Shown one piece after another: positions 1 to 64,000 of a DNA stretch of 64,000 nucleotides. The notes beneath the pieces were generated by a model that was not told the DNA's origin, did not search any database, and worked only from the letters and a program-made list of their open reading frames with translations. The stretch lies in the NCBI RefSeq assembly GCF_029962835.1, contig NC_080584.1, positions 76,722,862 through 76,786,861 of the forward strand. Reading direction: 5' to 3'. The stretch is from Magnolia sinica (taxonomy: Eukaryota; Streptophyta; Magnoliopsida; Magnoliales; Magnoliaceae). Within the stretch, counting starts at the first letter, position 1. Each line of letters opens with the position of its first letter. The translations under genes and the position numbers were made by a program.

Positions 1-281
1 ATTTCCTAAACCTAAACCTTAACCTTAACCTTAACCTTAACCTATTCTTAATTCCCTAATGCTATAACCTATATACTATAACCTATAACTAAAACCTAAA
101 CCTATAACCTAAGCCTAAACCTTAACCTAAACCTAAACCAAAACCTATAACTTAAACCTTAACCTATAACCTATAACCTAAACCTTAACCTATAACCTAA
201 AACCTAAACTTATAACCTATAACCTAAAACCTAATCCTGAACCTAAACCTAAAACCTAAAACCTAAACCTTAACCTATTTT
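1..281 (-). repeat. Degenerate telomere-like array, C-rich on the plus strand
   Basis: This is a run of CCTAAAC, CCTTAAC and CCTATAAC units. They vary around the plant telomere unit (CCCTAAA) but almost never match it exactly, so this is not a working telomere. The array continues off the left edge. To its right lies sequence that ends in a CACTA terminus at 1097, so the array lies inside a CACTA element. The same kind of array occurs inside CACTA element 2. Confidence 0.85.
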
Positions 282-698
282 AATGATCAGTTTTATTTTT
301 AAAAAGTGCTCACTTTTTTGGAAGAAGTTTATGCAATTCTTCATGATTCTGAATTATAATGTTTTGTTGGTTTAATATTTTTTTTTTCAGGTGAAAGACA
401 CAAAAAGAAAATTGTTGCTGATTTTTTTTCTTTTTTTAGTTATGATGTTAAACTTTTATGTATTTATGTGTGGATGAATGTAATGTGGATAAGATTGCTT
501 GTGTTTGGATGAATGTAATTTATGTTGGATTTACGTAGTTTGGGTTTAGATGGATGTAGTTTATGTTTGGATGAATGTAGTTTATGTTGGATTTACGTAG
601 TTTAGGTTTAGATGAATGTGAATGTGAATATGATGAAATATATTATATAATAGGTGTATATCAGGAAGAATATAATGATGTAACAGGTGTATATTGAC

Positions 699-1085
699 CC
701 TTTTATAAGGGACGGTCCATAACAGTCCTTTTGATGAAGGCCCATAAGAGACGGACGATGACAGTCCTTTTTAAGGACGGTCCATGACCGTCCTTAAAAA
801 GGACGGTCTATGGCCGTCCTTTAAAGGCTCATCAGAGACGGTCTACAACAGTCTTTTTTAAGGACGGTCGATTAAAGACTCATAAGAGACTGTACGAGAC
901 CGTCCTTTTAAAGGACGGTTCACGACCATCCTTTTAAAGGACGGTTCACGACCATCCTTTTTTAGGACGGTCCATGACCGTCCTTTAAGTAATACGACAC
1001 GTCAAAATTTGACGGCCCTTGCGACGGTCCATGACCGTCCTTTTTGGTCATTTGAGACGGTTTTGGACCGTCCTTTTTTCGCAGT
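699..1085. repeat. Palindromic subterminal repeats of CACTA 1
   Basis: The unit GGACGGTCCATGACCGTCC and close variants repeat head to tail, joined by T-rich links. Each unit is self-complementary. Clusters of short subterminal repeats are the known binding sites for CACTA accessory transposase. The sequence differs completely from the subterminal repeats of CACTA 2 and 3. Confidence 0.85.
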
Positions 1086-1097
1086 TTTGGCGTAGTG

Positions 1098-3265
1098 CCT
1101 GTTGTGTGTTTTGAGGCTCAGGTGCAGGGCCCACCTGTTATGTATTTGAGGCCCGTGTATTGAGTCCCATTATGATGTATTGAGGCCCGTGTATTGAGGC
1201 CCATTGTGATGTATTTAGGGCCCATGGGTTGAGGCCCATTGTGATGTATTAGGGCTCATGGGTTGAGGCCCATTGTAATGTATAAGGGCCCGTGGGTTGA
1301 GGGCCATTGTGCCATATTTGGAGCCCATTGGGTTAAGGCCCATTGTGATGTATTAGGGCCCGTGAGTTGAGGCCAATTTGATGTATTTGAGGCCCATGGG
1401 TTGAGGCCCAATGGGATGTATACAAGGTCTATTGCATTGTGTGATTCTAGCATGGGTTTATGTAATGACGTTTATGGCGGACCGTGCCTTAGGAGCGATG
1501 TTGGTTTGACGTCTACATTATAAGAATAATTTTAGTTAAATGTCCACATTATAACTCTCCTTAGGGCCCATTGATAGGCCCATACTTGTTGATAATTCAT
1601 CACTTTATAACATGCTTAGTATAGTTCCATGATTCATGCCCATATGCATCATATGTATGCTTGATATGAGGAATGTTTGATCATAGCATAAGCTGTTGGG
1701 CTGAAACATTTATGGGACTCCTTATGAGGTGGAGTGCCCCAAATGATTGCGTGGTACGCACAGGATTGCTGCATGATTGTACAGTGTGACTCATGCATCT
1801 CGTATATATGTGACTTGATCATTATACGCCCTTTCGACATTAGGGTCGTGGCCTCCACAGGTACATTGTAGATGGCCAGATGGAGCATCAAAAATATTTG
1901 GTTTTAGCACTATGGGCACTTAGGATATCCTTGGGTGAAAATCTCAGAACCTCCGAGGCCAGGAGTAGCCCCAACGTCTAGACCGAGTGGAACATGAGCG
2001 CCCGAGTGCCGAATACCAGTAGGCCGCGTCTCCTACTGTGTCGTGGTCGGTTGGGAGGGGGTGTGGCCTTATCCGTCTGAGTGAGGTGGCTATATCCTAG
2101 GCTAAGTATGAATAGCTCATAAATGGGTCCGCTATCGACAAGCCGGGTAAGTATTGGCAGACTACAGGTCAAGCGGATAGTGACATCTATTCCGCTCGCT
2201 GGGTTATGCAGCTAGGGAGGAGGCAGTCTGTGTCGAGTGTAATAGACCCTGGTGATTTTCCCAGAGAGCAACCGTACTGATATGTGGACTTATTGAGTAG
2301 GAGTTGAATATTCATTCATTCATTCATCCACTATCCACTCGGGTAGGTGGTGCATAACTATTTGTTACGTGTACCATCGCATGGCTGGGATTTTGGTTGG
2401 GCACGCGACTAACCTGAGATCAGGAGTTTACCATATTGTGTGTGACTATCCAAATTTAGGTATGAGATTGGTTTGGATAAAAGTCTCTTATGATGGACCC
2501 CATAGCTTGTGATACTTCGTACTATCATCCCGACTTCACATTCCAGCATGGTCAATTCATTCGCACCACCTATTACATTGCATCTACGGTACTTAGCATT
2601 TTGAGTTATTATGTTTTTGCACTTATATGGCCTAGATGAGGTTGACGGTATTCGTGTCTCGTCAGGATTTGCATATTGCATTGCATCCTCAGCATCTGTT
2701 ATTGTCTTATTATGTTTTGCATTGCATAGCCTTGGTACGGCTGATAACACTCATGGACTTACCTGTATATTTCTGCTTACTCTGATATCGTTGATTCATG
2801 ATCTTATTAGTATTTTTGCTTATTCTGATGATGTATGATTTATGGGCTTTATGGTATACTTGGCACTTATCTTGTGCACACACTTTCACCTTCTTCTAAG
2901 CTTTTGTAAGCTTATGCATGATAGATGCGTGCAGGTGGCGTTAGGTTACAGCAGTATTAAGCTTGGAGCATGCAGCTATCCTATGGAGCTTTGATTTCGA
3001 TATATGTATTTCCCTTTTAGCATTGTATTCAAATATTTATATTAGTGGATATATGATGATGATGTTGCCATTTGTGATTTGGGTAAACTTGTGGTTATGC
3101 TCCATATAAAAAAAATCATACTGAAAATCCTCCTTGTAGGATCCCAGGATCGGAATCTGGCATATGAGTGCCGAAATCCTAGAATGGGGCACTACGGAGG
3201 CTGTCAGCGCCCGATTCGGCGATCAGGAATTTTGTGAGCCCGGTTTCTGAGTTTGGGGCGCGACA
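1098..3265 (+). repeat. Gypsy-1 5' LTR, 3' part
   Basis: The segment aligns with about 7516-9648 across its length, including small repeats and the GCGACA-type end. It stops at 3265, four bases before a tRNA-Met type primer site. It carries a minisatellite near its left side. Short reading frames in it recur in all three LTR copies but have no recognisable domain and are not called as genes. Confidence 0.85.
1130..1440 (+). repeat. LTR minisatellite, GGCCCATTGTGATGTAT type
   Basis: Degenerate tandem units of about 17 to 35 bases alternate GAGGCCCATTGTGATGTAT with GGGCCCATGGGTT. The same array lies in the other LTR copies at 7505-7820 and, inverted and longer, at 45240-46030. Confidence 0.85.
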
Positions 3266-3269
3266 GAAG

Positions 3270-3282
3270 TTGGTATCAGAGC
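3270..3282 (+). other. Gypsy-1 primer binding site
   Basis: TTGGTATCAGAGC matches the tRNA-Met primer site used by many plant LTR elements. It sits a few bases after the 5' LTR and fixes both the LTR end and the plus orientation. Confidence 0.88.
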
Positions 3283-3446
3283 ATAACTTGGGAATACCTG
3301 AGATCACATCACATATCTACTATGAACATAAAGTGGATAGGTTCCGAGTCTGAATGACTTAGCAATTTTTCAACATAGACCCTTAACGTTTATGCCTTCG
3401 ATAATTCTCAAGGCTGATAGGCCCTTGTTCCTTCTTGTAGGATGAA

Positions 3447-4700
3447 ATGGCTAGAAGATCGACCTGAGAGAATCCTGCTCCACCACCTGCAACTCTCGCT
3501 CTACCTACTGCGACTCCCACTCCACCACCAGATATTCCTGATTTCCAGCCCGAGGATGCCACTCCTTTACCTGAAACCAGTGCGGATCCGACCATACCTG
3601 TGAGTGCCACCTAGGTGCAGCAAATGCTTCAGGCGATGACCGCTATTCTTCAAGGACAGAGTAGGCGTCCCACTATTATACCATCCGAGGCTAAGTAGGA
3701 GCGTGTGAGCGTCCTTCTCAAGGACTTCCGAAAGCACCATCCTCCACGTTTCCAAGGCAAGTCTGACCCTACTGCAGCGGAGATATGGTGCTCAGAGGTG
3801 GAGAAGATATTTGACACCATGAGATGTACGACCCAGCAGCAAGTCCCCTTAACTGTATTCCTTCTCGAGGGTGAGGCTCAGCATTGGTGGGCATCTATAG
3901 CCTGATCTGTAATGACTGATTTCGAGTGGACCTGGGAGGACTTTGTAGACCGGTTTGACTGGAAGTACTTTCCCGAGCATGTGCGCCAGTAGCGTACATT
4001 AGAGTTTGAGACTCTGGTTTAGGGAGACATGATGGTGTCCCAGTATGAGGCACGTTTTGTCGCACTGTTGAGATTCACGACTTACCTTATTGATGATGAG
4101 GGGTGGAAGGCCCGCCGTTTTGAGAACGGTTTGCGTCCTGCCCTCAGGAGTCATGTGATCGGACACATGCTTCCGACTTGTGAGCAAATTGTGGAGAGGG
4201 CCCAAATCTACGAGTCAGATTGGGCTAGTTTACAGAGAGCCCGTGACCTGAGGGGAGATCAGAAGAGGAAGGAGCCCTCCAGTAGCTCCCAGCCACAACA
4301 GCATCATTCACAGCAGCGACGCACACTCGCCCAGCATTCTGAGCACCAGTGGCACCCCCAGCACCACCTTCGAGACCGTTCCCAGGTATCTGCTTTGGAT
4401 GCGGTAGAACAGGACATCGCGTGCATAAGTGTCCCCATTCGCAGCAGCAGCCGCTAAGGGCACCGCATCCACCCCCGCGATAGTCACCACAGCATCAACA
4501 GCTGAGGGCACCATATCAGCCTCTGTGATAGCCCCCAAAGCAACAGCAGGGATTGCAGCACCAGCCTCCGGGACCTCCCCCGCAGCAGCAGAGACCTCAT
4601 TAGGGACCTGCACCTCCCCAGCGGGCCCAGGGTAGATTTTATGCCGCCCAGCAGGACCCTCAGTCGTCAGGAGCAGTGGTCGATGATTCGTGTAACTTGG
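3447..4700 (+). pseudogene. Gypsy-1 gag, broken by stop codons
   Basis: Gag would build the retrotransposon capsid. One frame can be followed from the ATG at 3447 to about 4370. It starts proline-rich (PAPPPATLALPTATPTPPP) and then matches a Retrotrans_gag domain (FRKHHPPRFQGKSDP, EGEAQHWWASIA, YEARFVALLRFT, FENGLRPALR). Six stops interrupt it: TGA at 3465, then TAG, TAG, TGA, TAG and TAG. Each is explained by C to T in a CAG or CGA codon. After a frameshift near 4370, a CCHC zinc knuckle reads CFGCGRTGHRVHKC (4391-4432). A Pro/Gln-rich tail follows and ends at a protease-like leader (RFYAAQQDPQSSGAVV), where homology stops. Confidence 0.85.
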
Positions 4701-4819
4701 CCCCTACACCGTCTTCCCAGATTTTTCATGAATGAGGCATCATGGGAGTTAGAGCTTGAGATTTGTGGGCGTTATCCCTATCCCTTAGATGTTTAATTAT
4801 GTTGGTATGTTGTGTTCTG

Positions 4820-4823
<4 letters not shown>

Positions 4824-4879
<56 letters not shown>
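4824..4879. repeat. (TA)n microsatellite
   Basis: A long TA run in the short gypsy-1 stretch between the gag remnant and the purine tract, where pol would be expected. Confidence 0.97.
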
Positions 4880-4880
<1 letters not shown>

Positions 4881-4956
4881 CGGTGTGGTTTCCCTATCTT
4901 GGTAAGCTCTGTATTGGTTATGTTATGATTAAATTTCGAAGACAATTTCTTATTAC

Positions 4957-4967
4957 GTGGGGAGAGT
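4957..4967 (+). other. Gypsy-1 polypurine tract
   Basis: GTGGGGAGAGT lies directly before the TGTAAGACACG start of the 3' LTR. The sequence before it (TTTCGAAGACAATTTC) resembles the pol end of chromoviruses, so the element kept its 3' signals while losing most of pol. Confidence 0.75.
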
Positions 4968-6179
4968 TGTAAGACACGTATCCTAGTCCATACTGTTTCG
5001 ACGAATCCCGCGATCCTTCCCGTCGAATTCTGACAACCTGCAACCGATAATCAATGTTTGCACACGACCTTAAGTCGTATCCTGTAGAATTGAGTTGGCT
5101 TTATCCGAGACTTATACCATTGCAACCACACCATCGCCGCGGTTCCAACATTGCGTCTTATGTACCGATCCGATACCCTAGGAGGAAGATGCGGGCCAAC
5201 GTTTATTTTGAAGAAACGCCACGCGTTTTTAATCCCAAGAGAATCTCTACAACATGTCAAATCAATCCCATCAATCACCTCATGTCAAGTACAAAGCAAC
5301 CCATGCTTTCTTTCTCCACAAGTCAAGCAAACCCAAAGTCAACCAATCCATCACCTCATCCATCACTATCTCTCCTTACAACTCTCTCTCTCCCTCAAAT
5401 TCCAAGAAACAAAAATCTCAAGCAAAAGAGTGGACGTCCATGGTTTTCTAAGAGAGAGAAAGTGCATGTGTATGGCCCACTTTCCCATCCCAAATCCATC
5501 ATCCTAGCCATTCAACTCTCATCTTCCACCATCAAAGTGAAACACAAGGAGACCGGCGTTCCAATGGACCGAGAAGATCAAACGGTGGGTGCTCATTAGG
5601 CTAGATTTTTCATGTTTTGATGAAGGGCCAAGTGAGGCCTACCGATTAATGGTATGGATCTCACTTGGGACCCTAGATGTGGCCGATGGCCCATCTTGAT
5701 TTTATTACCATTCCATGATGGGGCCATTCTCCATGGACCCCATCATGATGTTTACTTTCTAGTCTAAAAAGGGGTCATCTAGACCTTACATCTTGGTGGA
5801 GAAGGGATCTCCACCGTTGATCTTTAATTTGGTGGGCCCACATGCAATGGGACTTACTTGATGTATGATTGGATGCTTGAAACGGAGGGTCCATAGTGCC
5901 GGGGTCCCTCCATCACACATGTCCCGTCTCTCTCTCTCTCTTTTCTCTCTCTCTTTTTCTTTTTATGTGATGATATGTCCATGTGGCCCACCCGAATGGA
6001 CCCCACCATAAAGCATGTATTTGATCCAAGTGATTTGTAGGTGGGGCCCACTTGTATATATGTTGTTCCACACCACCCAGCTATGTGGTGACCCACCTGA
6101 GTAAAGCCCACTTGTTTACATGTGTTATGCTAAAACCGTCCAGCGTCCAGGGACGCTGGACGTGAAAGGAAAAAAATAT

Positions 6180-6503
6180 ATGTTAGCTTGATTCTCAAGC
6201 TTTGGAGAGGGTCGTCCATGTAGGCCCCACCTCGATGTAAGTATCCAATCCATGCCGTCCATCCTATTTACCAGCTCATTTTAGGCGTTGAGCCGAAAAA
6301 TGAAGCTGATCCAACTTTCTCGTAGGCCATACCTTAACAAACACTGATTCTCACCGTTTAAAGTCACCTAAAATTTTCTACATGCTAAAAGATGCCCAAT
6401 ATTGGGCTTGATGGGTGGATTATGGACTATGGAATCCATTGGGTGGGTCGGATTCACCCGATGCGGGCTCTACCACGGAAAAACCGTGAAAAAATGCAAT
6501 TTT

Positions 6504-6559
<56 letters not shown>

Positions 6560-6970
6560 CATCGGACTAAAACAATGCCTGCGGCATCTAGAGGGCGGAT
6601 GAACAGGGACCCACAGTCCTAGCCGTGGGCCCCACCATGATGTGTGTTATGTATCCACTCCGACCACTCGGTGGGCCCTTAGGGCAACGGGTTGCCCTTT
6701 AAAAATTAGGCCCATCCAAAGCTCAGGTGGCCCACACCACAGGAAACAGTAGGGCTGAACCGTCTGCCATTGAAACCCTTTTTGGGTCCACAGAAGTTTT
6801 GGATCAAGATGAAATTTATTTTTACTCTTCATCTAGGTCTGCGTGACCTTATGGACAGATGGGATGGCATATAAGCATTATGGTGGGCCCCACATGGGAC
6901 CCACAGTGATGTATGTGTTCATTCTCACCGTCCATTGACAGTGGACGGTGAAACCAATCCCCACCCCCCC
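6180..6970. repeat. MITE-like half units inside the LTR
   Basis: Pieces resemble the foldback repeat family of 9649-12460: GTAGGCCCCACCTCGATGTA with CATTTTAGGCGTTGAGCC in one direction, then the GGGCCCCACCATGATGTGTG form in the other. A (TA)n run at 6506-6556 separates them. Confidence 0.6.
6506..6556. repeat. (TA)n microsatellite
   Basis: A pure TA run inside the gypsy-1 3' LTR, between two MITE half units. Confidence 0.97.
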
Positions 6971-7001
6971 TGTGTTCTATCCACACCGTCCAGAAGACGG
7001 T

Positions 7002-7135
7002 GTGTGTGCGTGTGCATGTGTGTGCATGTGTGTGTGCGTGTGTGTAGATATATTTATATATATATATATATATAATATTGTATATATATACTGTATATAA
7101 ATTATATATTATATTATACATAATATATATATGAT
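7002..7135. repeat. GT-rich then TA-rich microsatellite
   Basis: GTGTGTGCGTGTGCATGTG passes into TATATATA and then short AT-rich inverted pieces. Reading frames across it (TH and YI repeats) are simple-repeat artefacts. Confidence 0.9.
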
Positions 7136-7259
7136 GGTGGGCCTTCATGTGGACCCCCCACCATGATGCTTGTGTTGCATACAAACTGTCCAACCATTTT
7201 GAAAGCTCTTTTTACAAGCTTGAGACTAAAAATAAGACAAATCTATAGTTCAAGTGGAC

Positions 7260-7830
7260 CCCACCTTGGTATATGTATGACGCCCATTTTGACTTAATTG
7301 TGGTCGTCCATTGAGGCCCACCTTGGTGCATATATAAGGCCCAAGTGATTAGGCTCATCTTGTCATATTTATAGCCGTTGTTTAGGCCCACCTTGATGTA
7401 CTTTGTGGCCCATCCATTAGGCCCACTTTGATGTATTTCGTGGCCTAATCAAGAGGCCCACTTTGATATACATGTGACTCATCAGGATGTATCTTTGACC
7501 CATGAGCGGGGCCCACCTGTTGTGTGTTTTGAGGCCCAGGTGCAGGGCCCACCTATTATGTATTTGAGGCCCGTGTATTGAGGCCCATTGTGATGTATTT
7601 GGGGCCCATGGGTCGAGGCCCATTGTGATGTATTAGGGCCCATGGGTTGAAGCCCATTGTAATGTATAAGGGCCCGTGAGTTGAGGCCCATTGTGCTGTA
7701 TTTGGAGCCCATTGGGTTAAGGCCCATTGTGTGTATTAGGGCCGTGAGTTAAGGCCCATTTGATGCATTTGAGGCCCATGGGTTGAGGCCCAATGGGATG
7801 TATACAAGGTCTATTACATTGTGTGATTCC
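7260..7830 (+). repeat. LTR minisatellite, second copy
   Basis: Tandem GGCCCACTTTGATGTAT and GGCCCATTGTGATGTAT units. The right half matches 1098-1440. The left part (7260-7500) shows how the 5' LTR would read before CACTA 1 cut it off. Confidence 0.82.
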
Positions 7831-9654
7831 ACCATGGGTTATGTAATGACATTTATGGCAGACCGTGCCTTGGGAGCGATGTTGGTTTGACGTCCACATT
7901 GTAAGAATAATGTTGGTTAAATGTCCACATTATAACTCTCCTTAGGGCCCATTGATAGGCCCATACTTATTGATAATTCATCACTTTATAACATGCTTAG
8001 TATAGCTCCATGATTCATGCCCATATGCATCATATGTATGCTTGATATGAGGAATGTTTGATCATAGCATAAGCCGTTGGGCTGAAGCATTTATGGGACT
8101 CCTTATGAGGCAGAGTGCCCCACATGATTGTGTGGTACACGCAGGATTGCTGCATGAATGTACGGTGTGAATCATGCATCTCGCATATATGTGACTTGAT
8201 CATTGTATGCCTTAGCGACATCAGGACCGTGACCTCCACAGGTACATCATGGATGGCCAGATGGGACACCGAAAATATTTGGTTCTAGCACTATGGGCAC
8301 TTAGAATGTCCTTGGGTGAAAATTCCAGAACCTCCAAGGCCAGGAGTAGCCCCAACGTCTAAACTGAGTGGAACATGAGTGCCCGAGTGCCGAATACCAG
8401 TAAGCCGCGTCTCCCACTGTGTCGTGGTCAGTTGGGAGGGGGTGTGGCCTTATCCCCCTGAGTGAGGGGGCTATAAGCTAGGATGAGTATGACCAGCATG
8501 TAAATGGGTCCGCTATCGATAGGCCGGGTAGGTATTGGCAGACTACTGGTCAGGCGGATAGTGAGGTCTATTCCACTCGCTGGGCTGTGCAGCTAGGGAG
8601 GAGGCAGTCGGTGTCGAGTGTAATAAACCCCGGTGATTTCCCCAGAAAGCAACCGTACTGATATGTGGACTTATTGAGTAGGAGTTGCATATTCATTCAT
8701 TCATTCATCCACTATCTACCTGGGCTGGTGGTGCGTAACTATTTGTTAGGTGTACCATCGCATGGCTGGGATTTCGGTTGGACGCGCGACTAACCTGAGA
8801 TCAGAAGTTTACCACATTGTGCCTGACTATCCAAATTTAGGTATGGGACTGGTTTGGATAGATTTCTCTTGTGATGGACCCCATAGCCTGTGATACTTCG
8901 TACTATCATCCCGACTTCACATTCCCGCATGGTTATTTCATTCGCACCGCATATTACATTACATCTGCAGTACTTACTATTTTGAGTTATTATGTTTTTG
9001 CACTTATATGGCCTAGATGAGGTTGACAGTATTTGTGGCTCGTCATGATTTGCATATTGCATTGCATCCTCAGCATCTGTTATTGTCTTATTATGTTTTG
9101 CATTGCATAGCCTTGGTACGGCTGATAGCACTCATGGACTTACCTGTATATTTTCGCTTACTCTGATATCGTATGATTCATGATCTTGTCAGTATTTCTG
9201 CTTATTCCGATGATGTATGATTTATGGGCTTTATGGTATACTTAGCACTTATCTTGTGCACACACTTTCACTACCTTCTAAGCTTTCGTAAGCTTATGCA
9301 CGATAGATGCGTGCAGGTGACGTTAGGTTGCAGCAGCATTAAGCTTGGAGCATGCATATCCTCTGGAGTTTTGATTTCGATATATGTATTTCTCTTTCAG
9401 CATTGTATTCAAATATTTATATTAGTGGATATATGATTATGATGTTGCCCTTCGTGATTTGGGTAAACTTGTGGTTATGCTCTATACAAAAAAAAAAATT
9501 ATATTGAAAATCCTCCTTGTAAGTTCCCAGGATCGGAATCTGGCATATGAGTGCTGGAATCCGAGAATGGGGCACTACGGAGGCTGTCGGCACCAGATTC
9601 GGTGATCGGGAATTTTGTGAGCCCGGTTTCCGAGTTTGGGGTGTGATAATGAGC

Positions 9655-10050
9655 TCAAAAATGAGGCACCTGTAAAACTCAAGTGGACCACACCATAGAA
9701 ACCTATGGATATTAAATAACTATTGTTGAAACTTTCCTAGGATCCAATGTGACGTTTATTTCCAATATAACCTCTTCATAAGGTCACATGTACCTAGATG
9801 AGAATGGAAAAAACACAAATATCAGCTTGATTATGGCATTCTTTGGACCTAAGAGGTTTTCAACCGCAGGCGCGCAATTTTAACTATTTCCTGCAGTGTG
9901 GCCCACTTGAGCCTTATATCTACCCCTTTTTTTAAAAAAAATAAAAAAATAAAAAAAATCTTATGCTCCCAAATCATATGAAAAAGTGGATGGGCGGTGT
10001 GGATAAAAATATACATCACGATAGGTGCCATAGAGCCACTGACAAGGACG
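9655..10050. repeat. Foldback MITE-like repeat, unit 1
   Basis: The left side reads GCTCAAAAATGAGGCACCTG and ACTCAAGTGGACCACACCA. The right side carries the mirror text (GTGTGGCCCACTTGAGCC, then GTGGATGGGCGGTGTGGAT). The unit starts just after the gypsy-1 end. An A-rich stretch at 9930-9960 interrupts the right arm. Confidence 0.7.
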
Positions 10051-10070
10051 CCAATCTCTGGTTGGCATCA

Positions 10071-10605
10071 CTCACAGATTTCTTGATAAAGCCTTTCTAA
10101 GAAAGTTCCTGCATTGGGATGTAAGGTGGGGTCCAGCATGATGTTTATGAAATCCGACTTGTTCATCCATTTTTTCAGTTATTTTAGGACATGCAATAAA
10201 AAATGAGGAGGATCCAAAACTCAAGTGGGCCATACTAGATGAAACAGTGGGGAAATGAATGCCTCCCATTGAAACCTTCCTAGGCTCCACCTTGATGTTT
10301 ATATGCCATCCAAACCATTTATAAGGTCATTTTCATTGAGATGAAGCAAAAATACCAAAAACTTAACTGATACAAAACTTTTATGGCCATATAATTATTT
10401 CAATGGTGGTCACTAAATCCCCACTATTTCCTCTTGTGTGGCCTATTCGAGTTTTGATCCACCTTATTTTTGGTTGCATGTCCTAAAATAAGATCGAAAA
10501 ATTGATGGATGGGTTGGATTTCTCACAAACATCACAGTAGGCCCCACCCACAATCCTTACGCAGAAACTTCCGGCGAAAGGCGTTTGCATTAATTCTGCG
10601 TCCCA
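10071..10605. repeat. Foldback MITE-like repeat, unit 2
   Basis: A nearly full palindrome. The left arm runs from TTCTTGATAAAGCCTTTCT through GGTGGGGTCCAGCATGATG and GATCCAAAACTCAAGTGG. The right arm returns as GAGTTTTGATCCACC, ACATCACAGTAGGCCCCACC and AACTTCCGGCGAAAGGC. It has no coding capacity. Length and symmetry fit a nonautonomous DNA transposon. Confidence 0.8.
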
Positions 10606-10639
10606 TTCAGATTGCCCACTGACTCTGCTAATAATGAGA

Positions 10640-11110
10640 ATGGATTAGACCATGCTCTTTGTCCCCCACTATAATATATGTGCTTTAGTCATACCATTCA
10701 TCTATTTTTCCAGATCATTTTAATGCATTGACCTAAAAATGAGATAGATCAAAATCTTATGTGGACCACACCACAAGAAAACAATGGTGATTAAACACAC
10801 GTCATTAAAAACTTTCTAAGCCCACTGTAATGCTAATTTATCATCCAACTTGTTGATTAGGTTAGACAAACATGGATGAAGGGAAAACAAAAATATTAGG
10901 TTCATCCGTAACTTTTTTGTCCCCACAAAGCTTTTAATAGTGGGCATTCGATCACCACTATTTCCTATGGTCGAGTCCACATGAAATTTAGATCTTCCTC
11001 ATTTTTTGGATCATTCCCCTCAAATGATCCGAAAAAAATGGATGGACAGTGTGGATAAAGAATGTACATTATGGTGGGGCCACACATTACCATTCAATAG
11101 CCACCTCACT
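10640..11110. repeat. Foldback MITE-like repeat, unit 3
   Basis: Same family and mirror plan as unit 2. The left arm contains CATTTTAATGCATTGACC and the right arm ATGGATGGACAGTGTGGAT and ATTATGGTGGGGCCACAC. The outer ends are less clear. Confidence 0.7.
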
Positions 11111-11157
11111 GTAGCAACACCAGTAAGCAGTCCCCATCCAAATCCAGTATGCTACTG

Positions 11158-11690
11158 GGAAGCGGATTTCTTGCTAAAACCTTTTGGAGGAAGTTCCTGT
11201 GCTCGAAACATAGGTGGGCCCACCTTAATGAGAAATACACCCTATACATCTATTTTGTGAGTTTATTTTAGGACATGGGACCAAAAGTAAGTCGAATCCA
11301 ATACTCAAGTGGGATGAAAATGTGAGGATTGAACGTCCACAACTGAAATATTCGTGGGGCCACATAAGTTTTAAATCAAGGTAATATTTGTGTTCACAGT
11401 TCATCCCATCAGGAATGACGTTATGAACGATATGCACAATGATACGAATGGCATTTAAACATCACGGTCGACCCCATGGAGGTTTCAACTATAGGAATTT
11501 CCCTACCCACCTTTCCTTTAGTGCGGCCCACTTGAATCTTGGATCCTGCTCACTTTTGGTCTCAAGTCCTAAAATGCTCTCACAGTACGGATGGACGGGG
11601 TAGATTTCTCACAAACATCATGGTGGGCCCTACCTATGTTTCTAGTTTAGCAACTTACTGCTAAAGGCTTTCCAGGAAATCCGCGTCCAT
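11158..11690. repeat. Foldback MITE-like repeat, unit 4
   Basis: The outer ends pair clearly: GCGGATTTCTTGCTAAAACC on the left against GGCTTTCCAGGAAATCCGC on the right. The inner arms repeat the family pattern, with ATAGGTGGGCCCACC against GGTGGGCCCTACCTAT. This is the best-defined boundary of the family in the window. Confidence 0.8.
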
Positions 11691-11714
11691 GCTAATGCCA
11701 ACGGCGCAGTACTA

Positions 11715-12262
11715 GGAGGCAATCCATGAAAGCCTTTTGCAGTAAATTCCGATGTTGGGATGCAAGGTGAGGCCTATTGTGATGTTTGTGAGAAATCTAT
11801 CTCGTACATCTGTTTTGCAAACACAATTTAGGACATTTCAACAAAAATGAGGTGGATCCAAAACTCAAGTGGAACACAAGTGGATCACATGAGAGGAAAA
11901 ATTGGGGAAAGAAATTCTTTCCGTTGAAACCATTCTAGCCTCGACCTTAATGTTTATAGGCCATACAAACCATTTACAAGGTAATTCCCATTGGGATGAA
12001 TTTAAAAAAAAAAAAAAAAAAAAAAAAACACTAACATGATACAAAACTATTGTGTCCAAATGAATATATCAATGGTGGTAACTGAATTCCAACTGTTTCC
12101 ACTCATGTGGCTCACTTGAATTTTTGATCCACCTAATTTTTGGTGGAAAGTCCTAAAATGAGCTCATAAAATGGATGGACAGGGTGGATTTCCCACAAAC
12201 ATCACAGTGGGCCCACCTTGCATCCCATTTTAGAAACCATTCGCTGGAAATCTGGGTCTTGA
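11715..12262. repeat. Foldback MITE-like repeat, unit 5
   Basis: The left arm has GATGCAAGGTGAGGCCTATT and the right arm ACAGTGGGCCCACCTTGCAT. A poly-A run (12003-12028) sits in the middle. It is a close relative of units 2 and 4. Confidence 0.78.
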
Positions 12263-12289
12263 GTGGGGTAGTACCTAACCCGCGCCCAT

Positions 12290-12460
12290 CCGGATCCACC
12301 CAATGTGGGCACCATTGTCTCACCATTTCTTATGGTGTGGTCCTCCAAAGATTAGGATTTACTTCAATTTTGGGCCCATGCCTTAAAATGAGATGGCTAA
12401 GGGGATGGATAAAGTGGATATAAAACAAATACATTATAGTGGACGCCATGATACCCAACA
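12290..12460. repeat. MITE-like half unit
   Basis: Only the right half of the family is seen (TATGGTGTGGTCCTCCAAAG, then GGATGGATAAAGTGGATAT and ACATTATAGTGGACG). It closes the cluster that begins at 9655. Confidence 0.6.
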
Positions 12461-13474
12461 TATCAAATACAATGAGAAAAGAGTGGTGTTCACATTTAGG
12501 TTTTACTAAAACACAACAAACCTCTCATTCACTTCTCCATTGCATCATTGGTTGTTTCTTTAGTTTCTTTGTATAAGATTAGATTATTTTTATTTTTTAC
12601 TCTGCTATTTTATGGATAATGATATTTTAATATTCTATTAAATACTTTAGTTTATTTGAATTAAATGGAATGATTTTATTTTTATTTAATAAAAAATAAT
12701 TTCTACGGAATGTAAAACATTTCAAACAGGAAATAGGGAAAATGTGTCAAATTAACAAATTTCAAACATTTCATAGGTTTATTAACAAACAAGTTGTTTC
12801 AAATTCAATACTTAATTTTCAGACTTCAATAATAGTTATCAAACAAGTTTTCCGACTTCAGATTTAGACATCGTGTTTAGATTATAGATTCATGCCTCAG
12901 ATTTCATATTTCGATTTTAGACTTCAGATTTAACAAACGGGGCCTAAGTAAGCTACTCAAAAGATCATTTATGAATCCATTTTTTGTTTTTATTTTTTAC
13001 TTTGAACAATGTGGGACAATGCAAAAATAAATAAATAATAATAATAATAAATCACATTTTCACACTTTTTTCAAAAAGACTTTTGGAGGAAAACAAGTTT
13101 TTTTATTTTGATTTTTATGAAAATCAAGTGCATCTATTTTATTTAACTAATAGAGGAGGAATTCTCAATAATCCATCTATCATGGTAGCCTGCATATTAT
13201 AGAGGCCACAACATGCACTGTCCATATCATCATATTTCATTACATGTGGCCCCAATGGTTAGTGACACACAATGGATCCTAAGTCTTAATATGCCATCTA
13301 CCAATGGTGGGTGGGAATTTTATAACAAATGGGCTTCTAAAAATTCATATTCAAACTTTACTAGATTCCTACTAACCATCCTTGAATGGCCATCTTTAAA
13401 CCATGAAAGATTATGAGAGGGTTAAAGAATATTCCAATGATTAGATAAATAATTACCCTTTAAAAAAAGCATTT
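12461..13474. other. AT-rich stretch, no gene seen
   Basis: I see no conserved reading frame, transposon end or RNA gene here. It holds short T-rich and AAT-rich runs (near 13035-13050). Confidence 0.5.
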
Positions 13475-13860
13475 CATTGATATCAAAGGAAAATAGAGAG
13501 AAGCATTTCCTTAGGGGGGGGGGGGGGGGGACCACAGACAAAAGGGGCTGGCCCCCCTATCATATCTATACAAGATAAACATTAATGGACCTTCCGAATT
13601 GAGCCGAAACCCGCTTTGTCCATAAATAATCACCCCTTAACCAAACGTGGGAGATCGAGAAATGAACGAAAGAGACTGGTCACCTGGTTAGCACTGCCCT
13701 CCTTTGCCAGACCATCGGCCAGGCCATTAGCCTCCCTCAGAATAAGAGAAAACACAAAAGGACCTCTCCTTATGAGATTGCTAATTCCTTCCACCCAATA
13801 CCTTTACATCCAGGAGGGACTAGAGATGCCTTCAATGCAGTCAATCAGCCAAAGTGTCAT
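13475..13860 (-). pseudogene. LINE 3' scrap (RNase H end)
   Basis: Read on the minus strand, the segment encodes the tail of a plant LINE RNase H domain: EANGLADGLAKEGSANQV followed by SFLDLPRLVKG. The same motif follows RNase H in the LINE at 60627-64000. A run of about 18 G lies in what would be its 3' untranslated part (near 13514-13531). Everything upstream of RNase H is missing, as expected for a 5'-truncated LINE copy. Confidence 0.7.
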
Positions 13861-14060
13861 TTGGACACTACCAAATAAGTAGCTTAAAAAAATCTTATGT
13901 AAGTCAATCGGTTACATATATATATATATATATATTATATTTAACAACTTTATAATAGTTTCTTTGGTCAACTTAGTCAAAGTGTCATTTGGACACTACC
14001 AAATAAGTAGCTTAAAAAAATCTTATGTAAGTTAATAAGTTATATATATATATATATATT
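13846..14060. repeat. Tandem duplication of about 127 bp with TA runs
   Basis: A segment containing AAAGTGTCATTTGGACACTA and AAATCTTATGTAAGT occurs at about 13850 and again at about 13977. A (TA)n run follows each copy. It lies between the LINE scrap and the copia 3' LTR. Confidence 0.85.
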
Positions 14061-14104
14061 TAATTAAGTTAGTTTGATTATTAAACTTAACTAAATAGCT
14101 TTTA

Positions 14105-14965
14105 AGCCTTGCACAAAACCTTAGGATCTAGCCTCCCAAAACAAACTAGAATTATGGGATAATAAAGCAATGAAATAAATCAAAGCATAAACCACACGAC
14201 ACCAAGGAATTTTACATGGAAAACCCTTAAAGATGTAAAAACCACGGGACCTCGTCCAGATCAACAATCCACTATAAAGCAGAACGTTACAAACGATCAC
14301 AAGTACACACCGCTTGGATCTAACCTTCTTCACTCATGCAGGAGTGGATGAACAATAATAGAATAATAACAACAGAGGGATCTTGCCGATCACGAGGACG
14401 TAGAAGCGCTGAGATGTGGACTGCGAAGTAGATCACCTCTACGATTAGAATCTCCCTTCCACAAGCTTCCTCTCTCTGTTTCTCTCTCCCACTCTCTCTC
14501 ACCTTTAATAGCCCTAAGCCCTCCTAGAAAACCTTTAAGAAACCTTAGAATACCCTTGAATATACCCCAATCTTGCATACACCTCTTTATATAATAATAG
14601 AAAGAGGTAAAATCAAAATAGGAAAAAGTTTCCGTAGAATTTGCGTTTCCGCAATCGCATCTGCGTAACTCTTCGATGATATCGAAGGTCTCTCGATGAC
14701 AGCCTTCGATATCATCTAAGGTCCTTCAATGATATCGAAACAGGACCAAAACTGTCCAGCAACTAGGGTGAAAATTTTTGACAATTATCAATGTCATCGA
14801 GTAACCTTCGATGACAGGCTGCGATATCAGCTAAGGTCCTTCAATAATATTGAAATAGGACCAAAACTATCCACTGACCAGTGGTGAAAAATCCTAACAA
14901 TTATCGATGATATCGAAACTGGTTTGATTTCATCGAACCCAGCAATGAGGAGAAAATCCCCATCA
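14105..14965 (-). repeat. Copia 3' LTR
   Basis: It aligns with 39596-40423. The right end (TGATGGGG on the minus strand) is intact. The left end lacks about nine bases of the expected terminus (TGTTGGTAG), so the target duplication on this side cannot be read. Short reading frames here, such as a membrane-like one at 14121-14333, are LTR sequence and recur at 39619-39804. Confidence 0.9.
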
Positions 14966-17035
14966 AATACCTCCTTTTTCAACGAAGGAGGAATTCACCT
15001 TCTTCAAGTCAGTCTGGTTTCTACAAACCTCAAACTTGCCCTTAATCAAAGCCTTGGTCATCATGTCTGACCCATTATCGTCTGTGTGGATCTTCTCAAG
15101 CTGTAACACCTTCTGTTCCAAAGTATTCCTAATCCAGTGATACCGAATCTCTATGTGCTTCGACTTAAAGTGCTAACTTGGATTCTTGCTCAAGTGTATA
15201 GCACTTTGACTATCGTAATAGACCATGTGCTGCTCCTACTTTAGGCTTAGTTCCTATAGGAACCTCTTTATCCAAAGCATCTCTTTACATGCATTATGAC
15301 TGTAATTTACTTGGCCTCTATCGTTGACAATGCTACGACCTTCTGTAGCTTGCTTTGTTAAGAAATCGCTCCCCCTGCAAACGTGAACATGAACCCCAAT
15401 ATAGGCTTCCTGGAATCTATGTTACTTGTCATATCTGCATCTGTGTAGCCCTCTAACACAAGTTTTCCGTCACCATAGCATAGGCTCGACCTGAATGAGC
15501 CTCTTAGTAACCGCAGTATCCATTTCACAGCTGCCCAATGCTCTTTGCCGAGATTGTCAAGATACCGGCTGACAACACCAACCGCATATGCTATGTCTGA
15601 GCGTGTACACGTCATAGCATACATCAAATTTTCTACTGCTGACGCGTAGGGTATCTTCTGCATCTCATCCACCTCTGCCTTCGTCTTGGGACATTGCTTG
15701 TCGCTCAATCTGAAGTGACTATCCAGTGGAGTACTGACCGGCTTCATTGCATTCATATTGAACTGCTCTAGGACTTTCTCAATATACAACTCTTGTGACA
15801 ACCAAAGTTTCCTGCTGCTTCTGTCACGAGTTATCTCCATTCATAAGATTTGTTTAGCTGGGCCCAAGTCTTTCATCGAAAATGACTTGCCCAACTCCTA
15901 TTTCAGCATGTCGATCTTCTTGATGTCTTTTCTCATGATCAGCATGTCATCAACGTATAATAGTAGAACTAAGAAATCATCATCTGAGAACTTGCATGTG
16001 AACACACAGTGGTCTGACTCCGTTCTGTCATACCCATGCTTCAACATAAATGAGTCAAACTTCTTATACCATTGCCTTGGAGCTTGTTTCAGCCCATATA
16101 AGCTCCTCCTCAGCCTATACACCATATGCTCTTTGCCCTTGACTTCGAACCCCTCTGGTTGGTGCATGTAAATCTCTTCTTCCAGGTCACCATGGAGGAA
16201 GACAGTTTTAACATCTAACTGCTCTGTCTCCAGATCCATTCTAGCCACCAACCTAAGCAACACCCGAATGGATGTCATCTTCACCACTGGTGAGAATGTC
16301 TCCTCGAAGTCTATACCTTTCCTCTGACCAAACCCTTTCACTACAAGTCTGGCCTTGAACCTCGTCTGTGAATTCTTCTGCTTAACTTTCTTTCTGAACA
16401 CCCACTGTTACTCAAAGCTTTCTTGCCCTTAGGTAGTTTCACCATATCATAGGTGTGGTTTTTATGCAAGGATTTCATTTTCTCTTGCATAGCTTTTAAC
16501 CACTCTCTCTTATGCTCGTCGGCTAGGGCCTCAGAATAATCTTTTGGCTCTCCCCCATCAGTGAGCATAATGTACTCATGCGGCGAGTACATCTTGGACG
16601 AATGTCTGTCCCTAAATGACCTCCTCACCTTTGGCTCAACTGGTGGATCAAGTGGGGGCTGCTCCCCTGGTCCAACTTCTAAAGGAACTCTCTTGTCCTC
16701 TGCACCTTATTGTACTCCCTCGTCATTAGGCACCACGGGAGGAATAATCGAATCCATGTCCTCTACCTCACTTGAGCTAGGTAGGTTCTTCTCTTGCTTA
16801 CCAATGTCTTTTATACACTAATCTTTAAAGAAAACCACATCTCTGCTCCTGACGAGCTTCTTTTCGGTTGGATCCCATAATCTGTTACCGAACTTTTCAT
16901 CACCGTACCCCAAGAACACATACTGCCTGATCTTCATATTGAGCTTAGACCTCTCATCCTTTAGTACGTGTACAGATGCCCTGTATCCAAACACCCTGAG
17001 ATGACTGTACGATGGATCCTGTCCAATCCACACCT
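14963..17035 (-). pseudogene. Copia polyprotein, C-terminal part (integrase end, RT, RNase H)
   Basis: On the minus strand this follows the integrase tail (HLRVFGYRASVHVLKDE, QYVFLGYGDEKFG), a linker (SPHEYIMLTDGGEP), reverse transcriptase (GIDFEETFSPVVKM, DVKTVFLHGDLEEEIYM, SLYGLKQAPRQWYKKFD, LLLYVDDMLI with the catalytic YVDD) and RNase H (GYTDADMTSNIDSRK, ALSTIEAK). It is broken by a frameshift near 16390 and by stops, for example in the RNase H part near 15360. The last codons read SSFVEKGGI. The stop TGA is made of the first three bases of the 3' LTR (14963-14965). Confidence 0.92.
14966..14980 (-). other. Copia polypurine tract
   Basis: On the minus strand, AAAAAGGAGGTATT lies against the TGATGGGG start of the 3' LTR. 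It overlaps the last codons of the polyprotein. Confidence 0.7.
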
Positions 17036-17044
17036 CACTACAAG

Positions 17045-17860
17045 AAATCCCACTTTTAGCGATGAAAATTTTCGTAGAAAAACAATTTTAGCGACAAAAA
17101 TTTTCATCGCTGAATTCGTCACTAAAAGACCGAAGTAGAAAGGTTTTATCAGCAAAAAATATGAATCGTCACCAAAGGCAAGCTTTTTAGCGACGAAAAT
17201 ATTCGTCGCTAAAAAAACTTTACAAGACTTTTAGCAGCGAAAATTTTCGCTGCTAAAACTATTCGCTCCACTTTTAGTGATGAAAATATCCGTCGCTAAA
17301 AAAACTTCACAAGACTTTTAACAGCGAAAAAATTCACTGCTAAAAATATTCGTTCCACTTTTAGCGACGAAAATATTCGTCGCTAAAAAAACCTTACAAG
17401 ACTTTCAGCAGCGAAAATATTCGCTGCTAAACATATTCGTTCCACTTTTAGCGACGAAAATTTTCGTCGCTAAAAAAACTTCATAAGACTTTTGGTAGCG
17501 AAAATTTTCGCTGCTAAATATATTCGTTCCACTTTTTGTGACGAAAATATTCGTCGCTAAAAAAACAAGACAAGACTTTTAGCAGCGAAAATATTCGCTG
17601 CTAAAAATATTCGCTCCACTTTTAGCGACAAAAAGATTCGCTGCTGAAAAACTTCACAAGACTTTCAATAGTGAAATTATTCATTGCTAAAAATATTCGT
17701 TCCACTTTTAGTGATGAAAATATTTGTTGCTAAAAAATTTACAAGACTTTTTGCTGCAAAAAATCATTACAAACCTTTTAGAAATGAACATTTTCGTCGC
17801 TAAAAAATAGGTGTTCAACTTTTACCTCCGAAAATTTTCGTAGGTAAAAGTCTTTTTTTT
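17045..17860. repeat. Left subterminal repeats of CACTA 2
   Basis: The unit is a self-complementary 20-mer around GCGACGAAAATTTTCGTCGC, alternating with GCAGCGAAAATTTTCGCTGC, and spaced by AAAACTTTACAAGACTTTTA-like links. Many units differ by C to T or G to A, turning GCGACG into GTGATG. Such repeats are the usual transposase docking sites of CACTA elements. Confidence 0.92.
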
Positions 17861-17867
17861 AAAAAAA

Positions 17868-18085
17868 ACATTCCAGCACAAAATATTCCTGATATACACC
17901 TGTTAACACTATATTTCATCATATTCATCCTGTTATACACCTGATATATAATATATTTCATCATATTCACATTCACATCCATCCAAACATAAACTACATT
18001 CATCCAAACATAAACAATCTTATTCACATCACATTCATTCACGCATAAATACATATAAACTTAACATCATAAACAAATATAAAAA
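17868..18085. repeat. Inner flank of CACTA 2, left copy
   Basis: CATCCAAACATAAACTACAT and TCATCATATTCACATTCACA repeat here and read inverted at 36430-36660 (TTTATGTTTGGATGAATGTA). Related text occurs at 470-690 in CACTA 1. So the terminal inverted repeat of this family continues past the subterminal units. Confidence 0.85.
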
Positions 18086-18087
18086 AA

Positions 18088-19823
18088 TCATAAAGATGAA
18101 GGCGGAGGTTGTGAGGCATCCTTGGGTAAGCGTGCAGCGAGAGCCTGAAACATCTCCGTCATCCGTCGCTTATGCTCCACCCACATCTCCTCCATCCTCC
18201 TATCCTGCTCCTCTCTCTGCTTCGCCAGCTGATCCTCCATCCTCCTGTCCTGCTCCTCCCTCTGCCTCGCCAGCTCCTCCTCCATCCTCCTCGCCAGCTC
18301 CTTCATCCTCCTCTCCTACTCCTCCCTCTGCCTCACTGGCTCCTCTCTCTACCTATCCAGCTGATCTCTGATGTCATTGGTGACGACCCGTAGCTGCTGA
18401 ACCTCTCTCTCTGCGGTATCAGCTCGGCGTACGGCGTTATCGCCAAGGACGATGGATCGGCTGGAGGCAACTCTAGTGGGTGCCATGAGCTTGCCACCAT
18501 GGCCAAGCCCATGCACATATCCAGAACAGGTGCAAGCACCTGACTCAGGATCTCTGGCTTACTCTGCTGAGCACCATCGTGAGTGGGCTGACTGCATAAG
18601 GTGTCCATCTCCTCCTGTAATGAAAATATATGAATTTTCATAATAAATGACATCATTATAATTTAATGCAATTAAATTTTATAATGTAAGATTTTTTACC
18701 CAAATCTAACTAGCTCTAGGATGTACCTGATCCCGTCGCCTACCGACAGTGAGTCCCTCTATAAAAGTCTACTAGTCTGGGTTCTTAGCCAGTGACGGAA
18801 TCTAGTTGCACAATCGAAAAGATAATAGAGTTAATATAAATGCATGAAAAGAATATATAAACGTAATAATTACCAGTACTTTCTTACCATGTCATGACGA
18901 TGTCGTACAAATGACTTTGAACCAGCTATGTGGTTCACTTCTAACTTTTCCCTATTGTCAGAATTTATTTTGCTCCTCTTCTGAGCACATTATTCATAAT
19001 ACATTATTATTAATTATGAATTTAATTATTACGTTAAGATATTGTAAATATGTAAATATTACCTGAAAAGAATCAGACGAAAACCTATCGCAGAATATTC
19101 GTCAATCCTCATTGGTCACGTGCGGCAGTGCGAACTGTACGGCCTCCTCGTAGCTCGCACATCGCTTATACTGCTGGTGTAACTTACCATGGTAATCCTT
19201 GAACCGCTCCTTCATCATGTGATCGACGGCATGAAAGATGTGTGGAACACTCAAATTCAAGTCAAATTTATCCTACAGTTTCGTAAATAATAGATTAAGG
19301 TAATAAACTTATTAAGAAAATAACTTAACCGTAAATAAACTTTTATAAAATAAATTTTAATTTACTAAAATTTACCTAAAGGTGTTGACGGATGAGCTGT
19401 CGCGCATCATCGATCATGTCTCCCCAACGGGGGGTGGTGGGGGGATCAGATATCGGCATAATACACCGACCTCTGATGTAAACAATATGGCATTGTTCCC
19501 AATAGGTCTAATGCAGTCCTGTAGGAACTCTACCGTCACCCTACCCTCACACATAATTTGCTCTAAAAGCAACCCACGCGTGAGTCCACGTCCTTGTCCA
19601 CTGGTCGACAATGTTGTTGCAAAAGAAATATGTAAGTCTAAACATAAACAGAAATTATTAAAAGAAATATATGTCTAGACTTACATGCAGTGCCCGATGT
19701 ATGCGTGACTAAGGGATCAGACGCCTAAGATGCAACATGTGACGGCAATGCTGGCTCCGTCGCATCATGGGTAGAAGGGGTAAATCCAGTGCATGAATGA
19801 TATACTCTTCCACCTGGTGCCAT
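18088..19823 (-). pseudogene. TNPA-like CACTA protein, Transposase_24 family
   Basis: The gene reads leftward in about six exons joined at GT/AG borders. Exon 1 (19823-19685) starts MAPGGRVYHS. Exon 2 (about 19612-19381) has GQGRGLTRGLLLEQIMCEG and, after a frameshift at a C-rich run, WGDMIDDARQLIRQHL. Exon 3 (about 19275-19065) has FHAVDHMMKERFKDYHGKL and SYEEAVQFALPHVTNED. Exon 4 has KINSDNREKLEVNHIAGSKS then FVRHRHDMV, the family's most typical motif. Exon 5 has DFYRGTHCRRR. The last exon ends in a charged coiled coil repeating EEQDRRMEDQLAKQR. Family members bind subterminal DNA. Stops in exons 1 and 3 and the frameshift make it a pseudogene. Confidence 0.85.
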
Positions 19824-19829
19824 CACTAA

Positions 19830-20104
19830 ATATGTGCGAGCTATGAACTTATAAATTTAAACAATGTCAATACAAGTGGAATATACTAAAACATTATACA
19901 AGTAGTGTTGATGGTACAATGCATTTGTGCTTATGCTTAAAGAGATGATTAAAATATGATTATACCATTACATTATAATGCAAACAGAATATAATAAAAC
20001 TGTAAACTTTAATCTATAACCATTGAAAATTCCATTACATATTGTCATTCTATATTAAATACACGTATTTCGTTTACGAATTGAGAAATGACATGTAAAT
20101 CATG
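19830..20104. other. Spacer between the two CACTA genes, no gene seen
   Basis: AT-rich sequence with no recognisable frame. By position it would hold the end of the main transposase transcript and the start of the TNPA-like gene. Confidence 0.5.
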
Positions 20105-20111
20105 TGTACAT

Positions 20112-20558
20112 TTAATAATTGTCATCTGTATCACTATCGCTTAGGGCTATTTTTTCTTCACCATCACTATCACTTATCAGTATTTCTTCCTCATTGTCTG
20201 CAACGTCGTCATCAATGAAACTACTATCATCTCTGACAATATCATGTATTATTGAGGCATCAACATGATTAGGTGGCACATCATCTCTGTCTAATTGCAC
20301 CACATCAATATCAACACTTGAATCAGTCCCTGTATCCTTAGATGGCATGTCTTTTTGATATGCTTGTTTAACCTTAGACGTGTCATTTCGCTCGTCCTCG
20401 CTATTTTCAACTTCTGGTACGGAAACATCAAATACGTTTCTGGGCTTTATTTTCTGCACCACGTGCCCAGAGCCGCTTAACTCGGTGTCAGCGAGGTAAA
20501 ATACTTGTTCGGCTTGGCTGGCGAGGACAAATGGGTCGTCCTTAAACCACTTCCAAGT
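20112..20558 (-). pseudogene. TNPD-like CACTA transposase, C-terminal exon only
   Basis: On the minus strand the exon reads WFKDDPFVLASQAEQVFYLA, then DTELSGSGHVVQKIKPRNV, then a very acidic tail rich in D, E and S that ends SDSDTDDNY. This matches the DUF4216 end of plant CACTA transposases. The frame itself is open. Homology begins abruptly at 20558, where the telomere-like array starts, so the catalytic part and all upstream exons are gone. They are not found on the other side of the array block. Confidence 0.85.
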
Positions 20559-21862
20559 ATAGGTTAAGTATAGGTTATAAGTCTAGGTTTATGTTATAGG
20601 TTAAGGTTTTGGGATTTGAGAATAGGTTTAGGTTAAGGTTATAAGTATGGGTTATAGGTTAAGGTTTATGTTTAGGAAATCGGGTTCGGGTTCAGGATCA
20701 GGTTTAGGTTTGGGTTTAGGTTATAGGTTATAGGTTATAGGTTTAGGTTTATGTTATAAGTATAGGTTTTGGGATTTGAGAATAGGTTTAGGTTATACAA
20801 ATAGGTTTAGGTTGGGTTATAGGTTAAGGTTTAGGGATTTGAGTTTAGGTTAAGATTTAGGTTTAGGTTAAGGTTGTAAGTTTAGGTTAAGGTTATAAGT
20901 AGAGGTTATAGGTTAAGGTTAAGGTCTAGGTTTAAATTATAAGTATAAGTTTTGGAATTTGAGAATAGGTTTAGGTTAAGGTTATAAGTTTATGTATATG
21001 TTATAAGTATAGGTTATAGGTTAAGGTTATAAGTTTAGGTATAGGTTATAGGTTAAGGTTATAAGTATAGGTTAAGTATAGGTTATAAGTTTAGGTTATA
21101 AGTTAAGGTTTTGGGATTTGAGAATAGGTTTAAGTTAAGGTTGTAAGTATGGGTTATAGGTTAAGGTTTAGGTTTAGGAAATCGGGTTCGGGTTTAGGTT
21201 TGGGTTTAAGTTTTAGGTTTTAGGTTATAGGTTTAGGTTTAGGTTTATGTTATAAGTATAGGTTTTGGGATTTGAGAATAGATTTAGCTTAAGGTTATAA
21301 GTTTAGGTTAAGGATATAAGTATAGGTTATAGGTATAGGTTTAGGTTATAGGTTACAAGTATAGGTTATAGGTTAAGGTTAAGGTCAAGGTCAAGGTCTG
21401 CGCTTAGGTTATACGTATAGGTTTTGGGATTTGAGAATAGGTTTAGGTTAAGGTTATAAGTCTAGGTTTAGGTTTAGGTTTAGGTTATAGGTTAAAAGTA
21501 TAGGTTATAGGTTAAGGTTAAGGTTAAGGTCTAGGTTTAAGTTTATATTATAAGTATAGGTTGTAAGTTTAGGTTAAGGTTATAAGTAAAGGTTATAGGT
21601 TATGGTTAAGGTTTAGGGTTCAGCTATAAGTAAAGGTTTTGGGATTTGAGAATAGGTTTAGGTTAAGGTTATAAGTATAGGTTTAGGTTATAGGTTAAGG
21701 TTTAGGTTTAGTTTATAGGTATAGGTTTAGGTTTAGGTTAAGGTTTAGGTTATAGGTTTTGGTTTAGGGTTAGGGTTAGGTTATAGGCTATAGCTTTAGG
21801 GAATTGAGAATGGGTTTCGGTTATAGGTTTGGGGTTACAGGTTTAGGTTAAGGGTGTGGTAC
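20559..21862 (+). repeat. Telomere-like array, G-rich, left arm
   Basis: The array is built of GGTTTAGGTTATA, GGTTAAGGTTATAAG and related pieces, with a recurring marker GGGATTTGAGAATAGG about every 160-200 bases. The marker's complement (TATTCTCAAATCCC) recurs in the right-arm array, so the two arrays share ancestry and lie in opposite orientation. Exact TTTAGGG units are rare. Confidence 0.92.
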
Positions 21863-21864
21863 CT

Positions 21865-22363
21865 GCAAATAAAGATATAAACACGGCCTGTCCAAATGGT
21901 CAGGCCCCTCCAATGTTGTCCATAGGAAATGGACAGCTTCATCATGGTCATAACAGCGGTTCCCACCTTCCAGGGACCCCCGCTCATCCGGATAGCTCCG
22001 ACGCACATCCGGGTCTGCTCCATTAATTTTGAGCAAATACATAAACACAGCATATCCAAATGGCCAGGCCCCTCCAATGTTGTCCATAGGAAATGGACAG
22101 CTTCATCATGGTTATAACAGCAGTTCCTACCTTCCAGGGACCCCCGCTCATCCGGATAGCTCCGATGCACATCCGGGTCTACTCCATTAATTTCGAGCAA
22201 ATACAAAAACACGGCCTGTCTAAATGGTTAGGCCCCTCCAATGATGTCCATAGGAAATAGACAGCTTCATCATGGTCATAACAGCAGTTCCCACCTTCCA
22301 GTGACCCCCGTTCATTCGGATAGCTCTGACGTACATCCGAGTCTGCTCCATCAATTCTAAGCT
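21865..22363 (-). repeat. 164-bp tandem repeat, three copies, left arm
   Basis: CATTAATTTTGAGCAAATAC-like landmarks recur at 22021, 22185 and 22349, giving a period of 164 bases. Inverted copies lie at 32572-33080. Each unit can be read without stops on the minus strand (DPDVRRSYPDERGSLEGGN). The period is not a multiple of three, so each copy shifts frame and this is not evidence for a protein. Confidence 0.92.
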
Positions 22364-22383
22364 AATACAATTAAATCCTAAAT

Positions 22384-22766
22384 TAGTTACTCATTCAAGG
22401 TTGGATAGATTGTAATACTTTCATATTCTCATTTAAACATCTACACCGAAAATCCTGCAACATCTCCCCATGCCTCTCCAGATAAGTTGATCTTACGTTA
22501 CATTCCGATGCCAAATATCTAAAATAATGTAAAGATATTTGACATTGGATACGGAACAGAAGAAACATATCTAGAGAGAAACGAGGAGATGGACCGCGGA
22601 TCCAGCATGAACATTTAAATAGATTATATGAAAGTATACTATTCATCTAATCTTGAACTGTCCAAAATGGGATAACTTAAGAGATTTCTATGCCACCAAA
22701 AACACACCATATCTATGTATGGCGCCATAGAAATCCTTAAACGAGTAACTAATTATCTAACTTACA
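22384..22766. repeat. Foldback hairpin, left arm
   Basis: Text from TTAGTTACTCATTCAAGG to CCAAATATCT is mirrored by AGATATTTGACATTGG to CCTTAAACGAGTAACTAA. A smaller hairpin (GATTTCTATGCCACCA against TGGCGCCATAGAAATC) sits inside the right half. It could be a MITE or a small-RNA hairpin source. Confidence 0.8.
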
Positions 22767-23029
22767 AATCTATAAATTACAAGTCACAACTATAAACTGT
22801 AATATGAATAATTTTTTATAAGAAAATGATATATAAATAATTTTCCTAAAAATATTCTGCTACAAGAAATACATTCTTCATATCAACAATACTCTAGTGA
22901 AAAATAATGTAAATTCAAATTTAGATGCAAGGCAAATCCATATTTGTCAAATTAAACAATCAATTTCGAACTACGTCAGAAGTCGGTATTAGAAAACATA
23001 TCTCATGCCAAATGTAAATGCAAAGTTAG
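22767..23029. other. AT-rich spacer, nothing recognised
   Basis: No frame, repeat end or motif is supported here. Confidence 0.4.
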
Positions 23030-23480
23030 TTATTAAGCATTCAATATCACACATCCGAGTTGATTGATTTAAGCATCATAAACACATGTTCTAGTGGGCT
23101 GATCTTAGCATCATTACCACACATCCAAGTTGATTGATTTAAGCATCATTAACACATGTTCTAGTGGACTGATTTAATCATCGGGACTGATTCAACCATT
23201 GTAAACACATGTCCAAGTGGACTGATTTAAGCATTATAAACAAACACATGTTCTAGTGGGCTGATCTTTGCATCATTACCACACATCTAAGTGAATTGAT
23301 TTAAGCATCATAAACACATGTCAAAGTAGAGTAGACTGATTTAAGCATTGTAAACACATATCCAAGTGGAGTAACTTAAGCATCATAAATGCATGTCTAA
23401 GTGGAACTGATTTAAACATCATCAACACATGTTCTAGTGGGCTGATCTTAGCATCATTGCCACACATCCAAGTGAACTAT
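23030..23480. repeat. Minisatellite of about 36-45 bp units
   Basis: Units combine TTTAAGCATCATAAACACAT with GTTCTAGTGGGCTGATCTTA or CCAAGTGGACTGATTTAAGC. About a dozen degenerate copies are seen. Confidence 0.85.
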
Positions 23481-25130
23481 TTTGGGCCCACTAGGCTGTC
23501 CTGTGTGTCTTGCCACCTCTTGCCTTGGATCATGCAAGGAGGAGAAGGAAAAAAGGAAGGAAAAAGCTATTTTCTAGGTCAAAATTGTGATTTACTCTAA
23601 TCACCTAGATCCACTTTCCCTAGAATGTGTAGAAAGCAAAGAATGGTTTGAAAGAGGAAAGCGAGTCCACCTAGAAATGCAAACCACACCTTTTGGTGCA
23701 AAAAAATAAGAAAAAAGAAAAGGTCCTGTTTGGAACAAGGGAAATGAGAATATGAATTTAGCATATCTATAAACTTGTCAAATTCACAAGTTTGAATTAG
23801 ATTTGGATTTGGCACATCCTAAGGTCTATTATTTGAAAATCAAGCTAAAACCCATCGACTTTTAAGTATTTATTATAACAGAATAAGGTTTATTACCTTT
23901 GAAGGTCATATTCCATGGATTTTTTCCCTTTTTGATACTTGGATTTACATGAAATCCATGGGTTTATGACTGTGGAATTTGAAAATCAAAGGATTTGATA
24001 TGCTCCTAACAAAATACAAAATGGGGAGATTTAAAATCCATGGATTTCACATATCTCTACCCTAAATCCCTCACCCCAAAGAACCCCTAAACACAAACCA
24101 TAGAAAATACCTTTGTTGGGCTTTAGAAAAAAATATCACATTTCAATATATTTAATGCCAAGCACATATGCAACACACACTTAGGATGTGTGCTATTTGG
24201 GATCCCAAATGTCCATCATATGATCCCACAAGTCCATATGTCCTTATCCAAAAAATAAGTCATCCACTCATCAGGTGACACATGCCTTGCGAACAAAATG
24301 CTAAAAATTTACCAAAATTAATCAGCTATTTGGAGAAGGTTCTTACTTAATCAACTGCTTCAACTCAAAACTTCAGTTGCAACACCCACAATTTCTGATG
24401 CTGTAAAATAGTAACCAAAGAAGACCTGAGAATCTAAACTATTGCTCTCTTGCATGATAATATGCTACAAACAAGCATAACAAGATGAGGAAGACTAGTA
24501 ACAAAGTGACATAATAACAACAAAGAGAAGCTTATGAGATTTACATCTGCAGCATCAAAAACTTTACAAACACAACAAAAAGCACCCATATGACAGCACC
24601 GACAAAAGCAACACACACACACACACACACACAGAACCATTCCTTGGTAAATTATTATAACAAAAAAAGAAAGACACAAAACCATTGTGTTGATAATTTG
24701 TAACTTCATGTAAACCATAACGGATCATCCAATGTAGACTTTACAACATAAAGCCTCAACGACTCAGTATTTGGGCTAAATATCCCAAGGATATGCTCAC
24801 CGTTTCACATGAAAAGTGTTTTTCACTTGTATGTGGATACTTCTCCAAATTCTAATATCAAATCTCTCCTTTTACTCCATAATGAAACTAATGAATCTTT
24901 GCTTATATTCTTATTCATGAGCATTTAATTTGTAATCTGTGCAACTATGTCAGCTATAATTTCTGTAAATTGCAAAATGGATTCAAAGTTGTGAAATTTT
25001 CTATTGGATTATGTGCTTGCACTTGAAATAAAAAAAAATACATTCCTAACAGATCATTTTGTGGTCTTCTTTCTTTCACTTTCTTCAATCATTCATGCAC
25101 TTAGTTTGTTGAGAAACTTCTTTTTCTTTT
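23481..25130. other. Core segment without recognisable gene
   Basis: Frames of 70-95 codons occur but carry no domain I recognise. A (CA)n run lies at 24609-24634. I cannot say whether this is captured host DNA or an unknown element. Confidence 0.4.
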
Positions 25131-25137
25131 CTTTTTT

Positions 25138-25447
25138 TCAGGCAGTGGTACAGGGACTCTGCTGAGCTGAGGAAAAATACCAATTAGGGATTTTCAATTT
25201 TGAGTTCCTCACCTCCAGACATGGTAAATGATGATCAACCATACAAAATCCCAATCTGGGATAAAGCTCCTCTAGAAATAAGGAATTACAAAAGCAGAAA
25301 TACCAATTAGGGATTAAAAGTTCAAAAAGCCCCAATTAGGGATTTGGAATTTCAAAAATCCCCAATTTGAGATTTTCAATTTCGAAGCCCTATTAGAAAA
25401 GGAAAAGGAAGATAGAGAAGAGGAAGAGGAGAATACCACTACCGCTG

Positions 25448-25490
<43 letters not shown>

Positions 25491-25603
25491 GTTGGTCGTG
25501 AGGTCGCAAGCGAGAAGGAGATGGCGAGAGCGAGAAAGTACGAGGAATGCGTGATGACCCTGCCATTGCCGAATGGATGTGGATTGCATGGTAGGGTGAA
25601 GAG

Positions 25604-25653
<50 letters not shown>

Positions 25654-25687
25654 GCGAGAGAGGCAGAGACAGAGAGGAGAGGGTGCC

Positions 25688-25730
<43 letters not shown>
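25138..25730. repeat. GA/CT microsatellite cluster with AATTAGGGATT repeats
   Basis: Three (GA)n runs lie near 25447-25488, 25605-25650 and 25690-25722. To their left, CCAATTAGGGATT and similar words repeat at 25181-25370. Between runs the minus strand reads MAGSSRIPRTFSLSPSPSRL from an ATG. This might be the start of a captured gene with CT-rich leader, but no homology is recognised. Confidence 0.7.
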
Positions 25731-25837
25731 TGGAGTTTTAGGTTTGGGTTTTGGGAAGATGGGCGCGGGGGAGGATTAGAAGGGATTTGGTTTTAGGGGG
25801 GTGGTGAGCCCAAGATTTGGGGTAGGCGACGGGAGAG

Positions 25838-26320
25838 TTGTGTGGGCCCCACCATAATGCGTGTCAAACATCTACCCCATGAGTCAGATGCACCATTCCA
25901 TGGTGGGCCCAGAGATTAAAAATCAAGTCAATCTGTGACTTGTGTGTGCCACACTACATACAAAAGTTGAGAGGGGTTACCCTCCATTAAAACATTCATA
26001 ATTATTTTTTGGGCCCACCGAGATGTGGTCCACAAATCCAGCCCATCCATTATGTGTGTACCACTTGGATGAGGGGTCATACCAAGTTTCAAACACATCC
26101 AAATTTCAGGTGGGGCCCACACTGTGCTTTTATATGTTTTAGGCACGTCTTCACCTGATTTTTGATGGTATGGCCCACCGGAGTTCCGTATATGGCTGAT
26201 TTTTAGGATATCCTATAATTGAAAGGGGACCCATCAAACGCATGGTGTTGATGTTTGACACACGTCATGGTGGGGCCCACCAGCATGGCACACGTGAGCT
26301 ACATTCTACACACACATGGG
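25838..26320. repeat. MITE-like foldback, variant
   Basis: GTGGGCCCCACCATAATGCG on the left is mirrored by CGTCATGGTGGGGCCCAC on the right, with GTGTCAAACATC against GATGTTTGACAC just inside. The middle carries a second GTGGGGCCCACA motif. It shares the GGGCCC ends of the main MITE family but differs inside. Confidence 0.72.
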
Positions 26321-26329
26321 CCTTTGTTT

Positions 26330-26560
26330 CCAAAAATTGAATAAATCCAAATATTAGGTGGACCACATCTAGGGGAAATTGTGGTGTTGCCAGTCCATTC
26401 TGGTTCCAAAAATTAAATAGATCCAAATATTAGGTGGACCACATCTAGGGGAAATTGTGGTGATCGAATGCTCACCATTAAAAACTTCCTAGAGCCTACA
26501 GACCTTAATAAGGTCAACTAGACTTATATGAAGGGAAAAATACAAATAGTCCCTGTCCCA
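26330..26560. repeat. MITE-like half unit with internal duplication
   Basis: AATATTAGGTGGACCACATC followed by TAGGGGAAATTGTGGTG occurs twice in about 75 bases, then the CTCACCATTAAAAACTTCC arm follows. Confidence 0.7.
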
Positions 26561-27314
26561 AAAATCAGGTCGTTCGCCTCAGTCAACTGAACAAATGTAT
26601 GGTTGTGAAAGGATAAGCCATAGGCTTATTATAATATTTCTTTTTTAGTCGAATTTGTTTTAAGATGATTTTGTAATGGTCCATCTTAATCAGCTATTAG
26701 GCTTATAATAGTTGACTGTGCTGCTCATCTGATGGGCCCTACGGTATAATTAGTAGGGTTATACTGGGGCCTGCCAAGCACAACCCATGAGCTAAATTTT
26801 GGAACCTAGGCTTGGCCCAACCTGTTAGCTGAACCGCTGAGTATAGGTATAACTGGTCCTATTCTGGCTTTAACAGTGGATTATTGAAGCATTACTTTAA
26901 ATCCACTGGCTATAGGACCAACATGGAAATACCAATAATTTCACAATGGAATGCCAAAGTGACACATTCATCAGGATGTGATGGGGAATTGTGGAGTTGA
27001 ATTAAGCAAAGTAATTGCAATCATACGATCAAATTTAATAAAGAACAATATGAATTTATATAAAAAAAAATTCTTTCAAAAAAATCACGGCACAAATGGG
27101 ACGATTAAATAATATCAGAAGCACATTTATTAGATAGAATGTAAAACCATATATTTTCTTATGGTTTCTCTGCAACATTAGCAGAACAAGCTAATTCTAC
27201 AACTAGGTAGGTTTATCCTGAGCAATAAGATGCCGAGGCACCCATCCTGTTTCCTAGAATCATTTCAGATAAGATATCAAAAAAAGGTCTGAGGGTACAG
27301 GTTGATCGATGCTG
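26561..27314. other. Spacer, no gene seen
   Basis: No frame or transposon end is supported. The stretch is AT-rich towards 27060-27180. Confidence 0.4.
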
Positions 27315-28465
27315 GTAACTATATGATGTGATTCACATATCCAACCCACTCATTATGTGTGTCCCACTTGGATGAGGGGTCAAATCAATTTTCAGCGGCA
27401 TCTATCCATCCAGTTTACCATATAATTTTAAATCTTGATCCCAAAAATGAAAAAATCCAAATATCAAATATCAAATGAACCACACAATAGGAAATAATAT
27501 GAATTGAACTTCTACCATTGAAAAATCATTGGGGGCCATAGAAGTTTTGGATCAAGTTTATATTTGATTTTTCCCTTCGTCCATGTTTGTATGATTGTAT
27601 GAACATGTTGGTTGTCAAATAAACATGACTATGAGGCCTAGCAAGTTTTCAATGGTGGAAATCATTATTCCCACTGTTTCATGTGGTATGATCCACTTGA
27701 GCTCTGTATTTGCTTCAATTTTAGTCTCAATCCCATAAATAAGCCAGAAAAATGGATGGACAACATGGATAAATCATATACATTCATCATGGGTCAATTG
27801 AGTTTACTCGGTATGATAAAAGATCTGATTTCCTTGTCAATAGGTTGGATGGTAAATTGGATTGAGTACTAAGTTACTCAGTACGCTCTTATCGTACTGA
27901 GTAAACTCGGTTGGGCCCACCTTGAACGTATGTGGTCTATCCATGCCGTCCATCCATTTTTCCATCTAATTTAAGGGGTTAAGCCCAAAATTGGCGCACA
28001 TACAAAAATGAAGTGGATCATACCATAGGACAATTAGGATAATGATTTCCACTTGTGAAACCTTTCTAGGCCCAACAATAATGTTTATTTGTCATCCAAT
28101 TAGTTTATAAGATTATACAGACATATGTATGAGAAACAAAAATTTAAGCTTGATCCAAAACTTACGTGGCCCTAAGAAATTTTCAATGGTACAAGTTCAA
28201 GTCCATTGTTTCTTATGGTGTGGTACATTTGAAAATTATATATGCTTCATTTTTGGGCTCAATTCCTAAAATTACTTGGATGGCAAATGAATATTTAAGT
28301 GGACCCGTGTTGTTTTTAATGGTAGGAATTTAGTTGAGATTGTTTCTTATTGTGTGGCCCACTTGAGATTTGGGTCAGCTTCATTTTTTTATCATCTCCT
28401 AAAATGAGCTTTCAATACGGATGGACAATGTGGATGTAAGGAAAGTACATCACTGTGGGCCCCGC
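27315..28465. repeat. Two adjacent MITE-like foldbacks
   Basis: The first (about 27315-27790) has CATGGATAAATCATATACAT on its right side. The second (about 27890-28465) runs from GTTGGGCCCACCTTGAACGT to ACATCACTGTGGGCCCC with an inner mirror GTGGATCATACCATAGG / CTTATTGTGTGGCCCACTTG. Between them a short palindrome joins TACTCAGTACG to CGTACTGAGTA. Confidence 0.7.
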
Positions 28466-28593
28466 AGTTAGGCATCTGAAACTGCCCCTGCAAAACAGCG
28501 CCGTTCCACGATTACGCAAAAGTAAAAGGAGAGGGGAAAGGAAAATAGAAAAAAGAAAAAAGAAAAACGAATAAGGGTTAGGGCTTACCTTAC

Positions 28594-28619
28594 CACACAC
28601 ACACACACACACACACACA
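28594..28619. repeat. (CA)n microsatellite
   Basis: A pure CA run just upstream of the exon-like segment at 28637. Confidence 0.95.
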
Positions 28620-28636
28620 GAGGGAAGGAGACACTG

Positions 28637-28766
28637 ATGGATCCAACACGCAAGAGGGTATCTTCATTCGGATATCTATTCGTCAGCTCGATGGATCTAG
28701 CACGCAAGAGCGTAAGGCCGGATGCTTTCAATGGAAATGGCGTCAGTTCGACGCAGATGAAGCAAG
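28637..28766 (+). other. Exon-like segment, unassigned
   Basis: An ATG opens a frame reading MDPTRKRVSSFGYLFVSS, then MDLARKSVRPDAF, then GVSSTQMKQ, ending at AAG|GTTTTT, a possible splice donor. GATGGATC and CACGCAAGAG recur 54 bases later, so it contains an internal duplication. It could be the first exon of a captured host gene. No family is recognised and it may be chance. Confidence 0.3.
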
Positions 28767-29152
28767 GTTTTTCTCTCTCATTCTCTCCTTTTCCAGGGTT
28801 TTAATTTCTTCTTTCTCTTTGGCTCCTGCATTCATGTGCTTCATTTGTCTGTACTCTGTTTTAGATATGTATGGATTTGGTTTTAGGGTTTGTGGATGTG
28901 AAAACAAGACTAAGATGACATTTAGTACGAATCCAAAATGGATTTAGGAAATTGGGAGTTAGTAGTTTGTAGATTCTCGATTTGAATGTGGACCCCAAAA
29001 TGGGTTTTTCTAATTTTACAAATCGGGGATTTAGGGAATTTAGGATTTTGGGGATTTAAGGACTTTTGAAATTGTGGATTTTCTGATTTTAAAAATTGGG
29101 GGTTTGTCTTTCTAATCTGTCAGTACAATTGGTTTGTTTTGTTTGTTTGTTT

Positions 29153-29184
<32 letters not shown>

Positions 29185-29200
29185 ACACACACACACACAC
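29153..29200. repeat. (CA)n(CG)n(CA)n microsatellite
   Basis: A CG core flanked by CA runs. Alternating purine-pyrimidine DNA of this kind favours Z-form helix under supercoiling, from general knowledge. Confidence 0.95.
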
Positions 29201-29607
29201 CTCATGCTGCTCTTAATTTGATAAGGGTTAAAGAAAAATAGGAAAAAGTTGGAAGTTTGAGCTCAAATATAACAATGAACTGCTAACATGGGCATGTGAT
29301 TGTGCTAAGAACCCATAATATCTGCAACATTTGGTACTTGAGATTGGGTTGCAATGCGGAGAACCCATTAGATGAAATAATGGGCCATGTGAAGAATACT
29401 TCGATGGGTAAGCTAACCAAGCATCCCAATTCTTAGGGTTTTGTACTATCTGTTTGTAGACAGAATCTAAATGTCGAACTCAATGAGTTGAAAATCGGCA
29501 TTTATAGTTGGGGCTCTTTTTGGAAAAAATGACATTTGTTTTGGTGAGGTGGAGCAATCGGGGCTCTTTTTAGCAGAATGACATGGATTTGGATGAATTG
29601 GAACAAC

Positions 29608-29670
29608 CACTACAACAAACTAGAGCTTACCCGGCACTTTGGGTGTGCCTTTCACCAGTGCTAAGTAAAA
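29608..29670 (+). mobile_element. CACTA-like end, small element
   Basis: CACTACAACAAACTAGAG is followed by the subterminal palindrome-like GGCACTTTGGGTGTGCC, a pattern common at plant CACTA ends. A possible partner end near 30652-30664 (TTTAGTTGTAGTG) would give an element of about 1.05 kb. The three flanking bases do not match, so the pairing is unproven. Confidence 0.45.
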
Positions 29671-29749
29671 CTTCCTAGGGATTTTTTTTTTCTTTTTGAT
29701 GTTGCTAGTCGGAATCCCTTTTGGAAATCGTTTTTCCTTGTGTTCTACG

Positions 29750-29868
29750 TTGGAAGATGTTGTTGATGCATATAAAATGTGGGATAATGATTGATGCCTG
29801 CTAGTTGTTCGATGAAATGCATGAAAGAAACTTAGTTTCTTGGAACACCATTATAGTTGGGATGGTTT
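29750..29868 (+). pseudogene. PPR protein gene fragment
   Basis: With one shift and one TAG, the plus strand reads VDAYK, then DAC-stop-LFDEMHERNLVSWN and TIIVGMV. This is the classic repeat of plant PLS-type pentatricopeptide repeat proteins (consensus near LFDEMPERNVVSWNTMI), which bind organelle RNA. Only about one repeat is present, so this is a gene scrap. The inside position in a CACTA core suggests capture, but a random insertion is possible. Confidence 0.7.
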
Positions 29869-30699
29869 GAGTTATTTCATCTGATTTCAATTATAATTAA
29901 AATCTTTAAATTCACATCATATGGCCAACCTGTGTTTTAGAATACTGTAATTTTTTAGTAAGTCTTTGATCTCGTTGAATTTTAAAATACTATGATTTTT
30001 GGATAATTCTTTCGTCTTGAGGAGGCACACTAGGTTAATGAATTTTATGACGTTAAACCCCACTACAGGCCTTAAAAAACTAATGTAGGCATCCCATCCC
30101 AACTATTTCTAATGAGTATTGGATCATCTGATTTTTGGGTTCCATGGTGAACAATGAGGGCATCATACCTGATGGACGATATCGATGTTATTAAAGTTCC
30201 ACCCATGAGTTCTTATAAAAGTTAACTTATGATGAGCTACAACTTGTATGAGGTCCTTTTCAGTTGAATGTGTACTATCTTTCTCTCTTTTTAACCATCC
30301 ATCTGTCCATCTGTAGGCCATAAATCGAAAGGTTAGTTTGTCTTATTGATGAAAATCTCAAGACATGCCTGTCCACTAGGGGACACAACAAAGGGACACT
30401 GTCTGGATTGCAAATCTATGTGTTTCAATGGTCAGATTTAAAATCAGATTTCGTCAAACAAAATTCTCCCCTGGAAGAGTCGATCGGGTCGACCTAACCT
30501 GACTCTGCCGTAAGGCCCAAGTCTATTGCGACTCGGCCGAGTTAGGACGAATCATGGTTGTAAAAAGCAAGCTGCAGTGTCAACCAAGACATGGAGTTGA
30601 AGGAGGCTGGGACTTAGTCTCCAAACCTGGATAACAGATGTGGAAAATCATTTAGTTGTAGTGTCTGATGAATAATACTTTATTTCACTTGGGGTTGTG

Positions 30700-30870
30700 G
30701 ATTAGGTGAGTACTTAACTATGGAGCCCACCTTAATGTATCTGTTGTACATCCACTCTGTCCATCAGTTTTTCAGCTCATTTTAAAGCATGGATGTACAA
30801 CTCGTACATCAAGTGGACCCCACCGACAAAGACTCACCTAATCACTCAATGCATGGGCCCCACTCATAAT
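30700..30870. repeat. MITE-like half unit
   Basis: GGAGCCCACCTTAATGTATC and TCAGCTCATTTTAAAGCATG match the left arm of the foldback family. The opposite arm is missing. Confidence 0.6.
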
Positions 30871-31383
30871 AAGGGTCCCACGGACTACCATTAGATCCAA
30901 ATGCATCTTATTTTCTACTTTTTATAATAGTACACCCACTAATATTATTCTAGTAGCAAAGGTACAAAAAATAGGTGTACGCATAAAAACCAAAAAAGAA
31001 AGTACCATAAGTAGGAAAAGTGGGGTATGCACCAAAATATGAGGGTATCAATATCAACTTCCCTTGAAATAAATGGAGCAATTCAAACATAGACATCAAG
31101 AGATTTAATTACCAAAATCTCCACGAGCAATTGAGATGTTACTCTCATACCTCTTATGGAAGCATGCCTTTGTTGTCTTTGAGATTTCATGCCGTGTTTG
31201 AAGTATAACGCTTTAACTGAGTATTTTGAATTGATACACTTGAAATTTAAAATTAAGATAGAGTCCCACACATTTATTACAAGCATGCAATAACATTGAA
31301 AGAAACCTTATACATATTCAGAAAGTAGGTAGAGTCCTAGAAACAGTGAAATTCCTAGAAGGAAACAATTATTATTTCCACCT

Positions 31384-31386
<3 letters not shown>
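30871..31386. other. Spacer, no gene seen
   Basis: A frame of 67 codons on the minus strand (31083-31286) has no recognisable domain. I see nothing else. Confidence 0.4.

Positions 31387-31468
<82 letters not shown>
31387..31468. repeat. (CA)n then (GA)n microsatellite
   Basis: A CA run of about 44 bases passes directly into a GA run of about 37 bases. Confidence 0.97.
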
Positions 31469-31469
<1 letters not shown>

Positions 31470-31760
31470 AAATTATATTAAAATGGGGTGGAAATAGCTT
31501 TTCTAAGCTTATCAGATCTGTTAGGTTGCATTTATGAAACTAAATCTATTTCAATTAATGTGTTTATTTTCTCCTTGGAAATGTATCCTCATTAGTATGG
31601 ACCATCCCAATTCTTAGGGTTTTGTACTATCTGTTTGTAGAAAAAATGTGAGATGAAAACTTATTTTCTGTCTACACCAAAAGATAAGATTTAAAAAAAA
31701 AAAAAAACTTATTTTTTGCCATTTCCCCTCACATATGAGAAAAGAGACTTATAAATAATA

Positions 31761-31762
<2 letters not shown>

Positions 31763-31812
<50 letters not shown>
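31763..31812. repeat. (TC)n microsatellite
   Basis: A pure TC run of about 50 bases. Confidence 0.97.
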
Positions 31813-31814
<2 letters not shown>

Positions 31815-32205
31815 CATGTCCAGTTTAGTACATTGTGACTCGAGTTACATTGTACCCCGCTATTTGTGTTATAATGTAAAAGAAATTATTTTATTTTCCG
31901 CCATTCAAAAAATGGCTGCAAACCAAACACCCATCAAATGACCGCCTTATCGGTGGTGAATGATATGATACCTAATACACTGATTTTAATCCTTAGTTTT
32001 TAATGACAGGTGGGGCCCATGGTCCAATAATCCAAACCCATGCCTTTTTGTCCCAACAACAAATGGACTATGCCTAAGAATCTCCTCGATAGGACAATAT
32101 TAACCTATCAATTTTTGGCTTCTATATAAAAGGTTACATTGTCTTGTCTCACTCATGTACCATTTCATGTTATATACATTGTATTATATACATCGTTGAA
32201 TATAC

Positions 32206-32541
32206 ATTGTACGAGGGTTACAGTAATCTTGGAGTGCAGAAATTCCAAGTCTATGCATTTTAGTTCGAGTTCCTTCTCTAATCACGATTGCCTTGGGAGG
32301 GTTGATACGAGGGATGGGTTAACTGCGAAAGGGTCGATTAAAATTATATTGGGTTATCTTGCTGGTCCTGAAATCATTATATCCAGTAAGATAACCCAAT
32401 ATAGTTTTAATAAGCCCTTTTACAATCATCCCTCGTATCAACCCTCTCAAGGCTATCGTGATTATAGAAATAACTCGGACTGAAATGCACATACTTGAAA
32501 ATTTTCTGCACTCTAAGATTACTGTAAACCTCGTACAATTT
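32206..32541. repeat. Long foldback hairpin, right arm
   Basis: Arms of about 155 bases pair across a loop of about 17 bases (32366-32382). The left arm from TTGTACGAGGGTTACAGTAA to GGGTTATCTTGCTGG is mirrored by CCAGTAAGATAACCC to TTACTGTAAACCTCGTACAA. By eye well over 80 percent of positions pair, including GGGTTGATACGAGGGAT. RNA from it would form a long hairpin, so it is either a MITE or a source of small RNAs. Confidence 0.88.
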
Positions 32542-32571
32542 ACTTAGAAATTTATAGCACTCTAAGTTTAT

Positions 32572-33080
32572 GTATTTGCTCGAAATTAATGGAGCAGACC
32601 CGAATGTGCATCGAAGCTATCTGGATGAGCGGGGGTCCCTGGAAGGTGGGAACCACTGTTATGACTACGATGAAGCTGTTAATTTTTTATGGACAGCATT
32701 GGAGGGTCGTGGCCATTTGGACAGGCTATGTTTATGTATTTTCTAGAAATTAATGGAGCAGACCCGGATGTGCATCAGAGTTATCCGGATGAGCGGGGGT
32801 CCCTGTAAGGTGGGAACCGCTGTTATGACCATGATGAAGCTGTCCATTTCCTATTGACAGCATAGGAGGGACCTGGCCATTTGGATAGAGTGTTTTATGT
32901 ATTTGCTCAAAATTAATGGAGCAGACCCGGATGTGCGTCGGAGCTATACGGATGAGCGAGGGTCCCTACAAGGTGGGAACCGCTGTTATGACCATGATGA
33001 AGCTGTCCATTTCTTATGGTCAATATTGGAGGGGCCTGGCCATTTGGACAGACCGTGCTTATATCTGTATTTGCAGGGAC
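32572..33080 (+). repeat. 164-bp tandem repeat, three copies, right arm
   Basis: AAATTAATGGAGCAGACCC recurs at 32583, 32747 and 32910. These are inverted copies of the units at 21865-22363 and sit in the mirror position relative to the arrays. Open frames across them are a by-product of the repeat. Confidence 0.92.
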
Positions 33081-36000
33081 CACACCCTTAATTTAAACCA
33101 CACCCTAAACATATAACCTATTCTTAATTCCCTAAAGCTATAACCTATAACATAAACTTAAACCCACACCTAATCCTAATATCAACTCCTTAACCTAAAC
33201 CTAAACTTGATAACCCAAACCTAAACCCAATCCCGAACCTAAACCCAAACCCAATTTCCAAAACCTAAACCTTAACCTATTCTTAATTCCTTAAAGCTAT
33301 AACTTATAACCTAAACCTAAACCTGTAACCTAAAACCTATACCTAAACCTAAAACCTAAATGTATTCTCCAATCCCTAAACCTAAACCTACACCTAATCC
33401 TAATCTCAACTCCCAAACCCAAACCTAAACTTAAATTTGAAAACCCAAACCTAAACACTATCCCGAACACCAACCCGAACCCGATTTCCTTAACCTATTC
33501 TCAATTCCCTAAACCTATAACTTATAACCTAAACCTAAACCTACACCTAATCCTAATATCAACTCCTTAACCTAAACCTAAACTTGAAAACCTAAACCTA
33601 AACCCGATTCCGAATCCAAACCCAATTTCCAAAACCTAAACCTTAACCTATTCTCAATTCCCTAAAGCTATAACTTATAACCTAAATCTAAACCTATAAC
33701 CTAAAACCTATACCTATACCTAAAACCTAAATGTATTCTCAAATCCCTAAACCTAAACATACACCTAATCCTAATCTCAACTCCCTAACCTAAACCTAAA
33801 CTTAAACTTGAAAACCCAAACCTAAACACTATCCCAAACCCCAACCTGAACCCAATTTCCTAAACCTAAACCTTAACCTATTCTCAATTCCCTAAAGCTA
33901 TAACCTATAACCTAAACCTAAACCTATAAGCTAAGCCTATAACCTTAACATACACCTAATCCTAATCTCAACTCCCTAACCTAAACCTAAACCTAAACTT
34001 GAAAACCCAAACCTAAACACTATCCCAAACCCCAACCTGAACCCGATTTCCTAAACCTAAACCTTAACCTATTCTCAATTCCCTAAAGCTATAACCTATA
34101 ACCTAAACCTAAACCTAAACCTATAAGCTAAGCCTATAACCTTAACCTAAACCTAAATCTAAAACCTAAATGTATTCTCAAATTTCTAAACCTAAACCTT
34201 AACCTATTCTCAATTCCCTAAACCTTAACCTATAACCTAACTTAAACCTAAACCTATAACCAAAACTTATAACCTAAAACCTAAATGTATTCTCAAATCC
34301 CTAAACCTAAACCTACACCTAATCCTAACCTCAACTCCTTAACCTAAACCTAGACTTGAAACCCCAAACCTAAACCCGGTCCCGAACCTGATTTCCTAAA
34401 CCTAAACTGTGACCTATTCTCAATTCCCTAAACCTTAACCTATAACCTAACTTAAACCTAAACCTATAACCGACACTTATAACCTATAAACTAAAACCTA
34501 AACCTAAAACTAAAATCTAAATGTATACTCAAATCCCTAAACCTAAACCTACACCTAATCCTAATCTCAACTCCTTATCCTAAACATAAACTTCAAAACC
34601 CAAACCTAAACCCGAACCCGAACCCGATTTCCTAAACCTAAACCTTAACCTATTCTCAATTCCTTAAACCTATAACCTATAACCTATAACCTAAACCTAA
34701 ACCTAAACCAAAACCTATAACCTAAACCTAAACCTATAACCTAAAATTATAACCTATAACCTAACCTTAACCTTAACCTTAACCTAAACCTAAAACTAAA
34801 CCTAAAACCTAAACCTAAACCTATAAACGAAAACTTAAACCTAAACCTAAAACCTAAAACCTAAATGTATTCTCAAATCCCTAAACTTAAACCTACACCT
34901 AATCCTAATCTCAACTCCTTAGCCTAAACATAAACTTCAAAACCCAAACTCGAACCCGAACACGATTTCCTAAACCTAAACCTTAACCTATTCTCAATTT
35001 CCTAAACCTATAACCTATAACCTTTAACCTAAACCTAAACCTAACCTAAACACACAACCTAAACCTATAACCTTAACCTAAACCTAAACCTAAAACCTAA
35101 ACTTAAACCTAAACCAAAACCTATAACCTTAACCTAAACCTTAACCTATAACCTATAACCCAATAACCTAAACTTATAACTTTAACCTAAACCTAAACCT
35201 CTAACCTAAACCTATAAACTAAAACCTAAACCTAAAACCTAAATGTAATCTCAAATCCCTAAACCTAAACCTACACCTAATCCTAATCTCAACTCCCTAA
35301 CCTAAACCTAAACCCGATCCCGAACCCGAACCCGATTTCCTAAACCTAAACCTAAACCTTAACCTATTCTCAATTCCCTAAAGCTATAACCTATAACCTA
35401 TAACCTAAACCTAACCTTAACCTAAACCTAAAACCTAAACCTAAACCTAAACTTAAAACCTAAATGTATTCTTAAATCCTCAAACCTAAACCTACACCTA
35501 ATCCTAATCTCAACTCCCTAACCTAAACCTAAACCTAAACTTGAAAACCCAAACCTAAACCCGATCCCGAACTCGAACCTGATTTCCTAAACCTAGACCC
35601 TAACCTATTCTCAATTCCCTAAAGCTATAACCTATAACCTAACTTAAACTTAAACCTATAGCCGACACTTATAACCTATACCTAAACCTATAACCTAAAC
35701 CCAAAACCTAAATGTATTCTCAAATTGCTAAACCTACACCTACACCTAATCCTAATCTTAACTCCTTAACCTAAACCTAAACTTGAAACCCCAAACCTAA
35801 ACCCGAACCTGAACCCGAACTCGATTTCCTAAACCTAAACCTTAACCTATACTCAATTCCCTAAACCTTAACCTATAACCTAACTTAAACCTAAACCTAT
35901 AACCTATACTTATAACCTAAACCTAAACCTATAACATAAACCTAAAACCTAAATGTAATCTCAAATCTCTAAACCTAAACCTACACCCAATCCTAATCTC

Positions 36001-36376
36001 AACTCCCTAACCAAAACTTAAACATAAACTTAAAAACTGAAACCTAAACTCAATACTGAACCCGAACCAGAACCTGATTTCTTAAACCTAAACCTTAACC
36101 TATTCTTAATTCCCTAAAGCTATAACCTATAACCTATAACTTAAACCTATACATAAACCTAAATTTAAACCTAAACCTATAACCTAAACCTAAACCTTAA
36201 CCTAAACCTAAACCTATAACCTTAACCTAAACCAAAACCTATAACCTATAACCCATAACTTATAACCTAAACTTATAACCTATAGCCTAACCTTAATTTA
36301 AACCTGAAACCTAAACCTAAACCTATAACCTAAACCTATAAGTGTAGGTTATAGGTTTAGGTTTAGGTTAAGGTTG
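33080..36376 (-). repeat. Telomere-like array with higher-order units, right arm
   Basis: About 3.3 kb of C-rich CCTAAAC, CCTATAAC and CCTTAAC. Larger units are marked by ATGTATTCTCAAATCCC near 33359, 33730, 34169, 34285, 34520, 34864, 35243, 35463, 35709 and 35950, followed in most by CCTAATCCTAATCTCAACTC and then AACCCGAACCCGATTTCC. The spacing varies from about 115 to 440 bases. Only the last 36 bases or so (from about 36341) switch to the G-rich orientation. Confidence 0.93.
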
Positions 36377-36660
36377 TTTTTCTCTTCATTTGTCTGGATC
36401 ACCTCTCATATGTTCTCGCTCTTTCCATTTGTTTTTTTTCATAAGATTGTTTGTGTTTGGATGGATGCAGTTTATGTTTGGATGAATGTAGTTTATGTCT
36501 GGATGAATTTACGTAGTTTGGGTTTAGATGGATGCGAATGTGAATGTGAATATGATGAAATATATTATATAACAGGTGTATATCAGGAAGAATATGATGA
36601 ATTATATTCTAACAGGTTTATATTCGAAAATTTGAGATGGAATTTTTTTTTAAAGAGACT
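36377..36660. repeat. Inner flank of CACTA 2, right copy
   Basis: TTTATGTTTGGATGAATGTA and GGTGTATATCAGGAAGAATA read inverted relative to 17868-18085. The first part (36377-36430) has no partner on the left and may be a remnant of the transposase upstream region. Confidence 0.82.
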
Positions 36661-37640
36661 TTTACCTACGAAATATTTCATAGATAAAAGTCTAGACAGC
36701 ATTTAACGGCGAACATTTTCGTCGCTAAAAGTCTCATCCACGTTTTTTAGTTATGAAAATTTTCGTTGCTAAAAGTCTCATCGACATTTTTTTGAAAAAT
36801 TGTTTGTAGCCTTTAGCAATGAAACTTTTCATCGTTAAAAGTCTCATTCACGTTTTTTAGTTACGAAAATTTTCACAGCTAAAAGTAATCCTTTCGAATT
36901 TTTTGAAAAAATGTTTGCAGCCTTTAGCAACGAAACTTTTCATCGATAAAAGTCTCATCCACGATTTTTAGCTACGAAAATGTTCATAGCTAAAAGAAAT
37001 CCTTTCAATTTTTTTTGAAAAATTGTTTGCAGCCTTTAGCGATGAAACTTTTCATTGCTAAAAGTCTCATCCACAATTTTTAACTACGAAACTTTTCATA
37101 GCTAAAAGTAATCCTTTCGAATTTTTGAAAAATTGTTTGCAGCCTTTAGCGACGAAACTTTTCATCGCTAAAAGTCTCGCCCACAATTTTTAGCTATGAA
37201 AATTTTCGTAGCTAAAAGTAATGCTTTCGAATTTTTTAAATATTGTTTACAGCCTTTAGTGATGATTTTCGTCGCTAAAAGTCTCATCCATGATTTTTAG
37301 TTATGAAAATTTTCGTAGCTAAAGGTAATTCTTTCGAATTTTTTGAAAAATTGTTTGCAGCCTTTAGCGATGAAACTTTTCATCGCTAGCAGTCTCATCC
37401 ATGATTTTTAGCTACGAAAATTTTCGTAGCTAAAAGTAACTTTTCGAATATCAATGTAAAACTGAAAAGAACCTTTAGCGACGAAAAGTTTCGTCGATAA
37501 AGGTGACTTTTAGCTTCGAATTTACAATTTCGTCGCTAAAAATAAACTTTTAGTGAGGAAAATTTATTTCGTTGCTAAAAGTGAGTTTTAGCGACGAAAA
37601 GGTGTTTCATTGCTAAAAGTTTTGTCGCTAGAAACCCTCT
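36661..37640. repeat. Right subterminal repeats of CACTA 2
   Basis: Units such as TTTAGCTACGAAAATTTTCG and TTTAGCGACGAAACTTTTCA recur with links CCTTTCGAATTTTTTGAAAA. They match the left subterminal cluster in inverted orientation. Confidence 0.92.
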
Positions 37641-37651
37641 TTCTTGTAGTG

Positions 37652-39545
37652 CCTTCTCAAGCACTTCTCCATTCAACGGGGCTGATGGAGACGTGTTTAT
37701 CAGATACACTGCTATGTGCATTACTTCTCCTTAGAACATCTTGGGCAATTTTGCATGGGATAACATGCATCTGATTCTCTCTACAATGGTGCGATTCATT
37801 CGCTCAGCCACACCATTATGCTGGGGGGTCTTGGGAACCATCTGTTCTTACCGTATACCCATGGACTTGCAATACTCATGAAAGTCGTCGATGTCTTCAC
37901 CACCATTGTCAGTGTAGATGCACTTCAATGATCTACATGTCTCTCTCTCGACCATAGTATGAAACAATTTAAACACAACAAAGACCTCGTCCTTGGATTT
38001 TAAAGCATAAACCCAAACCCTCCTAGATACATCATCTATAAAAGTGATAAAATACAATGCCCCACCCAAGGTTTTTATCCTCATAGGACCACGAACATCA
38101 GAATAAACCAATCTAATGCATGCACTTTATTAACATGAGAAGGAGTTTTAACGAATGAAACTCTATGCTGTTTTCATAATAAACAATCAATACAAGTTTT
38201 GAGAGGTGTACCTATCACGTTTGGAAGGAGCCGCTTCCTCACTAGTAGCTGAAGCCCTTTTTCACTCATGTGGCCTAGATGCCTGTGCCACATGTCAATA
38301 GCTGAATCTTTCGCTATGTTCAACCCACCCTTGTACACACTGACACTTGCGTTGTAAAGGGTGCAACACATCTTTCCTTTGGTTGCGATCAATGAACCCC
38401 TGATGAGCTTCCAGTACCCACCAGCAAACTGGCTTTCATAGCCATCATCATCCAACCTTCCCATCAACATCAAGTTGAGGCGAAGATCTGGGATATGCTT
38501 CACATCCCTGAGAACTAATGTGTAGCCCACATCGGTCTTCACACAAATATCACTGACCCTTATGATCTTCGATATGCTAAAATTTTCCATCTTCACATCC
38601 CAAAGTCACCTGACTTGTAGCTTATGAAGAAGTCCATGCATGGAGTCGTGTGAAAAGAAGCTCCCGTGTCAATCACCCAATCGGTGTCCTGACTCGTAGC
38701 CGTGAGACAAACATCATGATCTACTAAAAGAATAACTACAATGACGCCATCTAAAGCGACCGCAGTGGAATCTGATTCATCTTCCTTCTCCTTTTCCTTT
38801 CTTGTCGTTCTTATTCTTATGACATTCATGCTTATAGTGGCCCTTCTTGCCATAATTCCACCATTCAATATCTTTCCTGGTACTCGACTTGCCTCTTGAT
38901 TTATCTTGGGCCTTCCCGCCCTTCCTGTTCTTTCCTCTCCCCCATTCCTATGTCACAAGATCCTCTTGCTAAGTAAACCCCTGAGACTTTCTCCTTGTCT
39001 CCTCATTGAAGAGACAACTAGTTACCTGTTCCATGGATACCTTTCTGTCTGGCGCGGAGTTACTTAGAGACACCACCAATGTCTCCCAACTAATCAGGCA
39101 ATGAACTAAGCAATAATAAAGCCTCCAATTCATCATCCAGGACCATCTTCATAGCGGAGAGCTGGTTCACTATATTGTTGACCTCATTCATGTGCTCGAG
39201 CATAGAACCACCATCTTTGAACTTGAGATTCACAAGTCGTCTTATCAGGAAGATTTTATTACCAGCTGTCTTTCTCTCATACGGCCCTTCCAATTTCAGC
39301 CATAGGCTAGCGCCTGAGGTTTCCATAGACACATGGTGGAACACAGAGTCATCCAGCTATTGTCTAATAAACCCCACCGCCTTCTGGTCCAACTTCTTCC
39401 AATCATTATCAGACATATGCTTGGATTTTACTGATATGCCTAAAATTGGAGAATATAGGTCCTTGTAATAAAGTAAGTCCTCTATCTTAGCCTTCTATAT
39501 GGTCCAATCATTGAGGCTGATCATCCTTGATGAGCCACCTTCCAT
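37652..39545 (-). pseudogene. Copia polyprotein, N-terminal part (gag, protease, integrase)
   Basis: Starting from the ATG at 39545 (MEGGSSRMISLNDWT), gag reads FKDGGSMLEHMNEVNNIV. A zinc knuckle has lost its first two cysteines (WWNYGKKGHYKHEC). The protease motif is WVIDTGASFHTTP. The pre-integrase zinc region reads MWHRHLGHMSEKG with a later CIDC. The integrase core has acidic residues in TFIDDVSRRVW, IYTDNGGEDI and NRTIVERIR. Many stops are W codons changed to TAG or TAA. Homology stops at the CCT target site and resumes in frame at 17035. Confidence 0.92.
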
Positions 39546-39580
39546 AATTCCAAACCGATCCTACCCGTTTAATGAACTTG

Positions 39581-39592
39581 TCTCTGATACCA
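39581..39592 (-). other. Copia primer binding site
   Basis: On the minus strand TGGTATCAGAGA matches the tRNA-Met primer site. It lies three bases from the 5' LTR end and sets the element's orientation. Confidence 0.9.
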
Positions 39593-39595
39593 CTT

Positions 39596-40423
39596 TGTTG
39601 GTAGCCTTACACAAAACCTTAGGATCTAGCCTCCCAAAACAAACGAGAATTATGGGATAATAAAGCAATGAAATAAATCAGAGCATAAACCACACGACAC
39701 CAGGGAATTTTATGTGAAAAGCCCTCAAAGAGGTAAAAACCACGGGACCTCGTCAAGATCAACAATCCACTATAAAGCAGAACATTACAACCGATCACAA
39801 GCACACACCACTTGGATCAAACCTTCTTCACTCACGCATGAGTGGATGAACAATAAAAGAATAATAAAAATAGAGGTATCTCACCAATCATGAGGACGTA
39901 GAAGCACTGAGACGTGGACTACGAAGTAGATCACTTCTACGAGAAGAATCACCCTTCCACAAGCTTCCTCTCTCTTTCTCTCACTCTCTCTCTCACCTTT
40001 AATAGGCCCAATCCCTCCTAGAAAACCTTTAAGAAACCTTAGAATACCTTGGAATACACCTCAATCCTTCATACACCCCTTTATATAAGAATAGAAAGAG
40101 TTAGAATTAAAATAGGAAATAATTTCCGCAGAATCTGTGTTTCCGCAATCGCATCTGCGTAACTCTTCAATGATATCGAAGGTCTCTTGATGACAGCATT
40201 TGATGATATCAAAACAGGACCAAAACTGTCCAGTGACCAGGGGTGAAAATTTTTGACAATTATCGATGTTATCGAGTAACCTTCGATGACAGACTTCAAT
40301 ATCATTTAAGGTCTAGGACCAAAATTGTCTAGCGACCAGCGGTGAAAAATCCCGACAATTATCGATGATATAAAAAATTGTTCGATTTCATTGAACCCAG
40401 CAATGATGAGAAAATCCCCATCA
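39596..40423 (-). repeat. Copia 5' LTR
   Basis: 828 bases, beginning TGATGGGG and ending CCAACA on the minus strand. It aligns with 14105-14965. It includes the GATATCGAAGGT-type repeated words near 40170-40370 that are also in the 3' LTR. Confidence 0.92.
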
Positions 40424-40589
40424 GTTATTTCAGTCTTTTTATTATTATTATTACTTTTCAACTTTCAAAATTAACTTATTTCTTTCATTTTTGTTAGTGA
40501 CACAACAACATAGAAAATGTTTTAAAGTAATATGCTCTTTGTGGCCATGGACCCCTCCACGAGATGGAAATCATTCATCCTTTTGGCAA
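40424..40589. other. Short flank of the copia element
   Basis: T-rich and ATT-repeat sequence with no frame. It separates the copia LTR from the LINE. Confidence 0.4.
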
Positions 40590-43350
40590 CATCTTTAAGC
40601 AAGTGAAGTTAGCAGAGGCAAAGATAGCAAAATTTGAGATGTAAATGCAGTAGTCCACACATAGTTAAGAGCAGGACAGCAATCTTCAGATCATATTTCA
40701 AGAGGCTACTGATCGTCTAAATCAGTTAGAGATCAAGCAAGAACTATTTTGGAAATAAAAGTCCATAATAAATTGGCTAGAAGAGGGCAATAAAAACACA
40801 AAATTCTTCCATGCAACAGCTTCAGAGAGGCAGAGAAGAGCGACGATCAGGGGGATCGAGCTCGAATCAGGAGAGGTAGTAATAGAACTGGAGGACATAA
40901 AACAGGATGCGATGCGGCACTTTGAGACTTTGTTTTCAGGAAGCCCAGGTGCGACAGCTGTGGAATTGATGGATTCGGTCCCCCCTTTAGTGACATAGGA
41001 AATGAACGAGATGCTCTTGGCACCCCATCCATACTTGAGGTTCATGAGGCAGTGTAGTCCATTCCGGCTGATAGTGCACCAAGCCTAGACGGTTTTTCGG
41101 GAGGTTTTTTTACTTGTCCTGCTGGTATATAATCGACCAAGATATCTATAAGGCGGTCACATATTTCTTCCAGGGAGGCAAGATTCCTCATGCCATTTCT
41201 TCCACTTTGATTTGTCTGGTCCCCAAAGGGATTGCTCCTAAAAGATGGTCAGATTATCCCCCCATTAGTCTTTGTAATTGTATATTCAAAGTCTTCTCAA
41301 AGATCATTGCAATCAGGCTCAGTCAGGTTCTTCCTCACCTGATATCCCCGGAGCAAGGAGCATTTATAAAGGGCCCGTCGATATCAGAAAACATAGCACT
41401 CTCGCAAGAATTGTTCAAGGATATTAATAGGAAGAATAGAGGAGGGAATGTGGTCATGAAGCTAGACATGGAGAAAGCATATGATAAGGTGGACTGGGCT
41501 TTTCTTAAGCATGTTCTAATTCACTTCGGGTTCTCCTCCAAGTAGATCAAGATTATTGAAAATTGTTGAGCTAGTAGTTGGTTATCCATGCTGGTCAACG
41601 GCGAAGCTGCAGGATTTTTCAAGCCCTCAATAGGACTGAGACAAGGGGACCCACTCTTTCCAAGCCTTTTTATTATTTGTGCAGACATCCTAAGCCGAGG
41701 ACTTAATCGGCTAGTATCATAAGGCCATTGTTTACCTTACAACCTTAGGAGAAGCTGTCCCAACATTTCCCAGGTCCTTTATACGGACGATACCTTGCTA
41801 TTTCTTAACGGAGGGAGGCATTGCATCGCTGCGTAAAATCCTGGCTTTACTAGAAGATTTCCAGAGAGCACCTAGTTAGAGCATAAATCATACAAAAACT
41901 CCTTCTACTACTCAAACATGATACCGGCGTCCAGAATCAGGTCCGTCTCAAACCTACTAGGTATTAACAAGGTCGGTGGCTCATTCTGCTATCTTGGGGT
42001 CCCGTTGGCAGTGGGCAAGTTGAAAGTAGGCGCTTTTCAGGCCCTGATAGAAAAAGTTGAAGGATGCATCAGGGGATGCAAAAATAGGTTCTTGTCTCAA
42101 GCTGGGAGAGCGGTTCTCATCAAGCATGTGCTGGGGAGCATCCCCATTCATTCCATGGCAGCTACTTCTCTTCCAAAGAGGGTCCTCACAGAGCTAGAGA
42201 GCTAGTTCTCTTCCTTTTTCTAGGGTTCGACTGATGGTAAAAGGAAACTACACTAGAGGAGTTGGAAAACCATAGCTAGGCCGAAGGATGAAGGTGGGCT
42301 CAGAATTCAAAAATTATCAGAAGTTATGCATGCATTTCAGATCAAAACTGCCTAGATTTTGAAATTTCAGAGGGAATCTAGCTTATGGGCCTCGTTCATC
42401 CCTGTAAAGTATGGCATGAGGCATGAATTTTCAAGCTCAGGAAATAATGTTGAATATGGTTCTCCAACCTAGAAGAGGATGATGAATCTCCTGCCATTTT
42501 TAAATGATAAGGTTCAATGGAGTATAGGTGAGGGATAATGCAGGTGTTGGTAAGAGAACTTGATTGGCCTTAGTCCCCTTCAAAATTATGTAACAGGAGA
42601 GATTCCAGCTGAGATAATGACGTTGAAGGTGAATCAGATTTTAGGTCGGGCTGGCCCTCTCCCTCCAGCGGTGGTCTTTTCAATGCTCCCTCAATAGGTT
42701 GTATATACTATTTTTCAAGGGGGTTACTACTTATCAGAGCATCCAGATTCTCCTATGTGGCTGTTCACCCCATCAGGAAGATTCACAGTTAAATCGGCGT
42801 GGGAAGCTAGCAGACCGTATATTCCCAGGAAAGAATGGGTGAGGTGGGTTTGGCAAGGGAAGTTGCCACAAAAAAATTCTCTGTTTGTGTGGAAACTCCT
42901 TAATAACTCAGTTTCGGTAGAAATTTCTATTCAATCTAGGGGCATTCAGTTAGCATTGAGATGTGTTTTCTGTAGAGAGGGATCGGAACAGGACCCAACC
43001 GATGAGTCTCTGTCTCACCTTTTTTTGGATGGTGAGTTAGCTAAGTCAGTGTGGAACTATTTCAGGAGGTCATTCAGTATCAACATATTACATGCCTCCA
43101 TGGTAGAAGCCAGGTTTACGTAATGGAGGAGGGCTTATACGGCCAGTAATTTGCACCACATCAACATTCAATTAGCTCCAGTGTTCATTTGGTGGGAATT
43201 GTGGAAAGCAAGAAACATGGCAATTTTTGAGAGCAAACCCCCTGCAGTGGGTCCAATGACAGCTCGAGTTTCCTAATGGTTATCCAGAGTGGAAACAAAG
43301 AAGTTGGAAGAAGTTCAGGTTCGATCTCTAATAGTTATCCTCTGCTAGAA
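40590..43350 (+). pseudogene. LINE (plant L1 type), decayed, 5' truncated
   Basis: Plus-strand fragments give, in order, a pre-RT region (INWLEEGNKNTKFFHATASE), reverse transcriptase blocks ([65 protein letters not shown] with TDD in place of ADD), RT thumb (GSFCYLGVPLAVG) and a zf-RVT region (GRFTVKSAWEASRP, LPQKNSLFVWKLLNN, LRCVFCREGSE). The endonuclease is absent upstream and RNase H is absent downstream. Stops and frameshifts are frequent. Confidence 0.88.
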
Positions 43351-45239
43351 GTTGGTTCAGGCGGAGCAAGGAATAGAAGTCACTCTATAATTACCTGGCA
43401 TAGACTTGCACCCCCCAAACCCAAAAACAGGGCTCACAAAATTCCTGATCGCCGAATACAGTGCCAACAGCCTCCGTAGTACCACATTCTTGGCTCCCGG
43501 TGCCCATATACCAAATTTCGATCCTGGGATCCTACTAGGAGGAATTTTCGACATACATTTATCTCATAAGAAGCATAATCACTAGTTTACCCAATTCACA
43601 AAGGCAACATCATCATCACATATCCACTAATATAAATAGTTGAATACAATACTGAAAGGAAAATACATATATCAAAATCAAAGCTCCAGAAGTCCGCTAC
43701 GTGCTCCAAACTTAACGCTGCTATGACCTAACGCTACCTACACGCATCTATCGTGCATAGGATTATAGAAAGCTTAACAGGTGGTGTAAGTGTTGCACAA
43801 GGTAAGTTCCAAGTATACAATATAGGTCCATAAATCATACACTGTCGAAAATACCGACAAGTCTATAAATCATACAAATCAGGGTATGTAGTGCAGATTG
43901 ATTATGCAATGTGGAGACATAGAGAGCCAAATATTAAATGCCAAGGATGCAATGTAATATACAATTCCTGATGAGTTCACGAATACCGTCAGTCGTATCT
44001 ACGCCATATAAATGCAGAAACATAGTAATCGAAAATGCTATATGCTGCAGATGCAGTATGCGATATGCGGTGCAAATGAAATGACTAAGCTAGAGCGTGA
44101 AGTTGGGTTAATAGTACGTAGTATTGCAAGCTATGGGGTCTATCATAAGGGACTTCTATCCAAACCAGTCCCATACCTAAATTTGGATAGCCAAGCTCAA
44201 TGTGGTAGACTCCTGATCTCAGGTTAGTCGCACACCTAACCGAAATCTTAGCCATTACGAAGGTACACATATCAAATTAGTTGCGCACAACCAGCCCGAG
44301 TGGAGAGTGAATGAATGAATGAATGAGTAAGATGCTGAGTATACAACTCCTACTCGATAAGTCCACATATCAACACAGTACATCTATGGGATCATCATCG
44401 GGGTCTAGTATACTCTACATGCAATCGCCGCCCACTGGATGCACAACCATGTAAGTGGAAGCGACCTGACTATCTTCCTGGCAACTAGTTAGCCAATTCT
44501 ACCCAGTACGTCGATAGCAGACCCAATTACGAGCTGGTCAAACTTAGCCTAACTATGCCCACTACCCTCGGGAGGGTAAGGCCACAACCCCTTTCTCAAC
44601 CGACCACGACACAGTGAGAGACGTGGCCTACTAGTATTTAGCACTAGGGCGCTCATGTATCCACTCATTCTATACGTTGGGGTGTCTCCTGGCCACAGAG
44701 GTTTATGAATTTTTACCTAGGGACATTTATGGTGCCCCGATGCCAGTAACAGATTTTCAGTGTCTCATCTGGCCATCCATGACATGCCTGTGGAGGCTAT
44801 GACCCTGATGTCGCTAGGGCGTATAGTAATCACAACATAATGCAAAATGCATAAGTCATACAATCCAATTATGCATCAATCCTGCACATGTCGTGCGCTC
44901 ATGTAAGATAATCTCCACTTATCAGGGAGTCTCGTAACAACCTACTCAATGATATATGCAATAGTCAACCACATCTCATAACAAACATGCAGATGATGCG
45001 TATGAGCATGTATCATGATGCTATGCTGTCACATACTCATAATCGATATCGACAACTGGCATCGATAATCGGCCTATACAATTGGCCTCGACAATCAGAA
45101 TCGACCTCGACAATTGGAATCAGTAATCTGCCTAACAAAGCACCTAAGGGAAGGTCACAATGTGGACATTTAACCGTCATCACCCATCAATGTGGACATT
45201 TAACCATCATTGCTCCCAAGGAGTGGCTCACATAGAGCT

Positions 45240-46030
45240 AAACGTATGGTGGGCCCATGGCCTCATACACAAGATAATGGGCCTCACATAAAGGGCCTAA
45301 TATACATCACGATGGGCCACAAATATATCACATTGGGCCTTATCACATGTGCCATATATACATCACAATGGGCCTTATACAAGGGCTGCAATTACATCAC
45401 AATGGGCTCTATACACGGGTCGCAAATACATCACAATGGGCCGCTCACACGGGCCTAATATACATCACAATGGGCCTCATCTTTTTTTTCGACATACATT
45501 TATCTCATCTCATGGGCCTCTCATACAGCACAATGGACCTCATATACATCATCATGGGTCGCATCACATGAACTTCATATACATCACATTGGGCCTCACT
45601 CATGGGCCACATATACATCATAATGGGCTGCATCACATGGGCTTCATATAAAACACATCGGGCCTCATCTATGGGCCTCATATATAAAACATTGGGCCTC
45701 ACTAATGGGCCACATATACATCATAATGGGCCTCACCAAATGGACCACGAATACACTACAATGGGCCTCGCCAAATGGGCCATAAATACACCACAATGAG
45801 CCACATCTCATGGGCCTAATACACATCACAATGGGCCCCATGACATGGGTCTAATATACATAATAGGTGGGCTCTGCACATGGGCCTCAAATACATAACA
45901 AGTGGGCCGCATCAATGGGCCACACCAATGGGCCTTATATACAATAAGTGGGCCGTATCAATGGGCTACACCAATGGGCCTCATATACAATAAGTGGACT
46001 GCATCAATGGGCCGCACTAATGGGCCTCAA
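45240..46030 (-). repeat. LTR minisatellite, long inverted copy
   Basis: ATACATCACAATGGGCCTCA and variants repeat for about 800 bases, more than twice the length in the plus-strand LTRs. So the array expanded here or shrank elsewhere. Confidence 0.9.
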
Positions 46031-46139
46031 GTGGGAGCTTGGATTACACCTAAAATCATTTCAGTAGATGCGGGTGTAACATGTGTATCACTGAACACTA
46101 TCATTTATGGGGCACTGAACACACTAACGGTAATCATCA

Positions 46140-47290
46140 CTGTCTAAATATTGTCCAAGGAAATCAGCACCACCCAAACATTGTCCAGGTAAATCAGCAC
46201 TATCCAAACTTTGTCCAGCACCGTCCAGCACAATTTGGACGGTGTGGATGAAATAAATACATCATGGCGGTCCCATGCTGGCAAAATAGATGGACAGCTA
46301 GTATAGAACACATACATCCGAGGTGGGTCCCACCGTCTAGCCATCTAGACGGTGTGGATAAGACCCATACATCAAGGTGTGGGCCACAGAACTTGCTGAC
46401 ATCAATACAACAGCTATATAGCCGCTGTACACCAGCTAATCCATTTCACAGAGGTGGGTTCCACGTGGGGTCCACCACATATGAATACATAATGATATAT
46501 TATATTATATATTATTTTATTATTATTTATTTTTTAAGGCTGATGTAATGTTTTCCCTTTATGCAGTCTAGCAGCAGAGGCTGTTGGACATCCCAAGGCA
46601 AGATTGTTTAGATGTAATACATTCATCAAGGTGCGGTCACGTACACGTGGCTCACTAGCCACAAACATTTAGGTGGCCCCATGCACACGTGGTCCACTAA
46701 TGGACGGTGTTGATATAACACATACCTCATGATCAACGCCCACTTATTTACTGACGTTGGAGCAGCTCCAACTGCTAGGCAGCAGCAGATGAATGGTTTG
46801 GATAAAAATATACCTTATGGTGGGGTCCACCGTTCTAGCCAGTGGACGGCTGGATAAAATACATACATCAGGTGGTCCACCATTAAATAGACAGTGTAGG
46901 TATAACTCATACCACAGGATGGGACCCACAGAACTTGCAACGTCAATACAGCAGCCAAGCTGCTCGTGGGATGTAGGATGGATAGTCTGGATGTAGCACA
47001 TACATCATGGGACCACAGAACTTGCTGCATCAATACAGCAACTGATTTACTATTGGGGCCACAGATGGATGGCTGGACTAACAAATACAACAGGGTATCC
47101 CACTACAACACCGTCCAAATAGCCCAGCACCGTTCAGAAATGGACGGTGTGGATGTAATACATAAATCAGGTGAGCTCCACCGTCCTAGCTGGACGGCTG
47201 GATGAAACACATAAATCAGGTGGGCTCCACCATCCCAGCTGGATGACTGGATGAAACACATAAATTAGGTGGGCCACACGATCATCACAA
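46140..47290. repeat. Cluster of MITE-like termini within the LTR copy
   Basis: GGACGGTGTGGATGAAATAA, GTGGGTCCCACCGTCTAG and AGGTGGGCTCCACCATCC-like pieces recur many times, often as a short GGACGGCTGGATGAAACACA unit. These are only the outer portions of the foldback family. Confidence 0.75.
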
Positions 47291-47294
47291 AAAA

Positions 47295-47295
<1 letters not shown>

Positions 47296-47339
<44 letters not shown>
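47296..47339. repeat. (GA)n microsatellite
   Basis: A pure GA run next to the last MITE-like terminus. Confidence 0.97.
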
Positions 47340-47341
<2 letters not shown>

Positions 47342-47783
47342 GAGGTGGGGGAGCTTTGCCACTATAAGCTCCCCTAGATCTTACAATGGATCAAGATGGG
47401 TCCCAAAATAGGTGAGGCCTACATCAAAAATCACAATCTAGAGCTACGAACACCCACCTTTGATCTTCTTGGACTTCTCCTCATCTTTAGCTCTAAATGA
47501 ACTAGGTTTAAGGGTTGAGATAAAGCTTGGATGGTGGGATTAGGTGGTAGGGAGGTGGACCACACCTAGCTTCTCTCCCATGAAAGCTAGGATGGTTGCT
47601 TCATGGTGGGGTTGCTTGGGAGAAATGAGAGAGAGAGGATGGGATGTAAGGAGAGAGAGGGATGGGTGTGAGTGAGTGGAGTGATGGGTGTACTTGACTA
47701 GGTATGGGTGGAGAGAGAGAGTTGACTTTGGGTTGCTTGTACTTAACATGTGAAGTAATTGATGTGATTAATGGGACATTCTC

Positions 47784-47879
47784 TTGGTTGGATCGATATT
47801 CTACCCTTCTCAGGGGAATTTCCTATGATTCCCCTGTTTTATTCATTGTCGTTGGGTCAATCCAATTTCACTTATAACT
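47784..47879 (-). repeat. Gypsy-2 3' LTR remnant
   Basis: GGATCGATATTCTACCCTTC and TCCAATTTCACTTATAACT match the 5' LTR end near 59275-59399. Only about 96 bases remain. It abuts the gypsy-1 LTR copy. Confidence 0.72.
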
Positions 47880-47898
47880 GCTACCCCCTACTTCCCTC
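47880..47898 (-). other. Gypsy-2 polypurine tract
   Basis: On the minus strand GAGGGAAGTAGGGGGTAGC lies directly before the 3' LTR remnant. Confidence 0.65.
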
Positions 47899-48421
47899 AA
47901 AGGCTCGAGAAGGAAGTAATTTTGGACTGATGCGACATTGACTTGTTGTGCGAGCACGAGTCTTGAAGTGTGTGGGAGGTCAAAATGTTAGCTCTCTTGG
48001 TATGCACCTCCTCATTTTACTCCATGATATTTACTCTGGGGGAAAAGATGGGCCTACTGCGGTGATTGAAGAGGATATTACAACAATATCTTCGTATGAG
48101 GATTCGTGCACAACGTGGCGAGTGTCACTTTTCTTTTATGTGTGGTTGGTTGTGTATGATGACTTAGTAGATACAATAGTCAAGCATGTAGGTTTTTAGG
48201 TCGCGTAGCTTATAGACAAAATATTAAGAATGAGGAACCTTTTTCCCTTCAACTGGGGAGGTGTCTCATGGTCAAACGTGTAAGTCGTGAGCATAGTAGG
48301 GAAAACCATAAGAATGAGAAAGAGCATATTTGTCCCTTTAATTGAGGGAGGTCACTCACAGTCGAGCATGTAGATAAAATGGGTAGATAAAATAGTAGAA
48401 ATAAAGGGGAGAAACTTCTTC
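47899..48421 (-). other. Gypsy-2 internal 3' region, no domain seen
   Basis: Noncoding sequence with loosely repeated pieces (CCCTTTAATTGAGGGAGGTC, CCCTTCAACTGGGGAGGTGT, GAGCATGTAGATAAAAT). Similar pieces continue at 57133-57480 on the other side of CACTA 3. Confidence 0.55.
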
Positions 48422-48434
48422 CACTACCAGAAAA

Positions 48435-48720
48435 ATGGGCAAAGGGACTATAGTTACAGTTAAAGTCCGTAGCACGACCATAGCCATTGGTGCCGTAGCC
48501 GTAGGTCTTACAGCTATGGCTACGGATTAAATCCGTAGCTATAGAAACAATAGGTACGGATTAAATCCCTAGCAATCCTTTCCGTAGCTTAGAGTATATA
48601 TAGCTACGGATTATATCTGTAACTAAAATTAGAACAAGAACCGTAGCAATAGGCTAAAATTAGAAATAGCTACGGTTTCCAGATAAAGGGCTACGGATAA
48701 TAGTCGTAGCTAATGCTTAT
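48435..48720. repeat. Left subterminal repeats of CACTA 3
   Basis: Units TAGCTACGGATTAAATCCGT and relatives, each partly self-complementary. Confidence 0.88.
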
Positions 48721-48744
48721 ATTTTATTTAAATAAAATATAATA

Positions 48745-48960
48745 ATGGCATCTCTTTCCATTGTACATGCCCTAATGGATCATTCATTCATTCATTCAAA
48801 TACAATTATTCATTCTAATCAAACTTCACAACTAAGTCATTCATTCATTCAATCAAACATAATCCTTCATTCATTCAATCAAACACAATCCTCCATTCAT
48901 TTAATCAAATACAATCATTCATTTTAATCCATTCATAAAATTGTACAATACCAACATAAT
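48745..48960. repeat. ATTCATTCA-rich low-complexity stretch
   Basis: CATTCATTCATTCA and CAATCAAACACAATC words repeat. The frame through it is an artefact. Confidence 0.75.
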
Positions 48961-49164
48961 AGTTATATGTCTATTTAAAGTTTTCATTGACAACAAGACA
49001 ATATTTGGGAGCATACACTGATCTTCTCATTTTTGAACAAGTAAAATCTGCAATAGCCAAAGACAAAATAAAAATTCAGCTATTCAAAATACCAACTAAT
49101 ATAGGTATAGCAGTATCCACTAAATTTGCAAAAATAGACATAGCTGTAGAGTTTAGATACATAT

Positions 49165-49612
49165 GTCCTTCCCCTCAAACTTCTCATCAATGATCTCAGC
49201 AGCTTTCCTTCCAACTTCATTGAGGAATGGGGTCAATACCATTGACAACATAACAATGATTATAAGCAACTTGTTCAGCTTAAGTGGCAGTACTCCAAGC
49301 CTGCTCACAAAAGAGAATCATGACACAACATATTTGGAAATGATCAATAATCATGTACACTATCATGAAGATATATAGTGACTGACCTGTTTGCTAGTAA
49401 AAATACTACAAAACCAAACTCTCCTCCTTGTGATAGAAGTAGTCCAATTCATACACTTTCTTAAAATGTTAATCCAACACAAGGACCTATCACAGTTATT
49501 ATAAGTGTCTTGATGACAATTAGGCCTGCCAAGAGCGAAAGTACATTTGGCCATTCTCAGAGAAGGAGCTGGATAGCAAAGAGCGTAAGTTGTATAGAGA
49601 AAGCCTTGGGAG
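49165..49612 (-). pseudogene. KEA3: Captured KEA3-like K+ efflux antiporter exons
   Basis: KEA3 is a thylakoid K+/H+ antiporter. On the minus strand exon A (about 49612-49387) reads EWPNVLSLLAGLIVIKTLII, then TVIGPCVGLTF, then IGLLLSQGGEFGFVVFLLAN, and ends at a GT donor. An 86-base intron follows with a CAG acceptor. Exon B (49300-49165) reads LGVLPLKLNKLLIII, then LTPFLNEVGRKAAEIIDEKF. Frame and phase join correctly. Three stops in exon A fit CGA to TGA, CAA to TAA and CGA to TGA. A frameshift lies upstream near 49580. Only two membrane-domain exons are present, so it is a fragment. Assignment to KEA3 rather than KEA1/2 rests on remembered motifs. Confidence 0.82.
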
Positions 49613-49659
49613 CAAATTGTAGCAAAATTTCTTCTACACATAAAAAACACTTGATGCTA

Positions 49660-50355
49660 TGCTCGTTATGCTACAAAATGAAAAATTCATCTTTTTTTAT
49701 TTTATTATTATTATTATTTTTTTAAAGACAGGACATAAAAGATGTAGAAACTTAGATGACTGCAACGCGACTTAACTTCCCACAACCATTTTAGAAAATT
49801 CAAACTAGATAAAGATCACAGAAATGCGGATCTCAAGATTAGAGATGAATTTTGGTGATATTAGGATCGACATTAAACTAATATCTAAGGAAGATGCAAA
49901 ATTGTGCAATATATAAAACCAAAAAAGAAAAACAAAAAAACCATAACATCTAATAAGACAACCATAACCACCTGATGATTGCAGTACAAATGAACATGAT
50001 GAGAAATTTTCAACAGTCCAAATTCAACGAACAAAGCTCATTGATGTAATGTTTCAATGATCTGAACCATTTATATGATGGTTTTCAGAAAGGATGGAGG
50101 ATATCCAAAATAAATAAATAAAAATCATAGATGGGACTATTCCAAACCTTTGGTTGTTTAACTCTTTTTCTTACTTGTCCAAGCCTTCGTCTGTGTCAGC
50201 CCTGTAGAGCTAAAGGCGAACTCCAGCCTGGCCCTGGCCCTAGTCTGGCCCATTGCCACCCTATGCCAAGCGAGCATGCATTTTGCTGTAGGTGATCAAT
50301 TCTATGTGTATATCATGCAGCCGACTGTAGGTGATCAGTTCTATGAGCACATCCT
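49660..50355. other. Spacer, no clear gene
   Basis: T-rich and A-rich pieces, with a faint MITE-like stretch at 50030-50110. Nothing else is supported. Confidence 0.4.
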
Positions 50356-50560
50356 CTAGTCCACCATTCTCAGAACATGCTGCAGTCCACCACTTCCAAA
50401 AGAATGTTCACAAGATTGTATCATTGCATCATCCATGAGACTGCCACTAGATACCGCATCCACGTAAAGAAAATAATCAAATGTCTGAATTAATGCAACA
50501 TCCTCTAGAATTAACAAATTAGCCTTCATGAGATCAGCAGCAGCTTCAACCAAAAGGAGC
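50356..50560 (-). other. Exon-like segment, unassigned
   Basis: An open minus-strand frame reads VEAAADLMKANLLILEDVAL, IQTFDYFLYVDAVSSGS and LMDDAMIQSCEHSFGSGG. Its composition looks like a real protein helix bundle and it has no stops, in contrast to its surroundings. I do not recognise the family. It is a candidate third captured gene piece. Confidence 0.4.
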
Positions 50561-50624
50561 CTAACAAAATGTTCTTTTCTAATTTTCTAATTGATTAACC
50601 AAAAGGAGCCCAACAAGCATATGT

Positions 50625-50790
50625 ATAATCAAGAACATTTTGGCACCTGGTGTTGCTGATCCTCATGGCACTTGGCATGACTGCAAGCTTGAGATAAAGC
50701 AAACTTTCTAGATAAAGAACATTTTGGCACTTGCTATTGCTAATCCTCATGGCACTTGGCATGACTACAAGCTTGATATAAAGCAGTGTT
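50625..50790. repeat. 84-bp direct duplication
   Basis: AAGAACATTTTGGCAC starts at 50631 and again at 50715. The period is 28 codons, so the minus-strand frame repeats KLAVMPSAMRISNTRCQNVL in phase. No family is recognised. Confidence 0.8.
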
Positions 50791-50799
50791 TTTCCAGTC

Positions 50800-51599
50800 A
50801 ACTTGAAACAATGAAAGGTCTACTCTATACACTTTAAGGAATTGCTATCTAACTGTGAATGCTTCCATACATGGGCAAATTTTCAACTAATTAAGAAGAT
50901 TTTTTTTCCTAATTTTTTATGCAAAAATGGGATTTGAAATCGTAGCATTTGCAAAATGATGCAAAAATGAATCATGGTCTAAAGAACAAGAAATGAACCA
51001 TGTTGTTCTCTTTCTTCATGGGAGGTAGACTTCTTTAGATGCAGTTTTATTGCTGATTGTCTTTTCCTTCCGACACCCTAATTAAATTCAAAACCACAAT
51101 TTTTGAAATTTTAACAACTAAAGTTCAATAGAGTGGAAATAATGGAAACTGAAATTAACTTCCCTATCATTGGTACAAAGAAATGAGCTCCAAACTTCAG
51201 TTACTTCGGAAATTAACTTCAGACTACCACCATGATGTGTTTTTAGCCATCCAGTTTGTTCATAAGGTCACACAAACCAGGATGAAGGGAAAACACAAAT
51301 ATTAGCTTGATCCAAAACTTTGGCGGCCCCAAGATCTAATAAGCACAATTACAAACTACTCTAATCAAACAGCAATAAAGAATAGCAAAAGTTGCTAAAA
51401 AAATATCCACATCAAATTCAAATAAGAGAGTAATAAACAAAGTTGCTGCATTCATAGGAGAAAAATGGAGAAAAAAAAAACACATACAGAAGCTGATCGA
51501 TTCAAAGATCATGCATACAACCTGCTGCATTCAACCGCAGCAATGTGATGATATGCAGTGACCATCTATCTGGTACCATCAAATTCAGATTCCGGATTG
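50800..51599. other. Spacer with faint MITE remnant
   Basis: 51220-51330 matches the middle of the foldback family (CCATGATGTGTTTTTAGCCA, GATGAAGGGAAAACACAAAT). The rest shows nothing I can support. Confidence 0.5.
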
Positions 51600-51665
51600 T
51601 GATGAGCAGATATTATGAGAAGATGGTAATGCCTTTTGGGTTGTCGAATGCAACGACATAGGAGA
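51600..51665 (+). pseudogene. Gypsy reverse transcriptase scrap
   Basis: The plus strand reads RYYEKMVMPFGLSNATT, close to the MPFGLxNAP motif conserved in Ty3/gypsy reverse transcriptases. Only about 20 codons are seen. Confidence 0.5.
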
Positions 51666-51669
51666 CGTT

Positions 51670-52445
51670 CTCAGCTAGGAAACAATATGCAAGCTTGAGA
51701 GAGTGCCACTTGACAATAAATGCCATGTGGTTTGCGTGTGTATCTGTTTCAGCTTAAAAACAAGATAAATCCAAATATCATATTGCTTATAACATCAGGA
51801 AAAAAAAAGTGAGCACAGGCTGCCCACCATGAAAACCCTTTAGATGTGTGTAGCCGCACACTTTATAGCCACTTAATGTGGGACCGATGAAGCCATGGCC
51901 TTCATTTTCAATTCAGCATCACTCTTCCCACCAAGGGAATTGCCAACGTTCACGAATTGATCTAAAATCACCATCAAATAGAATCTTGTCACGAATAGGT
52001 GTGGGTTTGATGGATCAAAGATCGGAACCTTAAGAACTAGAGCTAGCAATGCGTGGTATCCCCACATGTGTGGAGGCAGTATCTGTGCTCATCTGGCAGT
52101 GCATCTTGCAGGCCTAATCATTCCTTTAGTAATCTCTAATTAGCTAGAATTTCATTACTGGTGGCTTAAGTTCTCCGTGGGGACATGCAACACTACCTAG
52201 AAGGTTAGATGAGGGATGTAGTAAAGGAAAGTGGCTGTCAACCACATTAGAGGATTGCAAGGATCAGGTGGGCCGCAAGAGTCTCAATGGCCCTTCAAAT
52301 CTTTAGTTGAGAAGCATTCTCAATGTGGTCTGAATTTATGCATCTTTAGCAGTTGGTGTAGATTTACAATCTATGAATGGGATTTTGGCCGGAGAAGGCC
52401 CATTTGGCTCAGTCAATGCAAAAATCATATCAGGAATATCATTGT
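51670..52445. other. Spacer, unassigned frames
   Basis: A minus-strand frame at 51873-52067 (LFVTRFYLMVILDQFVNVGN) has no recognised family. A MITE-like scrap lies near 51740-51845. Confidence 0.4.
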
Positions 52446-52446
52446 G

Positions 52447-52448
<2 letters not shown>

Positions 52449-52502
<54 letters not shown>
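52449..52502. repeat. (TA)n microsatellite
   Basis: A pure TA run. Confidence 0.97.
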
Positions 52503-52506
<4 letters not shown>

Positions 52507-52509
52507 TCA

Positions 52510-53387
52510 GATGTAAGACTTTGCATGATTAACTTTTCAACAGAAATCAGAGTTGTGTTTAAAGGACTTTCCACCAATCACCCATTCAGGCTAGTGGACC
52601 AAAACATACCATCCATCATCCGAATTACAAGGTGATATTCACTTCTTCATGGTTACATTGACACTAACATCATCTGTTGTGATATGTAAAGTATTAATAT
52701 GATTCCTCAATTCTTGAACTTCAAACCATATGAAGTTCCTTTTTTGTCATTTCTAATTTTTCACTACCTCTGATTCTCTCTTTAGCAAATCACATTCTTT
52801 CGCCTCGAGTTTCCTGCCGAATCTCCAAGTCCTCTCCTATCCTTGTGGTTTGACATAGTTGATAATTTCTCTACATCATACTTGTACAGTACATTTGGTT
52901 TTAAAAAATAAAAAATAAAAAACTCAAATTCCTAACCAGTTAATTCCCAAGTCTTAGAAGCCCTGACTAGCATCAGCCCAAAACAGAGATATAGCAGAGG
53001 TTTCGTAAGGCTCTTGTTGCATTGAAGGGAGAGAGAGAGAGAGATGGCGCTAGTTGCGTTGGAGGGAGAGAGATGGTGTTGGTTGCATTAGGGGGAGAGG
53101 CAAGAGAGGCTGAGAGAGCTGACGTGCGTTGTGCAAGGCGTTTGGCGTTGGTCGCGATGGAGGAAGATGTGAGAGAGAGGGGGGGAATGAGAGAGTACTT
53201 CGTGAGAGGTATGCATGTGAGAGAGGTTGCGTGTACGAGAGAGTCTATATCTCACTTCTATTACTCGCGCAATGCGCGCTCTCTCTCCAACGAGAATTCC
53301 GCCCAAATCCCAACCGTTCCATACATCCAACGGCTGTGGATGAGGTGCGCATGTATGGCCATGCGAACCAGTGCGTAGCTGAGCATT

Positions 53388-53390
<3 letters not shown>
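52510..53390. other. Spacer with GA-rich low-complexity zone
   Basis: 53022-53240 is rich in GAGAGAG and GTGCGTTG words. The Arg/Glu-rich frames there are by-products of composition. No gene is supported. Confidence 0.5.

Positions 53391-53392
<2 letters not shown>

Positions 53393-53431
<39 letters not shown>
53393..53431. repeat. (TA)n microsatellite
   Basis: A pure TA run. Confidence 0.97.
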
Positions 53432-53434
<3 letters not shown>

Positions 53435-53439
53435 CAACA

Positions 53440-55740
53440 CATTTGCATTGAATTAATATGGTGACCTAAACAAAAAACAAAAAATCCAACATTTTTAGAC
53501 CAAATGCATATAAAACCAAAATTAATCCCATCTAGAAAATGAATAAAAATGTGAAAGCAACAAATCAAATGCTGCAAAATTTACAAAATTACCACCAAAC
53601 CCATCTCTAAGAAAAAAATCATTTCAAACTCACCAACATGGATGTAGCCATGCTCATTGTGAATAAAATGTTCATAACATCATGGACTCCTATGCTTTCC
53701 ATTATATTAAATTACATTAGTGTGTGATTTACCACAGACAACCTCCCAACAGTTTCATCTTCTCATTACCAGAAAATCATTTAGTAGAAATTAAAAAAGC
53801 ACATATAAGCCAATTTGAAGTCTATATTAAGCTTGCATTTGAACAGGTTTTGGGAGGACAGGTAGATTGTTCAACAGTCTTTACAACTTATCAGTTCAGA
53901 AAGATTAACAGCTATGAGACAGTCAATAACCAAATTGTTTGGACTCCTATTTCAAAAGAAACATGATAGGTTATGAGAAGGAGCTCATTACTTTGTTGAG
54001 GGTTAGATCTCTCAAGACAGGACAAAATGATATAGAAATGGTTGTCTTCTGGGAATTTTTCATAAAATCCATCTATGGGAAATTGGATGGAAGGGGATAC
54101 CCTGCATTAAAAAGGCATCATGTTTGGAAATGCAAGGAAAGCAGATTCGGCAATAAAGAGGACTATTCCTTTTCCATTAAAGGGAACCAAAATCGCAATT
54201 CCACTTGTTGACGTGAAAGCAATAGAAATTTTTGGATGAAATCAATTCCACCGGACTACGATTTCAAGACTCCCAGACACATACAATATTAGTGCAGCCA
54301 AACGGCTATTAAAAACTAAAAACAAATAAAAAAAGAGGGCAAAACAAATAAATAGAATAAATTAAACATGTTGCATCTTACTCATAGTCATATCCATCAT
54401 GTCATATGTAATCTGGGTATGCCAGTGGACTTGAAGAATTTGGGGCATTTGTTAATTGTTAGTTTCTCTACCCCTATGGTCTTTTATTTTTTTATTTTTT
54501 ATTGGGTGAATCAGATTTTGTTGCCCTATAGTTGATACTTCTTGATTCATCCTCTTTACCGGTTAGTTGTAAATCAACATTTTCTCTCTTTAGAAGAATA
54601 TTAGAGTTTGTTGAGGAGAGTTTACTTGTTGTTTTGAATAAGAAAAGTTAGAAGGCAGTTATAAACAGAATTTGGTTTATTTTCTGCAACTTTTTGATTC
54701 AGATCCTGTATTTTTCTTGTATGAGGTTTTGAGCTGCACCAATGTTGCAAGTGAGGTTTAAAATCAGTGTATTGGGTATCGTATTGTTCACCATCACCTA
54801 TTAACTGAATTAGAAGACTTTCACTTATTGAAGCCTGGATTGTTTGCAATGTGGATTTCCAATTGTCTGGAATAGTCAAAGTTCACCACTGTTAGCATGT
54901 ACTACATGGGGCCTGATAACATCTATAGGTGATATTTAGTCTTGGCTATATCTGCAATAGGACTAGAAATTTAAACGGTTGGATTGAAATATGCGCGTGC
55001 ATGAGCAGATTTATCAAACTCGAGCAGAGTACCATACAATTCATGAAGGGAAGATAGTAAAACAATGATAACAGACAGTAAAATTCATATGTAAGAAGCA
55101 ACTTGAAGAACCAAAGAGACTGAGCACAACACCAGCAGGAAGCAAACCTTCAGCCTTGTACTAAAGTCAACAGAATTATCCCATCTCCAATACTCCTACC
55201 ATGAAAAAAACAAAGCTACAAAAACTTCATTCTAATTAGTGTGTGTTGCTACGAGCCATATTTATGGAGGTGACTGCACAGTTTCCTTTTCGCTTTACAA
55301 AACTACACTTTCCAGGGGCAACAAATAAAGCCTTCTAATACAGCTGGACTTTCTAAGATACTATAGTAATCAAATAAGGAAATGTTCATAATAGAGTCTC
55401 TAAAATAAAATCATGCATATAAAGACTACTTAGATAGGAATTCTTACCACATGTGATTAAGTGAACCCCGTTTGGTCATTTTCTTGTGCATACATATGAA
55501 ACATGGGTGTCTGGGTGAGGTGCGGTTGCATCACACACCATTCCACTGTTTTTGGGGCAACACAGAAAAATGGAAAGTGCATTAATCAGTCCCCTTTTCT
55601 TCCCAAAATCAATATTCAAAATAGTTCATCCAAGGAATTATTCAAATAAATGTTTGGAATCCTTCTATACATTTGCACCTAATAGAATATGAAATTTTAA
55701 AAAAAGAGAAAAAAAAAGATGAGGAAACAGAACAACAGTC
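53440..55740. other. Long AT-rich spacer in CACTA 3
   Basis: Two plus-strand frames (53724-53966 and 53939-54211) and one on the minus strand (54622-54879) have no recognised domain. By position the right part would be CAP-H2 intron sequence if capture was continuous, but I find no further CAP-H2 exon. Confidence 0.4.
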
Positions 55741-55750
55741 AGAATTCAAA

Positions 55751-56144
55751 CTTCTTCTGAGAAATGAACTCCAACGCATGCAAAACCAAAGAATATAGAT
55801 ATTCCACTTTCCGACTATACACCAGAATCGAACCTTGAATAAGCAGAGCAACTACAAAATAGGAAAATGAAAATTTTTAAAAGAAGCCCCTTGACGGAAT
55901 GAGAAATCATGGAAAAAGCAATAAGAAAAAAGGGGATCCGAACAAGAATGGGACCTATGGAAAAATTCACGGAGGGGTGGCCGCCTTCATCTTCAGCCGT
56001 GATTTCTCTGAAACAGATCTTGAGAAGATAGTCATCGAGGTTCTTGGCGAGATCAACGGCGCAGTTCGATTTAGGGTCGTGACTGGGCTACAGGATGCGG
56101 AAACTAGCGCCGTTGGCGCTGCCATGCTCTTCTTTTTCTGCCAT
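55751..56144 (-). pseudogene. CAPH2: Captured condensin-II CAP-H2-like exons 1 and 2
   Basis: CAP-H2 is the kleisin-type subunit of condensin II, which compacts chromosomes. On the minus strand exon 1 (56144 to about 55962) starts MAEKEEHGSANGASFRIL, meets a TAG that fits CAG to TAG, and continues DPKSNCAVDLAKNLDDYLLK, then ITAEDEGGHPSVNF. Exon 2 (55851-55751), after an AG acceptor, reads [20 protein letters not shown], then [13 protein letters not shown]. These are the conserved N-terminal residues of plant CAP-H2. The donor after exon 2 is not clear. Only the first part of the protein is present. Confidence 0.82.
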
Positions 56145-56332
56145 CTTTGGTGGGACGGCTGCCAATGCGATTCCATGGACTGTTAGTTGAATGCCATTTC
56201 TAAAAGAAACCCTAGATATGGAATGGAGTGGGAGAAACGAGAGAGATGGAATTGAGTAATCAGGGTTTTGAAAATGGAACCCTAGAAAAATGCGGGAGAG
56301 AGACAGGGAGATATGGTTGAAATGGGGATGGA

Positions 56333-56333
<1 letters not shown>

Positions 56334-56388
<55 letters not shown>

Positions 56389-56480
56389 GACGGAGAGAGA
56401 TGGTATGGGAGATGGAGAGAGAGAAAATGGGCGCGGGAGATTGAGAGAGAGAGAAGAGGTGCGGGAGATCAAGAGTGAGA
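56334..56480. repeat. (GA)n microsatellite zone
   Basis: GA runs broken by AA and GGGA pieces. They lie upstream of the captured CAP-H2 ATG, in line with the CT-rich 5' leaders common in plant genes. Confidence 0.9.
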
Positions 56481-56599
56481 GAGAAAGGGACGGACATGGG
56501 AGGGAATGGGGTTTTTCCCCAAAGAGGGGAGGGAAAGAATGAAATTTCGTGAGAGGTTTCGTGAGAGGGGGAAAAGAAAAGGAGAGCGCAATTTCCGCA

Positions 56600-57131
56600 T
56601 TTTGTACCTGCTACGGCCCTGCTATGGTCTAAAACCGTAGCTAAAAGCCCCTTGGCCGTAGCCATTGTGTAGTCCATCATAGCCCCTCCGCGTTCACACA
56701 TCCGGCGGGATCTTAATGAACAGATTTTTCAAGGGCTTTGTGGGGTCCATCTTGATGTATTTGATATATCCACTCTGTCCATTAATTTTGTAATTTTTTT
56801 TATAGAAAATGACCCCAACATCTAGGCAAATCAAAGTCCAATTGAACCACACCATCAATCAATGGTAGGTATTAATCTCCACTGTTTCCTAACGTGTGGT
56901 CCACTTGAGTGTTCAATCTACTTCCTTTTTTGGGCTCCTGCCTTAACATTCTCTTTCAAAACGGATAGATGTATTAGATGGAGCACACAAATTTTAATGG
57001 GCCTCGTAGAGTCCCTTATAGGGCTATCCCATGTTGGATGAACGGGTGAAGGTGGTAGCTTTTAGCTACAGTTTATATCCGTAGCTAAAACATAGCATGG
57101 TCCGTAGCCTTTGGTCATTTTTTTGGTAGTG
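56600..57131. repeat. Right subterminal repeats of CACTA 3 with an inserted MITE
   Basis: TGCTACGGCCCTGCTATGGT and AAAACCGTAGCTAAAAGCCC lie at 56605-56680. TTTAGCTACAGTTTATATCC and CCGTAGCTAAAACATAGC lie at 57058-57110. Between them (about 56705-57015) sits a MITE-like foldback whose left side has TCCATCTTGATGTATTTG and whose right side has CGTGTGGTCCACTTGAGTG. Confidence 0.82.
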
Positions 57132-57132
57132 G

Positions 57133-57639
57133 TTCCTTTGACTAAAAGAAGTTTCTTATAGTTGAGTACGAGTAGCTTCTACTGAGGTAATCAATCAAGC
57201 ATAGTTATTTCACATGTCGAAGTTCCTCATGAGCAGTAGATCTTTAGATGCTTGGCATTCCATGGGTGAGGTAAGAGCTTATCCTCCATGTCTTTTAGTC
57301 GATACGTCCCTTATAACACCTCCATATCTTTTAGTCGATACGTTCATAAGTACTTTAAGTCGAGGTCGGGGTTGGCCGATGAGTCTTATTACCGAGCTTA
57401 GTTAATTGGTTCAGTTCGGTCATCAAGTTTCCTTGCTCAGTCCATCTTCTCAAGTACCTCTGGCTTAGTTTTCAAGGGAGTGTACCAATGGAAGTGACTT
57501 TCCAGACGTCGGTTGGTATGTTAGCATTGGTGTTTATTGTCCTCCTTTCTTTTGCCATTAGCGACTCCCTTTATTCATTTTGCTTCCTATCCTTATTTGA
57601 GTTGTTTCCTCCTAGAGTAGATCTTCGGCATTATAATAT
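57133..57639 (-). other. Gypsy-2 internal region between gag and CACTA 3
   Basis: No pol domain is seen on either strand. Repeats such as TTTTAGTCGATACGT occur at 57294 and 57331. Confidence 0.5.
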
Positions 57640-58698
57640 TTTTTTAGCTTGGTTAAGTAGGTCGACGAAGGTAGTCGGGAGGTTCTTATTAATAGAGAAG
57701 AGAAATTTTCCTTGTTTAAGGTTGGCTACCATGGTGGCTAGAGCTATCTGGTCGAAATAATCATCGACTTGGACAACGTCAGCATTGAAACAGATGTTGT
57801 AATCTTTTTGCAGCTCGTCCTCCCTATGAGTGATTGTAACGAGGTGGGTTGATGGTTTTCTCATCTTTCCCACCGATGAATTGAGTGATGAACACCTTCT
57901 TGAGCTGAGCGAAAAAATTGATAAAATTTGGCTTCAATTGTCTATACCACTTTCTCATCGCTCCTGATAGAGTTAAGGAGAATGTTCAGAAAATTACAGA
58001 GTCAGATGCACCGTTAAGCTCCATCCAAGCTCTGAAGGACTCAAGGTGCTCGGCCGAGTCCCCGTAACTAAAGTAAGGAGCGATCTATGGTATTCGGAAC
58101 CTGGATTGGAGCTGAGCTCCCATAATGTCATTAGTGAATGGTGGTTCAGCTTCCTCAAGCATGGCTTCTAGAGAGGTCGGTCCCTAGGTTTGACATGCTA
58201 GTTGAATGTCATCGAGCTGGCCCCAGATCTCCTCAAGTTCTGCCTCCCATGGACCTTATTCTATACAACATCTTTGAGGGCCTTCCCGCGCCTCCTCATT
58301 TCTAAGGTGTGGCATAGGTCAAAGTCTTCTAGCACGTTCGTTCCTGCTATACGCGTAGAGGCCTGACCATGTTGCCCTGTTTGCTGCTTTACTACGTATG
58401 AGTTGTGAGGTGATTGGAGAGGTTGAGATAATTCAGTTGCTGCAACTGGTTCCGCTTCATGGTTGGGAGGCGGCTACTGCTTCTCCAATATTTGTATTAT
58501 ATGGTTTATGTTATCGTCTAGGGCCTCGACGTGGTTTTTAAAGGAAATGAGTTGACTAACTTTGTTGCGGGGCCTACCCAAGGTCACAGATAGAATACGG
58601 TCGGTATGATGTTCCAAAGGCGATTCCTTGGGCTGCTCGTCTGGTGTGGGGATTGGCATAGTGATGGTAGCCAAAGCTCGCTTTCTTCCTTTAACCAT
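57640..58698 (-). pseudogene. Gypsy-2 gag, broken
   Basis: The minus strand starts at 58698 with MVKGRKRALATITMPIPTPD and a coiled-coil-like stretch (HVEALDDNINHIIQILEKQ). With frameshifts it continues through a Retrotrans_gag domain, ending VDDYFDQIALATMVANLKQG then KFLFSINKNLPTTFVDLLNQ. These resemble the gag end of Tat/Ogre-type gypsy elements. Stops and shifts interrupt the middle. Confidence 0.78.
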
Positions 58699-58767
58699 GA
58701 CTGAGTAAACAAAAGGCAGATGATTCTTTTGATGTAATGGGAATTTCTAAGGTGGCTTTGCTGTTGT

Positions 58768-58786
58768 TCCCACAGATGACATCAAA
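58768..58786 (-). other. Gypsy-2 primer binding site, decayed
   Basis: On the minus strand TTTGATGTCATCTGTGGGA differs from the remembered TTTGGCGCCGTCTGTGGGA only by G to A or C to T changes within its GGCGCCG part. It sits one base from the LTR end. Confidence 0.65.
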
Positions 58787-58787
58787 C

Positions 58788-59399
58788 TGTTGATGCTCAA
58801 ATTTGGTTGATCCTGCCTCATCTCATGTGAGTTGCTAAGTACCTACAATTTAATGGAGAACAAAAAAAGACACCAGGGGCATTGGTTAAGGTCGGGGACC
58901 CTCCGATGCCTAATTCAGGCATATGGACTCACTGTAGGCGTAATAGAATCGGTATATTTGTGTGTACATTTTGTCATAGCAGGGGGTCTATTTATAAGAT
59001 CTCTCGATTACTTATGTGTTTTGGTTGCTTTGACAGATATATTGGAGGGCCCGCGTTGGAGTCAGACTTTAATTTCAAGAATATATTCAACTTTACCTCG
59101 ATTGGCATGATTTTTGGATATAACCTCATTGGATTGATCTTGTCTTTATATGTGGCAAGATTCTCTCCGGATATTTCTATTTTGAGGTCGAGGTTGGTAC
59201 TTGAGGTTGAAGTCATCTTTTGAGGTCAGCGAACAAGGCCGACCTCAAAAGTCATTAATCAACATCTAAGGTTGGGTCGATACTCCACCCTTCTCTAGGG
59301 AGTTTTCTATGGTCCCTCTTCTTCTTCTTCTTCTTCTTTTTTTAAAAAAAAAAAAAAAAAATTATTGGTCATCAGGTTAGTCCGATTTCACATATAACA
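58788..59399 (-). repeat. Gypsy-2 5' LTR
   Basis: 612 bases, starting TGTTATATGTG and ending CATCAACA on the minus strand. The start matches the 3' LTR remnant. A (TTC)n run and poly-A lie at 59326-59361. Confidence 0.75.
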
Positions 59400-60150
59400 T
59401 TCACCATCCATCATGTGGGGCGAACCTTAGTTAATTGCCCATTACACAATGGGCACCTTTGATGTGGGCCACACATCACTTGTAGCCCACCTTTAATGTC
59501 CATTGTTCATCATGTGGGCTCAAGAAATGATAAGTGCCAACCATCATACTGGGCCCATGTTCGATGTGGTCCATCCATCATATGGAGGCCACTTTAATAT
59601 GGAACGTCAATCATGTGGGGCCATCTTCATTGTGATCTGTCCATCATATGGGGCCACCTTTGATGTGGACCAACCGTCTTGTGAGTCCCATCTTCAATGT
59701 AGACAGTCCATCCTAGGGGGCCCACCATCAATGGAAGTCATCCATCATGTTGGGCCCACTCTCGATGTAGGTCATCCATCATGTTATGCCCGCCTTCAAT
59801 GTTGACCGTCTACCATGTACGCCCACCTTAGATGTGGACCGTCCACCATGCAGGGCCCACATGAGGCCTCCTTGATGTTGGCGGTCTATTGCAAGATCTA
59901 GCTTTGATGTGAGCTAGCCATCATGCAGGGGCCACCTTTGATGTGCACCATCCATCATGGTCCTACCTTGATGCTGGCTATCTATCAAACGCTGCCCACC
60001 TTTGACGTGGTCGCACATCATCTTGGGCCCACCTTTGAAGCGGGTCATCCATTATACTGTACCCACCTTAGATCTAGGCCATCATCATGTAGTGCCCCCT
60101 TTTAAGTGGGTCATCCTTCATGCCATGCCCACCTTTATGTCTGAAATCAA
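59400..60150. repeat. GGGCCCAC-rich minisatellite
   Basis: Degenerate units of about 33 bases combine a CATCATGTGGGGCCCACCTT-like part with a TTGATGTGGACCGTCCATC part. The words match MITE termini in this window. Frames through the array are repeat artefacts. Confidence 0.85.
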
Positions 60151-60228
60151 TTATGTGGTGTTCGATTTTCTTTTTTCTCCTTTCTAAATTGAATTTAAGG
60201 ACATTTCTAAGTATAATAGAATCTATTT

Positions 60229-60235
<7 letters not shown>

Positions 60236-60273
<38 letters not shown>
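60236..60273. repeat. Poly-A run
   Basis: About 38 A in a row. It could be the tail of a retroposed sequence, but nothing upstream (60150-60235) is recognised. Confidence 0.9.
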
Positions 60274-60276
<3 letters not shown>

Positions 60277-60289
60277 GTCTACCAAACAT

Positions 60290-60625
60290 GGCCCAATAAT
60301 TTGTTGCCGAAAGTAATGAATTTCTGTGGAGGTCTCTTTTATGTGTTTTCCAAATAAGCCCTTTGTTTGCTAGAAGGGTCCGCCCAACCGCCAACCTACC
60401 TACTAACCAAAAGAAACATAAGAAAAAAGATTATGGGATGCTACCACGAGTAGCAACAAGCTTCCCTAATGTGAACTCCAAATTTCTGAGAATGTTTAGT
60501 TCTAGTTTCATTTTTCTCTTTTCACATATATGTGAATACTTTGTAACCCTTGCATCATTTGGGAACATCACAATGGTTTTAAAACTTCAATGACGATGGC
60601 TCCAACTTAGAAGAACTGAAGACTT
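60290..60625. other. Spacer, no gene seen
   Basis: One frame of 76 codons on the plus strand (60363-60593) has no recognised domain. Confidence 0.4.
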
Positions 60626-60626
60626 C

Positions 60627-63600
60627 TTTTTTTTTGTTAAATTTCCTTCATTGTATTGAATAAGAGCCAACTGATGTAGAGACCGGACTTTCAGGTGGGT
60701 AAACTTAGGCCTCACCTATCATATCGCCCATATGACAAACAATAAGAAGGAAGAAAAAGAAAACAGAAACAGGGGACCATAGCCACCAAAGAGGGGATTA
60801 AGCTGCAGAACATATTCTACAGCAAGAAAGAACCGGAGATAGCATGGCTACGAAACACTCTCTGGCCTTAAGAACAACTACTAAGAATTAGACCGAAAGA
60901 ACATCTGAGGACGCCGAGACCAAGCACGACACCCAGAAAAGCTAAATAACAGCCCACCATGCGCAATACAGCCCTAGCCAAAGAAGGCTGCAACTCACCT
61001 CCACCAATAAACTGAAACAGTAGGTACCCTCCAGCAGCCAGACTACAATCGAGGAAGAAAACAACCTAGCCAGGACCGCGGCAACATCAGCCAACTGCAA
61101 CAGAGTAAAATGGAACAAACCATCACCCACGAAGCCCCATTACAGACAACAAGCTAAGACTGGCCAACACCCTAGAGAGCCTGCAACACACGGCCATTCC
61201 TCCACCCCAGAAAGCCTCTGCTGAAGAAAAAAAAGACACCTACTGAACCCCAACAGAGCAAACTCCCAGCCAGACCAACAGAGAATCCCACAACGTAGTA
61301 GCCAGACCAAACACCCATGAAGCAGGCGAGCACTAACAAATCAGACAGAGCATTGCCCAGCAACAAAAACCAATTCCTCGAAAAAATATGGCAGAAATCT
61401 AAATATTTGGGCCTTCACCTAGAGGATTGTCTAATAGTACCTAGGTCAACTTTGTCAAGGAAGAGAAGACCCCTGATATGGGAGGGGAGGAGCGAGGGAT
61501 AACGAACGAGAGAGCTACCCTAGAGATCACTCCCCTGACGGGCTATCCTGTCTGCCGGAGCATTTTCTTCCCTCAGGACATGACCAAATTGAATTGGCCC
61601 CTCCCCTTTAGCTTGTCAATTCTAGACAGCCAATATTTTCAGATCCGAACTAGATTAGACACCCCATTCAGCAAATCCACCACTTGCTTAGAATCCGATT
61701 CGATTTCCACCTTGGATAGCCCTAGATTCAGGCAGTGATGCAGATCGTCGAATACTGCACAGAGCTCGGCTTTGGTGTTTGAACCCGCCTCGATCCTGCC
61801 TAGAAACCAAAAATAAAGCCCACATCTTCTCCTCTGCATATACCTCCTCCACCTAACCAACCAGGGTTGCCCTTCCCAGATCTGTCTACGTTCAATTTGG
61901 CCCAACCTTTCTCCAGTTTCATTCATTTCACCAACACCGTTGACAGACAAGGCCCTGGGGAAGCCAGGATTCCCAGCTCCCTAAGCGTTGACTAAGAGGA
62001 TAAGGATAGTAACTTCGAAGAATAGAGGCCCTTAGTTAGCGTGGAGAGCCTCCACCTCACCCTAACAATCATGTCGGGGGCCGAGATAGGCTTCCCGTCA
62101 AACTTTGTGGCATTTCTAGAGATCCATATCTCCTAGAGGATGAGTTGGGCAGAAGGCCCCGAAGAACCGCCAAGCTACTTCTGGGGTCGGTGGTGGACTA
62201 CCATTAGCTCATTCTGCCGTCCACTGAAGCAACCCCCGTGACAGATAAACTGAAGACAACCCCAGAATAGTTTTAAATTGATGTCGCGAGCTTGCCAGAA
62301 AGGAAAAGGTGGGAGATGGATTCTTCTGACGGACGCCGATCATGGCCATCGTGGCAACGGATGCATCTGGATGCAAGCTGAGTGCCATAAGATTGGATGT
62401 AGCTCGGAGAGCACTTTTTCTCAGTCTCCACACAAAAATAGAGAGTTTTGGAGGCAATTTTGAGTGCCACACACATTTTGAGCAGCCCTACGTTGCCTAC
62501 GAACTCTAAGAAAATCCCAAGTTGATTTAACTATGAATCTACCCGAAGGATCGAAAGGCCACATCTAGGAGTCTGGTTCATCCGATAAATAGAAACCTGT
62601 TGGAAAAATGATGTCGATAACATCTTGGGGAAGATAGCTGAAAACTGAGGATGGAGGAAGAGGACCATTTTGACCCAGGAAATCATGAACCTAAAGCGCT
62701 CGAATCGACTCTGGGATTGGCAAGTCTGACATATTGACCAGAAGGCCCAGCCTCGACCAGTTGTCCTGCTAGAGGTTGCAAGAGACATGGCTAATCAGTC
62801 GCTGCGCTCTATCCTCTAAATCAGGAAAAAGTGTTTTGATGTTTTTCCAAAGTGGGGAAGCAAAAGAAGAGGGCCGGCCCGACCTTGTCGGGGAAAGGTT
62901 TTCTCTATATTTGGCTTTAGCGAAAGATGTCCACAAATTATCCTCATTACCATATTTAGCTACCTAAGCCATTTTTGCATGAAGATCTTTCATTACCTCT
63001 TTTAGATTGTGGATCCCCAGTCCACCTTCTGACTTAGGTCTTACAATCTCTTTCTATATAGTCCAATGAAGGTTTTTCTTTCCATCAGCCCAGCCTTATA
63101 GGAAATTTACAAATCATTTTTCCAGGTCTGCCAGGACAAGGACTGGAATCTATCAGGTAGTCACGGAATGGACCAAGATACTCCCTAAGACGTGCTGGAC
63201 CAGGATAGATTTACTGGCTTGAGATAAATACATGGCCATCCAGCCGCTGATCCGCTCTTCAATTTTGTTCACTAAAGGTTAAAAATGTGCACTAGTAACT
63301 CTACCCTGAATCAGCGAGACCCCCAAGTAAATGGGCCCACCGCCACCCTTGGATATCCCCAGTGTCCTCTCTATGGCCCTGACCCTTGCATGGGACAATT
63401 TTTTAGAACAAAGGAAGGAGCTTTTGTAGAGGTTAACCTTCTGCCCTGATATATCTTGGTAAGCTAAGAGGAAGGACCTCACCACTCAAAGAGAGGCACA
63501 ACCCCCATTGAGGAACAGAAGTGTATCGTTTGCATACAAAAGGTGAGAAATCATCAGGCAGCCCTGGATCAATTTGAAGGGGTTGCAGAAACCCCTAGTG

Positions 63601-64000
63601 ACAAGCTGAGAGAACCCTCTACTAAGCACTTCTGCAGCCAGAAGAAATAAGCTAGGGGAGAGGGGCTCTCCCTGGCGCAGCCCTCTGAACGATTTAAAAA
63701 ACCCGCCTGCCTCTCCATTAATTAGAATAAAAAATCAGTAGTTGTTCCAACACTTCTCAACCAAGGAAATCCAAGACTCGTTGAACCCAAACTGCCTTAG
63801 AGTTTGCTTAAGGAAGATCCAGTCAACCCTATCATAAGCCTTTTCCATATCAAGCTTAAGGACAATATTTCCTCCTCTAGTCTTTTTGTTAATTTTCCCG
63901 AGCACTTATTGGACTATGGCAATATTTTTTACAATGGAACGGTCCTTCACAAAACCCCCTTGCTCAAGAGAAATAATTTTGGGTAACACCAGTTTCAATT
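60627..64000 (-). pseudogene. LINE (plant L1 type), decayed, runs off the window
   Basis: On the minus strand, from right to left: reverse transcriptase (GGNIVLKLDMEKAYDRVDW, GLRQGEPLSPSLFLLAAEV, LLYANDTLLFLNGG with AND in place of ADD), thumb (GGGGPIYLGVSLIQGRV), zf-RVT (HSKLPPKLSIFVWRL) and RNase H (GRIEAGSNTKAELCAVFDDL then VEIESDSKQVVDLLNGV), then PADRIARQGSDL. A long untranslated part ends in an A run (T run at 60627-60637 on the plus strand), so the 3' end is here. Stops and shifts are frequent. The endonuclease, if kept, lies beyond 64000. Confidence 0.9.

Follow-up and report, generated by a model that had tools for sequence, protein, structure and literature searches.

What is a pair of mirrored, telomere-like arms doing inside a plant transposon? 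The window analysed here, a stretch of 64,000 nt from Magnolia sinica, carries such arms around a common core, and an earlier note had likened the whole block to a compound foldback element or a giant inverted duplication that replaces the catalytic part of a transposase gene. We consider it highly probable that the block is instead the inherited upstream half of a large and very abundant CACTA (En/Spm) family, whose members measure about 20-45 kb.

The window element and its mirrored block

The host of the block is a CACTA element of 20.6 kb (17036..37651, with its gene on the minus strand). As the earlier note had proposed, the block lies within a CACTA transposon; this is shown by the TIRs (CACTACAAGAAA/TTTCTTGTAGTG; CACTACAAGAAATC at 17036 and TTTCTTGTAGTG at 37651) together with a 3-bp target duplication, CCT, on both flanks (17033-17035 and 37652-37654). 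A Copia reading frame runs on across these flanks once they are joined, and the CACTA copy was inserted into this Copia element, creating the duplication. The left end (17036..18100, plus strand; the gene’s 3’ side) carries tandem repeats and matches the right end (36376..37651, plus strand; the gene’s 5’ side) in inverted orientation, with subterminal repeat arrays at 17185-17762 and 36716-37449. Only the 3’ part of the transposase gene survives (18101..20552, minus strand), where Pfam finds DUF4216 (E 1.9e-7, profile positions 40-67 of 73) cut at profile position 40; the relatives P0008, P0010 and P0012 extend further upstream. Transposase_21, the tnp2-type transposase domain of the CACTA superfamily, is absent from this copy. 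Members of the superfamily may be non-autonomous, so the assignment of the window copy rests on the TIR, the duplication and the DUF4216 remnant.

Within the element, a left telomere-like array (20553..21860, minus strand, GGTT strand) is followed by its joint with three 164-bp units (21861..22369, minus strand; units at 21877-22369), a core (22370..32561), three further units with the second joint (32562..33099, plus strand; units at 32562-33062) and a right array (about 33100..36340, plus strand, CCTAAA strand). The layout described in the earlier note, in which both arms run from an array to three units and mirror each other about a core of roughly 10 kb, is thus borne out, with a measured core of 10.2 kb. 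The arms are complementary over 323 nt at 89% and over 206 nt at 93%, the latter match spanning the joint between units and array, and the block accordingly has the long inverted arms of foldback or MULE-type elements.

The two arrays are indeed telomere-like and inverted relative to each other, as had been noted, but they are unequal in length (1.3 kb on the left, 3.25 kb on the right), and comparing them revealed no collinearity or one-to-one register. Both consist of degenerate AACCTA-type repeats, in which AACCTA predominates (80 and 209 copies on the array strand), CCCTAAA is scarce (4 and 18) and AAACCCTAA was counted zero times in either array; a true or interstitial plant telomere repeat (TTTAGGG/CCCTAAA head-to-tail) was rejected on these counts. 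The right array terminates in a snap-back with a perfect 25-bp stem (36308..36369; arms 36308-36332/36345-36369), which forms the joint with the CACTA end and is kept genome-wide.

Hairpins had also been assigned to the mirrored order, and here the description fails: the left one (22415..22637) is weak and decayed (z -5.4), the right one (32203..32542) is strong and MITE-like (z -23.3), and their similarity falls below the shuffled mean, so the two are unrelated. The core has no recognisable protein domain in Pfam, and captured host genes were rejected: of 80 ORFs 42 aa or longer, 74 were compared, and no hit was better than E 0.0028 (the other six lie in simple repeats or overlap others). No non-coding RNA or tRNA in the window reached its gathering score, and translations of the 164-bp unit had no relative in the viral and prokaryote collections. 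Part of the core (24000-24600) recurs in six other copies.

Long arrays assemble poorly, and a second copy at 97% identity lies 84.7 kb downstream, which could point to a false palindrome or a collapsed repeat. To such an artefact we give virtually no credence: the unit stretches of the two arms diverge by 12% (K2P 0.129) and mirrored copies occur on other contigs (the layout is found again on C7, C9 and C10), which excludes both misassembly, including the assembly palindrome named in the earlier note as its refutation, and chance. The divergences of the arms (K 0.129), of the Copia LTRs (K 0.113) and of the outermost unit with its joint (K 0.072) are too imprecise for ordering events.

Fixed joints and a transposase-bearing copy

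Four joint searches of the genome were made, and in each the best 40 of 2466-3000 candidates all cross the joint searched; these matches are the top of thousands and biased towards full-length joints. The joint between gene and array was crossed at an identity of at least 94% (40/40, best 40 of 2514), that between array, snap-back and right CACTA end at no less than 90% with the snap-back present every time (40/40, best 40 of 2795), and that between array and 164-bp unit at 91% or more (40/40, best 40 of 3000). The same right joint was read directly in the window, in copies B and F and at locus L057. Since the right joint is the same in 40/40 and the start of the transposase is bordered by the array in 40/40, the outer ends of the block are fixed internal joints and not insertion sites, and a foldback element with its own ends, as the earlier note envisaged, was rejected, as was a MULE-type one.

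A related view holds that arms and core form an element in their own right, of foldback or long-TIR type, which was inserted upstream of the transposase in an ancestral CACTA element, has since been carried along and also moves independently elsewhere. In its favour are the mirror arms with 2-5 units each around a core, the interior beside the units, which varies among 30 loci, and the outer neighbours of the arrays: among nine flanks chosen for inspection, five (L032, L036, L039, L042 and L048) had no match to the window’s CACTA ends, two met CACTA ends as expected (L038, L057), one met an E1-type terminus in reverse sense (L034) and one was still array (L043). However, two of the odd flanks look like LTR ends and would thus be later insertions, no target duplication was seen by eye at 20553/36376, the left of which is a deletion joint in the window, and the constancy of both joints (40/40 each) fits an inherited part. 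We regard a separate element as very unlikely.

Copy B, on contig C7, bears directly on the history of the window copy. Read up to a point short of its left TIR, it has the order Transpos_assoc, Transposase_21, DUF4218, DUF4216, then array, units, core, units, array and CACTA end; Transposase_21 (E 7.3e-98) lies between DUF4216 and the array, which stops 35-50 bp ahead of the first conserved transposase codons. The same block therefore adjoins transposase domains that are absent from the window copy, where 3.3 kb of the gene are missing at the 20552/20553 joint. The catalytic part is lacking in the window, as the earlier note had seen, but block and transposase occur together in copy B, and a substitution of one for the other was rejected. 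Judged against copy B, the outer edge of the left array in the window is a deletion joint, at which the central part of this copy’s transposase gene has been lost. A transposase N-terminus and the right joint lie within 60 kb of each other in seven pairs, of which six are oriented as expected, 19-39 kb apart, and one is in the wrong orientation, against a random mean of 0.44 and a maximum of 3 in 300.

The linkage of units and arrays elsewhere, which the earlier note had proposed as a check, was found in all 40 scored matches and in 30/30 loci read (the window and its near copy among them), with the polarity of the array relative to the unit identical at all 30. An inverted arm pair is present in four of six other core copies (A, B, E and F), while the two arms of copy C point the same way and copy D shows only the right arm within the stretch read. 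In a tree of arms, those of B and F cluster by side (support 0.88 and 0.87); support is otherwise weak except for the right arms of the window and A, whose left arms do not form a clade.

Alternatively, array and units could be a dispersed satellite acquired independently by many elements, the mirror being incidental. At least two CACTA end types in the genome bear a telomere-like array: the window itself holds the end of a second type (1..1098, plus strand, TIR CACTACGCCAAAA), in which an array of this kind occupies 1-277, and the joint of that array was the fourth one searched (crossed by 40/40 of the best-scored matches). Satellite capture by CACTA elements is also on record in the part of the Jozin account available (PMC8978399). 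Independent acquisition, however, predicts joints that differ, whereas those observed recur at 90-100% identity, and the array-to-unit polarity is constant; we hold this alternative to be unlikely.

The preferred reading, a block inherited as the upstream half of the CACTA family, would place, in the sense of the gene, the right TIR and subterminal repeats first, then snap-back, array, 164-bp units and core, and beyond the core 164-bp units, telomere-like array, transposase gene and left TIR. The transposase would act at the TIRs and mobilise the whole element as a single piece, with the arms as passengers that have no ends of their own. An ancestral CACTA element may have taken up a satellite module made of the array and the 164-bp units, which ended up on both sides of the core in opposite orientations and was then multiplied by transposition; individual copies would later have lost parts, such as the 3.3 kb in the window. 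For annotation this is a caution that such arms are not a separate element.

Related transposon architectures

Foldback elements have long inverted arms built of tandem repeats, and Mutator-like elements with multiple long TIRs reportedly have long inverted arms that form the element ends. In both, the arms are element ends, whereas the magnolia arms sit inside the CACTA ends. Maize En/Spm is far shorter than the magnolia family, and we know of no telomere-like arrays in it.

En/Spm and the magnolia family have in common their TIRs, their subterminal repeats and a gene for a tnp2-type transposase, going by the part available of the Tpn1 account (PMC5105172). That part describes the Tpn1 family of Ipomoea nil as CACTA elements of up to 40.6 kb with 3-bp duplications, subterminal repeats and interiors swapped for other DNA (PMC5105172), features that are all seen in magnolia. 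By the same portion of the account, non-autonomous Tpn1 copies differ in bearing captured genes inside, and mirrored telomere-like arms are not among the features it describes (PMC5105172). The closest likeness is to Jozin, a CACTA-like element of Chenopodium quinoa with an internal satellite array of 5.55 kb (171-bp monomer) in several elements, as far as the available text goes (PMC8978399). The magnolia family likewise has its array within CACTA ends in several elements. In that text Jozin has a single array near the 3’ end with no mirror, whereas the magnolia family has two inverted arms, two repeat types and a telomere-like array on the gene’s 5’ side (PMC8978399). Our literature search found no precedent for mirrored telomere-like arms at this position of a CACTA element. 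The family shows a transposon making a telomere-like satellite a standing component and dispersing it across a plant genome, and it offers a testable origin of interstitial telomere-like DNA.

A possible giant first intron

A bolder, tentative reading, less probable than not, is that the mirrored satellite is a fixed part of the CACTA transposase transcription unit, with the start codon near the right end, separated from the rest of the gene by a 15-35 kb first intron that two inverted arrays wall in. Very long inverted arrays within a gene would then have a natural example here. Were this true, amplification (thousands of first-look candidates) would make the family a main source of telomere-like DNA inside the chromosomes of this magnolia, and the arms could control transposase splicing by pairing, or could attract telomere-repeat-binding proteins. 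Such an intron would also allow splicing and silencing to be studied over tens of kilobases of inverted satellite.

The putative end of exon 1, with an ATG, lies at 36412-36421 (minus strand). A donor-like site, ATGAGAG/GTGATC (the slash marking the splice point), occurs near the right end in 4/4 right ends seen, and an acceptor-like TTGTAG/AC precedes the conserved codons in copy B; splicing between the two would set the ATG in frame. When the residues preceding the ORF are added, the domain match lengthens from profile positions 7-74 to 1-74.

The block and its CACTA frame in the window

The anatomy described in the earlier note, with arrays, 164-bp units and a core between them, was confirmed: the left telomere-like array (20553-21860) and left 164-bp units (21877-22369) are followed by the core (22370-32561), the right 164-bp units (32562-33062) and the right telomere-like array (about 33100-36340). 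The joint between units and array is shared by both arms (21840-22045 vs. 32894-33099; 206 nt, 93% complementary, inverted), and the left and right unit stretches share 88.3% identity over 529 aligned bases (K2P 0.129). L1 is the closest to the remaining units among the six, which form no clear mirror pairs. Both arrays have a higher-order repeat in common and are rich in AACCTA; no one-to-one register was found between them, and AAACCCTAA is absent from both. The block contains no protein domains recognisable with Pfam.

CACTA elements transpose by means of their TIRs and the CACTA transposase. The block is enclosed by such an element (17036-37651; TIR CACTACAAGAAA), with CCT flanks on either side. 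When the flanks (150 bases each) are joined, a Copia polyprotein frame crosses the site, its single stop lying at a distance from the joint; the Copia LTRs (14105-14965 and 39603-40423) share 89.6% identity (K 0.113). The 3' part of the transposase gene is kept on the minus strand. The DUF4216 match opens at position 40 of the 73-position profile (E 1.9e-7), the related proteins P0008, P0010 and P0012 extend upstream where the window switches to array, and the gene breaks off no more than a few bases from 20552.

Window 1-1098 is the end of a second CACTA type (E1), with the TIR CACTACGCCAAAA and subterminal repeats of GGACGGTC type. It has a TTTGGATGAATG stretch and the array in common with the main element, and a splice-like CAG/GTGAAAG lies between its array and end. 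The window also holds an LTR-like direct repeat (1124-3258 and 7506-9641; 2.1 kb, 91%), an inverted 74% relative (43413-45017), and a palindromic, MITE-like repeat family (10075-12227, 27423-28274, 6732-6889, 51227-51332) with one copy in the core.

Copies of the core and the transposase gene beside the block

In the 1.8386-Gb assembly of the window (C12:76722862-76786861) there are 41 matches to positions 24000-24600 of the core, many being short. Six places besides the window (copies A-F) contain this piece in full or for the most part, and each of them was read in part. Both arms are present and inverted in copies A, B (contig C7), E (C10) and F (C9), while within the stretches read copy D (C10) has the right arm only and copy C (C9) two arms in a single orientation. 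The number of 164-bp units per arm ranges from 1 to 5 among the core copies.

The transposase gene of copy B lies beyond the left array on the minus strand (1156-4497 of L058, the stretch holding gene and array joint), with Transpos_assoc (1.4e-20), Transposase_21 (7.3e-98), DUF4218 in two pieces (1.8e-30 and 6.5e-18) and DUF4216 (1.4e-14). It is split into several frames, so we do not claim that B is active. Position 1251 of B is the counterpart of window 20552; the B gene runs on to about 4520 and the array starts at about 4555 (BLAST), and 3.3 kb of the gene present in B is absent from the window. At the opposite end of B the array is followed by the snap-back (a 25-bp perfect stem, 36308-36369 in the window), the right CACTA end and TTTCTTGTAGTG; the sequence read stopped short of the left TIR. 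The proposal that the block replaces the catalytic part of the transposase was not borne out, as B has both the block and Transposase_21.

Copy A, 84.7 kb downstream on C12, repeats the CACTA with its Copia surroundings at 97% identity and shares the window's deletion. The matching stretches, window 17004-40937 and C12:76824592-76848591 (L009-L011), run in the same direction, through either segmental duplication or a second haplotype left unmerged.

Joints, arms and element length across the genome

Four joint-spanning queries were compared with the genome, and the best 40 candidates of each were scored (window and A included where applicable). For array/164-bp unit (window 21800-22210; best 40 of 3000), 40/40 begin at query base 1 or 3 with at least 91% identity. 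For gene start/array (L058 4300-4700; best 40 of 2514), 40/40 span base 1 to 399-401 at 94% or more. Matches to array/snap-back/right end (window 36250-36600; best 40 of 2795) have at least 90% identity and start at base 1 in 39 cases and at 19 in one; the snap-back is seen as an inverted self-match in all 40. For array/E1 end (window 150-480; best 40 of 2466), 40/40 match at 92% or more. Since these are the top matches of large families, the counts show that the joints are frequent and common to many loci, and give no proportion of all copies.

Linkage of the 164-bp unit and the array elsewhere in the genome, a check proposed in the earlier note, was found at all 30 loci read around 164-bp units (L028 to L057, including the window, L028, and copy A, L029); the array always lies outside the units and has a single polarity. 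These loci carry 2 to 4 units, the array of L036 measures only about 0.2 kb, and the interior past the units differs among them. Nine outer flanks were picked for inspection. Those of L057 and L038 are CACTA ends of the two known types, that of L034 is an E1-type terminus in the reverse direction, and that of L043 is still array; the other five (L032, L036, L039, L042 and L048) have no match among the three window ends, and two of them look, by eye from the letters, like LTR ends. At L034 the array adjoins the outer terminus of the E1-type CACTA, an arrangement resembling the insertion of one CACTA into an array.

The transposase N-terminus (L058 3829-4497) matched at 76-100% in 150/150 scored candidates (best 150 of 1710). 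Between these and the 40 right joints there are 7 pairs less than 60 kb apart (random placement, 300 trials: mean 0.44, maximum 3); six, including copy F, have the expected orientation, with spacings of 19-39 kb, and one does not. Three N-terminus/arm pairs lie less than 40 kb apart, all consistent with a right arm (random mean 0.25, maximum 2). We infer an element length of ~20 to 45 kb, ends included. A tree built from 43 joint-plus-unit sequences groups B with F both by their left arms (support 0.88) and by their right arms (0.87), a grouping by side expected from inheritance of both arms as one. For the window and A, the right arms pair (0.997) and the left arms form no clade; the remainder is poorly resolved.

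A putative intron, and relatives of the arms

Lying upstream of the gene, the block is a putative first intron. On the sense strand of the right end, ATGAGAG/GTGATC directly precedes the array in 4/4 cases (window, B, F, L057), and an acceptor-like TTGTAG/AC precedes the gene in B; joining the two sides in B puts the ATG in frame. When the residues before the ORF are added, Transpos_assoc is matched over profile 1-74 instead of 7-74 (E 1.6e-24 against 1.4e-20), a gain that stems from the exon-2 side and so speaks for where the gene starts, not for the splice. Having neither domains nor ends of its own, the block would be passenger DNA turned standing part of a CACTA element. The earlier note was largely right in what it observed and half right in its interpretation.

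Satellites inside CACTA elements are of an already known kind, of which the window element is a variant; what is unusual here is a very high copy number together with mirrored, telomere-like arms at a fixed position upstream of the transposase gene. We found no report of a CACTA with such arms in the open-licence literature searched (including PMC8978399, PMC12477314, PMC3212565, PMC5105172 and PMC2041954), and the main text of the M. sinica paper (PMC10999834) makes no mention of CACTA, telomer-, satellite or tandem repeat.

Relatives of the left arm at the level of translation include P0001, P0005, P0002 and P0007 (the last two from M. sinica) and others. P0001 (JGI contig, 1148 bases) runs in translation from unit through joint to array-like sequence, while that of P0005 stops at the joint. 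The start of P0007, annotated as nuclear-pore anchor-like, is a translated 164-bp unit, which points to either faulty annotation or a repeat within a gene. Plant repeat and CACTA sequence also stands under the name Mycobacterium kansasii, in P0004 (contig of 368 bases) and P0009 (265 bases), probably as contamination of a draft assembly.
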